From Streptomyces cadmiisoli (GTDB taxonomy: Bacteria; Actinomycetota; Actinomycetes; Streptomycetales; Streptomycetaceae): a stretch of DNA of 64,000 bases. Positions 1 to 64,000 of this stretch are shown piece after piece. Location of the stretch: positions 7,502,001 to 7,566,000 of the forward strand of contig NZ_CP030073.1 in NCBI RefSeq assembly GCF_003261055.1, in the 5' to 3' direction. The notes under the pieces were generated by a model. That model saw only the letters and a program-made list of their open reading frames with translations, was not told where the DNA came from and did not search any database. A program made the position numbers and the translations under genes. The first letter of the stretch is position 1. Every line of letters begins with the position of its first letter.

Positions 1-2818
1 CGTCCGTCAGTTCCGTCAGCGCGGCCTCGCCGGAGCCGAGCACCGCGTCGGCCAGCGCCCGCTTGCGGGTGAGCATGTCTGCGATCCGGTCCTCGATCGT
101 TCCCTCCGCGATCAGCCGGTGCACCTGGACCGGCCGGTCCTGGCCGATGCGGTACGCCCGGTCGGTGGCCTGTGCCTCGACGGCGGGGTTCCACCAGCGG
201 TCGTAGTGCACGACGTGCTCGGCCCTGGTGAGGTTCAGGCCCGTGCCCGCGGCCTTCAGCGACAGCAGGAAGACCGGGACCTCACCGTCCTGGAATCGGC
301 TCACCATGGCCTCGCGCTCCGGTACGGGCGTGCCGCCGTGCAGGAACTGGCAGGGGACACCCCGGTCGGCGAGGTGCCGTTCGACGATGCGGGCCATCCC
401 CACGTACTGCGTGAAGACGAGCACGCTCGCCCCCTCGGCGAGGATCGTGTCGAGCAGCTCGTCCAGCAGGTCCAGCTTCCCGGAGCGGCCGGCGATTCTC
501 GGCCGCTCCTCCTTCAGGTACTGCGCGGGATGGTTGCAGATCTGCTTCAGAGCGGTCAGCAGCTTCACGATCAGTCCGCGCCGCGCCATGCTGTCGGCGT
601 CGGAGATCTCGGCGAGCGTCTCCCGCACGACCGCCTCGTACAGGCCCGCCTGCTCCGCGGTGAGCGACACGGCGCGGTCGGTCTCCGTCTTCGGGGGCAG
701 CTCGGGGGCGATACCCGGATCCGACTTCCGACGGCGCAGCAGGAAGGGACGGACCAGCCGGGTGAGGCGCTCCGCGGCCGCCGGGTCGCGACCGCTCTCC
801 ACGGCCTGCGCGTAGCGCGTGTGGAAGGCGCCGAGCCGGCCCAGCAGCCCCGGGGTCGTCCAGTCGAGGACGGCCCACAGTTCGGACAGGTTGTTCTCCA
901 CCGGCGTTCCGGTGAGCGCCACACGCGCGCGTGCGCCGATGGAACGCAGCCGGCGCGCGGTCTCCGAGTACGGGTTCTTCACGTGCTGGGCCTCGTCCGC
1001 AACCACCAGGCCCCACGGCACCTCGGCCAGTCGGCCCGAGTCGAGGCGCATCGTGCCGTACGTGGTGAGGACGAACTCACCGTCGGCCAGGTCGTCCAGG
1101 GCACGCCGCGACCCGTGGAAACGACGCACGGGCGTGCCGGGCGCGAACCTCTCGATCTCGCGCTGCCAGTTGCCCATCAGGGACGTCGGGCAGACCACGA
1201 GCGTCGGTCCGGCGGCCGACGGGTCGGACTGCCGGTGCAGATGCAGGGCGATCAGTGTGATCGTCTTGCCGAGTCCCATGTCGTCGGCGAGACAGCAGCC
1301 CAGTCCGAGGGACGTCATCCCGGCGAGCCAGCTCAGACCCCGCCGCTGGTAGTCGCGCAGTTCCGCGGCGAGCGCGGCGGGCTGTGCGACAGGTTCTTGA
1401 GCCTCCGGATCCGCGAGCCGCTCGCGCAACGCGGCCAGCCACCCGGTCGGCTGCACCTCGACCCGGCGGCCGTCCACCTCGGTCGAGCCCGTCAGGGCGG
1501 CACCGAGCGCGTCGATGGGCGTGACCTTCCGATCCCGCTGGGCGCGGGCGCGGCGCACCTCCTGAGGGTCGATCAGCACCCACTGGTCGCGCAGCCGCAC
1601 CACGGGCCGGTTCGCCTCGGCGAGGCGGTCCAGTTCCGCGCGCGTGAGCCGCTGCTCGCCCAGGGCGAACCACCAGTCGAAGGCGAGCAGCGCGTCGGCG
1701 GACAGGAACGACGGCGTGTCCGCGGCGAGCCGGCGCGCGGCCGTCCCGTCGTCCGCGGGACCCACGACGGCACGGGCGGTCAGCTCGCGGGTCAGTTCCC
1801 TGGGCCAGTGGACGTCCACGCCGCTGCCGGCGAGGGCCGCCGCGCCCTCGCCTACAAGCTCCGTGACCTCCTCGTCGGCGAGTTCGACGGCATCCGGCAC
1901 CGGGGCGGACAGCAGGGGCGTCAGCGCGGGCCAGGCGCGGGCCGCCCGGCGCAGCGAGAGGAGGACGTCCATCCGCGCGCGCGGACCGAAGGCGCCCTGC
2001 GTCACATCGTTGTGGGCCCAGACCTCCGCGGCGTCCGCGACCAGGGCGGGATCGCTCGCACTGTGCACCTGGAGCACGGCTCGGAAGGTCGGCTCCGGTT
2101 CGTCCGGCGCGCCTGCCGTCAGATTCCGTACCTCGATCCGCAGGGAGATCCGGACGCCCGCGTCGTTGCCCGCCGCGACATCGGCGGCCCATGCCCGGTG
2201 GCCGGGGAGGTGCTGCGGCTCGTTCGCGGCGTAGGCCGGTCCGCCCGTCACGAGCTGTGCGGCCGGGGAACGGGGCAGTACGTCGGCTGTCGCGTCGAGG
2301 AAGGCCCGCAGCAGGTGTTCGGGGGCGGGCAGGCGCAGCGGCGCGCCAGGGGCGAGCGGTACGGCGTGCGCCTCGGGCGGCATCGCGGCGGCGAGCCGGC
2401 GGACGCTGTCGACGTCCTCCGGGCGCAGGGGCCCCATCCGCCAGGCGTCGTGATCGCCGGACGACAGGCCGGGCAGCAGCAGTCCGCGCGCGGCGAACTG
2501 AAGGGCCAGCAGCGAGGCCGCGCCCCAGAACACGGCCGACCGGTGTCCCTCCGCCGTCACACGCGCACGCGTGAGCACGGGCAGCGCGGCGCGCACCGGG
2601 AGTACGAGAGCGGATACGCGTACCAGTTCCACGCCTGTCCCGCGGGGCGCGACCACGTCCAGGTCGGCGACGGTGCCGCCCTCGACGACCGGCGGTGTGC
2701 CGCCGTCCCGCCAGAAGGCCACACGGCCCGTGCGGGCGGGATCGCCGGGCAGGAACACCGCACAGCAGCGGGCCGGTTCGAAGAGGTCGGAGGGGGATGC
2801 CGCAGGGGTCCTCTGCAC
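1..2818 (-). CDS. SNF2-family DEAD/DEAH helicase, C-terminus cut by window edge
   Basis: Read in the minus frame that stays open to base 1, so the protein is incomplete at its C-terminus. The last part has a complete Swi2/Snf2 motor: motif I DDMGLGKT, motif II VVADEAQH, motif III ALTGTPVEN, and the C-terminal lobe with VFTQYVGMARIVE, AGGTGLNLT-like KAAGTGLNLT and QATDRAYRIGQ (motif VI). The N-terminal 450 or so residues are the usual poorly conserved SNF2 N-terminal region. Bacterial SNF2 proteins translocate on double-stranded DNA or remodel nucleoprotein; the target here is unknown. The GTG at 2818 is chosen because an in-frame stop lies just upstream; a GAGGA lies about 14 nt before it, and a TTG at 2839 is the alternative. 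Family certain, exact start less so. Confidence 0.9.
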   Translation of the reverse strand, partial: MQRTPAASPSDLFEPARCCAVFLPGDPARTGRVAFWRDGGTPPVVEGGTVADLDVVAPRGTGVELVRVSALVLPVRAALPVLTRARVTAEGHRSAVFWGAASLLALQFAARGLLLPGLSSGDHDAWRMGPLRPEDVDSVRRLAAAMPPEAHAVPLAPGAPLRLPAPEHLLRAFLDATADVLPRSPAAQLVTGGPAYAANEPQHLPGHRAWAADVAAGNDAGVRISLRIEVRNLTAGAPDEPEPTFRAVLQVHSASDPALVADAAEVWAHNDVTQGAFGPRARMDVLLSLRRAARAWPALTPLLSAPVPDAVELADEEVTELVGEGAAALAGSGVDVHWPRELTRELTARAVVGPADDGTAARRLAADTPSFLSADALLAFDWWFALGEQRLTRAELDRLAEANRPVVRLRDQWVLIDPQEVRRARAQRDRKVTPIDALGAALTGSTEVDGRRVEVQPTGWLAALRERLADPEAQEPVAQPAALAAELRDYQRRGLSWLAGMTSLGLGCCLADDMGLGKTITLIALHLHRQSDPSAAGPTLVVCPTSLMGNWQREIERFAPGTPVRRFHGSRRALDDLADGEFVLTTYGTMRLDSGRLAEVPWGLVVADEAQHVKNPYSETARRLRSIGARARVALTGTPVENNLSELWAVLDWTTPGLLGRLGAFHTRYAQAVESGRDPAAAERLTRLVRPFLLRRRKSDPGIAPELPPKTETDRAVSLTAEQAGLYEAVVRETLAEISDADSMARRGLIVKLLTALKQICNHPAQYLKEERPRIAGRSGKLDLLDELLDTILAEGASVLVFTQYVGMARIVERHLADRGVPCQFLHGGTPVPEREAMVSRFQDGEVPVFLLSLKAAGTGLNLTRAEHVVHYDRWWNPAVEAQATDRAYRIGQDRPVQVHRLIAEGTIEDRIADMLTRKRALADAVLGSGEAALTELTD

Positions 2819-3051
2819 AGCGATGTCCGCATTCCTCAAATTTGACTACCTGGGTTCGGAATCGCCGAGGATACGACACATCGCGGACCGACCCCGCACG
2901 AAACGGCTATGACCCGGATCACTTGCCGGATGTCAGGGATGGGTAAGGGTCGGGCGTCGGGGATGTCTCAGGGTCGCGATCCGGAACCGCCGACGGCACG
3001 GGCCCGTTTTCAGAGCAGAGAGCGGCAGTGGCCGCGAAGGAGGCGACGCAC

Positions 3052-3234
3052 ATGTCGAAGAAGACGAAGATCGCCGCAGGTGGTGTGGCGGCCGGGCTCA
3101 TCCTGCTGATCTGGCTGCCCTGGTGGGCCGCGCTGCTGATCATCCTGGGTGTCCCGGCCGCCGCCTACCTCGCGCTCGACCCCGCGCAGCGGCGCAGGCT
3201 GCGCCGCGTGGGGCGAAAGGAGCTCGGCCGCTGA
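3052..3234 (+). CDS. small membrane protein, unknown function
   Basis: A 60-residue protein with a basic N-terminus (MSKKTK), one long hydrophobic hairpin-like stretch (about residues 8-42, with WLPWWAALLIILG) and a strongly basic tail (RRRLRRVGRK). It looks like a short inner-membrane protein with one or two segments and a cytoplasmic cationic tail. The ATG at 3052 is preceded by GAAGGAGG at a spacing of 8 nt, which makes it better than the longer in-frame start at 3028. It is divergent from the SNF2 gene and ends 4 nt before the convergent hydrolase gene. No function is recognisable. Confidence 0.7.
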   Translation: MSKKTKIAAGGVAAGLILLIWLPWWAALLIILGVPAAAYLALDPAQRRRLRRVGRKELGR

Positions 3235-3238
3235 CGTC

Positions 3239-4630
3239 CTACCGCCGGGCAGCGGTCCCGCCGTCCAGCGCGCACGAGTCGACCACATCACCGCCCGTGG
3301 GCCGTTCGACGACCCGGTCCGCGGGCGGACGGGTGCCGCGCTCCACCCAGGCGACCAGCGTGTCGAACGCCGACCGGTAGCAGGGCAGGATCGGCCGCAG
3401 CCGGTCCGGGTGGGTGTCGTACAGCCCGTCGACGTGGGTACCGCCCTGGATCGTGTAGTACCGGTGCAGCGAACCACGCCCACGGGTGTCGATCATCCGT
3501 GCGTAGACGTCGGAGTCGGCGGCTTTCGGCAGCAGCGTGTCCAGGTCGCCGTGCAGGGTGATGAGCGGCCGCTGGATCCGCCCGGTCAGCGCCACCCGGG
3601 CCACGGCGCGCCGCACGGACGCGGGACGCGAGGCGTAGTCGTACGTCGCGTCGGACGCGCACGGCGCCAGGATCTCCTCGAGCGTCGTATCGGCGGACGG
3701 GCCGGGGCAGCGGGGATCATAGGCCGGATCGAACTCCGCCCGGTAGGTCTTCTGCGTGACGCCCCAGTAGGCCCGCTGGTGGTACGGCCACAGGAACTCC
3801 GAGCCCGGCGCGAAGCCGGCGGCGTACAGGTCCTCGTCGGACGCCGAGCCGAGCGACCAGGCCACCGCCTGCGGCAGGGAGGTGAGCAGGTTGGGTCCGT
3901 CCGCCGTCCACAGCGCCCCCTCCCAGTCCACGCCGCCGTCGTACAGCTCGGGGTGGTTCTCCAACTGCCAGCGGGTGAGGTAACCGCCGTTGGAGATGCC
4001 GGTCATGTAGGTGCGGCGCGGGGCGTGTCCGTAGCGCTGCGCCACCGCTTTCCGGGCCGCGCGGGTCAGCTGCGTCGTGCGTGCGTTCCACTCCGCGACC
4101 GCGTCCCCGGGACGGGTGCCGTCGAGGTAGAAGTCGGTGCCGTTGTTGCCCTTGTCGGTCGCGGCGTACGCGAATCCCCGGGCCAGCACCTGGTCGGAGA
4201 TCGCCTTGTCGGTCGCGTACTGCCTGCGGGTGCCCGGCGCCCCGGTGACGACGAGGCCGCCGTTCCAGCGGTCCGGCAGCCGGATCACGAACTGCGCGTC
4301 GTGCTGCCAGCCGTGCGTGGCGTTGAAGCGCGAGGAGTCAGGGAAGTAGCCGTCGACCTGGACGCCGGGCACCCCGGACGGTGTGCGGGTGGCGCCGGCG
4401 GTCAGTCCCGCCTGGTCGGCCATGTCCGTGTAGGGGGTTCCGGCCAGCCCCGTGGTGGTCAGATCGGCGAGACAGGCGCTGCGCTGGAGCTCCGCACCCG
4501 GCACACGCACCCGTTCCTGGCGGGCGCAGTGGCCGGCGCCGCCCTCCGTGCCCAGAGCGGGCGTCGGCGCGGCGAGGACTGCCGCCACGAGAGCGGCGGA
4601 GAGTGCGGGAACTCCGAGGGACGGGCGCAT
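3239..4630 (-). CDS. secreted alpha/beta hydrolase (tannase/feruloyl esterase-like)
   Basis: A 463-residue secreted esterase. The N-terminus is a Sec signal (MRPSLGVP, then a run of Ala/Val/Leu ending near PTPALG). The body has an alpha/beta hydrolase nucleophile elbow GISNGGY, an HGDLDTLLP segment that probably carries the acid, and GGTHVDGLYD near the C-terminus that probably supplies the His. The whole resembles the tannase/feruloyl esterase and 3-hydroxybutyrate oligomer hydrolase group; the substrate cannot be read from sequence. ATG 4630 is preferred because GGAGG lies 5 nt upstream and the signal peptide begins there, although the frame stays open to 4849. Several Cys residues fit an exported, disulfide-bonded enzyme. 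Confidence 0.82.
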   Translation of the reverse strand: MRPSLGVPALSAALVAAVLAAPTPALGTEGGAGHCARQERVRVPGAELQRSACLADLTTTGLAGTPYTDMADQAGLTAGATRTPSGVPGVQVDGYFPDSSRFNATHGWQHDAQFVIRLPDRWNGGLVVTGAPGTRRQYATDKAISDQVLARGFAYAATDKGNNGTDFYLDGTRPGDAVAEWNARTTQLTRAARKAVAQRYGHAPRRTYMTGISNGGYLTRWQLENHPELYDGGVDWEGALWTADGPNLLTSLPQAVAWSLGSASDEDLYAAGFAPGSEFLWPYHQRAYWGVTQKTYRAEFDPAYDPRCPGPSADTTLEEILAPCASDATYDYASRPASVRRAVARVALTGRIQRPLITLHGDLDTLLPKAADSDVYARMIDTRGRGSLHRYYTIQGGTHVDGLYDTHPDRLRPILPCYRSAFDTLVAWVERGTRPPADRVVERPTGGDVVDSCALDGGTAARR

Positions 4631-5115
4631 CAGGGCCTCCAGGGCGTACCGGGTGAGGGAAGTGAGCGGAGCCGAGGGCTGCCCCATGGTGCGGCCGGCC
4701 GCGCCCGCCAGCCATAGATCCGAACCACATACGGAGTGGTCCGCGTATGGGATCCGGCAACAGGCCGCGTGGCCTGAAAAGCGGTGCGCCGCACGGCAGT
4801 CGGGTCGCGCCGAAGAGATGCCTTCGAGCCGGACCCGACCGGACGTCACGATGATCCGTATGACATCTGAAAAGGAGGCCCAGCGGCTTCAGGGCGAGCA
4901 TTGACGGCCGACTCCGAGGCGTCCCGGACGCCTTCCCGACAGACCCAGACCCAGCCCCTGCCGGCGCAGCTGACGCCCGCCTGGCCGAGGGCCCAATTCG
5001 CACCCCTGCCACACCCGGCACGCATGAGTGCCCTGGCACGCGACGATCCCCTGCTGGGCCGGCGTGCGCGTTCGCCCGTCGGCCGGGCCCGTCGCGGGCC
5101 GTGCCCGCCGCCGTC
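4631..5115. other. intergenic region upstream of the hydrolase gene
   Basis: A 485-bp space between two minus-strand genes, so it should hold the hydrolase promoter and the end of the upstream unit. An imperfect 20-bp palindrome with ATACG/CGTAT arms lies at 4729-4748, about 100 bp before the hydrolase start, and could be an operator. A good Shine-Dalgarno-like AAAAGGAGG occurs on the plus strand near 4872 but no convincing plus-strand gene follows. I see no other structure. Confidence 0.4.
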
Positions 5116-5949
5116 TCAGATCGGCCGTACGGCCATCCTGTCGAGCGCCTCCAGCAGGCCCGGAAGTTCCGGGCCCCGGCCCACCGGCAGGACCTCGCCG
5201 GGCGCGTCGTCCAGCAGCACGAACGCGATGTCGTCGGTCCTGGCCACCAGGGACCAGCCCGGACCGTCGGCGCGCAGCGTCCGCGCCTCTCCCGTGGCGA
5301 ACGACGAGCGGACACGTCCGAGGGGCGGCGGGGTGTCCACGTACGCGCGTGCCTCGGCGAGGACCCGCCGGATGCCGCCGCGTCCCGGGCTCGTCTCCTC
5401 GCCCCGCTCGCCCTCGGCGTCCCCGGCGGAACCGTCGGGCGTCACGAACTCCGCGTCGTCGATCTGCTCCCGCCACACCGCCCACTGGAGCGCGATCTCG
5501 TCGGCGCCGAGCCGCCGCTGGGCCGGCCCCCAGTTGCTGGTGTCGGGCGGACACAGCGGGGGACCGTCCGCCGGGTCGGGATCCGGATCGTGCGGGGCGG
5601 GCACGCCGGGCGCGGCCACGGCGACCGCCAGGGGCCAACCCGGCAGCGCGGCGACGACGGACCGCTCGTCGGGCGACAGGTCGTACTCCATCCCGCAGTC
5701 CCAGGAGGCGATGGCGACGGCGACCAGCGACACGTCGTCGGTGGCGACGGTCCACCGGGCGCCGGCGCCGTCCTGGCCGAGCACCAGGCCGTACCCGTCG
5801 GCGAGCGGTGCGAGACCGAGCGCCGAGCAGGCCTCCGGATAGTCGTCGCCCAGCACACTCGGGAACTGCGCGGGCGTCAGCAGCACCGCCGTGAGGACGT
5901 AGAGCGCATCGTCCGCGGCGGCGACAGCGGTCTCGTCCGTCCCGGCCAT
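5116..5949 (-). CDS. hypothetical acidic protein, Streptomyces-type
   Basis: A 277-residue soluble protein of unknown function, rich in Asp, Pro and Ala, with no membrane segment and no enzyme motif that I recognise. The N-terminal half reads like a two-strand sensor or immunity-type fold (DDALYVLTAVLLTPAQFP), the middle is Pro/Asp-rich and low complexity (HDPDPDPADGPP), and the C-terminal third (SSFATGEARTL to LEALDRMAVRPI) is hydrophobic and ordered again. The ATG at 5949 has GGAGG 6 nt upstream, better than the longer start at 5985. Likely monocistronic. Confidence 0.7.
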   Translation of the reverse strand: MAGTDETAVAAADDALYVLTAVLLTPAQFPSVLGDDYPEACSALGLAPLADGYGLVLGQDGAGARWTVATDDVSLVAVAIASWDCGMEYDLSPDERSVVAALPGWPLAVAVAAPGVPAPHDPDPDPADGPPLCPPDTSNWGPAQRRLGADEIALQWAVWREQIDDAEFVTPDGSAGDAEGERGEETSPGRGGIRRVLAEARAYVDTPPPLGRVRSSFATGEARTLRADGPGWSLVARTDDIAFVLLDDAPGEVLPVGRGPELPGLLEALDRMAVRPI

Positions 5950-6085
5950 CCCAGCCTCCCCAGGTGTTCGTCCAACGGCGCGCACCCTAGTGCGACGGGG
6001 AGGGCCTTGTCACGACTCCCCGGACCAGCCGGAACTGCGGCGATCCGGCTGGACGGGGCGAATTCGACCGCCCTGTACGGGTACG

Positions 6086-6382
6086 TCAGGCCATCGGCAG
6101 TCCCAGGAGCGTACGGGCGACGGTCCGCGGCGACTCGTCGCGCTCGCGGGCCAACGCGATCACCGCCCGGCAGGCGAGCTCGTTCACCCCGAAGGACAGC
6201 GCCTCCGGCGACACCCAGCCCGCCGCCTCGTCGATCCGCTCCTGGTCGTCCTCCGCGCACGCCGACACGTAGGCGGCGGCCGCCTCGAACAGGTTGTGCG
6301 TGCGTTTGGTCTTGCCGGTGCTCTGCTCCGTGCGTGCGGCCGTCCGGAACCCGGCCCAGGACTTGCGGACTTTGTCGAACAC
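6086..6382 (-). CDS. small helical hypothetical protein
   Basis: About 98 residues if translation starts at GTG 6382, which has GGGGGAAGG some 8-10 nt upstream. An ATG at 6430 would add 16 basic residues but has no good ribosome site. The protein is alpha-helical with Lys/Arg at the N-terminus (VFDKVRKSWAGFRTAARTEQ) and Ala/Glu-rich helices behind (NLFEAAAAYVSACAEDDQERIDEAAGW). It may be a small cytosolic helical-bundle protein. No known domain is recognised. The next minus-strand gene starts 136 bp downstream, so it is probably transcribed alone. Confidence 0.6.
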   Translation of the reverse strand: MFDKVRKSWAGFRTAARTEQSTGKTKRTHNLFEAAAAYVSACAEDDQERIDEAAGWVSPEALSFGVNELACRAVIALARERDESPRTVARTLLGLPMA

Positions 6383-6518
6383 TGTGACCACCTTCCCCCT
6401 GCGTGGTGTCTTTCCTCGCCGATCGTTCATCCGCTGCTACTCAACGTAGAGTTGGAGCTTCGACGGCAGAAGAGGCGGGGCGGGGCGAAGGCCGGACCGT
6501 TGCCGCGGGGTCCGGCGG

Positions 6519-7127
6519 TCAGCTCTCCCGCACGGCCAGGGCGAGGAACCGGGAGTCCTCGTCGACGTACGACGTCGTACGCCATCCCGAACCGTGCAGA
6601 AGCGGACGAAGACGGGGCTCCGCGCGCAGATCGTCGGGGGTGATCCGCCTCCCCTGCCGGGCGGCGAGCGCCGCCCGGCCGATCGGGTGGAACAAGGCCA
6701 GCCTCCCGCCCGGGCGCACCACCCGCGCCAATTCCCGCAGACCGCGGCCCGGTTCGGGCAGGTGGGCGATCAGGCCCGCCGCGAAGACGGCGTCCAGGGA
6801 CTCCGAGCGCACCGGCAGCGCGGCCACGTCGGTGAGCAGCAGTCGCGCGTCACGGTCCCGCCCCGCCCGTACGGCCGCCGCGAGCATGGCCGGGGTCAGG
6901 TCCGCCCCGAGGACGACTCCGGACGGCCCCACGGCGGCGCGCAGCGGCGCCAGGGCGCGTCCGGTGCCGCAGCCGGCGTCGAGGACGCGATCGCCTTCGC
7001 GCAGACCGAGTTCGGCCACCGCGGCCGTGTAGGCGGGACCGTCGTCGGGGAACCGGCTGTCCCAGGCGGCGGCGCGGGCGGCGAAGAATTCCTGGACGTG
7101 TGTGCGGTCGTCGCTCATGTTCCGCAT
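6519..7127 (-). CDS. class I SAM-dependent methyltransferase
   Basis: A 202-residue Methyltransf_11-type enzyme. Motif I is VLDAGCGTGRAL, motif II lies around VVLGADLTPAML, and the post-motif LDAVFAAGLIAHLPEPGRGLRELARVVRPGG is typical of small-molecule methyltransferases. It should bind S-adenosylmethionine and methylate a small substrate in the cytosol, but nothing in the sequence or neighbourhood says which. ATG 7127 has GAGGG 4-5 nt upstream; an ATG three codons later is possible. It is divergent from the MHYT gene across 143 bp. Confidence 0.85.
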   Translation of the reverse strand: MRNMSDDRTHVQEFFAARAAAWDSRFPDDGPAYTAAVAELGLREGDRVLDAGCGTGRALAPLRAAVGPSGVVLGADLTPAMLAAAVRAGRDRDARLLLTDVAALPVRSESLDAVFAAGLIAHLPEPGRGLRELARVVRPGGRLALFHPIGRAALAARQGRRITPDDLRAEPRLRPLLHGSGWRTTSYVDEDSRFLALAVRES

Positions 7128-7270
7128 GATCCCTCACCGCTGCGGAGGACGCGTCGGCGCGCATGTTCGAACGTGACGCGATCGTTCAGGAACATATCTG
7201 TGTCATATTCCAGCACCTTTCGAAACGCGCCCCCTTTGTGTGCCCCTGCCCCGACTAGCGTCCCGGGGCC

Positions 7271-8044
7271 ATGGGACACCTGGACCACGCCGCCTTCGGC
7301 TGGCTGACCCCCGTGCTGTCGTACGTGATGGCCTGCATAGGCGCCGCCCTCGGGCTCCGCTGCACCGTCCGTGCGCTCGGCGCCACGGGGCGCTCACGCC
7401 GCAACTGGCTCGTCACGGCCGCCTCGGCCATCGGTACGGGCATCTGGACCATGCACTTCGTGGCCATGCTCGGCTTCAGCGTCAGCGGCACCGAGATCCG
7501 TTACGACGTACCGCTGACCGTCCTCAGCCTGCTGGTCGCGATGGTCGTGGTGAGCGCCGGCGTCTTCGCCGTCGGCTACGGCCGCGACCGGGTCCGCGCC
7601 CTCCTGCTCGGCGGGCTCACCACCGGGCTCGGGGTCGCGAGCATGCACTACCTCGGAATGGCCGCCGTGCGGTTGCACGGTGACGTGACGTACGACCCGG
7701 CGCGTGTCGCCCTCTCCGTCGTGATCGCCGTGGTCGCGGCGACCGCGGCCCTGTGGGCGGCGCTCAACATCAAGTCGCCCGTGGCGGTCACCGTCGCCTC
7801 CCTCGTCATGGGCGCGGCGGTGAGCAGCATGCACTACACCGGGATGTTCGCGGTGCGCGTGCAGGTCACCCCGTCCGGCGAAGTCCTGCCCGGGGCCACG
7901 GCGATGCAGTTCGTCTTCCCCCTCGCCGTCGGCCTCGGGTCCTATCTCTTCCTCACCTCGGCCTTCGTGGCGCTGTCGCCGACGGCGGGGGAGCGCGAGG
8001 CGTCCGCCTCGGCGCAGCGGCCCGTGGAGAGCGTCGCCCGCTGA
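7271..8044 (+). CDS. MHYT-domain integral membrane sensor
   Basis: A 257-residue polytopic membrane protein with about seven predicted segments and three MHYT-type motifs (TMHFVAM, SMHYLGM, SMHYTGM), the signature of the MHYT domain proposed to bind copper and sense gases such as O2, CO or NO. It has no attached output domain, so it would have to act through a partner. It lies 50 bp before the conservon kinase on the same strand and may be co-transcribed with it, which would make it a candidate sensory input for that system; this is inference. Confidence 0.88.
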   Translation: MGHLDHAAFGWLTPVLSYVMACIGAALGLRCTVRALGATGRSRRNWLVTAASAIGTGIWTMHFVAMLGFSVSGTEIRYDVPLTVLSLLVAMVVVSAGVFAVGYGRDRVRALLLGGLTTGLGVASMHYLGMAAVRLHGDVTYDPARVALSVVIAVVAATAALWAALNIKSPVAVTVASLVMGAAVSSMHYTGMFAVRVQVTPSGEVLPGATAMQFVFPLAVGLGSYLFLTSAFVALSPTAGEREASASAQRPVESVAR

Positions 8045-8094
8045 CGGCGCCCGCGCACCGGCAGCCCCCGAGAACCCTTCCGATCGAGGAGGCC

Positions 8095-10605
8095 ATGCGT
8101 ACACCCCGTAGGACCCCGACGTCAGGCGCCGAGTCGCCTCCTTCACCTCCCGTACGCGGCCGGCGCGCGCACGCCGGGCCACCGGCGGACGAGGGCCCGC
8201 ACGAGGCCGGAGGCAGGGCCTCGGAGGGCGTGCGGCCCCGTGCCGACGGCTGGCGCATCCGACCGCGCACGGTGCGCGCCAAGATCGTCTGTCTGCTGAT
8301 GGTGCCGGTCGTGTCCCTGCTCGCGCTGTGGGCCTTCGCCACGGTCAGCACCGTGCAGGACGTCTCCCGGCTGCGGCAGCTGCAACGCGTCGACTCCGAG
8401 GTGCGGACCCCCGTCGCGGAAGCGGTCTCCGCACTCCAGTCGGAGCGCGCCGCCGCCGTACAGCACGCGACCGACCCGTCCGCCGGGCACGCGGGTGCCC
8501 TGGAGGACCGTGCGCAACGCACGGACCGGGCGCTGGCCCGGCTGCGGCTCGGCGACAGCAACACCGTCGCCGACGGGCAGGACCTTCCCCGAGGGGTGCC
8601 CCAGAGGCTCGACGCCTTCGTCACGGGCGCCGAGCGACTGCGCCCGCTGCGGACCGCCGTGCTCGACCGCCGCGCCGAGTGGGACGAGACGTACGACCGC
8701 TACACGGAGACGATCTCCAAGGCGTTCGGCGTGGGCGGCGCCCTCAGCGGCATCCAGGACGCCGAACTCGGCTCCGACGCGCGCGTCCTGCTGGAGTTCT
8801 CCCGTGCCGGCGAGGCCCTGGCCCAGGAGGAGGTCCTGCTGGCCAGCGCCCGCCTGGCGGGCGGCCTGGACGGCGAGCGGCTGCGGCTGTTCACCGGCGC
8901 CGTAGACACCCGTCGTACCCTTACCGATTCTGCCGTCGCGGACCTGCGCGGCGACGAACGCGCGGCCTGGCGGACCCTCGCCGAGGGCGGTGACTACGCC
9001 GCACTGGGCACCCTCGAGGACGAGATCCTGACGAGCGGCACGGGCTTGCGGGCCCTGGCCGCCGCCCCCTCGGCCGACTGGGACAGGGCGCACACGCGCG
9101 TACGGGACGGCATGCGCACCGTCGAGCAGGACGCCGCACGCGGTGTCGCGGACCGGGCCGACCCGTTCACCCGCGGACTGCTGACTCCCGCGGGCGCCGC
9201 CGTTGTCTTCGGCCTCGCCGCCGTCGCCGCGTCCCTGGTCATCTCCGTCCGCATCGGACGCGGCCTCGTCGTCGAGCTGGTGAGCCTGCGCAACGGCGCC
9301 CTGGAGATCGCCCGCCGCAAACTCCCCGAAGCCATGCGGAAGCTGCGCGCGGGCGAGGAGATCGACGTCCGCGCCGAGGCGCCGGCCGGGCCGCCCGCGG
9401 AGGACGAGACCGGCCAGGTCGCCGAGGCGCTCGGCAGCGTGCACCGCGCCGCCCTGCGCGCCGCGGTCGAGCGCGCCGAACTCGCCAGCGGAATCTCGGG
9501 CGTCTTCGTCAACCTCGCCCGCCGCAGCCAGGTCCTCGTCCACCGCCAACTGAGCCTGCTCGACAGCATGGAACGCCGCTCCGAGGACCCCAATGAACTG
9601 AGTGACCTGTTCCGCCTCGATCACCTCACCACCCGTATGCGGCGGCACGCGGAGAGCCTGATCATCCTCTCCGGAGCGGCCCCCGGTCGGGCCTGGCGCA
9701 TGCCGGTCCCGCTGACCAACGTGGTCCGCGCGGCCGTCTCCGAGGTCGAGGACTACGCGCGCGTGGAGGTACGGCAGCTGCCCGCGGCCATGGTCGTCGG
9801 CGCGGCCGTCGCCGACCTCACACACCTCCTCGCCGAGATCGTGGAGAACGCCGCACAGTTCTCGCCCCCGCACACGCGTGTGCGCATCACCGGAGAACCC
9901 GTCGGCAACGGCTATGCGATTGAGGTCGAGGACCGCGGCCTGGGCATGGGCAAGGACACGCTCACCGAGGCGAACCGCCGCATCGAGCAGTCCGAGGCCC
10001 TCGACCTGTTCGACAGCGACCGCCTCGGCCTGTTCGTGGTCAGCCGGCTCGCGGCACGGCACGACATCAAGGTGCACCTGCGCACCTCGCCGTACGGGGG
10101 CACCACGGCGGTGGTGCTGCTGCCCACCCCGCTGCTGCACTCCGGCGCGCCGGAACGTTCCGCCGACAAGACGCCGGAGCCGGAACGCGAGTACACACGC
10201 GTACCCGACGCCCCCCGGCTGCAAGAGGCCGTCCCACCCACCGGAGACCGTCCCGCTCTGGTGGCTCCGGTACCGACCGCGGCGCAGAACGGCTCCGAAA
10301 CCCCGCCCCCCGGAGTGGCCACCTTGCGCCTGCACCGTCCCCAGGACGACCCCGAAGCCTCGGAAGACCTCCCGCGCCGGGTGCGGCAGGCCAATCTCGC
10401 GCCCCAACTGCGCGAACGACGCACCGAGGACACGGACCGGACGCCCGGCGTGGGCGACGACGACCGGCGCACCCCCGAACTTGTACGCGACCGCATGGCG
10501 GCCTACCGCGACGGATGGGTACGCGGCAGCGGCCGGCCACCCGGTCGCGGTGCCGCGCCGGAACCGGCCGGTGGCGGCGACAGCAGCGAAGGAGACCCCG
10601 CATGA
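8095..10605 (+). CDS. conservon sensor kinase (CvnA-type, NIT + HATPase)
   Basis: An 836-residue membrane histidine-kinase-like protein. It has a Pro/Arg-rich N-tail, one membrane segment (about residues 65-85, VCLLMVPVVSLLALWAF), an extracytoplasmic helical nitrate/nitrite-type (NIT) sensor region, a second segment (PAGAAVVFGLAAVAASLVI), a HAMP-like helix and a GHKL ATPase with N box LAEIVENAAQFSPP, G1 EVEDRGLGMGKD and G2 DRLGLFVVSRLAARHD. The C-tail is Pro-rich and disordered. This is the first gene of a streptomycete conservon, which couples a membrane kinase to a small GTPase. The ATG at 8095 has GAGGAGG 4 nt upstream. The stop overlaps the next start (ATGA), giving translational coupling. 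Confidence 0.92.
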   Translation: MRTPRRTPTSGAESPPSPPVRGRRAHAGPPADEGPHEAGGRASEGVRPRADGWRIRPRTVRAKIVCLLMVPVVSLLALWAFATVSTVQDVSRLRQLQRVDSEVRTPVAEAVSALQSERAAAVQHATDPSAGHAGALEDRAQRTDRALARLRLGDSNTVADGQDLPRGVPQRLDAFVTGAERLRPLRTAVLDRRAEWDETYDRYTETISKAFGVGGALSGIQDAELGSDARVLLEFSRAGEALAQEEVLLASARLAGGLDGERLRLFTGAVDTRRTLTDSAVADLRGDERAAWRTLAEGGDYAALGTLEDEILTSGTGLRALAAAPSADWDRAHTRVRDGMRTVEQDAARGVADRADPFTRGLLTPAGAAVVFGLAAVAASLVISVRIGRGLVVELVSLRNGALEIARRKLPEAMRKLRAGEEIDVRAEAPAGPPAEDETGQVAEALGSVHRAALRAAVERAELASGISGVFVNLARRSQVLVHRQLSLLDSMERRSEDPNELSDLFRLDHLTTRMRRHAESLIILSGAAPGRAWRMPVPLTNVVRAAVSEVEDYARVEVRQLPAAMVVGAAVADLTHLLAEIVENAAQFSPPHTRVRITGEPVGNGYAIEVEDRGLGMGKDTLTEANRRIEQSEALDLFDSDRLGLFVVSRLAARHDIKVHLRTSPYGGTTAVVLLPTPLLHSGAPERSADKTPEPEREYTRVPDAPRLQEAVPPTGDRPALVAPVPTAAQNGSETPPPGVATLRLHRPQDDPEASEDLPRRVRQANLAPQLRERRTEDTDRTPGVGDDDRRTPELVRDRMAAYRDGWVRGSGRPPGRGAAPEPAGGGDSSEGDPA

Positions 10606-11039
10606 TCCAGGACCCGAGCATGAGAGCCGGCCAGCGTTCCGGCGAACTCGACTGGCTGCTGGACGACCTGGTACTGCGCGTGCACGAAGTACGGCACGCC
10701 GTGGTGCTCTCCAACGACGGCCTCGCGGTGGGTGCCTCGACCGACCTCGGCCGTGAGGACGCCGAGCACCTCGCCGCCGTGGCGTCCGGCTTCCACAGCC
10801 TGGCCAAGGGGGCCGGACGGCACTTCGGCACCGGCGGGGTGCGCCAGACCATGGTGGAGATGGACGAGGGCTTCCTGTTCGTGGCCGCGGCCGGCGACGG
10901 CTCCTGCCTCGCCGTCCTCACCGCGGTGACCGCCGACATCGGCCTGGTGGCGTACGAGATGGCACGTCTGGTCAAACGCGTCGGCGAGCACCTCCAGACG
11001 GCACCGAGGATCGGCGTGCGGCCACCCGCCGCGGGCTGA
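10602..11039 (+). CDS. conservon roadblock/LC7 protein (CvnB-type)
   Basis: A 145-residue roadblock/LC7 domain protein. The core from LDWLLDDLVLRVHEVRHAVV to YEMARLVKRVGEHL is the typical alpha/beta sandwich that forms dimers and acts as a GTPase-activating or scaffold partner of Ras-like GTPases. The start overlaps the kinase stop by ATGA, so it is co-translated. It is very similar across its full core to the separate roadblock gene at 12869-13282, pointing to a local duplication. Second member of the conservon. Confidence 0.92.
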   Translation: MIQDPSMRAGQRSGELDWLLDDLVLRVHEVRHAVVLSNDGLAVGASTDLGREDAEHLAAVASGFHSLAKGAGRHFGTGGVRQTMVEMDEGFLFVAAAGDGSCLAVLTAVTADIGLVAYEMARLVKRVGEHLQTAPRIGVRPPAAG

Positions 11040-11061
11040 GGCGAGAAGGCGACCCAGACAG

Positions 11062-11475
11062 ATGACCGAGGACAGCCAGGACGCCCCGCAGGACCAGGGC
11101 AGCCAGTGGTACGACAGCGAGGCGGGTCCGCTCGTCCGCCCGTACGCCATGACCGGCGGTCGCACCAAGCCCGGTCCGACGGGCGTGCGCTTCGACCTCA
11201 TCGCCCTGGTCACTCTCGACCCGGGCGCTCCGGACGTCGACGACGACATCGCCCTCGGACCGGAGCACCGGACCCTGATCGAGCTGTGCCGCACGGAGAC
11301 GCAGTCGGTCGCCGAACTGTCCGCGGACGCCGACCTCCCCGTCGGTGTCGTCCGGGTGCTCCTCGGCGACCTCCTGGAACTGGGCTGCGTCACCATCAGC
11401 CGCCCGGTGCCGCCGGCCCAGCTCCCCGACGAACGGATCCTGCGCGAGGTCATCGCGGGACTGCGGGCGCTGTAG
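11062..11475 (+). CDS. conservon DUF742 protein (CvnC-type)
   Basis: A 137-residue DUF742 protein. The N-terminus has the family feature of an acidic start followed by SLVRPYAMTGGRT-like residues (here GPLVRPYAMTGGRTKP), and the C-terminal half is a winged-helix-like fold (LIELCRTETQSVAELSADADL, then VRVLLGDLLELGCVTISRP). In conservons it is thought to bridge the kinase-roadblock complex and the GTPase. It starts 22 nt after the roadblock gene. Confidence 0.9.
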   Translation: MTEDSQDAPQDQGSQWYDSEAGPLVRPYAMTGGRTKPGPTGVRFDLIALVTLDPGAPDVDDDIALGPEHRTLIELCRTETQSVAELSADADLPVGVVRVLLGDLLELGCVTISRPVPPAQLPDERILREVIAGLRAL

Positions 11476-11718
11476 ATGAACAGACATCCCGTACCCAACG
11501 GTGTCGCACTGCGACGATCGGCGTCTCTTTCCGTGCACCGATGGGCCTGTTTCGGTCGCGTCGGGCAAAGAGCGGTCCGATCGCCCGGGAAAGACATCGC
11601 CGTTGTCATGATGCTGACTTCGCACGGACGCACCGAAGCCGTGCGCGGACGTCGTGCCGGACCGCGGCACGCGCGTACCGACGCCTACCCTTGCCGGCAC
11701 TCCCGAGAGAAGTGATCG
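11476..11718 (+). other. 243-bp gap inside the conservon
   Basis: CvnC and CvnD genes usually abut or overlap, but here 243 bp separate them. A 79-codon frame (11476-11715) fills most of it, starting immediately after the DUF742 stop, but its composition (Arg/Gly/Ser-rich, no domain, no ribosome site) suggests it is not a gene. The gap may contain an internal promoter for the GTPase gene. Confidence 0.4.
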
Positions 11719-12324
11719 ATGGTCACCGAGGCCCCCGACGTCACGGGTGACGAGACGGCCGCCCTGGCGCTGAAGATACTCGTCGCCGGCGGATTCGGCG
11801 TGGGCAAGACCACCCTGGTGGGAGCGGTCAGTGAGATCAGGCCGCTGCGCACCGAGGAACTGCTGAGCGAGGCCGGCCAGTTGGTGGACGACACCGACGG
11901 CGTGGACCAGAAGGTCACGACGACCGTCGCGATGGACTTCGGCCGGATCACGATCCGCTCCGGACTGTCCCTCTACCTGTTCGGCACCCCCGGCCAGGAC
12001 CGCTTCTGGTTCCTGTGGGACGAACTGTCCCAGGGAGCGCTGGGAGCGGTCGTGCTGGCCGACACCCGACGCCTGGAGGACTGCTTCCCCGCGGTGGACT
12101 ACTTCGAGCACCGGCACATCCCGTTCGTGGTGGCCGTCAACTGCTTCGCGGGGGCCCGGGCCTACGGCGCCCAGGACGTCTCCCGCGCCCTCGACCTCGA
12201 CCAGGGCACGCCCGTCGTGCTCTGCGACGCCCGCGACCGCGACTCGGGAAAGGAGGTACTGATCCGCCTCGTCGAGTACGCCGGGCGGATGCATACCGCC
12301 CGGCTGCTCGACTCCGTGGGCTGA
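11719..12324 (+). CDS. conservon Ras-like GTPase (CvnD-type)
   Basis: A 201-residue ATP/GTP-binding protein. G1 is GGFGVGKTTLV, the switch/G3 segment is LYLFGTPGQDRFWFLWDEL, and the nucleotide-specificity region is VVAVNCF, as usual for conservon GTPases, in which the canonical NKxD is altered to VNxF. It should be the output GTPase whose state is set by the kinase, roadblock and DUF742 partners at the membrane. It is separated from DUF742 by 243 bp, which is unusual. A GAGAGAAG ribosome site precedes the GTG-following ATG at 11719. Confidence 0.92.
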   Translation: MVTEAPDVTGDETAALALKILVAGGFGVGKTTLVGAVSEIRPLRTEELLSEAGQLVDDTDGVDQKVTTTVAMDFGRITIRSGLSLYLFGTPGQDRFWFLWDELSQGALGAVVLADTRRLEDCFPAVDYFEHRHIPFVVAVNCFAGARAYGAQDVSRALDLDQGTPVVLCDARDRDSGKEVLIRLVEYAGRMHTARLLDSVG

Positions 12325-12345
12325 ACCGCCCGGTTCGGGGAGACG

Positions 12346-12774
12346 TCAGTCGGCCACGGCCTTCAGTGCCATGACCTTGTCGATCGCGACACGAACGAGG
12401 AGTTCGCCCGGCACGCCGTTGCGCGCACCGAACTCCTCGGCACGCTCCTCACCCATGTAGCGGGCGCCGATGCGCCCGGCCCACAGCCGGAGTTCGTCGA
12501 GGTTTTCGGAGAGGCGGGCCCGCCCCTCCAGCACCACGAAGTCGAACGGCGGCCGGTCGTCGTCCACGCAGATCGCGACCCGGCCGTCACGCGCCAGATT
12601 GCGTCCTTTCACACTCTCCTTCGCGGTGTTGAACACCACCTCGCGTCCGTCGAGCAGGAACCAGATCGGTGTGACGTGCGGGCTGCCGTCGGCCCTGACC
12701 GTCGACAGCTTGCCGGTGCGGGTGCCCTGCGAGACGAAGTCCCGCCATTCCGTGTCGGTCATCTTCTGTGCCAT
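12346..12774 (-). CDS. PPOX-class F420/flavin-dependent oxidoreductase family protein
   Basis: A 142-residue split-barrel protein of the pyridoxamine 5-phosphate oxidase-like superfamily. It has the usual opening strand (GTRTGKLSTVRADGSPHVTPIWF), the phosphate-binding KGRNLARDGRVAICVDDD segment and a C-terminal helix. Actinobacterial members with this layout generally bind F420 or heme rather than FMN; which applies here cannot be read. ATG 12774 is preceded by GGAG about 10 nt upstream. It converges on the conservon GTPase and is divergent from the lone roadblock gene. Confidence 0.85.
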   Translation of the reverse strand: MAQKMTDTEWRDFVSQGTRTGKLSTVRADGSPHVTPIWFLLDGREVVFNTAKESVKGRNLARDGRVAICVDDDRPPFDFVVLEGRARLSENLDELRLWAGRIGARYMGEERAEEFGARNGVPGELLVRVAIDKVMALKAVAD

Positions 12775-12868
12775 GCCCCCATGCTCCTTGCCCGTGCGCC
12801 GGTCGTGGGGAAGGCTGGCCAAGAGATCCTCCTGCCGGGGGGACTGGTCACACGGGGAGACCGAATAC

Positions 12869-13282
12869 ATGGGGAACAACCAGGGACTTGGCTGGCTACT
12901 GGACGATCTGACCGGGCGTGTCGAGGACGTACGGCACGCCCTGGTCCTGTCCAACGACGGTCTGGTGACCGGAGCGAGCACGGGGCTGCGGCGCGAGGAC
13001 GCGGAGCATCTCGCCGCCGTCGCGTCCGGGCTGCACAGCCTCGCCAAGGGGTCGGGACGCCACTTCGGCGCGGGACAGGTGCGGCAGACCATGGTCGAGT
13101 TCGATGACGCGGTGCTCTTCGTCACCGCGGCCGGCAGTGGCAGCTGTCTGTGCGTGCTCAGCGGGGCGGAAGCCGACATCGGTCAGATCGGGTACGAGAT
13201 GACTCTGCTCGTCAACCGGGTCGGCGAGCACCTCGGCGTGGACGCCCGGCAGCCCGAACGGACACCGCTCGTAGACCCCTGA
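12869..13282 (+). CDS. second roadblock/LC7 protein, outside the conservon
   Basis: A 137-residue roadblock/LC7 protein that closely matches the conservon copy 2.2 kb upstream: shared blocks include GWLLDDL or DWLLDDL, VRHA.VLSNDGL, REDAEHLAAVASG.HSLAKG and VRQTMVE. It may be a duplicated CvnB that competes with or replaces it in the GTPase complex. The ATG at 12869 has GGGGAG about 9 nt upstream; the long upstream open frame is the antisense of the PPOX gene. Confidence 0.9.
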   Translation: MGNNQGLGWLLDDLTGRVEDVRHALVLSNDGLVTGASTGLRREDAEHLAAVASGLHSLAKGSGRHFGAGQVRQTMVEFDDAVLFVTAAGSGSCLCVLSGAEADIGQIGYEMTLLVNRVGEHLGVDARQPERTPLVDP

Positions 13283-13443
13283 CCTGCGGATTCTTCGCCC
13301 CCGCGAGTTATCCACAGGCCCGCCACGAGGTCCGTGCGACCGGCTACGGTTCTGTCATCGCAAGCGCACACAGCGTGAGCGGACGACCATGCACCGTCGG
13401 CCGGACCAGTTGCCGACCGACGACTCGACGGGGGAGACGAACC

Positions 13444-14403
<960 letters not shown>

Positions 14404-14404
14404 C

Positions 14405-15271
14405 CTACAGGGCCCGGAACAGTCCTTCCTGGACGACGGACACCAGCAGGCGTCCCTGGAGGTCGTAGATGCGTCCGCGGGCGAGACCTCGCCCGCCCGT
14501 CGCGATCGGCGACTCCTGGTCGTAGAGGAACCACTCGTCCGCACGGAACGGCCGGTGGAACCACATCGCGTGGTCGAGCGACGCCATGTCGAAGCCACGC
14601 GGTCCCCACAGCGGTTCGACCGGGATGCGCACCGCGTCCAGCAGGGTCATGTCGCTGGCGTACGTCAACGCGCAGGTGTGCACCAGCGGATCGTCCCCGA
14701 GCGGCCCGACCGCGCGCATCCAGACGGCGCTGCGCGGCTCGGCGCCCTTGACCTCCCCGGGCGTCCAGCGCAGCCGGTCCACATAACGGATGTCGAACGG
14801 CTGGCGGCGCGCCATCCGCTCCAACTGCTCGGGCAGCGCCCCCAGATGCTCCCGGATCTCCTCGGCGACCGTCGGCAGGGTCTCCGGGTCCGGCACCTCA
14901 CGGGCCGGCGGCAACTGGTGCTCGAAGCTCCCTTCCTCAGGCTTGTGAAAGGAGGCGGTGAGATTGAAGATCGTGCGGCCCTGCTGCACCGCAGTGACCC
15001 GGCGGGTCGTGAACGACCGCCCGTCCCTGACCCGTTCGACCTGGTACACGATCGGCACGCCCGGCCTTCCCGGGCGCAGGAAGTACGCGTGCAGCGAGTG
15101 CACGGGCCGGTCGCCCTCCGTGGTGCGCCCGGCCGCGACCAGCGCCTGCCCGGCCACCTGGCCGCCGAAGACGCGCTGCAGGGACTCCTGCGGGCTGCGG
15201 CCACGGAAGATGTTGACCTCGATCTGCTCCAGGTCGAGCAGGTCGACGAGCTTCTCGGCCGGATTCGTCAT
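14405..15271 (-). CDS. tesB: acyl-CoA thioesterase II (TesB)
   Basis: A 288-residue double-hotdog acyl-CoA thioesterase. Recognisable features are the opening LLDLEQIEVNIFRGRSPQES, the GGQVAGQALVAAGRT block, HSLHAYFLRPG and the C-terminal SLDHAMWFHRPFRADEWFLYD. It hydrolyses fatty acyl-CoA to free acid and CoA. ATG 15271 has an AGAAGGA site. It lies 20 nt after the helicase stop on the same strand, so both are probably one transcript. Confidence 0.95.
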   Translation of the reverse strand: MTNPAEKLVDLLDLEQIEVNIFRGRSPQESLQRVFGGQVAGQALVAAGRTTEGDRPVHSLHAYFLRPGRPGVPIVYQVERVRDGRSFTTRRVTAVQQGRTIFNLTASFHKPEEGSFEHQLPPAREVPDPETLPTVAEEIREHLGALPEQLERMARRQPFDIRYVDRLRWTPGEVKGAEPRSAVWMRAVGPLGDDPLVHTCALTYASDMTLLDAVRIPVEPLWGPRGFDMASLDHAMWFHRPFRADEWFLYDQESPIATGGRGLARGRIYDLQGRLLVSVVQEGLFRAL

Positions 15272-15290
15272 GGGTGTCCTTCTCCTGTGC

Positions 15291-17804
15291 TCACAGCTGC
15301 CCGACGTCGGTGACGCGGACCACGGCACGGCCCTCGGCGTCCGAGGCCGTGAGATCGATCTCGGCGCTGATGCCCCAGTCGTGGTCGTCGTCCGGGTCGT
15401 CGAAGATCTGCCGGACGCGCCACAGGCCGTTCTCCGGCTCCTCCTCGATCAGCAGCAGCTTGGGACCGCGGGCGTCGGGGCCGGTGCCCAGGTCCTCGTA
15501 CTCGTCCCAGTACTTGTCCATCGCCTCGCCCCAGGCGTCTGCGTCCCACCCGGACTCGGCGTCCATCTCGCCCAGTTCGTCGACCTGGTCGAGGGCGGCG
15601 AGTTCCACCCGGCGGAACATGGCGTTGCGGACGAGGACGCGGAAGGCGCGCGCGTTGGACGTGACCGGCTTGACCTGGTCGGCCCGCTCCTGAGCCTCCT
15701 CGGCGGTCATCTCCTCCGGATTGGCCAGCTGCTCCCATTCGTCCAGGAGGCTGGAGTCGACCTGGCGCACCATTTCGCCGAGCCACTCGATGAGGTCCTG
15801 GAGGTCCTCGGACTTGAGGTCGTCGGGGATGTTGTGTTCCAGGGTCTTGTAGGCACTGGCCAGGTAGCGCAGCACGATGCCCTCGGTGCGGGCCAGTTCG
15901 TAGTAGGAGACCAGCTCCGTGAAGGACATGGCCCGCTCGTACATGTCCCGGATGACGGACTTGGGGGAGAGCGGATGGTCCCCGACCCACGGGTGGCTCT
16001 TTCGGTACGTGTTGTACGCGTGGAAGAGGAGCTCCTCCAGCGGCTTGGGGTGGGTGACGTCCTGGAGGCGCTCCATGCGCTCCTCGTACTCGACGCCGTC
16101 CGCCTTCATCGCGGCCACGGCCTCACCGCGCGCCTTGTTCTGCTGGGCGACGAGGATCTGCCGAGGGTCGTCGAGCGTGGACTCCACGACGGACACCATG
16201 TCCAGGGCGTAGGAGGGCGATTCGGGGTCGAGCAGCTCGAAGGCGGCCAGGGCGAAGGTCGACAGCGGCTGGTTGAGCGCGAAGTCCTGCTGCAGGTCCA
16301 CGGTGAGGCGGACGATGCGGCCCTCGGCGTCCGGCTGCTCCAGCTTCTCGACGATGCCGCCGTCCAGCAGGGAGCGGTAGATGGCGATCGCACGCCGGAT
16401 GTGGCGCAGCTGCTGCTTGCGCGGCTCGTGGTTGTCCTCCAGCAGATGGCGCATGGCCTCGAAGGCGTTGCCCGGCCGGGCGATCACCGACAGCAGCATC
16501 GTGTGCGTCACCCTGAAGCGGGACGTCAGCGGCTCCGGCTCGGAGGTGATGAGCTTGTCGAAGGTGTCCTCGCTCCAGGCGACGAAGCCCTCGGGTGCCT
16601 TCTTGCGGACGACCTTCCGGCGCTTCTTCGGGTCGTCGCCCGCCTTCGCGAGCGCCTTGTCGTTCTCGATGACGTGCTCAGGTGCCTGAGCGACGACAAA
16701 ACCGGCCGTGTCGAAGCCGGCGCGTCCGGCGCGGCCGGCGATCTGGTGGAACTCACGCGCGCGCAGCGTGCGCACCCGGCTGCCGTCGTACTTCGTCAAG
16801 GCCGTGAACAGCACGGTGCGGATGGGCACGTTGACGCCGACGCCGAGCGTGTCGGTCCCGCAGATGACCTTCAGCAGACCGGCCTGCGCGAGCTTCTCCA
16901 CCAGGCGGCGGTACTTCGGCAGCATGCCGGCGTGGTGCACCCCGATGCCGTGCCGGACGTAGCGGGAGAGGTTGCGGCCGAACTTGGTGGTGAAGCGGAA
17001 ATTACCGATCAGCTCGGCGATCTGCTCCTTCTCCTCACGCGAGCACATGTTGATGCTCATCAATGCCTGCGCCCGTTCCACGGCCTGCGCCTGCGTGAAG
17101 TGCACGATGTACACGGGTGCCTGCTTCGTCTCCAGCAGCTCGGTCAGCGTTTCCGTGAGCGGGCTGCGCCGGTAGGCGTAGGAGAGCGGCACCGGGCGGG
17201 TCGCCGAGCGGACCACCGAGGTCGGGCGGCCCGTGCGGCGGGTGAGGTCCTTCTCGAACATCGAGACGTCGCCGAGGGTGGCCGACATCAGGACGAACTG
17301 CGCCTGGGGCAGTTCCAGCAGCGGGATCTGCCAGGCCCAGCCGCGGTCCGGCTCCGCGTAGAAGTGGAACTCGTCCATGACGACCTGGCCGATGTCCGCG
17401 TGCTTGCCGTCGCGCAGCGCGATCGACGCGAGCACCTCGGCGGTGCAGCAGATGACCGGGGCGTCCGCGTTGACCGACGCGTCACCGGTCAGCATGCCGA
17501 CGTTCTCGGTGCCGAACAGCTTGCACAGCTCGAAGAACTTCTCCGAGACGAGCGCCTTGATCGGGGCCGTATAGAAAGTGACCTCGTCCCGGGCGAGCGC
17601 GGCGAAGTGCGCACCCGCGGCGATCATGCTCTTGCCGGAGCCGGTGGGCGTCGAAACGATCACGTTCGCCCCGGAGACCACCTCGATCAGTGCCTCCTCC
17701 TGGTGCGGATAGAGCGTGAGACCGCGTTCCTGGGCCCACGACTCGAAGGCTTCGTAGAGGGCGTCGGGGTCGGCGGACTGCGGCAGCTGATCGATGAGGG
17801 TCAC
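15291..17804 (-). CDS. Ski2-like DEAD/DEAH-box RNA helicase with DUF3516
   Basis: An 837-residue superfamily 2 helicase. Motif I is STPTGSGKS, motif II VMDEFHF (a DEFH variant), motif III MSATLGD, and the C-terminal lobe has GTDTLGVGVNVPIRTV and HQIAGRAGRAGFD (motif VI). The second half is the DUF3516 domain found in the actinobacterial version. Such Ski2/HelY-like proteins probably unwind or remodel RNA. GTG 17804 is the only in-frame start near a G-rich site (ATGGGGGC). First gene of a two-gene unit with tesB. Confidence 0.93.
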   Translation of the reverse strand: MTLIDQLPQSADPDALYEAFESWAQERGLTLYPHQEEALIEVVSGANVIVSTPTGSGKSMIAAGAHFAALARDEVTFYTAPIKALVSEKFFELCKLFGTENVGMLTGDASVNADAPVICCTAEVLASIALRDGKHADIGQVVMDEFHFYAEPDRGWAWQIPLLELPQAQFVLMSATLGDVSMFEKDLTRRTGRPTSVVRSATRPVPLSYAYRRSPLTETLTELLETKQAPVYIVHFTQAQAVERAQALMSINMCSREEKEQIAELIGNFRFTTKFGRNLSRYVRHGIGVHHAGMLPKYRRLVEKLAQAGLLKVICGTDTLGVGVNVPIRTVLFTALTKYDGSRVRTLRAREFHQIAGRAGRAGFDTAGFVVAQAPEHVIENDKALAKAGDDPKKRRKVVRKKAPEGFVAWSEDTFDKLITSEPEPLTSRFRVTHTMLLSVIARPGNAFEAMRHLLEDNHEPRKQQLRHIRRAIAIYRSLLDGGIVEKLEQPDAEGRIVRLTVDLQQDFALNQPLSTFALAAFELLDPESPSYALDMVSVVESTLDDPRQILVAQQNKARGEAVAAMKADGVEYEERMERLQDVTHPKPLEELLFHAYNTYRKSHPWVGDHPLSPKSVIRDMYERAMSFTELVSYYELARTEGIVLRYLASAYKTLEHNIPDDLKSEDLQDLIEWLGEMVRQVDSSLLDEWEQLANPEEMTAEEAQERADQVKPVTSNARAFRVLVRNAMFRRVELAALDQVDELGEMDAESGWDADAWGEAMDKYWDEYEDLGTGPDARGPKLLLIEEEPENGLWRVRQIFDDPDDDHDWGISAEIDLTASDAEGRAVVRVTDVGQL

Positions 17805-17949
17805 GCCCCCATCTTGCCTGGCCTCTCACCCGATAAGGGAATCGGATACTCGCACGAAGATCGCGAACGCTACGCTGAGGCGCCGACACGACGTCAGCGC
17901 AAAAGGTCAACTGGACAGCGAAGCACGAGGAACGGGGCGGGCTACGGCG

Positions 17950-18744
17950 ATGATGGGACCAGCACACTCTCTGTCGGGAGCCGCGGCCTGGCTCGGCGTC
18001 GGAGCGGCCGCCGCCGCGGCCGGCCACACGATGCCCTGGCCGGTGCTCCTGTGCGGCGCGCTGATCTGCGCCGGAGCGGCACTCGCCCCGGACCTCGACC
18101 ACAAGGCCGCCACCATCTCGCGCTCCTTCGGCCCGATCTCACGCCGGCTGTGCGAGATCGTCGACAAGCTCTCCTACGCCGTCTACAAGGCCACCAGGAA
18201 GCCGGGCGACCCGCGCCGCTCCGGCGGCCACCGCACGCTCACCCACACCTGGCTGTGGGCGGTCCTGATCGGTGCGGGCAGCTCCGTCCTGGCGATCACG
18301 GGCGGGCGCTGGGCGGTGCTCGCGATCCTCTTCGTGCACATGGTGCTGGCCATCGAGGGTCTGCTGTGGCGGGCGGCGCGCGGCTCCAGCAGCGACGTCC
18401 TGGTGTGGCTGCTGGCCGCGACGAGTTCGTGGATCCTCGCCGGCGTGCTGGACAAGCCCGGCAATGGCGCGGACTGGCTGTTCACGGCGCCGGGCCAGGA
18501 GTACCTGTGGCTGGGCCTGCCGATCGTGCTCGGCGCCCTGGTGCACGACATCGGGGACGCGCTGACCGTCTCCGGCTGCCCGATACTCTGGCCGATTCCG
18601 GTGGGCCGCAGGCGCTGGTACCCGCTGGGCCCGCCCAAGAGCCTGCGGTTCCGGGCGGGCAGCTGGGTCGAGCTCAAGGTGCTCATGCCGGTGTTCATGC
18701 TGCTCGGGGGAGTGGGCGGCGCGGCCGCGCTCAATGTGATCTGA
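17950..18744 (+). CDS. YdjM-like metal-dependent membrane hydrolase
   Basis: A 264-residue polytopic membrane protein of the LexA-binding/YdjM family. It carries the characteristic GPAHSLSG N-terminus, PDLDHKAATISRSFGPIS, and HRTLTHTWLWA (His/Asp residues probably bind metal), then HDIGDALTVSGCPILWPIP near the end. Five or six hydrophobic segments are visible. Family members are called membrane-bound metal-dependent hydrolases, but no substrate is established. ATG 17950 is taken because all conserved sequence begins there; the ribosome site is weak. Divergent from the helicase. Confidence 0.88.
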   Translation: MMGPAHSLSGAAAWLGVGAAAAAAGHTMPWPVLLCGALICAGAALAPDLDHKAATISRSFGPISRRLCEIVDKLSYAVYKATRKPGDPRRSGGHRTLTHTWLWAVLIGAGSSVLAITGGRWAVLAILFVHMVLAIEGLLWRAARGSSSDVLVWLLAATSSWILAGVLDKPGNGADWLFTAPGQEYLWLGLPIVLGALVHDIGDALTVSGCPILWPIPVGRRRWYPLGPPKSLRFRAGSWVELKVLMPVFMLLGGVGGAAALNVI

Positions 18745-19100
18745 GGTGCGGTGGGGGTTCTGACAGTTCTGACGGGTGGGGCCTGAGCCGATCGGTCCCG
18801 CCCTTCCGCCCCTGTGGGCCGGTCCGTGACCGCTGGCGTCCTCATGGACCGGGCCGTGGACCGGCCCGCTGCCGCCCGGCTGCCCGTGAACCGGTCTGGT
18901 CTCATCGGGACCCGGTCCGCTCGGTCGCCCACCGTCGGGGCACGGTGCACCTGTCTCCTGCCCGTGGACCGGTCTCTTTCGGACCGGTCTCCTGGCGGTC
19001 GCTCTCCTGCCGAGGCGTCTTCGGCCGGTCGCTCTACGGCCTTCAGCTCTCCTGTCGGCAGGGCGGCTGCCTGCAGCTCTCCTGTCAGCAGGTCTCGGGG
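18745..19100. repeat. degenerate GC-rich repeat region between converging genes
   Basis: A 356-bp space with no credible gene. It contains many imperfect copies of two short motifs: GGACCGG or GACCGG from about 18810 to 18990, and (G/A)(T/C)CTCTCCTG-like units from about 18950 to 19092, the last two copies being AGCTCTCCTGTCGGCAG and AGCTCTCCTGTCAGCAG. It could be a decayed tandem repeat or a structured 3-prime region of the L31 gene. Confidence 0.5.
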
Positions 19101-19364
19101 TCAGTCGGAAGTCTGGCGTTGCCCCTCGCCGTATTTCCGCTCGAAGCGGGCGATGCGGCCTTCCGTGTCCACCGTGCGGGCCTTGCCCGTGTAGAACGGG
19201 TGGCTCTCGGCGGAGATCTCCACGTCCACCACGGGGTAGGTCTCGCCGTCGTCCCATTCGACCGTCTGCTCGCTGGTGGCGGTGGAACGCGTCAGGAACG
19301 CGTAGCCGGCGGCGCGGTCGCGGAAGACGACGGGGTGGTAGTCGGGGTGCTTGTCCTGCTGCAT
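19101..19364 (-). CDS. rpmE2: 50S ribosomal protein L31 type B
   Basis: An 87-residue type B (zinc-free, C-minus) L31: [16 protein letters not shown] at the start, [22 protein letters not shown], and the diagnostic SHPFYTGK. It lacks the CxxC zinc pair of the type A protein and would replace it on the ribosome, typically when zinc is scarce. Such genes are often controlled by Zur, but I see no clear AT-rich Zur palindrome upstream. ATG 19364 has AGGAG 5 nt upstream. Confidence 0.95.
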
Positions 19365-19415
19365 GGCTGCTCCTGGTGCGGCGAAGGTCGGTGCGGAGGA
19401 GATGTTCAGCGTGGG

Positions 19416-19886
19416 CTAGCCCGAGAGGGAGTCCTCGTCGACGATGTGCACCGCGGCTTCCTCCGCGGAGGCGGCCGCGCCGTCGATGCCGACGTCCGTG
19501 GCGATGAGCGCGCTCTCCTCGTCCTCGTGCGCTCCCTCGTCGGGGGCCACGAGCCGGCCGGAGCGGAAGGCGCCCACCTCGTTGTCCAGGAGTTCCCCGT
19601 CGGTGCCGTAGCAGTCGCCGATGCCGTCGCCGTCGGGTACGGAGGCGTCGGGTACCTCCTCGTCGAGCCGCTGCTCCAGGGACTCGCCGCGTCGGCGTTC
19701 GGCGGCCGTCACATCGGCGCGCTCCACCGCCCACGGCCTCTCGGGAGGGGACCAGCCCCGGTCGAGGGGATCGCCGACTCCGTCGCTCTCCAGCGTGTCC
19801 TCCACGTCCAGCAGCCCGGAGTCCTCCTGGATCTCGGATCCGTCGGGCTGGTAGACGTCGTCTCCCCATCCGTCGCCGCTGTTCAC
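19416..19886 (-). CDS. DUF5709 acidic protein
   Basis: A 156-residue very acidic protein of the DUF5709 family, recognised by DDVYQPDGSEIQEDSGLLD, GWSPPERPWAVE, VPDGDGIGDCYGTDGE and the C-terminal GIDGAAASAEEAAVHIV. Unknown role, cytosolic. GTG 19886 is chosen because GGAGG lies 5 nt upstream and homologous sequence starts there. The gene lies upstream of L31 on the same strand. Confidence 0.85.
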   Translation of the reverse strand: MNSGDGWGDDVYQPDGSEIQEDSGLLDVEDTLESDGVGDPLDRGWSPPERPWAVERADVTAAERRRGESLEQRLDEEVPDASVPDGDGIGDCYGTDGELLDNEVGAFRSGRLVAPDEGAHEDEESALIATDVGIDGAAASAEEAAVHIVDEDSLSG

Positions 19887-20279
19887 GGGTACCTCCAGGT
19901 GGTGAAGACGGGGCAGTTCCCACCACGGCCGGCTCCGTGCCGCCCGTACCGGGGCCACGGACTGCGCCCGGCGACACCCCGCGGGGGTCGCGGACGTTCC
20001 CCGAGCCCGCGCCGCTATCCAGCCTTCCACCCCTCTTCGCCACCGCGCAACGGCACGGACGACCGCCGGCCGCGGACCGGCGCGGACACGGGGTGTGACC
20101 TGCGGCGGCTCCCGTCGCCGGGAGGCGGGACCGGCCCGTCGCCCGGCGCGGCCGGCACCGTGGGTGACGCGGTGCCGCCCGGGACCGTGGTGAACGCGGT
20201 GCCGGGCGGGACCGTGGTCACGCGGGGTTGGGCAGGACGTCCGTCGGCCACGCCGGGCCGTGGCCGCGCTGCGGGACTG
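19887..20279. other. 393-bp intergenic region with a 27-bp tandem repeat
   Basis: This lies between the start of the DUF5709 gene and the end of the ABC transporter operon, both on minus. It should hold the DUF5709 promoter and the transcription end of the ABC operon. The visible structure is the 27-bp repeat listed separately. Confidence 0.5.
20157..20225. repeat. 27-bp tandem repeat, 2.6 copies
   Basis: Units at 20157-20183 and 20184-20210 differ at a few positions and share ACCGTGG..ACGCGGTGCCG; a third partial unit runs 20211-20225. Located just downstream of the ABC transporter stop. Confidence 0.75.
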
Positions 20280-22157
20280 TCAGCCGTGCCAGGACCGCCA
20301 CAGGGCCGCGTACGCGCCGTCCGCGGCGACGAGCTCGGCGTGGCTGCCCAGCTCGCTGATCCGGCCGTCCTCGACGACGGCGATGACGTCCGCGTCGTGC
20401 GCGGTGTGCAGCCGGTGGGCGATCGCCACGACCGTGCGCCCGTCGAGGACGCGGGCGAGGGACCGTTCCAGATGACGTGCCGCTCTCGGGTCGAGGAGGG
20501 AGGTCGCCTCGTCCAGGACCAGCGTGTGCGGGTCAGCCAGTACCAGCCGGGCCAGCGCGATCTGCTGGGCCTGGGCAGGAGTGAGCGCCAGGCCGCCGGA
20601 GCCGACCTCGGTGTCCAGGCCGTCGTCGAGCGCACGAGCCCAGCCGTCCGCGTCCACAGCCCGGAGTGCCGCCCACAGCTCCGTGTCGATGGCCTCGGGG
20701 GACTGCTCACCGATTCCGTCGGCCTTCCGCTCCCCGGCGTTCGCCCCGCCCCCGTGCCCGGCGCTCTCCACATCGGAGCGCGACCCGGACCGGGGGAGGG
20801 CGAGCAGCAGGTTGTCGCGCAAGGAGCCCACGAAGACATGGTGCTCCTGGTTGACGAGAGCGACGTGGGAGCGGACGTGCTCCGCGGTCATACGGGACAG
20901 TTCCGCACCGCCGAGGGTGATCCGCCCGTCCCGCGGGGTGTAGATCCCGGCGAGCAGCCGACCCAGTGTGGACTTGCCGGCGCCCGAAGGTCCCACCAGT
21001 GCGAGCCGTGTCCCGGGAGGCACCTCCAGGGACACCTTGCGCAGTACGTCCACTCCGTCGACGTAGCCGAAGTGCACGCGGTCGGCGTGCACGTCGCGCC
21101 CCTCGGGAGCGAGCGTGTCGTCACCGGTGTCGGGTTCGACGTCCCGGACGCCGACCAGCCGGGCCAGCGACACCTGGGCGACCTGGAGCTCGTCGTACCA
21201 GCGCAGGATCAGTCCCACCGGGTCGACGAGCATCTGGGCGATCAACGCCCCCGTGGTCAGCTGTCCCACGGTGAGCCATCCCTGGAGCACCAACACGCCG
21301 CCCGCCATCAGGACGGAGCCGAGCACGGTCACGTGGGTGACGTTGATGACCGGGAAGAGCACCGAACGCAGCCAGAGTGTGTAGCGTTCCCACGCCGTCC
21401 ACTCCCTGACCCGCTGGTCGGAGAGCCGGACCCGGTCCGTGCCGAGGCGGTGTGCCTCGACGGTGCGCCCGGCGTCCACGGTCTCCGCGAGCGCGGCGGC
21501 GACGGCGGCGTATCCGGCGGCCTCCGAGCGGTAGGCGGAGGGCGCCCGCCGGAAGTACCAGCGGCAGCCGATCACCAGGATCGGCAGGGCGAGCAGCACG
21601 GCGGCCGCCAGCGGCGGCGCGGTGACCACAAGTCCGCCCAGCAGCAGGCCCACCCACACCACGCCGATCGCCAGCTGGGGCACCGCTTCGCGCATGGCGT
21701 TGGCGAGCCGGTCGACGTCGGTCGTGATCCGGGACAGGAGGTCGCCCGTGCCGGCCCGTTCCAGGACACCCGGGGGCAGTCCGACCGACCGTACGAGGAA
21801 GTCCTCGCGCAGGTCGGCCAGCATCCGCTCGCCGAGCATCGCGCCCCGCAGCCGCACCTCGCGGACGAAGACGGCCTGGACGACCAGCGCGAGGAGGAAC
21901 AGCGTCACGGTGAGGCCGAGGTGCAGCTCGGGTGCCCGGTCGGACACCCGCTCGACGAGCCCGCCCAGCAGGTAGGGGCCGATCATCGAGGCGACCACGG
22001 AGACCGTGTTGACGGTGATCAGGAGCAGGAACGCACGGCGGTGCCTGCGGAACAGCTCGGTCACGTAGGCGCGGACGGTCGCGGGGGCGCCGACGGGCAG
22101 GGTGTTCGCCGTGGTCGGGGCCGCCGGGTCGTAGGCCGGTGGCGCCACGCCGATCAT
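20280..22157 (-). CDS. ABC exporter half-transporter, partner A (degenerate signature)
   Basis: A 625-residue half-transporter: six-segment type-1 exporter domain (about residues 30-340) then a nucleotide-binding domain. Walker A is intact (GPSGAGKST, near residue 392) and Walker B is LVLDEATSLLD with AHRL following, but the ABC signature is LTPAQ in place of LSGGQ (near residue 522). Its partner, encoded just upstream, has the opposite defects, so the two should form one working and one dead ATP site. The start overlaps the partner stop by 4 nt (ATGA). Confidence 0.92.
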   Translation of the reverse strand: MIGVAPPAYDPAAPTTANTLPVGAPATVRAYVTELFRRHRRAFLLLITVNTVSVVASMIGPYLLGGLVERVSDRAPELHLGLTVTLFLLALVVQAVFVREVRLRGAMLGERMLADLREDFLVRSVGLPPGVLERAGTGDLLSRITTDVDRLANAMREAVPQLAIGVVWVGLLLGGLVVTAPPLAAAVLLALPILVIGCRWYFRRAPSAYRSEAAGYAAVAAALAETVDAGRTVEAHRLGTDRVRLSDQRVREWTAWERYTLWLRSVLFPVINVTHVTVLGSVLMAGGVLVLQGWLTVGQLTTGALIAQMLVDPVGLILRWYDELQVAQVSLARLVGVRDVEPDTGDDTLAPEGRDVHADRVHFGYVDGVDVLRKVSLEVPPGTRLALVGPSGAGKSTLGRLLAGIYTPRDGRITLGGAELSRMTAEHVRSHVALVNQEHHVFVGSLRDNLLLALPRSGSRSDVESAGHGGGANAGERKADGIGEQSPEAIDTELWAALRAVDADGWARALDDGLDTEVGSGGLALTPAQAQQIALARLVLADPHTLVLDEATSLLDPRAARHLERSLARVLDGRTVVAIAHRLHTAHDADVIAVVEDGRISELGSHAELVAADGAYAALWRSWHG

Positions 22158-24184
22158 GCGGTCTCCTCGATCTCGTCCAGTTCGTCCAGTTCATCCAGCT
22201 TGTTCAGCTCATTCAGTTCGTCGAGCTTGTTCAGCTTGTGCAGTGCGTCGCTCAGGGCGGCCTCGTCCTCGGTCTCGCGGGTCACCACGGCCCGGTACCT
22301 GGGTTCCTTGCGGACCAGTTCCCGGTGCACGCCGACGGCCGCCACCTCGCCCTCGTGCACGAGGACGACCCGGTCCGCGCGGTCCAGCAGCAGGGGCGAG
22401 GACGTGAGGACGACGGTGGTCCGGCCCGCCCGCAGATCGCGCACGCCCTGTGCGATCCGGGCCTCGGTGTGCGAGTCGACGGCCGAGGTCGGTTCGTCCA
22501 GGACGAGCACCTCCGGGTCCGTGATCAGCGACCTCGCCAGGGCGAGCCGCTGGCGCTGGCCCCCGGAGAGGGACCGTCCGCGTTCGGTGACACGGGCGTC
22601 CATCGGGTCTTCGGCGTCGACCGAGCCCTGTACGAGAGCATCGAGGACGTCACCGCACTGGGCGGCCGCCAGCGCCTCCTCGGCGCCGACGTCTCCCGAG
22701 GCGGGTACGTCGAGCAGTTCGCGAAGCGAGCCCGACAGCAGCACCGGGTCCTTGTCCTGGACCAGGACGGCCGCGCGCGCACTGTCGAGCGGCAGCCCGT
22801 CCAGCGGGACGCCGCCGAGCAGCACCGAGGTACCCGGCTCCGAGGGGTGCCCGCCGAGACGTTCCGCCAGCCGGCCCGCCGCGTCCGGGTCGCCGCACAC
22901 CACGGCGGTGAGGCGGCCGGCCGGGGCGAGCAGGCCGGTGGCGGGGTCGTACAGGTCGCCCGAGGGCAGCCCGGCCCCACGCGCGTCCCCGGCGGCGATG
23001 ACGTCGGGCGCGGCCGGAGCGGTTGTGCCCGGGCGCCCGCTCTCGCCGGTGGTGACCGCACGCGCCGCCGCGGCGGACCCGCCCTCGCGCGCGTTCGGGA
23101 CAGCCTGGTCGCTCGACTCGCCCTCGGCCGGGGTGTCGCCGGGCTCGCCCTCGGTGGCGGTGTCGCCCGGCTCGCCCTCCGTGGGGGTGGCACGTTGGAG
23201 CGAGAGCACGCGTGCCGCCCGTTTGGCCGAGGGGCGGGAGAAGGAGTAGGCCATCGCGATCTCTTCGAAGTGCCGCAGAGGGTAGGTGAGGATCATGACC
23301 GAGCTGTAGACGGTGACGAGCTCACCCACGGTGATCCGTCCCTGGCGGGCCAGGTGCACGCCGTACCAGACGACCGCGATCAGCAGCAGACCCGGAAGCA
23401 GGACCTGGATCGACGCGATCAGCGACCACATACGGGCGCTGCGGACGGCGGCGTGGCGGACTTCCTGGGAGGCGCGCCGGTAGCGGTCGAGGAAGAGTTC
23501 CTCGCCGCCGATGCCGCGCAGCACCCGCAGTCCGGCGACGGTGTCGGAGGCCAGTTCGGTGGCGTGGCCCGCCTTCTCGCGCTGGATGTCCGCCCTGTGG
23601 GTCGCGCGCGGCAGCAGCGGCAGCACCGCCAGCGCGAGCACGGGCAGGCCCACCGCGACGACCACACCGAGGGCGGGCTGGTAGACGACCAGGCCGACGC
23701 AGACCAGCACGATCGTGACGGCGGCCGCGGTGAAGCGCGACACGGCCTCCACGAACCAGCCGATCTTCTCGACGTCGCCCGTGGACACGGCGACCACCTC
23801 GCCCGCCGCGACGCGCCGGGTCAGTACCGAACCCAGCTGCGCGGCCTTGCGGGCCAGCAACTGCTGGACGCGGGCGGCGGCCGTGATCCAGTTGGTGACG
23901 GCCGTGCGGTGCAGGAACGTGTCGCCGAGTGCGTTGGCGGCGCACGCAAGCGCCATCAGGCCGCCCGCTACGGCGAGTCGTCCACCGGAGCGGTCGACCA
24001 CGGCCTGAACGGCGAAGCCCACACAGAACGGGAGCGAGGAGACGGCCATGAAGTGAAGCAGTCCCCAGGCCAGTGCCTTGAGCTGGCCGCGCAGCTGATT
24101 GCGGCCGAGCCACCACAGGAACCGCGGCCCCGAGCGCACATCCGGTACACCAGGGTCGGGATACGGAAGGTCTTGGATCTGCAT
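22154..24184 (-). CDS. ABC exporter half-transporter, partner B (degenerate Walker A)
   Basis: A 676-residue half-transporter with a six-segment membrane domain and a nucleotide-binding domain. The Walker A loop is replaced by CGDPDAAGR (near residue 430) with no GKS/T, while LSGGQRQRLALAR and Walker B LVLDEPTSAVD are canonical. Between the domains lies a repeated acidic linker (TEGEPGDTATEGEPGDT). The extreme C-terminus is a coiled-coil-like run of Leu-Asp/Asn-Glu-Leu repeats. First gene of the pair; the substrate is unknown, lipid or drug export is typical of the family. Confidence 0.92.
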   Translation of the reverse strand: MQIQDLPYPDPGVPDVRSGPRFLWWLGRNQLRGQLKALAWGLLHFMAVSSLPFCVGFAVQAVVDRSGGRLAVAGGLMALACAANALGDTFLHRTAVTNWITAAARVQQLLARKAAQLGSVLTRRVAAGEVVAVSTGDVEKIGWFVEAVSRFTAAAVTIVLVCVGLVVYQPALGVVVAVGLPVLALAVLPLLPRATHRADIQREKAGHATELASDTVAGLRVLRGIGGEELFLDRYRRASQEVRHAAVRSARMWSLIASIQVLLPGLLLIAVVWYGVHLARQGRITVGELVTVYSSVMILTYPLRHFEEIAMAYSFSRPSAKRAARVLSLQRATPTEGEPGDTATEGEPGDTPAEGESSDQAVPNAREGGSAAAARAVTTGESGRPGTTAPAAPDVIAAGDARGAGLPSGDLYDPATGLLAPAGRLTAVVCGDPDAAGRLAERLGGHPSEPGTSVLLGGVPLDGLPLDSARAAVLVQDKDPVLLSGSLRELLDVPASGDVGAEEALAAAQCGDVLDALVQGSVDAEDPMDARVTERGRSLSGGQRQRLALARSLITDPEVLVLDEPTSAVDSHTEARIAQGVRDLRAGRTTVVLTSSPLLLDRADRVVLVHEGEVAAVGVHRELVRKEPRYRAVVTRETEDEAALSDALHKLNKLDELNELNKLDELDELDEIEETA

Positions 24185-24587
24185 GACGTCCCAGTGGCTC
24201 GTATCAGGAGTGGAAGGGGTGGCTGGTGGTGAGGGAGCGCTGGTGCGGGAGGCGGAGCGCCGCGTACGGCGTGAAGAAGCACAAGCCGTGAAAGGTTCGC
24301 GTCAGGGCACCGTCGGAGGCAAGCGGTTTTCCGCAGCACCGCACAGAACCGGCTACCGGCGGATTCACCCAGGCCACCCCCGCCGCCGACGCCTCGACCG
24401 CCACGCCGCGCATCCCCCGGACCTCGGCCCAGCCCGCTGACTGCTCAGCCCAGTCCCCCGACCTCGACCCAGTCCCCTGACCTCAACCCAGCCCCCCGCC
24501 CTCAACCCAGTCCCCGGCCGTCGGTCCAGCCCTCCGCACAGCCCCTCGACTGAGCCCTTCGGCCCCCCTCAACCCCGTCGCCGGGCG
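24185..24587. other. 403-bp intergenic region
   Basis: The space between the ABC pair and the MarR gene, both on minus, so it contains the ABC promoter and the MarR gene end. The C-rich 19-bp repeat noted separately lies at 24421-24536. No gene is supported. Confidence 0.5.
24421..24536. repeat. 19-bp C-rich degenerate tandem repeat, six copies
   Basis: Six consecutive units of about 19 bp (one of 21) with consensus acctc.acccagtccccyg, at 24421-24439, 24440-24460, 24461-24479, 24480-24498, 24499-24517 and 24518-24536. Confidence 0.75.
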
Positions 24588-25037
24588 TCAGCACGCCCGA
24601 TCGGGCGCGCCGTCGACCAGGGTGTCGAGCAGTCCGCCGAGCGCTTCCCGCTGCTGGTCCGTCAGGGGGCCGAGGATCTCCTCCGCCGCCGACCGGCGTG
24701 CTCCGTGGACCTCGCGCAGTGCCTCGCGCCCGTCGGCCGTGAGCTCGATGCGGATCACCCGGCGGTTGCTCGGGTCGGGAACCCTGCGCACCCTGCCGCT
24801 CGCCTCCAGCCCGTCGACCAGGGTCGTGACGGCCCTGGGCACGACCTCCAGCCGTTCGGCGAGGTCGGCCATGCGGGGCGGTGACTCGTAGTGCGCGAGG
24901 GTGCGCAGCAGCCGGGACTGCGCCGGCGTGATGCCGAGGGCAAGCTGCTGAAGATGGCGTTTCTGGATCCGGTGCACCCGGCGGGTGAGCCGCAGCAACT
25001 GCTCGGCGAGCGGTTCGTCGGGGTCGGGCGTGGTCAT
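24588..25037 (-). CDS. MarR-family transcriptional regulator
   Basis: A 149-residue winged-helix regulator: dimerisation helices at both ends, recognition region MADLAERLEVVPRAVTTLVDGLEASGRVRR, and the wing PDPSNRRVIRIELTADGREAL. It is divergent from an ABC exporter gene, the standard arrangement for a MarR protein that represses an exporter and itself and is released by the export substrate. ATG 25037 has no clear ribosome site, so the mRNA may be leaderless. Confidence 0.92.
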   Translation of the reverse strand: MTTPDPDEPLAEQLLRLTRRVHRIQKRHLQQLALGITPAQSRLLRTLAHYESPPRMADLAERLEVVPRAVTTLVDGLEASGRVRRVPDPSNRRVIRIELTADGREALREVHGARRSAAEEILGPLTDQQREALGGLLDTLVDGAPDRAC

Positions 25038-25043
25038 GCGGGA

Positions 25044-25086
25044 ACAATATCAGGACCACGTTCATTGTGAGCGTAGGTAACAATGA
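25044..25086. promoter_or_regulatory. candidate MarR operator, ACAAT/ATTGT half-sites
   Basis: In the 119-bp divergent promoter region. TCATTGT (25062-25068) and ACAATGA (25080-25086) form an inverted repeat, and a further ACAAT lies at 25044-25048. The three half-sites are spaced 18-20 bp, about two helical turns, and would cover both promoters. Confidence 0.55.
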
Positions 25087-25156
25087 TCTAAGCTCAGTAA
25101 GCCGAGGGTGCCCCGCATCGTCGGCCTCTGTCTGCCGAGCCACTCCGCAGGAGCCC

Positions 25157-26959
25157 ATGAAACCCGATCACGAAGCCGCCTGGATCCCGCCCGCCGACGC
25201 CGGGGAACAGCCGAGGCAGGTGCGCCGCATCCTGAAACTCTTCCGCCCCTACCGGGGGCGGCTCGCCGTTGTCGGGCTGCTCGTCGGCGCCTCGTCGCTC
25301 GTGTCGGTCGCCACGCCGTTCCTGCTGAAGGCGATCCTCGACGTCGCGATCCCCCAGGGGCGCACCGGCCTGCTCACCCTGCTGGCCCTGGGCATGATCC
25401 TCAGTGCCGTGCTGAGCAGCGTCTTCGGGGTCCTGCAGACCCTGATCTCGACGACGGTCGGCCAGCGTGTGATGCACGATCTGCGCACCGCCGTCTACGG
25501 CCGTCTCCAGCGCATGTCGCTGGCCTTCTTCACCCGCACCCGCACGGGCGAGGTCCAGTCCCGGATCGCCAACGACATCGGCGGTATGCAGGCCACCGTG
25601 ACCTCCACGGCCACCTCTCTGGTCTCCAACTTCACCAGCGTCGTCGCGACGATCGTCGCGATGCTGGCCCTGGACTGGCGCCTGACCGTCGTCTCGCTGC
25701 TCCTGCTGCCGGCCTTCGTGTGGATCAGCCGCCGGGTCGGCGACGAACGCAGGAAGATCACCACCCAGCGCCAGAAGCAGATGGCGGCCATGGCGGCGAC
25801 CGTCACCGAGTCGCTGTCGGTCAGCGGCATCCTGCTCGGCCGGACCATGGGCCGAGCCGATTCGCTGACGCGGTCCTTCGCCGGGGAATCGGAGCGGCTG
25901 GTGGACCTGGAGGTGCGGTCCAACATGGCCGGCCGCTGGCGGATGGCGGTCATCACCATCGTCATGGCGGCCATGCCCGCCGTCATCTACTGGACGGCCG
26001 GTCTCACCCTGCACGTGGGTGGCCCCGGTGTCTCCATCGGCACGATCGTTGCGTTCGTCTCGCTCCAGCAGGGCCTGTTCCGCCCGGCGGTCAGCCTGCT
26101 CGGCACCGGCGTCCAGATCCAGACCTCGCTGGCCCTGTTCCAGCGCATCTTCGAGTACCTCGACCTGCCCGTCGACATCACCGAACGCGAGCGGCCCGTG
26201 CACCTCGACCGGGTCAAGGGCGAGGTCCGTCTCGACGGCGTCGCCTTCCACTACGACACCGAGAGCGGTCCCGTCCTCGACGGCATCGACGTCACCGTCC
26301 CGGCCGGCGGCAGCCTCGCGATCGTCGGGTCGACCGGCTCGGGCAAGTCCACGCTGGGCTACCTGGTCCCGCGGCTGTACGACGTGACGGACGGCCGGGT
26401 CACCCTCGACGGATTCGACGTGCGCGACCTGGACTTCGACACCCTCGCACGGGCGGTGGGCGTCGTCTCCCAGGAGACGTACCTCTTCCACGCCTCGGTC
26501 GCCGACAACCTCCGGTTCGCCAAGCCCGACGCGACCGACGAGGAACTGCACGCGGCGGCCCGCGCGGCGCAGATCCACGACCACATCGCCGCCCTTCCCG
26601 ACGGCTACGACACGGTCGTCGGCGAGCGCGGCCACCGCTTCTCGGGCGGGGAGAAGCAGCGCCTGGCCATCGCCCGCACGATCCTGCGCGATCCGCCGGT
26701 GCTCATCCTCGACGAGGCGACCAGCGCCCTGGACAACCGCACCGAACGCGCCGTCCAGGAAGCCATCGACGCGCTGTCCGCCGACCGGACCACGCTCACC
26801 ATCGCCCACCGCCTGTCCACCATTCGGGGTGCGGACCAGATCGTGGTCCTGGACGCCGGCCGGGTCGTCGAACGGGGCACGCACGAGGAGCTGTTGGAAC
26901 TCGACGGCCGGTATGCGGCACTGGTCCGCAGGGACGCCCGACTGGAGCCGACAAGATGA
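25157..26959 (+). CDS. ABC exporter half-transporter, MarR-linked
   Basis: A 600-residue half-transporter. The membrane domain (residues 25-340) begins ILKLFRPYRGRLAVVGLLVGAS; the nucleotide-binding domain has Walker A GSTGSGKST, Q loop VVSQETYLFHASV, signature FSGGEKQRLAIAR, Walker B VLILDEATSALD and switch AHRLSTI. All motifs are intact, so it can work as a homodimer. Homologues export drugs or lipids. ATG 25157 has AGGAG 3 nt before CCC ATG; it is divergent from the MarR gene. Confidence 0.93.
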   Translation: MKPDHEAAWIPPADAGEQPRQVRRILKLFRPYRGRLAVVGLLVGASSLVSVATPFLLKAILDVAIPQGRTGLLTLLALGMILSAVLSSVFGVLQTLISTTVGQRVMHDLRTAVYGRLQRMSLAFFTRTRTGEVQSRIANDIGGMQATVTSTATSLVSNFTSVVATIVAMLALDWRLTVVSLLLLPAFVWISRRVGDERRKITTQRQKQMAAMAATVTESLSVSGILLGRTMGRADSLTRSFAGESERLVDLEVRSNMAGRWRMAVITIVMAAMPAVIYWTAGLTLHVGGPGVSIGTIVAFVSLQQGLFRPAVSLLGTGVQIQTSLALFQRIFEYLDLPVDITERERPVHLDRVKGEVRLDGVAFHYDTESGPVLDGIDVTVPAGGSLAIVGSTGSGKSTLGYLVPRLYDVTDGRVTLDGFDVRDLDFDTLARAVGVVSQETYLFHASVADNLRFAKPDATDEELHAAARAAQIHDHIAALPDGYDTVVGERGHRFSGGEKQRLAIARTILRDPPVLILDEATSALDNRTERAVQEAIDALSADRTTLTIAHRLSTIRGADQIVVLDAGRVVERGTHEELLELDGRYAALVRRDARLEPTR

Positions 26960-27002
26960 AGATATGCGGGGTTTGTCATGATATGCGGGTTACCGTGCCC
27001 GC

Positions 27003-27848
27003 ATGCAGATGAACATTCCGCCGCGGAGCAGGATTCGACTGACACGCAAGGGCCGTGCGGCCCTCATCGGGCTGGGAGCCGTTGTCGCCGGTACCGCGGT
27101 GGCCGTGCCGCTGCTGACCGTCGGCCGTGAGAAGGAGGCCAGGCCCACCTCGCTGGTGATCCCCGAGGGCTGGCGTGCCTCGCAGGTCTTCGCCGCCGTC
27201 GACAGGGCCCTGGAACTGACCCCGGGAACCGCCAAGAGAGCCGTCCCCAACGCCCACCTGAAACTGCCGGGCGACGCCGAGGGAAACCCGGAGGGCTACC
27301 TCTATCCGGCGACCTATCCGCTGACGGAGAAGTCCCGCCCGGAGCAGTTGCTGAAGTCGATGGTCGACACCGCCAACCGGAAGTTCAACGGGGCGCCGAT
27401 CGCCGCGGGCGCTCAGCGCAACGCGATGAACCTCTACCAGGCGATCACCATCGCCAGCATCGTCCAGGCCGAGGCCTCGACGAAGGCGGACATGGGGATG
27501 GTCGCGCGGGTGGTCTTCAACCGGCTGGAACGCGGCATGCCGCTCCAGATGGACTCCACCATCAACTACGCCCTGGGCCGCACCACGCTGAAGACGACGC
27601 TGAGCGACACCCGCATCGAGAGCCCCTACAACTCGTACCAGCGCATGGGTCTGCCACCGACGCCCATCGACAACCCGGGCGAGGCCGCGATGCGCGCCGC
27701 GATCAATCCCGTCCCGGGCAACTGGCTGTACTTCGTCACGGTCAAGCCGGGCGACACCCGCTTCTCGGCGGACTATGCCGAGCACCAGCGCAACGTCGCC
27801 GAGTTCAACGCGAACCAGCGGACGGCCGTCCCGTCGCCCACGCGGTGA
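27003..27848 (+). CDS. MltG-like endolytic peptidoglycan transglycosylase
   Basis: A 281-residue YceG/MltG-family protein: N-terminal membrane anchor (RAALIGLGAVVAGTAVAVPLLTVG), then the catalytic domain with NPEGYLYPATYPL, the catalytic Glu in TIASIVQAEAS, VVFNRLERGMPLQMDSTINYALG and SPYNSYQRMGLPPTPIDNPGEAAMRAA. It should cut nascent glycan chains outside the membrane. It is shorter than the usual housekeeping MltG, with no LysM-like N-domain, so it is probably an extra paralogue. The ribosome site is weak; a GATATGCGGG direct repeat (26961-26970 and 26980-26989) lies just upstream and may mark the promoter. Confidence 0.9.
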   Translation: MQMNIPPRSRIRLTRKGRAALIGLGAVVAGTAVAVPLLTVGREKEARPTSLVIPEGWRASQVFAAVDRALELTPGTAKRAVPNAHLKLPGDAEGNPEGYLYPATYPLTEKSRPEQLLKSMVDTANRKFNGAPIAAGAQRNAMNLYQAITIASIVQAEASTKADMGMVARVVFNRLERGMPLQMDSTINYALGRTTLKTTLSDTRIESPYNSYQRMGLPPTPIDNPGEAAMRAAINPVPGNWLYFVTVKPGDTRFSADYAEHQRNVAEFNANQRTAVPSPTR

Positions 27849-27892
27849 CCCGACGGTGCACCCCCGGGCGGAGGGACGCGGTGACCCGACGG
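27840..27892. repeat. 17-bp direct repeat flanking the mltG stop
   Basis: ACGCGGTGACCCGACGG occurs perfectly at 27840-27856 (including the mltG stop codon) and at 27876-27892, just before the stop of the convergent monooxygenase gene. The second copy continues into a GACCCGACGGGTC stem. Confidence 0.8.
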
Positions 27893-27896
27893 GTCG

Positions 27897-28976
27897 TCAG
27901 GCGGCGACCGGGTCCTGCTCGGCCAGCAGGCGCTTGATGTCCCGTACGGCCGCCCCGCCGGCCCGGTTCGCGCCGATGGTGCTGGCCGAGGGGCCGTAGC
28001 CGACGAGGTGGATCCGCGGGTCGGCGACCGCGCGCGTGCCCTCCACCCGGATCCCGCCGCCCGGCTCGCGCAGCCGCAGTGGCGCCAGATGGTCGACGGC
28101 GGCCCGGAATCCGGTCGCCCAGAGGATGACGTCCGCGGGTACATGGCGGCCGTCGCTCCACTCCACCCCGTCCGGGACGATCCGGTCGAACATCGGGTGC
28201 CGGTCGAGCGTCCCGTCCGCCAGCCCCTGCCGGACCGCGTCGTTGAGCGGCAGCCCTGTGACGGACACCACACTCTTCGGCGGCAGTCCCTGCCGCACCC
28301 TCTCCTCCACGAGCGCGACCGCCGCGCGGCCGGCGTTCTCGTCGAACGGCCCCTCGTGGAAGACCGGCGGCCGGCGGGTCACCCAGGTGGTGGCCGCGGC
28401 GCGGGGGGCGATCTCCAGCAGATGCTGCGTCCCGGAGGTGCCGCCGCCGACCACGACGACCCGCAGCCCCGCGAACCGTTCCGGCCCTGGGTACTGCGCG
28501 GTGTGCAACTGCCACCCGCCGAACGTCTCCTGACCGGGGTAGCGGGGCCAGAACGGCCGGTCCCAGGTGCCGGTCGCGTTGATCAGTGCCCGGGTGGCCC
28601 AGTCCCCGTCCGAGGTCTCGACGAGCAGGCGACCGTCCGGGCCGTTCCGCACGGCCCGCACGTCGACCGGGCGGCGCACACGAAGGTCGAAGGTCTCCTC
28701 GTACGCGGCGAAGTACTCGGAGATCACCTCCGACGAAGGCCGCGCGGGATCGGCACCGGTCAGTTCCATACCGGGCAGCGCGTGCATCCCGTGGACCTTG
28801 CCGTAGGTGAGCGTCGGCCACCGGAACTGCCAGGCGCCGCCCGGACCGGGGGAGTGGTCGAGCACCACGAAGTCGCGGTCCGGCTCGAATCCGGTCCGCC
28901 GCAGGTGATAGGCACCGGCCAGTCCGGCCTGACCGGCGCCTATGACGACCACCTCGACCTCGCGCGTGTTGTTCAC
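27897..28976 (-). CDS. flavin-containing monooxygenase in the sulfur operon
   Basis: A 359-residue FAD/NAD(P)H monooxygenase of the CzcO/FMO type. The FAD Rossmann motif is VIGAGQAGLAG, the FMO signature is FGGWQLHTAQYPG (FxGxxxHxxxY), the NADPH-binding motif is VVGGGTSGTQ and the late ATG motif is WATGFRAAVDHL. It lies downstream of ssuD on the same strand and may oxidise an organosulfur compound to feed the operon; the substrate is not known. GTG 28976 lacks a clear ribosome site. A tandem repeat separates it from ssuD. Confidence 0.87.
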   Translation of the reverse strand: MNNTREVEVVVIGAGQAGLAGAYHLRRTGFEPDRDFVVLDHSPGPGGAWQFRWPTLTYGKVHGMHALPGMELTGADPARPSSEVISEYFAAYEETFDLRVRRPVDVRAVRNGPDGRLLVETSDGDWATRALINATGTWDRPFWPRYPGQETFGGWQLHTAQYPGPERFAGLRVVVVGGGTSGTQHLLEIAPRAAATTWVTRRPPVFHEGPFDENAGRAAVALVEERVRQGLPPKSVVSVTGLPLNDAVRQGLADGTLDRHPMFDRIVPDGVEWSDGRHVPADVILWATGFRAAVDHLAPLRLREPGGGIRVEGTRAVADPRIHLVGYGPSASTIGANRAGGAAVRDIKRLLAEQDPVAA

Positions 28977-29017
28977 GTTTTGACCAACAGCGGCGAGGTC
29001 GTGGATCTTCCCGAGTG

Positions 29018-29093
29018 CTCAGCACCGGCACGTGCGCGCAGCGCCCGCCCGCGTCCTCAGCACCGGCACGTGCGCGCAGCGCCCGCCCGCGTC
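29018..29093. repeat. 38-bp perfect tandem repeat, two copies plus decayed units
   Basis: Identical 38-bp units at 29018-29055 and 29056-29093. A third unit starts CTCAGCACCGGCACG at 29094 and then decays, with further CTCAG..CCCGCCCG fragments to about 29150. Each unit holds the palindrome GCACGTGC and a GTGCT/AGCAC stem, so strong RNA structure between ssuD and the monooxygenase is expected. Confidence 0.88.
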
Positions 29094-29151
29094 CTCAGCA
29101 CCGGCACGCGAGCTCAGAACCCCGCCCGCATACTCAGCCCCGCCCGGGTCC

Positions 29152-30306
29152 TCAGCGCCCGCCCGCGACGAGCAGCGGCGCCCCCGGAGCCTCGGCCGCC
29201 CCCTCCAGCAGACCGCGGGCCGCCAGCTCGGGAATCACACCCTCCCCGAACCAGTAGGCCTCCTCCAGATGCGGATAGCCGGACAGCACGAAGTGCTCGA
29301 CACCCAGCGCGTGGTACTCCGCGATCCGGTCCGCGACCTCGGCGTGACTGCCGACCAGCGCCGTACCGGCGCCACCGCGGACCAGGCCGACGCCTGCCCA
29401 CAGGTTCGGGTAGATCTCCAGCTGCTCCCGGGAGCCCCCGTGCAGCGCCAGCATCCGCTGCTGCCCCACCGACTCGCTGCGCCCGAGCGCCGCCTGCGCG
29501 GCCGCGATCGTGTCGGCGTCCAGATCGTCCAGCAACCGGTGCGCGACCGCCCAGGCTTCGTCCGAGGTGTCGCGCGAGACGGTGTGCACCCGCACGCCGA
29601 ACCGGACCGTACGGCCCTCCCGTCGGGCCAGCGAGCGGATCCAGCCGATCTTCTCCGCGACCTGCGCGGGCGGTTCGCCCCAGGTCAGATACACGTCGGA
29701 GTGCCGCGCAGCGACCGGCCCGGCCGCCGCGGACGACCCGCCGAAGAACAACTGCGGCACCGGGTCCGGCGGCAGCGCGGTGAGCCCGCCCTCGACGTCG
29801 TAGTGCTCGCCGCGGAAGTCGTACGGCCGGCCCTGCCACACACCGCGGACGACCGACAGGAACTCGTCGGTACGGGCGTAGCGGCGGTCGTGGTCGAGGT
29901 GGTCGCCGAAGCGGCGCTGCTCGGCGGAGTCGCCGCCGGTGACGACGTTCAGCAGCAGCCGGCCGCCGGTCAGCCGCTGGTAGGTCGCCGCCATCTGCGC
30001 CGCGAGCGTCGGCGAGATCACCCCGGGGCGGAACGCCACCAGGAACTTCAGCCGCTCGGTGTGCTGGGCCAGGGCCACGGTCGTCAGCCAGGCGTCCTCG
30101 CACCAGGTGCCGGTGGGTGTCAGCACCGCCTCGAAGCCCAACTGCTCGGCGGCCTTGGCGATCTGGGTGAGATACCCGAGGTCGGGCGGGCGGACCCCGC
30201 CGACCAAGCGGGCCGCGCCGGCGTCGTTGCGGGCGTAGGCGTGCCGGTCGACGAGGGTGCGGCCGTCGCCGCCCGTCGGCAGGAACCAGTGGAGACGAAC
30301 GGTCAT
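29152..30306 (-). CDS. ssuD: FMN-dependent alkanesulfonate monooxygenase SsuD
   Basis: A 384-residue bacterial-luciferase-like (LLM) enzyme of the SsuD type: LHWFLPTGGDGR at the start, GFEAVLTPTGTWCEDAWL, LKFLVAFRPGVISPTLAAQMAAT, GGRLLLNVVTGGD, and DRIAEYHALGVEHFVLSGYPHLEEAYWFGEGVIPEL at the C-terminus. It uses FMNH2 and O2 to release sulfite from alkanesulfonates. The required flavin reductase SsuE is not visible in the window. It starts 1 nt after the ssuA stop. Confidence 0.95.
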   Translation of the reverse strand: MTVRLHWFLPTGGDGRTLVDRHAYARNDAGAARLVGGVRPPDLGYLTQIAKAAEQLGFEAVLTPTGTWCEDAWLTTVALAQHTERLKFLVAFRPGVISPTLAAQMAATYQRLTGGRLLLNVVTGGDSAEQRRFGDHLDHDRRYARTDEFLSVVRGVWQGRPYDFRGEHYDVEGGLTALPPDPVPQLFFGGSSAAAGPVAARHSDVYLTWGEPPAQVAEKIGWIRSLARREGRTVRFGVRVHTVSRDTSDEAWAVAHRLLDDLDADTIAAAQAALGRSESVGQQRMLALHGGSREQLEIYPNLWAGVGLVRGGAGTALVGSHAEVADRIAEYHALGVEHFVLSGYPHLEEAYWFGEGVIPELAARGLLEGAAEAPGAPLLVAGGR

Positions 30307-30307
30307 G

Positions 30308-31354
30308 TCAGGACTCCTTGCGGACGCGGGGCGCGGACGTGGACGGGGGCAGGTCGCTGTTGAAGCGGTCGTCCACGTACCGGGAGAAGTCGACGGTGCG
30401 AGGGATCAGCTTCAGCTCGGCGAAGGTGTCCGCGATCTCCTGCTCGGATCGGACGAGCGGCTCGTCCACGGCGACCGCGACGCGGGAGGCGTTGGTGCGC
30501 TTCACCGAGGCGAGCGCGACCTCGTAGGGCAGCCCGGTGTCCTCGGCCCACACCTTCGCCCACTCCTCCGGATGCTCGAAGACCCAGTCCTGGGCGCGCC
30601 TGAGCCGTTCCAGGTAGTCCTCGACGGCCGCCGCCTTCTTCTCGTCCCGCAGCGCGTCCGGAGCCGCCACCTGGAAGGTGAGACCGTTGGTCACGCCGTC
30701 GCCGGTGGTCAGGACCCGGCCCTGGTCGGCGTGGAGAACCTGTGAGGTGTACGGGTCCCAGACCGCCCACGCGTCCACCTTGCCGCTGGTGAACGCGGCC
30801 AGCGCGTCGGCGGGCTGGAGGTACTTCGGTTCGATGTCGCCGAGTGCGAGGCCGGCCTTCTTCAGGGAGGCGACCAGTTGGTAGTGCGCGGACGAACCCT
30901 GCGCCACGGCCACGGACTTGCCCTTCAGCTGCTCGGGTTTCGTCAGCTTCGAGCCGTTCGGCACGAGGATGGCGTCGCCCTTGGAGGTGCCGTGCCAGGC
31001 CGCCACCACGGTGATCCGCGAACCGGCGCCGGCCGCGAACACCGGTGGGGTGTTGCCGACGCCGCCGATGTCGACGGCCTTGGCGTTCACCGCCTCCAGC
31101 AGAGGCGGTCCGGAGCTGAAGGTGGACCACTTGATCTTGTAGTCCAGGTCGTCGAGTTCCCCGGCGGCCCGCAGCACGGCTTCGGAACCGCCCTTCTGGT
31201 CGCCGACGTCGAGCGTGAGGGAGCCCTTGCCGTCGGTGCCGTCGCCGGTCGACGTCTGCGCCGCCGAGTCACCGCCGCAGGCGGTGGCCAGGAAGGCGAG
31301 GGGCAGGAGCAGGGCGGCGGAAATGAGGCGTCGTCGCATGCGTTGTCCGTTCAT
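30308..31354 (-). CDS. ssuA: aliphatic sulfonate ABC substrate-binding lipoprotein SsuA
   Basis: About 348 residues. The N-terminus is a lipoprotein signal (MRRRLISAALLLPLAFLATAC) with the lipobox LATAC. The mature part is a periplasmic-binding type II fold of the SsuA/TauA/NrtA group, with GSEAVLRAAGELDDLDYKIKWSTFSSGPPLLEAVNAKAVDIGGVGNTPP and DAWAVWDPYTSQVL. It captures sulfonates for the SsuBC transporter. ATG 31354 is taken; ATG 31339 (five codons on) is possible since neither has a strong ribosome site. Confidence 0.93.
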   Translation of the reverse strand: MNGQRMRRRLISAALLLPLAFLATACGGDSAAQTSTGDGTDGKGSLTLDVGDQKGGSEAVLRAAGELDDLDYKIKWSTFSSGPPLLEAVNAKAVDIGGVGNTPPVFAAGAGSRITVVAAWHGTSKGDAILVPNGSKLTKPEQLKGKSVAVAQGSSAHYQLVASLKKAGLALGDIEPKYLQPADALAAFTSGKVDAWAVWDPYTSQVLHADQGRVLTTGDGVTNGLTFQVAAPDALRDEKKAAAVEDYLERLRRAQDWVFEHPEEWAKVWAEDTGLPYEVALASVKRTNASRVAVAVDEPLVRSEQEIADTFAELKLIPRTVDFSRYVDDRFNSDLPPSTSAPRVRKES

Positions 31355-31391
31355 GTGCGAAAGGGCGAGCTGAGTCGGGGACGAGGGGAAG

Positions 31392-32141
31392 TCAGGCCTC
31401 TTCGGCGGTCGGGTCGACGCCGAGACGTTGCAGCAGTCGGGCACGCAGCCGCGCGAACCGGGGATCGGTCAGGTCGCGCGGACGTTCCAGGTCGACGGGC
31501 TGCTCGTGCGCGATCACGCCGTCGTCCATCACGAGGACCCGGTCGGCGAGAAGTACGGCCTCCTCGACGTCGTGCGTGACGAGCAGCACCGCGCAGCCGC
31601 GCCGCTGCCACAACTCGCCCACCAGCCGCTGGGCCTTGATGCGGGTGAGCGCGTCGAGCGCGCCGAACGGCTCGTCGAGCAGCAGCAGATCGGGTTCCCG
31701 GACCAGGGCGCGGGCCAGCGAGGCGCGCTGGGCCTCGCCGCCGGACAGGGTCCTGGGCCAGGCGGTCGCGCGACCACCCAGACCCACCTCGGCCAACGCC
31801 CGTTCCGCGAGGGCCCGTTGGGGCTTTCCGGGCAGCCCGAGCACCACGTTGCGCCACACCTTCTTCCACGGCATCAGACGGGGCGCCTGGAACGCGACGG
31901 CCTTGCGGCGCGGAACCAGGACGGTGCCCTCGATGTCGCGGTCGAGGCCCGCGAGGATGCGCAGCAGTGTGGACTTGCCGCAGCCGCTGCGACCGAGCAG
32001 GGCGACGAACTCGCCCGGCCGGACGTCGAGTCGGAGGCCGTCGATGACCGCCCGGCCGTCGAACGAGCGGGACAGCCCCTCGACGTGCACGGCCTGCGCC
32101 CGGGAGGTGGTGCTCACCGTCCGGTGAACGTCGGTCGCCAT
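31392..32141 (-). CDS. ssuB: aliphatic sulfonate ABC ATPase SsuB
   Basis: A 249-residue nitrate/sulfonate/taurine-type ATPase: Walker A GRSGCGKST, Q loop AVAFQAPRLMPWKKVWRN, signature LSGGEAQRASLARAL, Walker B LLLLDEPFGALD, switch VTHDVEEA. It powers uptake with SsuC. ATG 32141 overlaps the end of ssuC by 28 nt; ribosome site weak. Confidence 0.95.
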   Translation of the reverse strand: MATDVHRTVSTTSRAQAVHVEGLSRSFDGRAVIDGLRLDVRPGEFVALLGRSGCGKSTLLRILAGLDRDIEGTVLVPRRKAVAFQAPRLMPWKKVWRNVVLGLPGKPQRALAERALAEVGLGGRATAWPRTLSGGEAQRASLARALVREPDLLLLDEPFGALDALTRIKAQRLVGELWQRRGCAVLLVTHDVEEAVLLADRVLVMDDGVIAHEQPVDLERPRDLTDPRFARLRARLLQRLGVDPTAEEA

Positions 32142-33016
32142 TGCAGCAGCAGCCTTTCGAGAGAGCGGACCACGAAGTCGGCGAGCAGGCCGAGGAAGGC
32201 GTAGACGATCAGGCAGACCACGATCACGTCGGTGCGCAGGAAGTCGCGTGCCTGGACCATGAGGAAGCCGATGCCGGCGTCCGCGTTGATCTGCTCGGCG
32301 AAGACGAGCGCCAGCCAGGCGATGCCGAGCGAGTAGCGCAGCCCGGTCAGCGCTCCGGGCAGCGCGCCCGGCAGGACCACGTGCCGCACGAGCCCCCGGC
32401 GGGACAGTCCGAGGGACTCCCCGGCCTCGATGAGCCGGGCGTCCACGCCGCGGATCCCGGCGTACACGTTGAGGTAGAGCGGGAACGTCACGCCGAGTGT
32501 GATGACGGCGACCTTGGGGGCCTCGCCGATGCCGAACCAGATGATGAACAAGGGGATGAGGCCGACGAACGGCACGGTCCGCAGCATCTGCACCGAGGCG
32601 TCCACCAGGTCCTCGCCGACCCGGAACAGCCCGGAGAGGAGGGCGAGTCCGGTGCCGATGAGGGTGCCGAGGAGCAGCCCCGCGGCGACGCGCTGGAGCG
32701 AGGTGCCCATGGCGGCGGGCAGCGAGCCGTCCGCGAACAGATCGCCGGCGACCTCGGCGATCCGGCCGGGCGAGGCGAGCACCTCGGCCGTCAACGCGCC
32801 CGTCGAGGAGAGCAGTTGCCACAGGGCGAGCAGCAGGAGCGGGCCGGTGGTGCGGCGCAGCCAGCGGGGGACGCGGGTACGGCGGGCGGAGGCGGGGACG
32901 AGGCGTTCGAGGCCGGCGGGGGGCGGGTCGGTGGTGTCGCCCCCCGTGGCCTTGGTCACCGAAATGCCGGATATATCGGGCTTGGGAGAGTCGGGTGGGG
33001 CATGACTGATGCTCAT
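32114..33016 (-). CDS. ssuC: aliphatic sulfonate ABC permease SsuC
   Basis: A 300-residue permease with about six segments and the EAA-type loop EAGESLGLSRRGLVRHVVLPGALPG. The N-terminal 55 residues are a Pro-rich cytoplasmic tail. It belongs to the BPD_transp_1 family with NrtB/TauC/SsuC. ATG 33016 has GTGGAG 6 nt upstream. First structural gene of the operon; the leader peptide and hairpin lie before it. Confidence 0.94.
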   Translation of the reverse strand: MSISHAPPDSPKPDISGISVTKATGGDTTDPPPAGLERLVPASARRTRVPRWLRRTTGPLLLLALWQLLSSTGALTAEVLASPGRIAEVAGDLFADGSLPAAMGTSLQRVAAGLLLGTLIGTGLALLSGLFRVGEDLVDASVQMLRTVPFVGLIPLFIIWFGIGEAPKVAVITLGVTFPLYLNVYAGIRGVDARLIEAGESLGLSRRGLVRHVVLPGALPGALTGLRYSLGIAWLALVFAEQINADAGIGFLMVQARDFLRTDVIVVCLIVYAFLGLLADFVVRSLERLLLQWRPTFTGR

Positions 33017-33052
33017 GAGTGCTCCACGGTGGAACGAAGGGGAACGCGGGGG

Positions 33053-33104
33053 ACGTCCGGGGCGGAACGCAGAGGTGCGTCGACACCGCCGCCGCCCTGG
33101 ACGT
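33053..33104 (-). promoter_or_regulatory. hairpin between leader peptide and ssuC (candidate attenuator)
   Basis: Arms at 33092-33104 and 33053-33065 are complementary over 13 bp with a single mismatch (minus-strand ACGTCCAGGGCGG pairs with CCGCCCCGGACGT) around a 26-nt loop. It begins 64 nt after the leader stop and ends 36 nt before ssuC. No U-run follows, as is common for streptomycete terminators. Confidence 0.6.
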
Positions 33105-33168
33105 TCAGGTCATCCCGGACACACGGCGGGCAGGCCGGAGGAAGGCGTCGAAGAGAGGTGAGAAGGCG

Positions 33169-33252
33169 TCAGCAGCCGCGGCGACACGCGGCGGAGGCCA
33201 CCCGCAGCAGGTCGATGTGACCGCGCGTGGTGAGCAGGGCTGAACGCAACAT
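33169..33252 (-). CDS. 27-residue cysteine leader peptide of the ssu operon
   Basis: ATG 33252 to TGA 33169. The peptide begins MLRSALLTTRGHIDLLRV and ends SAACRRGC, with Cys at residues 23 and 27, the last codon before the stop. The LTTR.HIDLLRV..A.C pattern matches the short leader peptides found before actinobacterial sulfur-assimilation genes. Ribosome stalling at the Cys codons when Cys-tRNA is scarce would change RNA folding downstream. The -10 box lies 7 nt upstream of the ATG, so the RNA is nearly leaderless. Confidence 0.85.
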   Translation of the reverse strand: MLRSALLTTRGHIDLLRVASAACRRGC

Positions 33253-33259
33253 GCGGCTG

Positions 33260-33289
33260 AACGTAGCGAGAGGGTGAGGCCGAGGTCAA
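33260..33289 (-). promoter_or_regulatory. promoter of the ssu operon
   Basis: Minus strand -35 TTGACC (33284-33289), 18-nt spacer, -10 TACGTT (33260-33265): a good match to the HrdB-type consensus. The predicted start is at or next to the leader-peptide ATG at 33252. Confidence 0.65.
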
Positions 33290-33421
33290 CGGGCATCTCG
33301 CGGAATGGACCCCGGGGCGTGGGGCCGAGCGTGCCCGGTCCGGACCCAAGGGCCGACCGGAGCCCGGCGCCCAGCGCGCCCGGTCCGGCCGCGAGGGCTG
33401 CCGATGGGTCAGGATGGGGGC

Positions 33422-33850
33422 ATGTCAGATGCGTTCACCACCCGGGTTCTGCACGTCGCCTCAGGCTCCGCGGAGACGGTCGTCGACCTCACCCGTGACT
33501 GCGAGGCCTTCCTGCGGCAGGCCGCCGCAGGCCGCGACGGCCTGCTCAACGTCTTCGTCCCGCACGCCACCGCCGGCATCGCGATCATCGAGACGGGCGC
33601 CGGCAGCGACGACGACCTCCTCACCGCCCTGCACACCCTGCTGCCCGCCGACGACCGCTGGCAGCACCGGCACGGCAGTCCGGGCCACGGCCGCGACCAC
33701 GTCCTGCCCGCGCTCGTACCCCCGCACGCGACCCTGCCCGTGGTCGCCGGACGGCTGGAACTCGGGACGTGGCAGTCGGTGTGCCTGGTGGACACGAACC
33801 GGGACAACCCCGATCGGCAGGTGCGGCTGAGCTTCCTCGGGGGTTCGTGA
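33422..33850 (+). CDS. yjbQ: YjbQ family (UPF0047) protein
   Basis: A 142-residue YjbQ-type protein with FVPHATAGIAIIETGAGSDDDLLTALHTLLP, the HRHGSPGHGRDHVLPALVPPHATLPV block (metal-binding His residues) and a QSVCLVDTNRDNPDRQVRLSFLG end. Family members have weak thiamin-phosphate synthase activity; the main role is unsettled. ATG 33422 has a purine-rich GGATGGGGG upstream. It is divergent from the ssu operon and convergent with the next gene. Confidence 0.92.
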   Translation: MSDAFTTRVLHVASGSAETVVDLTRDCEAFLRQAAAGRDGLLNVFVPHATAGIAIIETGAGSDDDLLTALHTLLPADDRWQHRHGSPGHGRDHVLPALVPPHATLPVVAGRLELGTWQSVCLVDTNRDNPDRQVRLSFLGGS

Positions 33851-33911
33851 CACCGGGGAGCGACGGCGGGGCGGAGGACGCACCCTTCGGGAGACGCTCT
33901 TCGCCGGTGTC
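33849..33911. terminator. possible bidirectional terminator stem
   Basis: GACACCGG (33849-33856) and CCGGTGTC (33904-33911) are complementary across the 69-bp gap between convergent genes. The long loop makes this uncertain. Confidence 0.3.
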
Positions 33912-33919
33912 TGCGGGTG

Positions 33920-36655
33920 TCAGGTCCCGTTGTCGGGTGCGGCGTCCGGGCCGGCCGGTGGCGGGCCGAGTTCCGGGAGGGTCGCCGGGAGGGCCTGCTC
34001 GGCCCAGATCACCTTGCCCTGGGGTGTGTACCGGGTGCCCCAGCGTTCGGCCATCTGCGACACCAGGAACAGACCCCGGCCGCCCTCGTCCATGGTCGCG
34101 GCATAGCGAAGATGCGGCGAGGTGCTGCTGCCGTCGGACACCTCGCAGATCAGGGTGCGGTCGCGGATCAGCCGCACATGGATCGGTTCCGAGCCGTGCC
34201 GGATCGCGTTGGTGATCAGCTCGCTCAGGACCAGTTCGACGCTGAAGCCGAGCTCGGTCAGGCCCCACTCGTCCAGCTTCTCGGACACGGCGTCGCGCAT
34301 GCCCGACACGGCGGCGGGCTCGGGCGGGACGTCCCAGTCCACGACCTGGTCCGGCGGCAGCGCCCGGGTGCGCGCTACGAGCAGGGCGACGTCGTCCCCC
34401 GGCCGCCCGGACAGCAGCGCGTCCAGCGCGGCCTGGCAGCTCTCGTCGGGCGGTCGGTCGGGAGCGCCCGCCAGAGCCTCGCGCAGCATCTCCATCCCCA
34501 CGTCCAGATCGCGGGAGCGGTCCTCGATGAGACCGTCCGTGTACAGGACGATCTGGGTGCCGTCGGTGAGTTCCAGCTCGGTGGTCTGGAACGGGGTGCC
34601 GCCGAGGCCGAGCGGCGGTCCGGCCGGCAGGTCGGCGAAGGTGACGCTCCCGTCGGGGTGGACCAGCGCGGGTGCCGGGTGGCCCGCGCGTGCCATGGCG
34701 CAGCTGCGGGTCACCGGGTCGTAGATCGCGTACAGGCAGGTGGCCCCCAGGATTCCCGCGGCGCTCTCCGTGTCGGTCTCCTCCTGGTCGATACGGCCGA
34801 CCAGGTCGTCCAGATGGCCGAGCAGCTCGTCGGGCGGGAGGTCGAGCGTGGAGAAGTTGTGCACCGCGGTCCGCAGGCGGCCCATCGTGGCGGCGGCGTG
34901 CAGACCGTGGCCGACCACATCGCCGACGACCAGCGCGACGCGGCCGCCCGGCAGCGGGATCACGTCGAACCAGTCGCCACTGACCCCCGACTGGGCGGGG
35001 AGGTAGCGGTAGCCGACCTCCAGGGCGCTCTGCTCGGGCAGGGCCCGCGGCAGCAGGCTGCGCTGGAGGGTGACCGCCAGGGCGTGCTCGCGGGTGTACC
35101 GGCGGGCGTTGTCGATGCTGATCGCGGCGCGCGCCACCAGCTCCTCGGCCAGCGCCAGGTCCTCGTCGTCGAAGGGGGCGCGGTTCTCGGCCCGCCAGAA
35201 GTTGGCCATGCCGAGCACGGCACCCCGGGCCCGGATCGGCGCGGCGACCAGGGAATGGATGCCGTAGTCCATGATCTCTCTGGTGCGGACCGGGTCCTGC
35301 GCGTGCCAGCCCGCGGCGGTCGACAGGTCGGCCACCAGTTCGGGGCGGCCGGTGCCGTAGCCGTGCGCCTGGGGGGTGGAGGGCAGAAAGTCGATCAGCC
35401 GGTCCTTCTCGTAGAGCGGGTGATCGTCGCGGACGCCGCAGACGGCGGTGCGCCGTATGCCCGTCGCCGTGGGGGCGGGCTCGTCGCCGTGCAGCACGGC
35501 GTCGGCCAGGTCCACGGTGGCGAAGTCGGCGAACCGGGGTACGGCGACGTGGGCGAGTTCGTCGGCCGTGCGGGCCACGTCGAGGGTGGTGCCGATGCAC
35601 AGTCCGGCGTCGTACAGCAGGTTGAGGCGCTCCCGCGCGACCTCCGCCCGGCCGGTCACCGCCTGGAGCTCGGTGGAGTCGCGCAGCGTGACCACCGTTC
35701 CCCCGGGGCCCGCGGCGTGGTCCGTGGGCCGCTGGTTGACGGCGAGCAGCCGTTCTCCTGCGGCGTGCACCTCGTCGGTGGCCTCGCGCCCCGAGACCAG
35801 CAGCGCCACCGTCTCGGGCTCCAGCGACGGCAGCTGCGTCACATGCCTTCCCTCGGCGTCGGGAGGCAGGTCCAGCAGCCGTCGCGCCTCGTCGTTGGCC
35901 AGCAGCAGCCGCCCGTCGGCACCGATGATGAGGACCCCTTCACGCACGGAGTGCAACACCGTGTCGTGGTGTTCGTACATACGGGTCATCTCTTCGGGCG
36001 CCAGGCTGTGGGTCTGCCGTTGCAGCCGTCTGCCGACCAGGGCCATACCGCCGGTGGCCAGCAGCAGGGCGCCCGCGCCCGCGCCGAGGATGATCGGCAG
36101 CTGGCGTTCCACCTGACTGGCCACGTTGCGGACCTTCAGGCCCGCCGAGACGAGGCCCACCACCTTCCCGTCGGCGTCCTTGACGGGGACCGTGGTCTGC
36201 ACCTCCCGGCCGAGCGGGCCCACGACGCTCTCCGTGTAGACCTGCCCGCGCAGCGACGGCCCGATCCGCCCGACGAACCGTTTGCCGATCTGGTTCGGCA
36301 GGGGGTGGGTGTACCGGATGCCGTTGGTGTCCATGACCACGATGAAGTCGACCCCGGCGGCCTTGCGCCCGGCCTCGGTGAGCGGCTGGAGGATCTTGGT
36401 CGGGTCGGGACTCTGGAGCGCGGCCAGGACACCGGGTGAGTGTGCGAAGGTCTCCGCCACGGCCAGGGAGCGGCGCTCGGCCTCGGCGGTGGTGTCCCGT
36501 TTCGACTGCACGACCAGAGCGAGGACGCCGCAGGCCACGAGCAGGACCACCACGACCACCTGGAGGAGGAAAACCTGGCCCGCAACGCTTCGCGGGCTCC
36601 TGCCCACCAGTGACCTCAGCGATATGTTCTGAAAACCGGCGAAACGACTCGCCAT
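33920..36655 (-). CDS. sensor PP2C phosphatase (Cache-PAS-GAF-SpoIIE-HATPase)
   Basis: A 911-residue multi-domain regulator. Order: membrane segment (about 28-48), extracytoplasmic single Cache domain (FIVVMDTNGIRYTHPLPNQIGKRF), membrane segment (about 188-210), PAS (LHSVREGVLIIGADGRLLLAN), GAF, SpoIIE/PP2C phosphatase (SGDWFDVIPLPGGRVALVVGDVVGHGLHAAATM; LYTDGLIEDRSRD) and an anti-sigma-type HATPase (LVLSELITNAIRHGS; DEGGRGLFLVSQMAERWG). The Cache part resembles DcuS/CitA ligand sensors. The output is probably partner-switching control of a sigma factor. ATG 36655 has AGAAAGG upstream. Confidence 0.94.
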   Translation of the reverse strand: MASRFAGFQNISLRSLVGRSPRSVAGQVFLLQVVVVVLLVACGVLALVVQSKRDTTAEAERRSLAVAETFAHSPGVLAALQSPDPTKILQPLTEAGRKAAGVDFIVVMDTNGIRYTHPLPNQIGKRFVGRIGPSLRGQVYTESVVGPLGREVQTTVPVKDADGKVVGLVSAGLKVRNVASQVERQLPIILGAGAGALLLATGGMALVGRRLQRQTHSLAPEEMTRMYEHHDTVLHSVREGVLIIGADGRLLLANDEARRLLDLPPDAEGRHVTQLPSLEPETVALLVSGREATDEVHAAGERLLAVNQRPTDHAAGPGGTVVTLRDSTELQAVTGRAEVARERLNLLYDAGLCIGTTLDVARTADELAHVAVPRFADFATVDLADAVLHGDEPAPTATGIRRTAVCGVRDDHPLYEKDRLIDFLPSTPQAHGYGTGRPELVADLSTAAGWHAQDPVRTREIMDYGIHSLVAAPIRARGAVLGMANFWRAENRAPFDDEDLALAEELVARAAISIDNARRYTREHALAVTLQRSLLPRALPEQSALEVGYRYLPAQSGVSGDWFDVIPLPGGRVALVVGDVVGHGLHAAATMGRLRTAVHNFSTLDLPPDELLGHLDDLVGRIDQEETDTESAAGILGATCLYAIYDPVTRSCAMARAGHPAPALVHPDGSVTFADLPAGPPLGLGGTPFQTTELELTDGTQIVLYTDGLIEDRSRDLDVGMEMLREALAGAPDRPPDESCQAALDALLSGRPGDDVALLVARTRALPPDQVVDWDVPPEPAAVSGMRDAVSEKLDEWGLTELGFSVELVLSELITNAIRHGSEPIHVRLIRDRTLICEVSDGSSTSPHLRYAATMDEGGRGLFLVSQMAERWGTRYTPQGKVIWAEQALPATLPELGPPPAGPDAAPDNGT

Positions 36656-36873
36656 AAGACCTTTCTAGCACTGGTGATCCCGGGCGGCCACGGAGCATGC
36701 GCCGTGTGGTGCCCCGGCTCCGCCTCCGGCGACCGCCCGGCCCGCGACGCCCGCCGCGTCCTTGCGGGGGGCGGGACCGGCGGCCCCGGTTCGGGAGGCC
36801 GGCCCCCGGTGCGGGGTGCATGCTCCCTCGGTGATAGTTCCTCGTTTTGGTCGATATGATGCATTTTGTGATC

Positions 36874-37995
36874 ATGTCCGGGTGGCTGCGGCCCCGCCGT
36901 TCCCCCTACGGCGGTCGGTGGGCATTTGCCCGGCTGTCACCGGTGATCATCACCGTCCTCATCACCGGTCTGGCCTTCTCCACGCCGAGGGAGATCGCCA
37001 TCAGCCGTCTGCTGCCCGCCGCTCCCGCCCTGGCCGCCGCGATGTGGCCCGTGCTGCCGACGGTCCTGCTGGGGATGTTCTGCCTGGTGGTCATGATCGG
37101 CCTCGGTTTCGTCTACCCCGACCTGGGGACGCAGTACACCGCCGCCGCGATCGTCGCCGTCACCCTGGCGGCGGCCTACGCGAGCCACGTACGACTCCAG
37201 CGCGAGGAGATCCTCCTCCAGGTCCGGCTGGTCGCCGACGCGGCCCAACGGGTCCTGCTGCGTCCCCTGCCGCGCCGCATCGAGAGCGTCGAGATCGAAT
37301 CGCTGTACGTGGCCGCCCAGGAGCAGGCCCGGATCGGCGGCGACTTCTACGAGGCGGTCGGCACACCGTACGGGGTACGGCTGCTCATCGGCGACGTGCG
37401 GGGCAAGGGCCTGTCCGCGGTGGGCGCGGCCTCCGCGGTGATCAGCTGTTTCCGGGAGGCCGCGTACGACGAGCCCGACCTCCGGAGCATCATCGATCGG
37501 CTCGAGACCAGCATCGCGCGCCACAGTGCCGCGTTCCCCGGGCAGGACCTCCCGGAGCGCTTCGCCACCGCCCTCATCGCCGAGATCCCGCACGGCGGCG
37601 GCCAGGTACGGCTCCTCAACTGCGGGCACCCCCCACCGCTGCTGGTGCACCGCGGGAAGCTCCGTGTCCTGGAGCCCACGGTGCCCTCGCCGCCCCTCAA
37701 CCTCGCCGCGCTCGTCGGCGACCGCTACTGCGTCGACACCATCATGTTCGCTCCGGGCGACCAACTGCTGCTCTACACGGACGGCGTAACGGAGACCCGG
37801 GACCGCGCCGGCGAGTTCTTCCCGCTGCCCGACTGGATGCGGCGGCAGAGCCCGCAACCCCCCGGCGCGTTGCTCGACCGGCTGCACCATGACCTGCTCC
37901 AGCACAGCGGCGGAAGACTCGACGACGACATCGCGGCGCTCGCCGTACGGTTCCCGAACGCCCTGGGCCGGGGAGGCCGGCCGATCGACGAGTGA
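36874..37995 (+). CDS. membrane-anchored SpoIIE/PP2C phosphatase
   Basis: About 373 residues: three N-terminal membrane segments (VIITVLITGLAFS; MWPVLPTVLLGMFCLVVMIGLGF; IVAVTLAAAY), then a SpoIIE/PP2C domain (RIGGDFYEAVGTPYGVRLLIGDVRGKGLSAV; LNCGHPPPLLV; LLLYTDGVTETRDRAGEFFPL; DDDIAALAVRF). The upstream stretch is unusually AT-rich and holds a TATGAT -10-like box at 36854-36859, so the ATG at 36874, 14 nt after it, suits a nearly leaderless mRNA; ATG 36856/36859, GTG 36868 and TTG 36847 are alternatives. Divergent from the large sensor phosphatase. Confidence 0.88.
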   Translation: MSGWLRPRRSPYGGRWAFARLSPVIITVLITGLAFSTPREIAISRLLPAAPALAAAMWPVLPTVLLGMFCLVVMIGLGFVYPDLGTQYTAAAIVAVTLAAAYASHVRLQREEILLQVRLVADAAQRVLLRPLPRRIESVEIESLYVAAQEQARIGGDFYEAVGTPYGVRLLIGDVRGKGLSAVGAASAVISCFREAAYDEPDLRSIIDRLETSIARHSAAFPGQDLPERFATALIAEIPHGGGQVRLLNCGHPPPLLVHRGKLRVLEPTVPSPPLNLAALVGDRYCVDTIMFAPGDQLLLYTDGVTETRDRAGEFFPLPDWMRRQSPQPPGALLDRLHHDLLQHSGGRLDDDIAALAVRFPNALGRGGRPIDE

Positions 37996-38048
37996 CCGAG
38001 GCGCAGCGGCAGCGAACCCGGCGGGGTCGCCGGGCAGGCCCGCTCTCG

Positions 38049-38855
38049 TCACTGGGCGGTCCATCCGCCGTCCATCACCAGCACCGAGCCGGTGAAGAAG
38101 CCCGCCTCGTCCCCGGCGAGGTAGACCACCGCCGAGGCGGCCTCCTCGGCGGTGGCGATACGGCCGAGGGGATGCAGGCCGTTGAACCGGTGCGCCGTTC
38201 CGGGGCTGTCCGCGACGGTGGCGCGGTACATCGGTGTGTCCACCGACGCAAGCGCCAGGGCGTTGACCCGGATGTTCTGCCGGGCGTACTCCAGCGCCGC
38301 CGCCTTCGTCAGGCCGACCACCCCGTGCTTGCCGGCCACATAGGAACTGATCCCGGCACCGAACCCGACGACGCCGAGCTGTGAGGCGTTGTTCACGATC
38401 ACCCCGCCGCCTCTGCGCTGCAGGGCGGGGATCTCGTGCCGCATGGACAGGAACACACTGGTGAGCACCCTGCCGAGGTCCTCGGCCCAGGCCTCGGGCT
38501 TCTGCTCGGCGAGCAGTCCCGGGGTGCCGAGCGATCCGGCGTTGTTGAAGGCGATGTCGAGGCCGCCGAAGTGTTCCTCGCCGGCCCTGACCGCGGCGGC
38601 CATGTCCTCGTCGACGGTGACATCGGCGCGTACGCACAGCGCCGTGCCCCCGGCGTCGGTGATCTGCCCGGCGACCCGCTCAAGGTCCGCGGGCCTGCGC
38701 GCGGCCAGCACCACGGCCGCGCCCTGGGCGGCCAGTGCCTTGGCGCTGGCCTCGCCGATGCCGGAACTGGCACCCGTCACCAGGGCGACCTTGCCGTGCA
38801 GCCGGTGCCGGGGGCGGATGTCGTCGGGGAAGTGGTGTGTGCACTGTTCGTTCAA
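38049..38855 (-). CDS. short-chain dehydrogenase/reductase
   Basis: A 268-residue classical SDR: cofactor motif TGASSGIGEASA, NNAG, and the Ser/Tyr/Lys set in NNASQLGVVGFGAGISSYVAGKHG, plus a C-terminal GSVLVMDGGWTAQ. The R-rich loop after the first beta strand (AARRPADLER) suggests NADP(H). It acts on an alcohol or ketone. TTG 38855 is the only start that keeps the cofactor strand; ribosome site weak. Last gene of the 44.5-38.0 kb minus-strand run, so it may be a tailoring enzyme. Confidence 0.93.
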   Translation of the reverse strand: MNEQCTHHFPDDIRPRHRLHGKVALVTGASSGIGEASAKALAAQGAAVVLAARRPADLERVAGQITDAGGTALCVRADVTVDEDMAAAVRAGEEHFGGLDIAFNNAGSLGTPGLLAEQKPEAWAEDLGRVLTSVFLSMRHEIPALQRRGGGVIVNNASQLGVVGFGAGISSYVAGKHGVVGLTKAAALEYARQNIRVNALALASVDTPMYRATVADSPGTAHRFNGLHPLGRIATAEEAASAVVYLAGDEAGFFTGSVLVMDGGWTAQ

Positions 38856-39026
38856 TGGTGGACGGTGCCGCCCGATCGGGTCGGACCTGCTCCCTTCGGT
38901 GTGGGGGGATCGCTCCGAAGGCGCCCGCCCCGGTCACCCGGGTCCGGGGCGGGCCGGCTCGTGGATCATCGCGGTGTTCGGTCGGTGTCGTCGGGTGCGG
39001 CTGAGGGTGAGGGAGGGGGTCCGGTG

Positions 39027-40217
39027 TCAGGCCGGTGAGGTCTCCTCGGTCTTGTGCCGGGAAGCGGCGGCGACCGAGATCCGGTCCCGGTGCCAGGCGT
39101 AGCAGCTCACGAGAATCCCGCAGACGGTGACGGCCGCGGCGGCGAGATAGACCGGACGCAGGCCCGGACCGTCGATGACCAGGCCGCCCAGCCAGCCGGC
39201 CAGCGCGGCGGCCACCTGGTACGCGGAGGCGTTCACCGCGATGGCCAACGTGGGCGCGGAACTCGCGGTGTTCAGGACCCGCGTCTGCATGCCCGGGATC
39301 ACCGAGAAGCCGAGCGCGCCGATGAGGAACACCATCACGGCCGCAGCGGCGGTGCTGTCGCTGACCGCCCAGGCCGCCAGCAGTGCCGCGGTGAGCAGCC
39401 CCAGCAGGCCGACCTGGGACGGCATCAGGGCCCGGTCGGACAGCCAGCCGCCGACGAAGTTCCCGACCGCCGCGCCGACGCCGTACACCACCAGCAGTAC
39501 CGCCACCGCGCCGTCGGCGAACCCGGAGACGTCGGTGAGCAGCGGCGCGAAATAGGTGAACACCATCAGCAGGCCCATGTTGGCGACGCCGGTGATGACG
39601 ATCGCCAGCCGGACCTCCCGGCTGCGGAAGACCCGCAGTTCGGTCACGGCCGAGGTCCCGGGGGTCGTGCTCGCCACGTCCGGCACGAACGGCAGCACCA
39701 TCAGCAGGCCGGCCAGACAGACGGCGGCGATGACGCCGAAGGTGGCCCGCCAGCCGAAGTTGTTGCCGATGAAGGTGCCGAGCGGTGCACCGAGCATCAT
39801 CGACAGGTTCATCCCGAAGGCCAGCTTGGACACCGTGGAGGCCTGTCTGCCCTCCGGTGCCGTGGACACGGCGATGACGACCGCGTTGGCGAAGAACGTG
39901 GCGGTGATCAGCGCGGTCACGACCCGCGCCAGGAACAGCACCCAGTACACCGGGGCCAGCGCGGAGGCGAGGTTGCCCACCACCACGATCACCATCAGGG
40001 CCACCAGCAGCGGCTTGCGCGGGTAGCGGGCGGTGAGCGCGGTCAGCACCGGACCGCCGACGATCATGCCGATGGCGTAAGCGGTGACCAGGAGCCCGGC
40101 GCTGGGGATCGATACGTCGAGGTCGTCGGCGACGTCCGGGAGGATGCCGGCGATGACGAACTCGCCGGAGGTGATGCCGAACACGCACAGCATCAGGGAC
40201 ACGAGCTTCAACGACAT
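39027..40217 (-). CDS. MFS transporter, drug/proton antiporter type (DHA1)
   Basis: A 396-residue twelve-segment MFS protein resembling chloramphenicol-resistance/arabinose-efflux members: TSGEFVIAGILPDVADDL, GGPVLTALTARYPRKPLL (motif A) and GAPLGTFIGNNFGWRATF (motif C-like). It probably exports a product of the surrounding cluster. ATG 40217 has AGAAGAG upstream. Next to the cupin gene across 102 bp. Confidence 0.92.
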   Translation of the reverse strand: MSLKLVSLMLCVFGITSGEFVIAGILPDVADDLDVSIPSAGLLVTAYAIGMIVGGPVLTALTARYPRKPLLVALMVIVVVGNLASALAPVYWVLFLARVVTALITATFFANAVVIAVSTAPEGRQASTVSKLAFGMNLSMMLGAPLGTFIGNNFGWRATFGVIAAVCLAGLLMVLPFVPDVASTTPGTSAVTELRVFRSREVRLAIVITGVANMGLLMVFTYFAPLLTDVSGFADGAVAVLLVVYGVGAAVGNFVGGWLSDRALMPSQVGLLGLLTAALLAAWAVSDSTAAAAVMVFLIGALGFSVIPGMQTRVLNTASSAPTLAIAVNASAYQVAAALAGWLGGLVIDGPGLRPVYLAAAAVTVCGILVSCYAWHRDRISVAAASRHKTEETSPA

Positions 40218-40319
40218 GCTGTCTCTTCTGGTTCGGGGCGGATGTTCGGTCGGCCGCGGGGGAGGGCCCGACGCGCGGTCGTGGAGGACCGGCCGGACCG
40301 CGGGGGCCGGGGCGGGTCC

Positions 40320-40841
40320 CTACGGGGTGGGCGCGGGGCCCGCGTAGCGGAACGCGTAGGACGAACCCAGCGCGACGAGGTGGTCCAGGTCGGGACCGGG
40401 GAGGTCCTCGGTCGGCAGGGTGAGCGCCTTGGCGTGCGGCAGCTCCGCCGCCAGGAACCGGTCGAACTGCGGCCGGCGGTCCGGCTGCGGTGTCGAGTGG
40501 ATGGTCAGGAAGCGGGCCCGCTCGGAGGTGGTCACGAAGCCGTGCGGCAGGGTCCGGGGCACGATCATGGTGCTGCCGGCCTCCGCGATCTGCTCCTCGC
40601 CGTCGCAGACCATGCGCAGGGTGCCGTCCAGGACGATGAACACCTCGTCCTCGTAGTGGTGGACGTGCAGCGGGGTGTTGTAGCCGCGGTCGCCGGTGTG
40701 CTGGACGACGGTGAAGCTGTCCCTGGTGGCGGAGCCGGGCACCCGTATCTGCGCCAGGCCGCCGAGCAGCCACACCGCGGTCTGCTCGGACTCCGGGATC
40801 AGCCGGCCCTTCTCGTCGTGGGCCATGTCCGGGAAGGTCAT
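40320..40841 (-). CDS. cupin-domain protein (quercetinase-like)
   Basis: A 173-residue single cupin. Motif 1 is TPLHVHHYEDEVFIVLDG with two His and a Glu that can bind a metal; motif 2 is TLPHGFVTTSERARFLTI with one further His. It resembles quercetin 2,3-dioxygenase-like proteins and may be a metal-dependent oxygenase, isomerase or sensor. It lies 45 bp after the FAD monooxygenase and shares its strand. Confidence 0.88.
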   Translation of the reverse strand: MTFPDMAHDEKGRLIPESEQTAVWLLGGLAQIRVPGSATRDSFTVVQHTGDRGYNTPLHVHHYEDEVFIVLDGTLRMVCDGEEQIAEAGSTMIVPRTLPHGFVTTSERARFLTIHSTPQPDRRPQFDRFLAAELPHAKALTLPTEDLPGPDLDHLVALGSSYAFRYAGPAPTP

Positions 40842-40886
40842 CGTGCTCCTTTGCGTCGGGGGCGAAGGCGTCCGGCCCGGGAGCGT

Positions 40887-42149
40887 TCAGCCGTGCGGTG
40901 CCGTAGCGGGATCCGCCGGCGGGACGGGCTGCTGCTCGCAGCGGGCCAGGAATGCGGCGGCGCCGTCGGGGGTCGACAGGGTCCGCCACATCGAGACGGG
41001 GTCGCCGAAGCCGCTGACGAACGCGTCGGCGACCCGCCGGTCCGCGGCGGCCCGCGCGAACAACCCGCGCACATGCGGGGGTGGTTCACCCAGGAAGGCG
41101 TTGCTCCACTCCACGACGTGGCGCGCGTGCTCCCACAGCCGGGCCGAGGCCCCGCGGCAGAACTCCTCGTCGAACGGCCCGTCGTGGGCGGCGACGAGGT
41201 CGGCCAGCGCGAACGCCGTGTGCGAACCGAGGTTGGCGCCCTGCGCGGTGAGCGGATCGTTGGTGATCCAGGCGTCCCCGACGGCCAGTGCGCAGGTGCC
41301 GTCGTCCAGCCGGGCCCAGCCTCGTCGGACGACCGGCGTGAGGGCGCCCTGGGCCAGTTCGCCGGGCGCCGTCAGCGAGAACTCGCCGGTGTCGATGCGC
41401 TCGCGCAGCCGGGGCGTGTGGGTGGCGACCAGCTCGAGCAGAGCGCGGTGGAAGGCGGCCGGATCGGCCCGGGCGTCGAGGTGGCAGACGGGCTCCAGCG
41501 GGCCGCCGGGTATCGCCTCGACGGCGAGGACGTCGACCCGTCCCGCCGGGGACACGAACGGCAGCTTCAGGATCTCGCCCGCACCGGGCAGGAAGTGGAT
41601 GTCGACGGAGTGCGGCACGTCCTCGGCGATGCCGAAGTAGTAGCCGGCACACAGGACGCGCTGAGGGGCCGAGTACGGCGAGCGCTCGGGATCGGCCGGG
41701 AACAGCCGGCGGACCATCCGGTTGCCGTTGGCGACGACCAGCAGGTCGTGCCGGGGAGCCAGGTCCTCCACCGCGTGGTCACCGATCATTAGTTCCCCGC
41801 CGCGATCGACGAAGGCGGACAGCAGGTGCGGCAGGTAGATACGGAAGTCCACCACGCTGGACGGGGGCCGCAGCGCGGCGAGGAATTCCAGCGGCCGTGG
41901 ACCGCCGGCGTGCATGCTGACCTCCCAGTGGTGCACCTGCGCGTCCGGGAAGTCCCAGTCGAAGACGCCGAGTTCACGTTCCCGCTGCTGGGTGGGGCCG
42001 AACCGGGCGGGGAAGTTGCGGGGCCGCCCGTCCTTGAGCCCGTCGAGGCCGACGTCGGAGTACACCGTCGCCTCGACCCCCAGCTGTTGCAGACGCAGCG
42101 CCAGTTGCAGTCCGGAGATCCCGGACCCGACGACACCCACGCGGCTCAT
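40887..42149 (-). CDS. styrene-monooxygenase-like FAD enzyme 1
   Basis: A 420-residue StyA-type flavoprotein. The FAD motif is VGVVGSGISGLQLALRL and the distal motif is ALAVGDAWITNDPLTAQGANLGSHTAFALADL; the rest has the StyA/SMO-like order including FRIYLPHLL. StyA enzymes epoxidise vinyl arenes or oxidise sulfides using reduced FAD from a separate reductase (StyB), which is not in the window. It overlaps the upstream luciferase-like gene by ATGA and closely resembles the second copy at 43285-44523. Confidence 0.87.
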   Translation of the reverse strand: MSRVGVVGSGISGLQLALRLQQLGVEATVYSDVGLDGLKDGRPRNFPARFGPTQQRERELGVFDWDFPDAQVHHWEVSMHAGGPRPLEFLAALRPPSSVVDFRIYLPHLLSAFVDRGGELMIGDHAVEDLAPRHDLLVVANGNRMVRRLFPADPERSPYSAPQRVLCAGYYFGIAEDVPHSVDIHFLPGAGEILKLPFVSPAGRVDVLAVEAIPGGPLEPVCHLDARADPAAFHRALLELVATHTPRLRERIDTGEFSLTAPGELAQGALTPVVRRGWARLDDGTCALAVGDAWITNDPLTAQGANLGSHTAFALADLVAAHDGPFDEEFCRGASARLWEHARHVVEWSNAFLGEPPPHVRGLFARAAADRRVADAFVSGFGDPVSMWRTLSTPDGAAAFLARCEQQPVPPADPATAPHG

Positions 42150-43288
42150 GCCGCCACCTCCTCGACGTCGGAGCCCGAACGCAGCCGGGCGGAGAGCCAG
42201 CCCACGGACTCCACCGTGAACCGGGCGGCCTGCGGTGAGGCCAGGGCGGAGGCGGGAATCAGCACGGGGTGCCGAAGACCCGCGTCGATCAGTTCACCGA
42301 TCCTCTTCAGCACGGTCTCCCGGCTGCCGGCCAGGACCTGGGCGGCGATCACCTCGTCGGGCACCGCCGCCAGGGCCCGTGCCACCTCCGCTCGGGTCAG
42401 CAGGTGCGGCAGCAGCTCCGTCAGGCCCTTGTAGTCCTCGCCGAACGGATGCTGCGCGCCGTGCCGGCGCCAGGCCCGGGCACCCGCGTGCAGCGCCAGG
42501 AACCGGATCGGGGCGGCCCGCAGCAGGTCCCGGGCGGCGTCGTCGGTCTCCGCCACCACGACCGGCAGACCGGCTGCCGGAAGCACGGCGCCGGGGTCCC
42601 GGCCCGCCTGTTCGGCGGCCGTGCGCACCACGGCCAGTCGCCGGGCGTACTCGTCCGGGGTCATCAGGTCGGAGGGGAGCCATCCGTCCGCGTGGCGGCC
42701 GGCCAGCGTCAGCATGCGCTCCTGGTTGGCGCCCAGCCAGATCAGCGGCGTCCGCCCCTCGGGCGCGGGCAGGCCCATGACGGCGCGGTCCAGGGTGAAG
42801 TGGCGCCCCCGGAAGTCGTGCGGGCCCTCACCCGAGAAGAACGTCCGCAGCACCCGGAGCGCTTCCTCCACCCGGCCCACCCGGTCGTCGTGCGGCACGC
42901 CGTAGGGCACCAGGTTCTCCAGTGCTCCCGCGCCGAGGCCGAGCACCGGCGCGCGCTCGGTGAGCTGGGCGAGGGTCAGCGCGGTCTGCGCCAGTACCGC
43001 GGGGTGCCGGCGGTGGGGGTCGGTGACCCCGACGGCGAGGCGTACCGGGCCGGCCAGCGGGGCGAGGTTGCCGAGCACGGTCGCGAAGTCGAGGCAGCGG
43101 TCGGGCGTGGGCATGTCCGCGGCCAGGTGACTGAAGTCGGTGTCCCAGGCCTGCCGGGGAAAGACATCGATCAGGTGGTCGGTGACCAGGAAGGTGTCCA
43201 GGCCGGCCCCGCGCGCGGCCTCCAGCAGTCCGCGCCCGGCCGCCACACTGCCGACCGCGTCCCAGATGAGGCCGACCTGCACAGTCAA
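42146..43288 (-). CDS. luciferase-like F420/FMN-dependent oxidoreductase
   Basis: A 380-residue LLM-family TIM barrel: VGLIWDAVGSVAAGRGLLEAARGAGLDTFLVTDH, RLAVGVTDPHRRHPAVLAQTALTLAQLTERAPVLGLGAGALENLVPYG and HADGWLPSDLMTPDEYARRL. The pattern is closer to F420-dependent actinobacterial members than to SsuD. TTG 43288 overlaps the upstream stop (TTGA) with GGAG 6 nt before it; GTG 43282 is possible. It is sandwiched between two StyA-like genes, so all three may work in one oxidation. Confidence 0.87.
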   Translation of the reverse strand: MTVQVGLIWDAVGSVAAGRGLLEAARGAGLDTFLVTDHLIDVFPRQAWDTDFSHLAADMPTPDRCLDFATVLGNLAPLAGPVRLAVGVTDPHRRHPAVLAQTALTLAQLTERAPVLGLGAGALENLVPYGVPHDDRVGRVEEALRVLRTFFSGEGPHDFRGRHFTLDRAVMGLPAPEGRTPLIWLGANQERMLTLAGRHADGWLPSDLMTPDEYARRLAVVRTAAEQAGRDPGAVLPAAGLPVVVAETDDAARDLLRAAPIRFLALHAGARAWRRHGAQHPFGEDYKGLTELLPHLLTRAEVARALAAVPDEVIAAQVLAGSRETVLKRIGELIDAGLRHPVLIPASALASPQAARFTVESVGWLSARLRSGSDVEEVAA

Positions 43289-44523
43289 GGGGTGCTCCTC
43301 ACCGCACGTGCCTCCTCGATGAACTCGGCGGTGCCGTCGGGACCGCGCACGCACCGCCACATGGCGTGCGGTCGGTCGAGCCGGGCGACGAAGGCGTCCG
43401 CCACCCGCTGGTCGTCCGCGGCGGCGGCGAGCAGCGTGCCCAGCTGGGGCGCGGGAGGGCCGAGGAACAGGTTCGTCCAGTCGACGACGGGCTGGGCGGT
43501 CGCCCACATCCGCTCCGAGACGGTGCGGCAGAACGTCTCGTCGTAAGGCCCCGGGGTGCCGCGGAGTTCGTCGGCCAGCTGGAAGGCCAGCGCGGAGCCC
43601 AGGTTGGCGCCCTGGGCGGTGATCGGGTCGTTGGTGATCCAGGCGTCGCCCACGGCCAGCGCGAACCGGTCGTCCGTCAGCCGTGCCCAGCCCCGGCGGA
43701 CCACCGGCACCACCGAGCCGCGCAGCAGGTCCACGGGCCGGGTCAGGGCGAACGCCCGCTCGTCGATCCGGGCGCGCAGCGTGGGCGCGTACGCGGTGAT
43801 CAGACCGAGCAGTTCCTTGGCGAACCGGTCGGGATCCTCCCGCTGGTCGCGGTCGGTGAGTTCGGCGAACGGACCGCCCGGCACCGCCTCGACGAGCACC
43901 ACGGTCACCCGGCCGTCCATGGAGTGGTACGTCGGGGCGTGGATCTCACCGGCGCCCGGCACCATGTGCATGGTCATCCCGGGCGGGTCCGGCGGCCGGA
44001 CACCGTGGAACAGGCCACCCACCAGGTGCCGGGGCGCCCGGTCGTGGGGCGAGCGGGCCGGGTCGCGCGGGAACGTGTCCGTGAGGGCTCCCCGCCCGGC
44101 CGCCACGACGACCAGTTCGTGCCGCTCGGCCAGCCGCAGCAGATCGCCTCGGCCGGCCACCTGCCGGCGGATCCAGTTCCCGCCGCGCCGCAGGTATTCC
44201 TCCAGCAGCGCGGCGAGATAGATCCGGAAGTCGACGGAACTGGCCGGCTCCGGCAGCCGCGCACGGAACGACGGACCGCCCGGTGCCTCCACGGTCACAT
44301 GCATCCAGGGGTTGTCGAACTCGCTCGACTCCCACGCGGACAGCCCGAGTTCCCTCTCCCTCGCCCGGGTGGAGGCGAATCTGGTGACGAAGTTCAGCGG
44401 TGGACCGCCGCGGAGGTCGTCCGGGCCCTGCGCCGAGTACAGGGTGGCGTCCAGGCCCGACTGCCGGAGCCCGAGCGCCAGGTGCAGGCCGGAGATCCCG
44501 GTGCCCACGATGCCGATACTCAT
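43285..44523 (-). CDS. styrene-monooxygenase-like FAD enzyme 2
   Basis: A 412-residue StyA-type flavoprotein with FAD motif GIVGTGISGLHLALGL and distal motif FALAVGDAWITNDPITAQGANLGSALAF. Length, order and key motifs match the paralogue two genes downstream, suggesting tandem duplication with divergence. Possible activities are epoxidation or N/S oxidation of an aromatic substrate, as in StyA. ATG 44523 has GGTGGAG 7 nt upstream; the long N-terminal extension to 44742 is not used. First gene of the operon. Confidence 0.87.
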   Translation of the reverse strand: MSIGIVGTGISGLHLALGLRQSGLDATLYSAQGPDDLRGGPPLNFVTRFASTRARERELGLSAWESSEFDNPWMHVTVEAPGGPSFRARLPEPASSVDFRIYLAALLEEYLRRGGNWIRRQVAGRGDLLRLAERHELVVVAAGRGALTDTFPRDPARSPHDRAPRHLVGGLFHGVRPPDPPGMTMHMVPGAGEIHAPTYHSMDGRVTVVLVEAVPGGPFAELTDRDQREDPDRFAKELLGLITAYAPTLRARIDERAFALTRPVDLLRGSVVPVVRRGWARLTDDRFALAVGDAWITNDPITAQGANLGSALAFQLADELRGTPGPYDETFCRTVSERMWATAQPVVDWTNLFLGPPAPQLGTLLAAAADDQRVADAFVARLDRPHAMWRCVRGPDGTAEFIEEARAVRSTP

Positions 44524-45010
44524 GCTGTAGCTCCACCTGTGCCGGGAATGGGTGTCGTCCGGCGCGTTGCCGGGGAGTGCGTCGCACGGAACATGCCGTT
44601 TCGGAACCTGTCGGCACGGCGGTATTGCCGCCGCGGTCCGGCGGGAATTCGCCGACCGGTCTCTCGGTGTCGGAATTCCGATGCCGCTCTCGGTGGATAT
44701 ACCTCCCCACCTGGCATTCGCCGTCGCAGCTTTCCTTTCCATGACCGCCCGTCATGCCGCGCCCGGACCACCGCTTCCGCGCAACTGGGCGGATCTGGTG
44801 ACCGACTGCTCGGTAAGTGCGAGTGATTCAGGACAGGGTGAAGAAGTGTCGGATCGGTTTTCGGCCAATGTCGCGACCCCGTGCCGGAATCCCCCGCGAG
44901 TGGGCCTGAGTGGCGCAAGCTTCTCCCGTAGCGAAGGGTTTGCGCAATCGCCCATCGATTAGGATCCTTGATGGATCGGGTCGGCACGGTATCGACGGGA
45001 GGCACGGGGG
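44524..45010. promoter_or_regulatory. divergent control region of the StyA operon and LysR gene
   Basis: A 487-bp space, locally AT-richer than the genes, that should hold both promoters. A perfect 12-bp palindrome TCGGAATTCCGA lies at 44670-44681 and a related GGAATTC at 44644-44650, 28 bp away. A TAGGAT -10-like box at 44960-44965 may serve LysR. LysR proteins usually bind such regions between themselves and the target gene. Confidence 0.5.
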
Positions 45011-46027
45011 ATGGTCGGCGCGGAAGATCCAGCCGTTCATCAACTGCGATCACTGCTGGCGCTGGCCGAGGAACTGCATTTCGGCCGTGCCGCCACACGG
45101 CTGTACCTCACTCAGTCCGCCCTCAGCCAGCAGATCGGCACACTGGAGCGGCGGCTGGGGGTCCAGTTGTTCACCCGCACCAGCCGCAAGGTGCAACTGA
45201 CCCCGCTGGGCCGGGCTCTCCTGCCGCTGGTACGGAACGTGGTGGGAGCCGCGGACGAACTGCGGGACGCCGCACGGCACTCCTCGGCCGGCGACGACGG
45301 GCTGGTGCTGCGCATCGGGCTCACCGACTGCGCCGCCACCCTCACCGCCACCCGCCGGGTGATCGCCACCCTCACCACCCTGCACCGCGGTCTGGAGGTC
45401 GACCTCGAGGTGCTCGATCTGGTCGAGCAGGCGACGGCCCTGGCGGTGGGGCGGATCGACGCGGCGTTCGTCTACGGACCGGTGCCCGCAGGCTTTCACG
45501 CCGAGCCGCTGACCACCGAGCCGCGCGTGGTGTGCCTCGCCGCCTCCGACCCGCTCGCGCGGCGGCCGGCCCTGCGCCTCGCGGATCTCGCCGACCGCCC
45601 CATGGTGGGACTGGCGCCGGAGATCTCCGCCGTCGAACGACGGTTCTGGGCCATGGATCCCCGCCCCGACGGCACCCGCGTGCGCTACACCGGCCACCAC
45701 GTCACGCGGGTCGAGTCCCTGCTGTCCGCCGCCTCCTTCGACGGGGCCATCGCCTTCCTGCCCGCCGTGGCCGCCGAGTTGTTCCCCCGCCCCGACATCC
45801 GCTACCGCCCCGTCGCCGACCTGGCACCGTGCACCTTCGGCCTGGTCTGGCCCGAGCCGGCGCGGGAGAACCCCAACATCACCGCCCTGGCGGACCTCTG
45901 CCGCCGCCTGCGCGACCAGGGCCGGCTGCCGGCGGGAACCATCCAGGGGCCCGACGAGCCGACGGTGCCGTCCGGGGCGGGACGGAAGCCGAGCGCACCG
46001 GACGCGGTCCCGCTGCCGACGCGCTGA
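45011..46027 (+). CDS. LysR-family transcriptional regulator
   Basis: A 338-residue LysR regulator: winged HTH (LRSLLALAEELHFGRAATRLYLTQSALSQQIGTLERRLGVQLFTRTSRKVQLT) and a type II periplasmic-binding-like effector domain. The small-ligand pocket is between the two lobes; ligand unknown. It is divergent from the StyA-like operon and is its likely controller. ATG 45011 has GGAGGCACGGGGG upstream. The C-terminal tail is Pro-rich. Confidence 0.94.
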   Translation: MVGAEDPAVHQLRSLLALAEELHFGRAATRLYLTQSALSQQIGTLERRLGVQLFTRTSRKVQLTPLGRALLPLVRNVVGAADELRDAARHSSAGDDGLVLRIGLTDCAATLTATRRVIATLTTLHRGLEVDLEVLDLVEQATALAVGRIDAAFVYGPVPAGFHAEPLTTEPRVVCLAASDPLARRPALRLADLADRPMVGLAPEISAVERRFWAMDPRPDGTRVRYTGHHVTRVESLLSAASFDGAIAFLPAVAAELFPRPDIRYRPVADLAPCTFGLVWPEPARENPNITALADLCRRLRDQGRLPAGTIQGPDEPTVPSGAGRKPSAPDAVPLPTR

Positions 46028-46182
46028 GCGGCGCGGTGCCGCCCGGCCGGACGGAACGGGAAGCGGTGTTCCGTGGGCCCGCGCGCCCTCGTTCGCAGGG
46101 CGCGTTCCGGCCGAAGGACACCCCCACAATGGTTGAAAACCGATGGTAACCACTCGAACAGGCATGCCAGGATGAGTTCACC

Positions 46183-46869
46183 ATGACTGCTGGACGGGGC
46201 TTTCGCGTGCTGCGCGCCGTGGTCTTCGCGGCCGTGTGCGTGATCTCCGCGGCACTGGGCCACGTCCTGATGTCGGGCCACGGACCGTCCTGGTGGCTGC
46301 TGCTCGGCGCGGGCACCGCGGTGGCGGGGACGACCTGGTCCCTGGCCGGTCGGGAGTGCCGACGCGTGGTGGTGGCCGTGTTCGCCGTGGCGACCCAGGC
46401 CGGGCTGCACGGACTGTTCATGCTGACGCACGCGGCGACGATGCCCGGACCGGAGCCCGGCACCGCGGGCCGAGCGGCATCGATGTCCCACAGCGGGGCC
46501 GGTCACACCGCACGAGGGCTGGAGCCGTCGGGCCACGGACTGCACACCGCGCCCGGCTCCCCGGCTCATGGCATCGACGCCTCCTTCCTCCCGGGCACGC
46601 TCGGCATGCTCGCGGTCCATCTGCTGGCCGCTCTGCTGTGCGGTCTGTGGCTCGCGCTGGGGGAGGGGGCCGCATTCCGCGTCCTGCGGGCCCTCGCCGC
46701 GCGGCTCGCGGCGCCCCTGCGGCTGCTCCGACGGCCGCCCGTGCCGAAGTCCCGGCCCCGTCCGCCCGCCCCAGGGGCACGCTCGGAGCGTGTGCCGTGG
46801 CGGCTGGCGGTGCCCCGCGCCCTGACCACTCGGGGGCCGCCGGCGCCCGCCGCCGCCGTGCTCCGGTAA
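46183..46869 (+). CDS. membrane protein with His-rich loop, unknown
   Basis: A 228-residue membrane protein with about four or five hydrophobic segments, followed by a basic, Pro-rich cytoplasmic tail. Between the middle segments lies an extracytoplasmic loop of about 50 residues rich in His, Met, Gly and Ser (MSHSGAGHTARGLEPSGHGLH), which could bind a metal such as copper. Function unknown. ATG 46183 has AGGATGAG upstream. A TGGTT/AACCA inverted repeat at 46130-46152 may be an operator. Confidence 0.75.
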   Translation: MTAGRGFRVLRAVVFAAVCVISAALGHVLMSGHGPSWWLLLGAGTAVAGTTWSLAGRECRRVVVAVFAVATQAGLHGLFMLTHAATMPGPEPGTAGRAASMSHSGAGHTARGLEPSGHGLHTAPGSPAHGIDASFLPGTLGMLAVHLLAALLCGLWLALGEGAAFRVLRALAARLAAPLRLLRRPPVPKSRPRPPAPGARSERVPWRLAVPRALTTRGPPAPAAAVLR

Positions 46870-47331
46870 CACCACTGCCCGAGGCCGTCGGCGTGGTCCG
46901 CACGGGCGGACCGAAGGCGCCGCGGAGCGGCCGGAGGTCCGAGCCGCGCGGCCCGTCGCCCATGGTCCGCGGTGCCGGACCGAGGACCGGCATCACGCGT
47001 GCGGGGCGAATTGCTGAAATCGCGCTCCCTGTACCGGACTTCCCGCGAGTCGCTGATCCACAGCGGTCGGCCGTGGCGGAACTCGGGATCAATGAAATGC
47101 ACGCCGGAGCGTCCCGGCCTGCCCGGAAATTCGAGAATTCCGCGAACTTCCGGCGCCGGGCACGCCCCGGCCGTGGCCGTAGCGACGTGAAGGAGCCGCC
47201 GAAAGTGTCCTGGCCGGCGCTTTGACCGAAGCGTCGAAAGGAAATCATCGCGGTGCCCGCCGCATCGTGGCAACGCGACGTGTGCGGCCGCCCGTCGGGG
47301 GACGGGCGGACACACCGACAAGGGGGAAATG
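46870..47331. other. 462-bp region before the SARP gene, with a strong inverted repeat
   Basis: No gene is supported. Arms CCGGAAATTC (47123-47132) and GAACTTCCGG (47144-47153) pair over 10 bp with one mismatch around an 11-nt loop that holds GAATTCC; it could be a terminator for the upstream gene or an operator for the SARP gene. Confidence 0.5.
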
Positions 47332-50300
47332 ATGTCAATGCGCGAGCCGCTCCAGTTCCGTTTACTGGGACCGCTGGAGATATGGATGGGCGGTCGGCGG
47401 GTGCAACTGACCGCGCCGCGGCTGCAAAGCACGCTGGGCATGCTGCTGGTGCGGGCGAACCGAGTGGTCTCCGTGGAGCATCTGGCGCAGTGCGTCTGGG
47501 AGGAACGGCAGCCCGCCGATCCGGCCAATCAGATCGCCGTGTGCATCTCGAAACTGCGCGGACGCTTCTCCCGACTCGGCCTGAGCCATGAACTGATCAC
47601 CACCGAGCCGCCCGGCTACCTCCTCACCACCCGGGGCGTCGAACTGGACACCCACCTGGTCCACACTCTGCGTGCCGAGGCGGAGCGGTGCGTGGCGGCG
47701 GGGGATCGCGGCCGGGCAGTCGCCCTCCTCGAGGAGGCGCTGTCCCAGTGGCGCGGACCACTGCTGGCGGGGCTGACCCGGCAGGCCTGGCAGGCGGAGG
47801 TGAGCGCCTGGGAGGAGGAGCGGGTCACGTTGCGCGTCAAGTGGGCCGAACTGCAACTGGAACTCGGCCGATACGAACCGCTCATCGGCGAACTCACCGC
47901 TTTCGTGCAGCAGAACCCCTTCTTCGAACGTCCCAGGGCCCAGCTGATGACCGCGTTGTACCTGTCCGGCCGGCAGGCCGACGCGCTGCGCCTGTTCCGG
48001 GAGACCTCCCGGATGCTCGACCGGGAACTCGCCGTGACACCGGGACCCGAACTGCAACGACTGCACCAGGAGATTCTGCGCGGGGCTGTCCCGGCGGAGC
48101 CTTCGGCGACCGAGCTCCGGCTGCCCGCCGGACCGCCCCCGGCACCCGTCGGCGGCCCCGCCGCCCCGCACGCCGAGGCCGTCGTACCCCGCGAGGCCCT
48201 CGGGGTCGACCGGCCGGCCACCGACCGGCCGACCCCGGGCCGGCCGGGCCCCGCCCTGTCGGCCGGCCCCTGTCTCCTCCCCAGCGACATCGACGACTTC
48301 GTCGGCCGCGAACGCGAGATCGCCACCCTGGTGGAGAGGCTCGCGCCCTCCCGCGGGCAGGTCCCGCTCGTGGAGGTGGTGGGCGCCGGCGGAACCGGGA
48401 AGACCGCCCTCGCCGTACATGTCGCGCACGCCCTGCGACCGCAGTTCCCCGACGGGCAGCTGTACATCAACCTGCGCGGAATGGACGACGACCCGGTCGC
48501 GCCCGAGGAGGCGCTGGCGCGGCTGCTGGCCGAGCTGAGCACCGCGGGGTCGGTCCTGCCCGAGGGGCTGGACCAGCGGTCGGAGAAGTACCGGGCGCTG
48601 CTCGCGGACCAACGGATCCTGGTCGTCCTCGACAACGCCGCCGACGCCGCCCAGATCCGGCCGCTGCTGCCCGGCACGGGAAGCTGCGCGGTGATCGTGA
48701 CCGGCCGTTCCCGGGTCGCCTCGTCCTTCGCCACCCACGTGGTGGAGCTGGGCATCCTCTCCCGCGAGCACGCGCTGGAACTGCTGCGCCGGGTCGCCGG
48801 GCCGGAACGGCCCACCGCGGAACCGGAAGCGGCCCGGCGACTCGTGGACTACTGCGGTTGGCTGCCGCTCGCGGTGAGCATCGTGGCGGCGAAGCTGGCG
48901 GCCAAACCCCACTGGACCCTGGAGCGGGTCGCCGCGCGCCTGGCCGACGAGCAGCGCAGGCTGGACGAGCTGGAGCACGACAGCCTGGCCGTACGCACCA
49001 CGTTCGCGCTGTCCTACCAGGGCATCAGCGCCGACGCCCGCACGCTGCTGCGAAGGCTCGCCCTGCTGCCCGTACCCGACTTCTCCGACTGGCCGGCCTC
49101 GCCGCTGGTTGGTCTGGACGCGCACGAGACGGAGAAGCTGATCGAGGAACTGGTCGACGCGCGTCTGGTCGAGGTCGTGGGCACGGACCGGGCGGGCCAG
49201 CTGCGCTACCGGATCCACGACCTGCTGCGGCTGTTCGGACTGGAGCGGGCCGCCGGGACCGACGCGCACCCCGAACTCCGGGAGGCGGTCTCCCGTACGG
49301 CTCGCGCCGCGCTGGCCCGCGCGGACCTGGCGCATCGCACGGTCTGCGGCGGCGACTACACCGTCGTGCGCAGCACCGTGCCGCGCCCCGACACGGCACG
49401 CAGGGCCCGTGAGCTCACGCGGGACGAGCGGGCGGCTTCGCTGGACTGGTACGAGTCGGAGCGGCTCACCATCACCGCGCTGGTCAAACGGGCCGCGGAG
49501 TACGGACTCGACGGACTCGCCTGGGACCTGGCCGCGGTGTGCCGCTGTCTGTTCAGCACGCGCGGGCACCACGACGAATGGCTGACGACCCACCGGTGGG
49601 CGCTGCGGGCCGTGCGGGAGAGCGGCAGCGGCCGGGGCCGGGCGGCCCTGCTGCTGGGGCTGGGCGATCTGCACCTCACCAAGCGGCACCACGCCGAGGC
49701 CCGCGCCTGCCTGGAGGAGGCCCACCGGACGTTCCTCGACGTCGGCGACGAGTACGGTGCGGCACTCGCGCTGCGTCGCTCGGGATACGTGGACCGGCTG
49801 CTCGGCCGCTACGAACAGGCGCTGGAGCGCTGGCGGGGCTGCCTGCCCGCCCTGCGGGCCGCCGGTGACCTCCAGGCCCAGGTGCAGGTGCAGCGCCAAC
49901 TGGGCCTGACCCTCCTCGAACTGCACGACCTGGACGGCGCCGAGCCCCATCTGAAGGAGGCCGAGGACCTCACGTGCCGCTTCCACGGGCGTGGCGCCGG
50001 ACAGGTGAGGCTGGCCCTCGCCGATCTCCTCCGGGCCCGGCGCCGGCTGGACGAGGCGGAGACGGAGTACCTGACGGCGCGGGAGCTGACGGACGCCATC
50101 GGCGATGTCGTCGGCAGCGGCTACGCGCACTTCGGGCTGGGGATCGTCGCCCTCGAACGAGGGGAGCCCACGGCGGCCGAGCGACTGCTCGACGTCTGCG
50201 TGGAGTCGGCGCGCGAGGTGGGCGATCCGCTGCTCGAAGCGCTCGGCCTGTTCGGTCTGTCGGCCGCCCACGGGCACAGTGCGAGGCCGCGGGAGGCCGA

Positions 50301-50529
50301 GGTGCTGCTGGACCGGTCGGCCCGCCTGTACCGGGACCTCGGAACACCGGTGCGCTACGCGCGTTGTCTGTACGCCCAGGCCGGGGTGATCGCGCAGCGG
50401 GACGGTGATCCCGTCGTCGTGTCCGCCCTGCGCGCGCGGGCGGCGGCCGCGGTGGCGAGCACGGGTTCGCCGCTCGCGGCCCGCGCGTTCGCGGAGAACA
50501 CCCGACCCCATTACCCCTTTGTCCTGTGA
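47332..50529 (+). CDS. AfsR/SARP-family regulator (BTAD, NB-ARC, TPR)
   Basis: A 1065-residue multi-domain SARP. N-terminal OmpR-like winged helix (FRLLGPLEIWMGGRRVQLTAPRLQSTLGMLLVRANRVVSVEHLA), then the BTAD (about 100-245), NB-ARC ATPase (GAGGTGKTALA near residue 350; ILVVLDNAADA) and a C-terminal TPR array (from about residue 730). It should activate the cluster genes, most likely the isonitrile genes just downstream. Among three close ATGs, 47332 gives the best spacing to GGGGG; 47329 and 47338 are alternatives. Confidence 0.95.
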   Translation: MSMREPLQFRLLGPLEIWMGGRRVQLTAPRLQSTLGMLLVRANRVVSVEHLAQCVWEERQPADPANQIAVCISKLRGRFSRLGLSHELITTEPPGYLLTTRGVELDTHLVHTLRAEAERCVAAGDRGRAVALLEEALSQWRGPLLAGLTRQAWQAEVSAWEEERVTLRVKWAELQLELGRYEPLIGELTAFVQQNPFFERPRAQLMTALYLSGRQADALRLFRETSRMLDRELAVTPGPELQRLHQEILRGAVPAEPSATELRLPAGPPPAPVGGPAAPHAEAVVPREALGVDRPATDRPTPGRPGPALSAGPCLLPSDIDDFVGREREIATLVERLAPSRGQVPLVEVVGAGGTGKTALAVHVAHALRPQFPDGQLYINLRGMDDDPVAPEEALARLLAELSTAGSVLPEGLDQRSEKYRALLADQRILVVLDNAADAAQIRPLLPGTGSCAVIVTGRSRVASSFATHVVELGILSREHALELLRRVAGPERPTAEPEAARRLVDYCGWLPLAVSIVAAKLAAKPHWTLERVAARLADEQRRLDELEHDSLAVRTTFALSYQGISADARTLLRRLALLPVPDFSDWPASPLVGLDAHETEKLIEELVDARLVEVVGTDRAGQLRYRIHDLLRLFGLERAAGTDAHPELREAVSRTARAALARADLAHRTVCGGDYTVVRSTVPRPDTARRARELTRDERAASLDWYESERLTITALVKRAAEYGLDGLAWDLAAVCRCLFSTRGHHDEWLTTHRWALRAVRESGSGRGRAALLLGLGDLHLTKRHHAEARACLEEAHRTFLDVGDEYGAALALRRSGYVDRLLGRYEQALERWRGCLPALRAAGDLQAQVQVQRQLGLTLLELHDLDGAEPHLKEAEDLTCRFHGRGAGQVRLALADLLRARRRLDEAETEYLTARELTDAIGDVVGSGYAHFGLGIVALERGEPTAAERLLDVCVESAREVGDPLLEALGLFGLSAAHGHSARPREAEVLLDRSARLYRDLGTPVRYARCLYAQAGVIAQRDGDPVVVSALRARAAAAVASTGSPLAARAFAENTRPHYPFVL

Positions 50530-51015
50530 GCGTCCGGCGTGAATTCAGCCGACTTCGGCGATGAAATTCCGACGGCCCGGAGAAATGCTACGAGCGGACG
50601 CTGTCGTTTCGGTGTCCGTACGATGTGTTCGATGTTTTCGCAGGTCAGAGCGTGATCTGCAGGGATTGTGACAGGCTTCTGGAAGAGTCTTGCCCTGAAC
50701 TCGGGCCGTCCCGAATCATTTCTAGCCGTCAGGAACTTTCAGCGACACGCAGCCGACGTGGGAATCCGCGGCCCATGGAGCCGACGCACCAGCTGATGAG
50801 CCGTCAAGTCCCGGCGGGCGTAGCCCTCACCGTCCTTCACCGGGCCCGCCCGCCGCCGACGGCGGTCGGCCGGACACGGCGTGCTCCACGTGGCGACCGT
50901 CGCCCGACACACGCCGACGTCATTCCCCGAGCGCAGGCGCCGCCACCCCTCGGCCTCCGCTCCGTGCGAGCCGCACGAAAGGCCGGGCACTCACCGAGAG
51001 AAACAGAGGAGAACG
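50530..51015. promoter_or_regulatory. 486-bp upstream region of the isonitrile synthase gene
   Basis: No gene is supported. From 50604 four 11-bp-spaced blocks beginning with T (TCGTTTC, TCCGTAC, TGTTCGA, TTCGCAG at 50604, 50615, 50626 and 50637) resemble the heptamer-in-11-bp layout that SARP proteins bind, though the match to TCGAGnn is weak. Confidence 0.4.
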
Positions 51016-51990
51016 ATGTCCGACTCGCCGGCGGACCAGATACTCCGCCTGCTCTTCGCCTCCCGACGTACCTCGGGCGGCCCCGCCGACCTGTGCAACG
51101 GCAAGCCGTGCGAGCGGTGCTTCGCACAGCATCGGCCGAAGGTCGAGCACTTCATGGCGCGGGGCGTGCCACTGCACTTCGTGCTGCCGGCCTTCCCGGC
51201 CAAGTCCGCCAACCGGAACAAGGTGCTCGGGCCACTGCCCGACCTGGCCGAGCGGCTGTCGCTGGAGTTTCTCCAGTCGTTCTGCGACTACGTCCGCCAC
51301 TACTACGAGCCGGGAGCGCGCATCACGGTCTGCTCCGACGGACACGTCTTCGCCGACCTCGTGGGCGTGGCCGACCAGGACGTGACGGACTACCGCACCG
51401 AACTGGAGCTGCTGCTCCGGGCGATCGGCGCGGACGCCATCAACACCTACGGACTCGGCGACGCCTTCCACAGCGGCGGCCACGACGAGCAGCGGGCCCG
51501 GCTGACCGGGCGCTACGCCCAGCCCGTGGCGGACATCCGGGCCCGGGTCGTGGAGGACGCCGCCGCCCGGTCCCTGTTCTCCGGCATCCACCGCTTCCTC
51601 TTCGAGGACCAGCTGGTCCGCAGCGAGGGCCGCAGCCGCAACAGCGTCCGCGAAAAGACCAAGTCCCGGGCCTACCAGGTGATCCAGCGCAGCGACGCCT
51701 GGAGCAGCCTGGTCGAGGAGTACTTCCCGGAGGCGCTGCGCCTGTCGATCCATCCGCAGGACAGCCACTCCCACAAGATCGGCATCCACATGATGCGCAC
51801 CCGGGACAACTGGCTCACCCCCTGGCACGGCGTCGCCCTCGACGACGGTGAGGGGATCCGCCTGGTCAAGCGGCACGAAGCCGAGCAACTCGGCGCGACC
51901 CTCGTCCGGCGCCGGAACCGACCCAGTCACTTCATCGCTCCGCACGTCATGACCTCGCGGAGCCCGCTGCTCGTCGAGGAGGCCGTGTGA
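51016..51990 (+). CDS. PvcA-type L-tyrosine/amino-acid isonitrile synthase
   Basis: A 324-residue PvcA/DIT1-family enzyme. Matches to the family are LPAFPAKSANRNKVLGPLPDL, CSDGHVFADLVGVADQDVTDY, SREK-like REKTKSRAYQVIQRSDAW and RLSIHPQ with DNWLTPWHGVAL. It converts an amino acid (Tyr or Trp in known members) and ribulose 5-phosphate into an isonitrile. ATG 51016 has AGAGGAG 4-7 nt upstream. It is first in a tightly packed unit with PvcB-like, halogenase and antiporter genes. Confidence 0.93.
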   Translation: MSDSPADQILRLLFASRRTSGGPADLCNGKPCERCFAQHRPKVEHFMARGVPLHFVLPAFPAKSANRNKVLGPLPDLAERLSLEFLQSFCDYVRHYYEPGARITVCSDGHVFADLVGVADQDVTDYRTELELLLRAIGADAINTYGLGDAFHSGGHDEQRARLTGRYAQPVADIRARVVEDAAARSLFSGIHRFLFEDQLVRSEGRSRNSVREKTKSRAYQVIQRSDAWSSLVEEYFPEALRLSIHPQDSHSHKIGIHMMRTRDNWLTPWHGVALDDGEGIRLVKRHEAEQLGATLVRRRNRPSHFIAPHVMTSRSPLLVEEAV

Positions 51991-52778
51991 TGCCCTCGTA
52001 CTCCGTCACCCCGCTCAAGCCCTTCGGCGCGCTCGTCGAGCCCGGGGAACCGGGCGCCGCGCTGGATTCGGTGCCGGTCGAGGAGGCCCGGTCGCTCGTG
52101 CGGGCGCACCGCGTCGTGGTGCTGCGCGGCTTCCGCCCCGTCGAACGGGACGGGCTGACCGCCTACGCACGCGGCTGGGGCTCGCTGCTGAGCTGGAACT
52201 TCGGCGAGATCCTCGATCTGGAGGTGCACGACGACCCCAAGGACTACGTGTTCACCCAGGGACATGTGCCCTACCACTGGGACGGCGCCTTCGCCGAACA
52301 GGTGCCCTCGCACCAGATCTTCCAGTGCGTACGGGCACCGTCGGCCGGCGGCCGCACCTTCTTCTGCGACACCGAACGCGTCCTGACCGCGCTGCCGGAA
52401 GCCACCCGGCGCGTCTGGGAGCGGGTGCGCGTCACCTACCGCAAGGAGAAGACCGCGCACTACGGCGGTCACATCACCGCCCCGCTGGTCCAGGAGCACC
52501 CGCACACCGGAGCCCCGGTCGTCCGCTACGCCGAACCGCTCGATCCGGAACGGTTCGTCAGCCCGCTCTTCCTGGACGTCGACGGACTGCCCGCCGAACT
52601 GGGGCAGGACGAGTTCGTCCAGGACATCGAGGAGCGGCTGTACGCGCCGGACGCGATGTACCGGCACGAGTGGCACGACGGTGACTACGCCTTCACCGAC
52701 AACCACGCCCTGCTGCACGGCCGCACCGCCTTCACGGGCAGCGCCGCCCGGCATCTGCGGCGCGTGCACGTGCTGTGA
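51990..52778 (+). CDS. PvcB-like Fe(II)/2-oxoglutarate oxygenase
   Basis: A 262-residue TauD-family oxygenase. The metal triad is visible: YHWDGAF (His96, Asp98) and DNHALLHGR (His243), and RHLRRVH near the end probably binds 2-oxoglutarate. PvcB and its relatives act on the isonitrile amino acid made by PvcA by oxidative decarboxylation or desaturation. ATG 51990 shares its first base with the pvcA-type stop (TGATG) and has GAGGAGG 7 nt upstream, so the two are co-translated; GTG 51987 is possible. Confidence 0.9.
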   Translation: MPSYSVTPLKPFGALVEPGEPGAALDSVPVEEARSLVRAHRVVVLRGFRPVERDGLTAYARGWGSLLSWNFGEILDLEVHDDPKDYVFTQGHVPYHWDGAFAEQVPSHQIFQCVRAPSAGGRTFFCDTERVLTALPEATRRVWERVRVTYRKEKTAHYGGHITAPLVQEHPHTGAPVVRYAEPLDPERFVSPLFLDVDGLPAELGQDEFVQDIEERLYAPDAMYRHEWHDGDYAFTDNHALLHGRTAFTGSAARHLRRVHVL

Positions 52779-52834
52779 CGACCCGGCCGGAGACGACCTC
52801 CTCGCGCGGACGGCGCGGGGACCGAGGAGGACAG

Positions 52835-54655
52835 ATGCGACCGTACTACGACGTGGTGATCATGGGCGGCGGGCCGGGCGGCTCCACCCTCGCGGCGCTG
52901 CTCGCCCGACGCGGCGGCCTGAGCGTGGCCGTACTGGAGAAGGAGGAGTTCCCGCGCGAGCACATCGGCGAGTCGATGGCGCACCCGCTCATCCCGGTAC
53001 TGGAGGAGAGCGGCGCGCTGGAGAAGGTGCTGGCCGGCAAGTGCTGGGTGAAGAAGTTCGGCGGGATCTTCCAGTGGAGCGACACGGGCCCGCACGTCGC
53101 CTACTTCGACCACGACAACACCGTTCGGGACGGCGTGCACCGCTGGGCGATGCACGTCGACCGCGCCGAGTTCGACAAGGTCCTGCTCGACCACGCGGCC
53201 GACGTCGGCGCCGACGTGTTCGAGGGGGTGGCGGTGGCCGGCTGCGCCCTCACCGAGGACGGCCGGGGGCGGGAAGTCGTCCTGAAGGACGGCCGGACCG
53301 TGCGCGCACGCTGGTTCGTCGACGCTTCCGGGCGGCGCAACAGCATCGTGACGGGCAAGAAGCGGGAGTGGCTGTCGGGCTACCGCAACATCGCGATCTG
53401 GCAGCACTACCTGGGCGGTCGCCTGGCGCAGACACTCGACGGCGACTGGAACATCTTCCGCGAGCGGAACATGTCGCCGATCGGGTGCTTCGCCTTCCGG
53501 GACGGCTGGTGCTGGTACATCCCCGTACCGAAGATCATCGACGGTGAGCGCAAGCTGACGCACTCGATCGGCATCGTCACCGATCCGTCCGTCCTGAAAC
53601 GGCCGGGCACCGACTTCACCGACCCCGAGGTGTTCCTGCGCACGGTCCAGCGGGTGCCGAGGCTGCGGGACCTCATAGAAGACGTGCGGCCGGTCGGCGA
53701 CAAGATGCTGACGGCCACCAACTACTCGATGATCAACGACCGGTTCTGCGACTACGACGGACGGTGGCTGCTGCTCGGCGACGCCTCCTACTTCGTGGAC
53801 CCGCTGTTCTCCTCCGGTGTCGCCTTCGCCACCAACCAGGCGGTCGCCGTCGCCACCGTGCTCGTCCGCACGGCCTCGGGAGAGCTGAGCGAGCCGGAGC
53901 AGCGAGAGCTGTGGCGGGACTACGACACCGAGTGGCACGGCATGGCGTCGACCTTCGCGCTCTCCATCGACCAGTGGTACCACGCCATCGGCAGCGACAA
54001 CCCCGACAGCGTGTACTGGAACACCAGGGGCCGCAGGGAGGGCGTCGAACTCGACCACGAGCGGACGTTCCACGCCTTGCTCAACACGGCCTTCACCCCC
54101 GACCTACTGCAACTCATGACGGACGGTGAGGGAATGACCGGCCTGGACCCGGCCGGCCCCTACATGGCGGCCTACGCCCGCGCGAACCGGCTGGTCCTCA
54201 CCGCCGACACCAAGGTCTCACCGGCCCCGGGCGTGACCGTCACCGAGGGCCCCGGACTGGACATCCCCGGCTTCAAGGCCGCGATTCCGCCCGACCCGTC
54301 ACTGATGCCGGTGGAGGCCCGGCGGGCCGCGGCGACGTACTGGACCGACCCGACGCGCCACGCGGACCTCGTCCCGCCGTCGATGGGCGCCACCGTGCCG
54401 GTCCAGCGCTTCCACTTCCGGGACGACCCCGACGGGGTGGCCGTGCGCGCCGTGGCCGACCGGGACGGCGGGGCGGAACTGTGGGAGTCGCTGAAGGACG
54501 GCCCCGTGCTCTGGAGCGACCTCGTGCGCTGTCTGCACCCGGGTCAGCAAAGGCTCGTCCAGCGTCTGCTCCAGGCCGGGATGCTGGAGCTCAGCGGTAC
54601 GGCAGCCACCCCGGACACGCCCGCCGGGAGCGGGGACGGGCATGCCACTGGCTGA
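52835..54655 (+). CDS. FAD-dependent halogenase
   Basis: A 606-residue flavin-dependent halogenase. FAD motif MGGGPGGSTLAALLARRG; active-site Lys region KCWVKKFGGIFQW (Lys73/Lys74); the halogenase-specific WxWxIP as WCWYIP (225-230); second FAD motif LLLGDASYFVDPLFSSGVAFA. The order resembles phenol or pyrrole halogenases and their carrier-linked relatives more than tryptophan halogenases. It needs FADH2 and chloride or bromide. The C-terminus (from about 500) is an extra domain. ATG 52835 has GAGGAGG 4 nt upstream. Substrate probably the isonitrile-derived aromatic. Confidence 0.92.
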   Translation: MRPYYDVVIMGGGPGGSTLAALLARRGGLSVAVLEKEEFPREHIGESMAHPLIPVLEESGALEKVLAGKCWVKKFGGIFQWSDTGPHVAYFDHDNTVRDGVHRWAMHVDRAEFDKVLLDHAADVGADVFEGVAVAGCALTEDGRGREVVLKDGRTVRARWFVDASGRRNSIVTGKKREWLSGYRNIAIWQHYLGGRLAQTLDGDWNIFRERNMSPIGCFAFRDGWCWYIPVPKIIDGERKLTHSIGIVTDPSVLKRPGTDFTDPEVFLRTVQRVPRLRDLIEDVRPVGDKMLTATNYSMINDRFCDYDGRWLLLGDASYFVDPLFSSGVAFATNQAVAVATVLVRTASGELSEPEQRELWRDYDTEWHGMASTFALSIDQWYHAIGSDNPDSVYWNTRGRREGVELDHERTFHALLNTAFTPDLLQLMTDGEGMTGLDPAGPYMAAYARANRLVLTADTKVSPAPGVTVTEGPGLDIPGFKAAIPPDPSLMPVEARRAAATYWTDPTRHADLVPPSMGATVPVQRFHFRDDPDGVAVRAVADRDGGAELWESLKDGPVLWSDLVRCLHPGQQRLVQRLLQAGMLELSGTAATPDTPAGSGDGHATG

Positions 54656-56156
54656 CGGGCCGGGCGCCGCGGACGCCCTCCACCCGGCGGGCACGGCGGG
54701 CGCGGCGGGTACGGATGCCGCGGCCGGGCCGGCCGACGGCAGCGGCCCCGGCGACCGCGGCCCGGAACACGGAGCCGCGGTCGGGTCCGGTCCCGCCGGC
54801 CCTCGCGGCACGGCGCGGATCCCCGGGCGCCGGCAGCTCCTCGGATACGGGGTGCTCGCCGTCCTGCCCGCCGCGGTCGCGGCGGCGCTGCTGATCCTGG
54901 CGCCGTCGGGCCGGGGCGGCGCGGGACGGGCCGAGGAGGGACACACCACCGCCGTCCTCCTGCTCGCCTGCGCCGCCGTGCTGGTGGTGGCACGCGGCGC
55001 GGGCCTGCTCGCGGTCCGGCTCGGACAGCCCCGTGTCATGGGTGAGATCTGCGCGGGACTGGCGCTCGGACCCTCGCTCCTCGGGCGGCTGGCCCCGGAC
55101 GTCTCCGCGTGGATCTTCCCGCCCAGGGTGGTCACCGGACTCGACGCACTCGCCCAACTCGGCCTGGTCCTGTTCATGTTCGGAGTCGGGCAGGAACTGG
55201 GCGGCGCCCGCCGCGCCCGTGATCTGCACGGTTCGACGCTGGTCACCCTGGCCTCGCTGCTGGTGCCGTTCGCCGCCGGAACCGGGCTCGGCCTGTGGCT
55301 CCACCAGGGGCACGCGGGCGACGCGGCCGACCCGGTCGCCTTCGGCCTGTTCCTCGGCTGCGCGCTCAGCGTGACGGCGTTCCCCGTGCTGGCCCGCATC
55401 CTCTCCGACGTCGGCATGCTGGGCAGCCGCACCGGACGGCTCAGCCTCTGCGCGGCGGCCGTGGGCGACGGGGCCTGCTGGGTCGTCCTGACCGCCGCGC
55501 TCGCCCTGGCCGAGGGCCGTGGGCCCGGAGCGCAGTGGCGGACGCTGCTGCTCGCCGTGCTCACGGCCGTGGTCCTGCTGGGCCCGGTGCGGGTGGTGCT
55601 CGCCAAGGTGCTGGACGGACCGGCGGGCCGGTCCCGGGCCGCGGTGCTGACCCTGTGCGTGGCCGGGACCGCGGCCTCGGCCGGACTGACCGCACTGCTG
55701 GGTGTGCACCAGCTGATCGGCGCGTTCCTCTTCGGGCTCGCCTGGCCGCGCTCGCGCCGCCCCGGCGGTGAGCCGGACTCGGCCGTGGCCACGCTCGCGC
55801 ATCTGCTGCTGCCGTTCTTCTTCCTGGGCTTCGGGCTCTCCCTCGACCTGTCCCGGCTCCCCTTCGACGCCTCCAGCGCGACCCTGTTCGGGGCGGTGCT
55901 GGCCGCGGCCACCCTCTCCAAGGTCGTCGGCGCGGGCCTGGCCGGCCTGACCTCCGGTCTGGAGCGCACCGACGCGCTGGTGCTGGGCGTGCTGATGAAC
56001 ACCCGGGGCCTGACGGAACTGGTCGTCCTCGGCATCGGCCACGAGGCGGGGCTGCTCGACACCCACCTGTTCGCCGTACTGGTCCTGGTCACCCTCGTCA
56101 CCACCGCGATGACCGGCCCCGGACTGTGGCTCATCCGGCGCCGGAGACCGGGCTGA
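54642..56156 (+). CDS. cation/proton antiporter (CPA2/KefB-type)
   Basis: A 504-residue membrane protein with about 12-13 segments. Low-complexity Ala/Gly/Pro N-tail (about 60 residues), then GQPRVMGEICAGLALGPSLLGRLAP, LGLVLFMFGVGQELGG, ALSVTAFPVLARIL and GVLMNTRGLTELVVLGIG, all typical of CPA2 Na+(K+)/H+ exchangers. No TrkA-N domain is seen. Often found in natural-product clusters as pH/ion homeostasis or self-resistance. ATG 54642 overlaps the halogenase stop by 14 nt. Confidence 0.92.
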   Translation: MPLADGPGAADALHPAGTAGAAGTDAAAGPADGSGPGDRGPEHGAAVGSGPAGPRGTARIPGRRQLLGYGVLAVLPAAVAAALLILAPSGRGGAGRAEEGHTTAVLLLACAAVLVVARGAGLLAVRLGQPRVMGEICAGLALGPSLLGRLAPDVSAWIFPPRVVTGLDALAQLGLVLFMFGVGQELGGARRARDLHGSTLVTLASLLVPFAAGTGLGLWLHQGHAGDAADPVAFGLFLGCALSVTAFPVLARILSDVGMLGSRTGRLSLCAAAVGDGACWVVLTAALALAEGRGPGAQWRTLLLAVLTAVVLLGPVRVVLAKVLDGPAGRSRAAVLTLCVAGTAASAGLTALLGVHQLIGAFLFGLAWPRSRRPGGEPDSAVATLAHLLLPFFFLGFGLSLDLSRLPFDASSATLFGAVLAAATLSKVVGAGLAGLTSGLERTDALVLGVLMNTRGLTELVVLGIGHEAGLLDTHLFAVLVLVTLVTTAMTGPGLWLIRRRRPG

Positions 56157-56203
56157 ACGGGTCGGTGGTCCGGCCCGCCCGGGCACCGGCCCCGCCGCTC
56201 CGG

Positions 56204-59104
56204 TCATTCGCCGGGGCGGGAGACGTCCTCCAGCGCGCGGGCCAGACCGGCGGCGTCGGTACCGACCTTGCGGTAGACGGAGGAGAGCAGCTGCGTCACC
56301 CCGTGCTCGGTGAGGTGCAGTTCCTTCGCCACCACGGTCACCGGGTGCCCCACAGCCGTCAACTCGGCCGCCCTGTGCTCGGGCACGGTGAGCGCGTCCG
56401 TCTGGCCGTAGCGCAGGGGCAGCGGGCGCAGTCCGGCCGCGGACAGCTCCCCCCGGGCCTGCCCGGCGAGGGCCTCGGCACCGCAGTGCACGGCCCCCTC
56501 CAGACCCTGGTACAACCGGTTGGCGGCTTCCTGGAGCCGGCCGCCGCGGGCCAGCGCGGCCCCGTGGGCGACCTGGGCGCGGGCCAGTTCGTAGGCGGCC
56601 GGTGACCGTTGCAGATGCTCGACGGCCTCCGCGTACAGATCCAGGGCCGCGGGGCCGCCGGTCACGTCCGCCTCGGTGTGCAGCGCCTGGCCGATGACGG
56701 AGGCCGCACCGAAGTCCCGGGCCCGCTCGACCGCCTCCCGGGCGAGCCCGGCCGCACGGTGCGGCGCCCGCCGGGCGAGCGCCGACGACAGATTCAACTG
56801 CCACGGGCACCAGGCGGGATTGCGCCAGCCCCGCGCCTCCAGCCGGTCCCCGACGGCGGACAGCAGCCGCTCCGCCTCGGCCCGCCGTCCCTCGGCCAGC
56901 AGCAGTTCGGCGTACACCGTGCGCGGATCGGGGTAGATGACGGCGTTCGGGACGACCTCGCCGTAGCGGTACGAGTCCGCGAGCCGACGCGCGTCGCCGG
57001 ACCGGCCGCGGGCGAGCAGGGTCTGGATGAGGATGCCGACGGCGAACCACTGGGCGGGAACCGCGCCCTCCACCCGCTCCGCGGTGCGCAGCCCTTCGCG
57101 CACCCAGTTCTCGGCGTCGGCCAGACTGCCCCGGCGGTAGCGGATGTAGCCGAACAGGGTCTGGCCGACCGCCAGATGGGAGCCGCGCCAGCCCTTGCCC
57201 TCGCACTCGGCCATGCCCCTGGTGAACAGCTCCTCCGCCCGTCGCGGCTGATCGCAGTACATGAAGGCCAGGGCGACGGAGACGGGCACCTCGAAGCCGC
57301 GGTTCTCCTCGGTCCAGCTCATCCCGCCGTCGAGGGCGTCCTCGGCGTACGCCAGGACGGTCTGCCGCGGTTCGCCGCGCACCAGGGCGTCCCAGGCCCG
57401 CAGTCCCAGGATGTAGCGCTCCTCCAGGCCGCGGCCGGGCAGCCGCTCCGCGAGCCGCGCCAGCCGCCGCGAGCGGGCGGGCGAGTCGGGCTCGTCGGCG
57501 CGGAACATGCTCCACACGAAGTGATCGGCCTGCATCCGCAGCCGGACGCGCGGCCCGGCGGCCCGGCGGGCCTCGTCGGAGGCCACGGTCGCCGCCTCGG
57601 CCATCCGGTCCGTGTGGGCCAGCGCCTGGGTCAGGCGGTAGACGATGGACGCGCGCAGGTCCGGGTCGACGTCGGGCTCCGCCAGCGCCTCCCGGAGATG
57701 GCTGACCGTGGCCGTCGGCTCGATCAGGAAGGTGGAGCCGGCGAGTTCGTGCAGGAGGGCGGCGCGCTCCTCCCGGTCCGGCGGTTCCTGCAACGCGCGG
57801 GCCAGCAGGCGCCGTGCCGCCTCCGGGGCGCCGGCGCGCAGATACTCGCGGGCCGCTTCCCGCAGACAGGCGACCGCTTCCCGGTTGGCCTCGCAGGGAA
57901 CCTCCAGCAGGTGCCGGGCGGCGGCAGCGGGTCCGAATCCGGCCGCCCGTACCGCCTCCGCGGCGGCGTTGTGCAGACCGACCCGCAGCGGCGGCCGGAT
58001 CGACCGGTAGATCGTCGTGGCGATCAGCGGATGGACGAACTCGAGGCCGCCTCCGGGCCCGCGTCCGTCGGCCAGGATACGGGCGGCGCGCAGCCGCTCG
58101 GTCGCCTCGGCGGCCTCCTTGTCGCCGACCACCGCGATGGCTGCGGCGAGCTCCGGCGCGAACGGCGCACCCAGGACGGACGCGGCGTGCGCGAAGCGCA
58201 CGGTGCTGGTGCCCAGCCGTTCGAGCCGCTCGATGATCCCGGGGCCCTTGACGGCCGTGGCGAGGTCCCGCATCGCGGGCAGTTCGTCCGGTACACCCGT
58301 CAGATTGCGCTCGCCGAGCCTGATGGCCAGTTCCACCGCCTCGAACGGACTGCCGCCGGTGACCGACCAGCACTCGTCGCAGAACTCGTCCCGGGCTTCG
58401 GCCCCCACCTCCTGCCGTACGATTCGCGCCACCCCGGCGGCGGTGAGCGGTGCGAGCGAGTAGGGCCGGTTGCCGTCGCGCGTGACGAGGGCGCGCAACG
58501 GCGCTGCGTCGGGCGGCAGTTCGTCCGGCCGGTAGGCGGCGACGATCAGCAGCGGCAGGACCTCGACCCGCGGCGCGAAGGCGGTCAGCCAGCCGAGCGA
58601 CTCGGCGTCGGCCCAGTGCAGGTCGTCCAGGAGCAGCACGACCGGTGCCTTCCGCACCGTCAGGCGGGTCATCACCCAGTCCAGGCCGTCCCGCACCCCG
58701 GTCGGGTCCGGTACGTGGCCGGTGTCCTTCGCCTCCAGGCCGAGCGCCCCCGCGACGATGTCGTACCAACTGCCCAGGAACTCACGGCAGTCCATCGTCG
58801 CCAGGGCGGGCTGGACGAGTTGCCGCACCAGGTGGAAGGCGAGTTCCTGCTCCTTCTCGCCGCCTCTGCCCGAGAGCACGGTGAAACCCTGCGCCGCGGC
58901 TCGCTCCCGGGCCTCGGCCATGAGCCGTGTCTTGCCCAGTCCCGGCGGGCCGGTGAAGGCCAGCAGTCCGTCCTGGCGCACCCGCGCCACACCGTGGGTG
59001 GACCCCCGCAGCGCGTCCAACGCGGTGTCCAGGGCCTGGAGTTCCCGGTCGCGTTCCAGCAACGACCGGGACGCGATGATAGGTTGCCGCGCCCCATGCG
59101 CCAT
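56204..59104 (-). CDS. LAL-type LuxR regulator (large ATP-binding)
   Basis: A 966-residue LAL regulator. N-terminal AAA-like ATPase with Walker A GPPGLGKT (about residues 52-59) and Walker B VVLLLDDLHWAD; a long TPR-like middle; a C-terminal LuxR-type HTH (EHRAAELTAVGHPVTVVAKELHLTEHGVTQLLSSVYRKVG), whose recognition helix is diverged from the usual consensus. It likely activates cluster genes in response to a ligand or nucleotide. Convergent with the antiporter across 47 bp; downstream of the terpene synthase. Confidence 0.93.
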   Translation of the reverse strand: MAHGARQPIIASRSLLERDRELQALDTALDALRGSTHGVARVRQDGLLAFTGPPGLGKTRLMAEARERAAAQGFTVLSGRGGEKEQELAFHLVRQLVQPALATMDCREFLGSWYDIVAGALGLEAKDTGHVPDPTGVRDGLDWVMTRLTVRKAPVVLLLDDLHWADAESLGWLTAFAPRVEVLPLLIVAAYRPDELPPDAAPLRALVTRDGNRPYSLAPLTAAGVARIVRQEVGAEARDEFCDECWSVTGGSPFEAVELAIRLGERNLTGVPDELPAMRDLATAVKGPGIIERLERLGTSTVRFAHAASVLGAPFAPELAAAIAVVGDKEAAEATERLRAARILADGRGPGGGLEFVHPLIATTIYRSIRPPLRVGLHNAAAEAVRAAGFGPAAAARHLLEVPCEANREAVACLREAAREYLRAGAPEAARRLLARALQEPPDREERAALLHELAGSTFLIEPTATVSHLREALAEPDVDPDLRASIVYRLTQALAHTDRMAEAATVASDEARRAAGPRVRLRMQADHFVWSMFRADEPDSPARSRRLARLAERLPGRGLEERYILGLRAWDALVRGEPRQTVLAYAEDALDGGMSWTEENRGFEVPVSVALAFMYCDQPRRAEELFTRGMAECEGKGWRGSHLAVGQTLFGYIRYRRGSLADAENWVREGLRTAERVEGAVPAQWFAVGILIQTLLARGRSGDARRLADSYRYGEVVPNAVIYPDPRTVYAELLLAEGRRAEAERLLSAVGDRLEARGWRNPAWCPWQLNLSSALARRAPHRAAGLAREAVERARDFGAASVIGQALHTEADVTGGPAALDLYAEAVEHLQRSPAAYELARAQVAHGAALARGGRLQEAANRLYQGLEGAVHCGAEALAGQARGELSAAGLRPLPLRYGQTDALTVPEHRAAELTAVGHPVTVVAKELHLTEHGVTQLLSSVYRKVGTDAAGLARALEDVSRPGE

Positions 59105-59281
59105 GTGCGCTACCGCTTCCTGTCATTGATTCTCGCAGGACAGCGCCGAGGCTACGCGGCGCGGGGCGGCCTGTGGCCGAAATGCGGACAGGGGACGACA
59201 GGTAGGGTGAATCAACCCGCCGAGTCGTTTGACCATCCGCCCTTCGGGTAATCTGACCGGTTGGCTCTCGGTGGCGGATTC

Positions 59282-60289
59282 TCACGCCGGAGCGGGTACC
59301 GTCCTCGCGTCCGCATAGCGCGGCACGGTGCGCGACCAGTGGTAACACCCGCGAATCCAGCCGACCATGCCGTCCACGTGTCCGATGCCCGCCGGGGTGA
59401 GCTCCGGCCGGATCTCCGCGTAGAGCTGTTCGAACTCCCGGATCGCGCCGTTGATCTGCCGGATCGCGAGCCCCACTGCCGCGGGCAGGGAGCAGTGGTG
59501 GGCGCGCTGGTGCGCCAGGGCCAGGTTGATGATGCCGCCCGCCCGCTGTTCCTTCACCGCGGAGAAGAGGTCGGCGGTCCATACCGCCGCGTCGACGGAC
59601 AGTCGGCGCAACCGGGGCATGGCCGGGTGGTACAGGTCGCTGTCGGCCAGTTCGTGGGACTGCGCGGCCTCGTAGAGCGGGTAGAAGGGGTCGACGCCCG
59701 CGGTGAGCGAACGGATCGAGGTGCACAGCCCGATCGGTACGGACGCGGGGTGGGCCTGTGCCACCGCTTCGTAGAGCAGCCCGTGGGCGTACTCGCAGCT
59801 CCGCCAGACCCACCGCGCGGTCTGTGCCGGTGTGCACCGGGTCCGGACCTGGCGGTGCAGGTCGGCGAGGGCCGCGCCGAGCGGGGTCGTGGGCCTGCGG
59901 CCGTCCCGCAGGATGTCCACGCTCTCGCACAGCATGGGCAGCAGCCGGTCCGGCCACCGCCGGCCCACCTCCTCCGCCTTGTCGTCGAAGACGAACTGAT
60001 AGGCGATCTGATTGGCCACGATCTGGAGGATGCCGGAGTCGACCGCGGGGCTGTTGTAGGAGGCGAGTTCGGCCGGCCGGGTGCGGATGATCATGTCCGC
60101 CACGGCGGGATCGTCGGTCAGCCCCCAGGTGCGCAACCAGGTGTCGACCCCGGCGGCGGCCTCGGCTTCATGCGGATTGCTCAGGAACGGGAAGGGCATG
60201 TAGAGGGACGACTCGATGAGTTCCTTGAGACTGCCTGCCGGTATCGCGCCGGGAGATGCGGCCGGAATTCCCTGGTGGACCGTGGACAT
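59282..60289 (-). CDS. class I terpene synthase with altered NSE motif
   Basis: A 335-residue bacterial terpene cyclase. The aspartate-rich motif is FDDKAEE (Asp102-Asp103), the pyrophosphate-sensor Arg is Arg193 (46 residues before the NSE), the C-terminal pair is Arg324-Tyr325. The second metal motif, normally NDxxSxxKE, reads ADLFSAVKE (Ala239, Ser243, Glu247), so the metal-binding Asn is missing. ATG 60289 is taken (AGGTGA 6 nt upstream); GTG 60298 is the longer choice. It starts 28 nt after the P450 stop, so they are one transcript. Confidence 0.93.
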   Translation of the reverse strand: MSTVHQGIPAASPGAIPAGSLKELIESSLYMPFPFLSNPHEAEAAAGVDTWLRTWGLTDDPAVADMIIRTRPAELASYNSPAVDSGILQIVANQIAYQFVFDDKAEEVGRRWPDRLLPMLCESVDILRDGRRPTTPLGAALADLHRQVRTRCTPAQTARWVWRSCEYAHGLLYEAVAQAHPASVPIGLCTSIRSLTAGVDPFYPLYEAAQSHELADSDLYHPAMPRLRRLSVDAAVWTADLFSAVKEQRAGGIINLALAHQRAHHCSLPAAVGLAIRQINGAIREFEQLYAEIRPELTPAGIGHVDGMVGWIRGCYHWSRTVPRYADARTVPAPA

Positions 60290-60317
60290 GTCCGTCACCT
60301 GCCGTTCGGGAGTCCTG

Positions 60318-61691
60318 TCATGTGCGCTGACGCCGTTCGCAGATCATCACCAGCGACCTCGGTCCCAATGTCACCGCTGGACGCGGCTCTCGGACCCGGG
60401 CCGACAGCGGTCGCAATCGCCATCGACGGGCGATCGTCGCGAGAGCTGTCGTGGCCTCCGCCATGGCGAAGGAGTCGCCGATGCATTTGCGGTTCCCCGC
60501 CGAGAAGGGCAGCATCGCGCCTTTCGGCACGGACGCGGCCCGCTCGGGGAACCAACGTTCAGGAACGAATGACTCCGGATCGGGAAAGGACTCCGGATCG
60601 TGGTGCAGGAGGTAAGGGCTGTAGAGGACGGTCGCGCCCCGCGGCAGCCGGCGGCCGGCGAGCTCTGTCTCCTCGGTGGTGACCCGGGTGAACAGCCAGC
60701 CGGGGGGCCGCAGGCGCAGCGTCTCGGTGACGACACAGCGGGTGTAGACGAGACCCGCCGGCGCGTCCGGGCCCGGCGCGGGCCGGCCGTCCGGCCCCGG
60801 CGCGAGCGCGTCGAGTTCGCGGTGCAGCGCGTGCTCCGCCTCCGGGTTCGACGCGAGGAGGCCGAACGCGGAGGCCAGACACATCGCGGTGGTCTCGACC
60901 CCGGTGAGCAGCAGCGTGATGAGCTGGTCGTGGACGGCCCGCTCGGAGATCCCGTCCGGTTCGTCGCTCACGGCGGCCAGCAGGGTTCCCAGCAGGTCGT
61001 CGCGGGCAGCGCCCCGGTGGCGCTCGGCGATGATCGAGTCGATCAGTGTGTGCAGACGGGCCAGCGCGTCACGGTAGCGGCGGTTGGCGGGCGTGGGGAT
61101 GCGGAACGGGGCGTCCACCGGGACCACCGTGCGCACGAACAGCCCGCGCACGACGGCGGCGAGACTCTCCCGCACGGCGGCCGCCCGCCGCGCGTCCAGT
61201 GAGTCGGAGAACAGCACCCGACTCGTCACCCGGGTGGTGAGCGCCATCATCGCCGCCGTGACGTCCACCTTCCGGCCCGGCCGCCACTCGTCGCACAGTG
61301 AGAGCGTCTCTTCGGCCATCAGCTCCGTGTACGCGGCGATCCGCGACGCGTGGAAGCCGGGCTGGAGGAGCTGACGCTGCCGGCGGTGCTCGGACTGGCG
61401 GCAGGTGACGATGCCGTCGCCCATCAGCGCGCCGAGCCGGTCGTACAGCGGGCCGCCCTTGTCGAAGGTGTGCGGGTCGGTCAGCATCCGGTGGACCAGC
61501 CGAGGTTCGCAGACCACCCAGGCGCGCATGGGACCGAGCCGTATTTCGACCAGATCCCCCTGCTGTGGAAGGGAATTCAGAAATTCCAACGGCCTTCGGA
61601 ACAAGGCGATAGCATGACTGACGAATGGGAATATGCCTGGCGCAGTACCCACGGTCCAGGTCCGCTCCGGTCCGGTCACGGCACCACTCAT
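60318..61691 (-). CDS. cytochrome P450, terpene-tailoring type
   Basis: A 457-residue P450. Heme-binding motif FSAGNRKCIGDS with the Cys ligand at residue 403, ExxR as ETLR (323-326), I-helix TGVETT (the usual Ala-Gly is Thr-Gly here) and PERW. The N-terminus has no membrane anchor. The layout matches actinobacterial terpene-oxidising P450s such as those paired with sesquiterpene synthases. It needs electrons from a ferredoxin not seen here. First gene of the P450-terpene synthase pair; ATG 61691. Confidence 0.94.
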   Translation of the reverse strand: MSGAVTGPERTWTVGTAPGIFPFVSHAIALFRRPLEFLNSLPQQGDLVEIRLGPMRAWVVCEPRLVHRMLTDPHTFDKGGPLYDRLGALMGDGIVTCRQSEHRRQRQLLQPGFHASRIAAYTELMAEETLSLCDEWRPGRKVDVTAAMMALTTRVTSRVLFSDSLDARRAAAVRESLAAVVRGLFVRTVVPVDAPFRIPTPANRRYRDALARLHTLIDSIIAERHRGAARDDLLGTLLAAVSDEPDGISERAVHDQLITLLLTGVETTAMCLASAFGLLASNPEAEHALHRELDALAPGPDGRPAPGPDAPAGLVYTRCVVTETLRLRPPGWLFTRVTTEETELAGRRLPRGATVLYSPYLLHHDPESFPDPESFVPERWFPERAASVPKGAMLPFSAGNRKCIGDSFAMAEATTALATIARRWRLRPLSARVREPRPAVTLGPRSLVMICERRQRT

Positions 61692-61930
61692 CGAAAACCC
61701 CCAGCCTCAGCCGCCACGCGCGCCATCGGTGCCCCCCACCGATCCGGCTCTCGAGTCAATGTTCTGCCCAGTCCAACCCGTGGTCGGCTCCTCGAATCCT
61801 CCAAGGACGGGGGCGCACGGAAGCGCGAAGAGGCATGCGTGACCGGCGGTTCATATCGGCCGTACCGATGGACTATTGACTTCTCCGGAAAATGCGCGGC
61901 GCCGCTTCCCCTGTCAGCTTCCCGGCCGGA

Positions 61931-62139
61931 TCACCGACCGGGCGCGCCCGCGCGCAGCCCGTCCATGACGAGGTCCAGGAGCCGGGTGGCACGAGGGCGC
62001 CAGTCGCTGCGGGGGTCGATCTGCCAGAGACCGGAGATGGCGAGGACGAACTCGTACCGGTGACTCCCGGCCGGATGGTGCCGGCCTCCTCGTTCGCCCG
62101 GACCAGCATTTCGGCCGCGTCGACCACCGGCGTGGGTCC
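61931..62139 (-). pseudogene. TetR-family regulator remnant (C-terminus, frameshifted)
   Basis: The minus strand reads VVDAAEMLVRANEEAGTIRPGVT in one frame and, after a one-base shift near 62055-62062, EFVLAISGLWQ and ATRLLDLVMDGLRAG in another. Together these match the C-terminal helices of a TetR-type ligand domain. The N-terminal HTH is absent, the homology stopping at about 62139 next to the XdhC remnant, so this is a truncated and shifted relic. Confidence 0.7.
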
Positions 62140-62196
62140 GGGCTTCTCCGGCGCTCCGGGCGCGCTCGTGGCCGGGCGGATCGCGCCCGCCGGGCC

Positions 62197-62444
62197 GGCT
62201 CGCGCCGCACCCATGCCGACCGCAGCCGCCGGCTGTGGGAAGCCGGCCTCGACGAACGGGAGCCGACGAGGCTGAGGTCGCCGCTCGGCCTCGACCTCGG
62301 CGCCCGCACCCCGAGGAGACGGCGCTGTCGATCGCCGCGGAGATCGTCGCGGCCCGGCGGGGCGGCACCGGCGTCCCGCTGACCGGATCGGGCGCGCCCG
62401 TTCACCGCAACGGACCGGACCGCGGCGCCGAGGCGGCCGCCTGA
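62197..62444 (+). pseudogene. XdhC/CoxI-family remnant (C-terminus, frameshifted)
   Basis: The plus strand reads GSRRTHADRSRRLWEAGLDER and LRSPLGLDLGARTP in one frame, then after loss of one base near 62311 EETALSIAAEIVAARRGGTG and VPLTGSGAPVHRN in another, matching the C-terminal Rossmann part of XdhC, a molybdenum-cofactor maturation protein for xanthine dehydrogenase-type enzymes. The N-terminal half is missing. No xanthine dehydrogenase gene lies nearby. Confidence 0.75.
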
Positions 62445-62515
62445 GCCCCGCGCGCGGGAGCCGTTCCTCGGCAGGGACCGGGCCGCGCATGCCCGGGCGG
62501 CACCGGCGGGGCGGG

Positions 62516-63835
62516 TCAGACGAACCGGGAGCTCGGCACCGGCCCGGTCGAGTTCAGCCGCGCACGCTCGCCCCGCAGCCAGGTAGGGCGCACCGCGGCG
62601 ACGAACGCGGCGAAGGCCTCGTCCGGGTCGTCCGGGGTCTCACCGTCGCCGCCGTCCGGCGAGGGATCGGCCCCTACGATCTCCGTGGCGATCTCCGCTT
62701 CGGGACGGTCGTCGGCCGGTCCGCGCTCCACATCGCCGTCGGCGTTCACCCGCAGCTGCGAATCCCAGGGCGCCGCCACCGTCTGGTACAGCAGGGCGAC
62801 GCTGTCGGCGGTGACGGCCGGGGCGTCGGTCCAGCAGCTGGCGTGCTCGTGCAGCACCTGCCCGGGCACGCGCTCGTGGAGCTGCCCGAGGATCCGGCGG
62901 CTGTCCGGTGCGTCGGCCATCTCGTTGAGGTCGTAGGCGACGACGACGGTGTCCTCGCGGTCGGCCGCGAAGGGCTCGGCGGGAAGCCCGAGCACCTCGG
63001 CGGCGGCCAGCCCGAGGATCCGGCTGCTCCGGTCCGGCAGCAGCGACACGGACCGCGGGCGCGGTTCGGCGGCGTCCAGCAGCGCCTTCAGCCGGACCAG
63101 GCCGCGCAGGCACTGGTCGGCTGAGTCCTGGAACCATGCGAAGCGGCCCGTCATGCCGATGTCGTATCCGTGCGGGGAGATCACGCCGAGCACGGTGCCA
63201 CCGAGCACGTACTGCCAGCCACGCAGGTCGGTGAGGTCCAGGCCGGTCGCCGCGGCAGCGGCGGCGGCGCGCTCCAGCATCCGGTTCTGCCGTTCCCGGG
63301 CGGGCAGCCACTGCGGGTCGGTGGGATCGGGCAGCACCGCGTGCCGTTCCCGGGCGAGCGGGAGGTCGCCCGACATCAGGGCGTTGTGGACCAGCAGATA
63401 ACGATCCGGCCAGTCGGCGAGTGCGCTCTCGTGCCGGGTGAGGACGTTCACCGCCGCGTCGTGCCGCCCCTCCCGCTCGTAGGCCGACACCAGTTCACGG
63501 ACGACCGGCAGGGCGCCGGGGTTCAGGCGCAGTACCTCGGCCAGAGCCGGGACGGCCAGGTAGGACAGGCCGTGTTCCACGCAGGCGTAACCGAAGCCGT
63601 ACAGTGCCTCGGCGTGCCGTGGACGGGCCGCCAGCGCCTCCGCGGCCTGCCGCAGGTCGTCGATGCCCGTCTCCCGCGCCGCCCGGCCGACCACCAGTGC
63701 CACGTCGTCCAGGGGCAGTTGTTCCGCTCCGGACCGCAGCATTCGCAGGGCACCGGGTATGTCCCCGGTCTCCAGGGTCTCCCAGGCTTCGAGGACGTCG
63801 GGCGACTTCGGACGGCGATTCTTCCGCGAGAACAT
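62516..63835 (-). CDS. TPR-like protein, unknown function
   Basis: A 439-residue soluble protein. The N-terminal half is a TPR-like repeat array (DVLEAWETLETGDIPGALRMLRSGAEQL; AEALYGFGYACVEHGLSYLAVPALAEVLRLNPGALP), the middle a conserved alpha/beta region (GWQYVLGGTVLGVISPHGYDIGMTGRFAWFQDSADQCLRGL) and the C-terminus acidic. Likely a protein-binding protein; no enzyme motif seen. ATG 63835 has GGTGAGG 8 nt upstream. Ordinary chromosomal gene beyond the cluster edge. Confidence 0.85.
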   Translation of the reverse strand: MFSRKNRRPKSPDVLEAWETLETGDIPGALRMLRSGAEQLPLDDVALVVGRAARETGIDDLRQAAEALAARPRHAEALYGFGYACVEHGLSYLAVPALAEVLRLNPGALPVVRELVSAYEREGRHDAAVNVLTRHESALADWPDRYLLVHNALMSGDLPLARERHAVLPDPTDPQWLPARERQNRMLERAAAAAAATGLDLTDLRGWQYVLGGTVLGVISPHGYDIGMTGRFAWFQDSADQCLRGLVRLKALLDAAEPRPRSVSLLPDRSSRILGLAAAEVLGLPAEPFAADREDTVVVAYDLNEMADAPDSRRILGQLHERVPGQVLHEHASCWTDAPAVTADSVALLYQTVAAPWDSQLRVNADGDVERGPADDRPEAEIATEIVGADPSPDGGDGETPDDPDEAFAAFVAAVRPTWLRGERARLNSTGPVPSSRFV

Positions 63836-63893
63836 GCGGAGATCCTCACCGAACGGAGGGCGCCCCCTCAACGCATTTCCGCGTCAGCTCCCG

Positions 63894-64000
63894 TCGTGCT
63901 CCGAGTCCCGCTCGGCGTCGCGCTTCTTGAGACGCGCGGCCTCCTTGCGCACCTCGGCCTGGGTGGCGCGCTCCTTCTCCAGCCACTGCGGCTGCTCCGC
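63894..64000 (-). CDS. C-terminus of a gene cut by the right edge
   Basis: The last 34 or so residues of a minus-strand protein (WLEKERATQAEVRKEAARLKKRDAERDSEHDGS), highly charged and helical, stop TGA at 63894-63896. The rest lies beyond the window. Identity cannot be judged from the tail; it may be co-transcribed with the TPR gene. Confidence 0.7.

Follow-up and report, generated by a model that had tools for sequence, protein, structure and literature searches.

The window analysed here, a 64,000-nucleotide stretch of Streptomyces cadmiisoli DNA (contig NZ_CP030073.1, positions 7,502,001 to 7,566,000, forward strand), is predicted from its sequence to hold a PvcAB-halogenase-antiporter cassette paired with a StyA operon, two modules that are found apart in related bacteria (Table 1). 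The reading that we favour, with a confidence somewhat above even, is that a single pathway spans the two nearby operons, in which a styryl isonitrile, probably formed from tyrosine, would be halogenated on the ring and epoxidised by StyA. Isonitriles are antibiotic and metal-binding groups, and the locus would tie a distinct halogenase subfamily and a StyA/LLM enzyme set to their synthesis. The observations that carry this reading are the gene order, the protein families, the conserved catalytic residues and the recurrent linkage of PvcAB with both the halogenase subfamily and the StyA-LLM operon.

Table 1 Features of the two operons and of the neighbouring regulators (positions counted from the first letter of the window)
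Feature	Position	Strand	Size and start	Remarks
PvcA/DIT1-type isonitrile synthase (candidate)	51016..51990	+	324 aa; ATG 51016, TGA 51990	
PvcB-type Fe(II)/2OG desaturase	51990..52778	+	262 aa; ATG 51990	
Flavin-dependent halogenase (predicted), isonitrile-linked subfamily	52835..54655	+	606 aa; ATG 52835, TGA 54655	
CPA2-type cation/proton antiporter	54642..56156	+	504 aa; ATG 54642	Candidate for export or self-protection
StyA-type group E flavin monooxygenase 1 (StyA1)	43285..44523	-	412 aa; start set by homology	Smoa_sbd 83.5 bits (scored on longer ORF 43285-44742); identity 76% to G181, 73% to G879
Luciferase-like (LLM) oxidoreductase	42146..43282	-	378 aa; GTG start assumed	Bac_luciferase 170 bits (longer ORF)
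StyA-type group E flavin monooxygenase 2 (StyA2)	40887..42149	-	420 aa	
Cupin protein	40320..40841	-		Cupin_2 54 bits; 86% in G181, 84% in G879
MFS exporter	39027..40217	-		MFS_1 162 bits; matched in 4/4 relatives, 66-83%
Short-chain dehydrogenase (SDR)	38049..38855	-	Start uncertain	adh_short_C2 173 bits; 83% in G181, 84% in G879
LysR regulator, divergent from StyA operon	45011..46027	+		HTH_1/LysR_substrate
SARP/AfsR-like regulator	47329..50529	+		BTAD, NB-ARC, TPR (Pfam); possible cluster regulator

The PvcA-PvcB-halogenase-antiporter unit of the original prediction proved real, its coordinates and overlaps being confirmed together with its Pfam families, all over cut-off. The four genes form one operon, in which the A of the PvcB start codon is also the last base of the PvcA stop, and the 3' end of the halogenase gene and the antiporter ATG overlap by 14 nt. 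Strong ribosome sites (GAGGAG/GAGGAGG) precede PvcA, PvcB and the halogenase, as had been claimed for all four genes; that claim was slightly overstated, because the antiporter has only GGGAGC/GGGGAC. The antiporter scored 147 bits against Pfam Na_H_Exchanger, over cut-off, and 122 bits against TIGR00932, below the cut-off of 238.

This grouping is more than chance, because the same order was found in Micromonospora matsumotoense (74, 67, 77 and 65% identity for PvcA, PvcB, halogenase and antiporter, respectively) and, without an adjacent antiporter, in another Streptomyces, G386. The full order is seen at locus L003, where the antiporter homologue is fused to a VAO-type oxidase, and PvcA-PvcB-halogenase at L064 and L069. 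The original prediction named no described streptomycete cluster that combines this set with a terpene pair and StyA-like enzymes; the unit itself is not unique, and its genes co-occur more widely. The halogenase subfamily (at least 55% identity) was detected in 9 of 392 Streptomyces genomes, all nine of which carry PvcA, a gene found in 82 of the 392 when partial matches are counted. With the source genome excluded (8/8), the hypergeometric p was 2.6e-6, and it was 1.3e-5 when the close pair G031/G154 was taken once. In this genome search, as in the phylum-wide one and those for the LLM clade described below, no more than the top 3 to 5 candidates of each genome were scored, so that further copies may have been missed. 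Contigs of equal size (at least 3 kb) were also counted among the best 120 of 294, 760 and 336 matches, one halogenase row being without a size: there were 17 for halogenase and PvcB, including the source genome (null mean 0.22), 9 for halogenase and StyA (null mean 0.16) and 3 for PvcB and StyA (null mean 0.22), with a null maximum of 2 in each case, and two such contigs were common to all three families in these best-120 lists.

Of the 12 subfamily loci in Streptomyces, 6 lie at most 25 kb from a detected PvcA, 5 share a contig with one but lie far from it, and the remaining locus sits on a different contig; because only half are this close, the subfamily may act on other substrates too. The halogenase was found in 1 of 396 genomes across the phylum at E 1e-120, namely the source genome, and in plasmids at E 1e-60 there were zero matches; a plasmid search with PvcB returned four records, all of at most 43% identity.

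A GxGxxG motif, a catalytic lysine and WxWxIP are the marks of flavin-dependent halogenases. The 606-aa protein carries all three (GGGPGG from residue 11, KKFGG from 73, WCWYIP from 225) and scored over cut-off with Trp_halogenase (85 bits) and FAD_binding_3 (53 bits), and on these grounds it is predicted to be a flavin-dependent halogenase, of an isonitrile-linked subfamily. No characterised member of this subfamily was found. Its relatives in the PDB include PltA, ChlB4, 3e1t, RadH and CmlS, which it resembles over the first 350-400 residues, with KKFG-like and WxWxIP motifs; in contrast to them, it is about 600 aa long, with the C-terminal part past about residue 400 outside the matches, and its subfamily forms a separate, sharply delimited 46-row clade. 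The long branch that parts this clade from 16 other flavin-enzyme rows would also fit a hydroxylase or an oxidase, as would the 25 NCBIfam models shown, all below cut-off with the CmlS halogenase ranked first. Nevertheless, this assignment is highly improbable, since the best PDB matches are halogenases and the marker lysine (K74) and WxWxIP are invariant in the 40-row alignment, the window protein included.

PvcA matches the DIT1_PvcA profile over positions 1-268 of 273, essentially its full length (260.3 bits, cut-off 26.4), and its closest solved chains are 9dhm, 9dh4 and 3e59 (PvcA). Against the L-tyrosine isonitrile synthase equivalog NF045653 it reached 291 bits, below the curated cut-off of 600, as expected of a homologue and not of an equivalog; in the tree it groups with halogenase-linked and StyA-linked PvcAs, in a clade different from that of Pseudomonas aeruginosa PvcA. 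A structure predicted for pocket analysis from a 3-row alignment was discarded (pLDDT 39.9). Enzymes of this family take tyrosine or tryptophan, and the window protein is a candidate isonitrile synthase acting on either of them and ribulose-5-phosphate.

PvcB (Pfam TauD 160 bits, over cut-off) retains the His-x-Asp...His ligands, Arg265 and Trp74 of the PvcB/PIsnB Fe/2OG family; among its 120 nearest homologues the metal ligands and the arginine are kept in 120/120 and the tryptophan in 119/120. According to PMC9467999, vinyl formation is linked to K/R at 107 and N/H at 188 (PIsnB numbering). Acrylate-forming enzymes have L and C there. The window PvcB has alanine at both positions, and the nearest homologues have K/R at 107 in 0/120, N at 188 in 2/120 and the acrylate-type L or C in 0/120. 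Therefore, the choice between vinyl and acrylate product is not predicted by these residues, and the A/A group is not classifiable by the published selectivity rule. The missing vinyl-type residues could be taken to favour formation of an isocyanoacrylate, as in paerucumarin, with the halogenase yielding a halogenated acrylate or coumarin; this is distinctly unlikely, because the acrylate-type residues are missing as well, PvcB is nearer to PIsnB (7tcl, 209 bits) than to PvcB (3eat, 189 bits), and a StyA-type epoxidase partner would suit a styryl product better.

The second operon (38049-44523, minus strand) has the order StyA-LLM-StyA-cupin-MFS-SDR. Its LLM clade is rare, occurring in 3 of 392 genomes of the genus sample and 3 of 394 of the family sample, with the source genome in both and five genomes in total. 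Because PvcA-PvcB heads this operon in all four of the other genomes, the operon and the LysR gene belong, on comparative grounds, to the predicted isonitrile pathway. The original expectation of a candidate halogenated aryl-isonitrile pathway was supported, and this linkage supports the one that the StyA-like enzymes matter to the cluster. The LysR regulator has 79-81% matches in G181 and G879, there divergent from the PvcA-headed operon, and regulators resembling the SARP/AfsR-like one (33-37% identity) lie near eight other PvcA loci. Two independent neighbouring pathways could also explain the layout, as the operons are on opposite strands, with LysR, SARP and one small gene between them, and either module has relatives at loci where its partner is missing; the window halogenase was absent from the fetched 20-46 kb at all four StyA-LLM relatives. 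Such independence is very unlikely, given that all four other StyA-LLM operons contain PvcAB and the window's copy does not, and that halogenase and StyA relatives elsewhere occur on contigs of equal size. A relic of a lost PvcAB was sought between LysR and StyA1 (44401-45060), with no convincing match (best E 0.47).

The aromatic substrate was considered from several sides. A tryptophan route would give an indole vinyl isonitrile, with StyA oxidising and the halogenase acting on the indole; it would accord with the family's use of either amino acid, with the indole monooxygenases among StyA relatives and with the small A-F-A pocket residues of PvcB, which could fit a larger ring. The best PDB matches of the halogenase (PltA, ChlB4, RadH, CmlS) speak against it, as they are presumably of the pyrrole, phenol or carrier-bound types. 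The excerpt of PMC13101512 gives N46 V48 H50 Y73 H76 S96 as the fingerprint of styrene monooxygenases and S46 Q48 M50 V/I73 I76 A96 as that of indole monooxygenases; StyA2, the only StyA compared, in an alignment read by eye, has N P R H V S, that is, 2/6 and 0/6 matches, so that it fits neither. Moreover, a VAO-type oxidase adjoins the halogenase or its antiporter in five relatives (L003, L064, L067, L068, L072), and that of L064, the sole one compared with the PDB, resembles the vanillyl-alcohol, eugenol and 4-cresol enzymes of a para-phenol family. The tryptophan route is thus unlikely. The best VAO match in the source genome was only 34%, and an HsaA/p-hydroxyphenylacetate-hydroxylase-like gene lies near the cluster in G074, with scores below curated cut-offs.

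The terpene pair, initially counted as part of the set, had to be removed from it. The synthase is a (-)-alpha-amorphene synthase equivalog (NF041563, 618.6 bits, cut-off 540) with zero tblastn matches at the compared isonitrile loci, and the adjacent P450 finds matches of no more than 28-45% identity at three of them (L069, L077 and L080), which were not taken as linkage.

In the favoured single pathway, for which we infer the substrate, the halide, the order of steps and the final product, PvcA would form an isonitrile amino acid from ribulose-5-phosphate and an aromatic amino acid, for which tyrosine is the likeliest candidate. Desaturation by PvcB, in which CO2 is most likely lost, would lead from there to a styryl (vinyl) isonitrile, whose activated ring would be the target of the flavin halogenase. 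The StyA-type enzymes would convert the styryl double bond into an epoxide with FADH2 from a reductase encoded elsewhere, no flavin reductase family having been found among the 30 window proteins scanned with Pfam. LLM, cupin and SDR could perform finishing steps, and the MFS and antiporter proteins export or protection. Several observations given above weigh against this reading: half of the halogenase-subfamily loci in Streptomyces are not close to PvcA, the four StyA-LLM relatives lack the halogenase in the 20-46 kb fetched, PvcB departs from the vinyl-type residues, StyA2 fits neither fingerprint, no flavin reductase family turned up among the 30 scanned proteins, and the two operons are on opposite strands.

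In a tentative view, in which doubt outweighs belief, the StyA-LLM operon would normally be accompanied by PvcAB and by genes for a rhodanese and a SufS-type cysteine desulfurase, and would therefore probably serve in the relatives to make oxidised products that carry sulfur, e.g., isothiocyanates, from styryl isonitriles. The window's StyA operon has neither PvcAB of its own nor sulfur-transfer genes; rhodanese (53%) and desulfurase (55%) homologues in the source genome lie far from the window and were not counted. On this view, actinomycetes may exchange isonitrile-tailoring modules, the StyA-LLM operon having lost PvcAB and the sulfur genes here and joined the PvcAB-halogenase-antiporter cassette of another lineage, to give a halogenated epoxy-isonitrile. 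One StyA of the LLM-clade relatives corresponds to PDB entry 9J0H, the crystallised StyA of S. vilmorinianum, so this view also predicts what a structurally solved enzyme may do: the "styrene monooxygenase" would be a styryl-isonitrile epoxidase.

No description of such a cluster was found among the matches listed in the open-licence literature, which does not establish novelty in print. As for the S. vilmorinianum StyA (PDB 9J0H), G903 carries a single StyA with rhodanese and desulfurase genes and no window-type halogenase within the 30 kb read, in contrast to the StyA pair and the halogenase of the window. The halogenases of hapalindole biosynthesis are Fe/2OG enzymes. The cyanobacterial hapalindole, ambiguine and welwitindolinone clusters start with IsnA/IsnB (excerpt of PMC4236562), and the window shares this type of start but has a flavin halogenase and StyA enzymes, with no prenyltransferase family among the 30 proteins scanned with Pfam. 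With the PvcAB (IsnAB) pathways of rhabduscin and paerucumarin, the window has in common the PvcA-PvcB pair and the retained metal- and carboxylate-binding residues; it differs from them in PvcB selectivity residues that are A/A instead of K-N or L-C, and it adds the halogenase, the antiporter and the StyA/LLM enzymes.

The genes for the isonitrile synthase (PvcA), the Fe(II)/2-oxoglutarate-dependent desaturase (PvcB), the 606-aa flavin halogenase and the CPA2 antiporter were found where the original prediction had placed them, with the 1-base and 14-nt overlaps that it described, and its family calls were borne out by the DIT1_PvcA, TauD, Trp_halogenase/FAD_binding_3 and Na/H exchanger models, each matched above its curated cut-off. 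Strong ribosome sites, expected for all four genes, precede PvcA, PvcB and the halogenase; the antiporter alone has a weak site. The window PvcB naturally carries Ala-Phe-Ala, as do 110 of its 120 nearest homologues; the same residues, when made by mutation in PIsnB, a PvcB-family enzyme of solved structure, abolished ligand stabilisation.

Recurrence of this set was tested by tblastn of the window genes against the fetched loci, which revealed all four genes in the window order in Micromonospora matsumotoense (L003), the first three (PvcA-PvcB-halogenase) in Streptomyces genome G386 (L064), and a more distant version of this three-gene set in genome G058 (L069). Among 392 Streptomyces genomes, PvcA matches, partial ones included, occurred in 82, and halogenase matches (E<=1e-40, at most three candidates scored per genome) in 35. 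Halogenase identities are either at least 55% or at most 41%, and the subfamily above this gap comprises 12 loci in nine genomes of the 392, with up to three candidates per genome. PvcA is present in all nine; when the S. cadmiisoli genome itself was left out, this co-occurrence (8/8) had a p value of 2.6e-6, or 1.3e-5 with a close pair counted once. The distance between the genes varies, with PvcA lying within 25 kb of six of the 12 loci, far away on the same contig at five, and on another contig at the remaining one (genome G286).

S. cadmiisoli also carries a second PvcA (37–40% identity) alongside P450 and NDP-hexose genes, with an AMP-binding enzyme, a DrrA-like ABC protein and a CPA2 antiporter also encoded there, and a tryptophan-halogenase family gene with a strong match (463 bits) lies about 16 kb from it.

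In a PvcA tree of 41 rows, constructed without the later-found genomes G879 and G903, nine PvcAs formed one supported clade (100/99), namely those of the window, M. matsumotoense, G386, G181, G074, G058, G031/G154 and a long-branched acidobacterial sequence. Two of these, from G181 and G074, are linked to StyA, the group E flavin monooxygenase also encoded in the window. The PvcA locus of G181 reads LysR, PvcA, PvcB, StyA1, LLM (a luciferase-like oxidoreductase), StyA2, cupin, MFS and, further on, SDR; its non-Pvc genes are 76–86% identical to those of the window, whereas PvcA reaches only 52% and PvcB 47%. The LLM clade was found in three of 392 genomes of the genus sample (E<=1e-60) and three of 394 of the family sample (E<=1e-80), S. 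cadmiisoli being counted in both, and in five genomes over the two samples. In all four others the operon is headed by PvcA-PvcB, with G181 and G879 having the long form and G074 and G903 a PvcA-PvcB-LLM-StyA-MFS form; the window halogenase was absent from the fetched stretches of all four. The window operon has no PvcAB at its head, and a different PvcAB, with the halogenase and antiporter, is located approximately 6.5 kb away; the arrangement is read as the product of module exchange. A relic of the old PvcAB pair was searched for between LysR and StyA1 in the window (44401-45060), and none was found.

All four StyA-PvcAB clusters contain rhodanese and SufS-like desulfurase genes, with no match to either within the window at E<=1e-3. 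These enzymes are candidates for an isonitrile-to-isothiocyanate step.

Co-location was additionally approximated in the protein database by counting contigs of exactly equal size between lists of the best 120 matches. The halogenase and PvcB shared 17 such contigs, S. cadmiisoli being one of them, the halogenase and StyA nine, and PvcB and StyA three, a number that is weak taken alone; the null for the three pairings gave means of 0.16–0.22 and maxima of 2. In the halogenase tree (62 rows), a long branch set apart the 46 rows that formed the clade of the subfamily, with the window and M. matsumotoense enzymes in a common 14-row subclade and all nine halogenases with StyA on equal-size contigs in another, of 13 rows. 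Because of this separation, we infer that halogenase and StyA were probably brought together on more than one occasion.

The genes flanking the related loci give a hint of the substrate. An oxidase of the vanillyl-alcohol-oxidase (VAO) type is fused to the antiporter in M. matsumotoense, lies immediately 3' of the halogenase at L064, follows it at L072, and comes after halogenase-antiporter at L067 and L068, where PvcAB is missing; at L067 the antiporter and oxidase adjoin in separate reading frames. The L064 oxidase, the sole VAO-type one compared, matched vanillyl-alcohol oxidase, eugenol oxidase and 4-cresol dehydrogenase in the PDB. The substrates of this family are para-substituted phenols, which favours tyrosine as the origin of the product. 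M. matsumotoense and G386 also have a HAD phosphatase-like gene upstream of PvcA; neither this gene nor a VAO-type oxidase was found in the window, and the best VAO match in the S. cadmiisoli genome reached only 34%. A UbiA gene follows PvcA-PvcB in an acidobacterial MAG and likewise lies 3' of the PvcA-PvcB-halogenase set in G058.

Locations of the features discussed
Feature	Location	Content
Four-gene unit	window 51016-56156	PvcA, PvcB, halogenase, antiporter
PvcB	window 51990-52778	
StyA operon	window 38049-44523 (-)	StyA1-LLM-StyA2-cupin-MFS-SDR; LysR divergent from it at 45011-46027 (+)
Terpene pair	window 59282-61691	(-)-alpha-amorphene synthase + P450
Apparent small-substrate uptake operon	window 29152-33016	LLM, NMT1-like binding protein, BPD permease
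Second PvcA (L078)	G000:C1:3266849-3267589	
Tryptophan-halogenase family gene	G000:C1 3283330-3284760	
Rhodanese and SufS-like desulfurase genes	L089:16620-17480; L104:1620-2972	counterparts in G879, G903
Antiporter-oxidase fusion	L003:13441-16590	one 1049-aa ORF
Acidobacterial MAG locus	L004:2134-5400	PvcA-PvcB-UbiA

The terpene pair, originally suggested as part of the set, is not supported as a member: the synthase corresponds to a curated (-)-alpha-amorphene synthase and is without counterpart at the compared loci. The two genes are taken as a separate small terpene cluster; the models nearest to the P450, those of albaflavenone and pentalenene oxygenase, were matched below cut-off. The cluster in the window is a variant of the PvcAB isonitrile type, described by none of the titles listed among open-licence papers.
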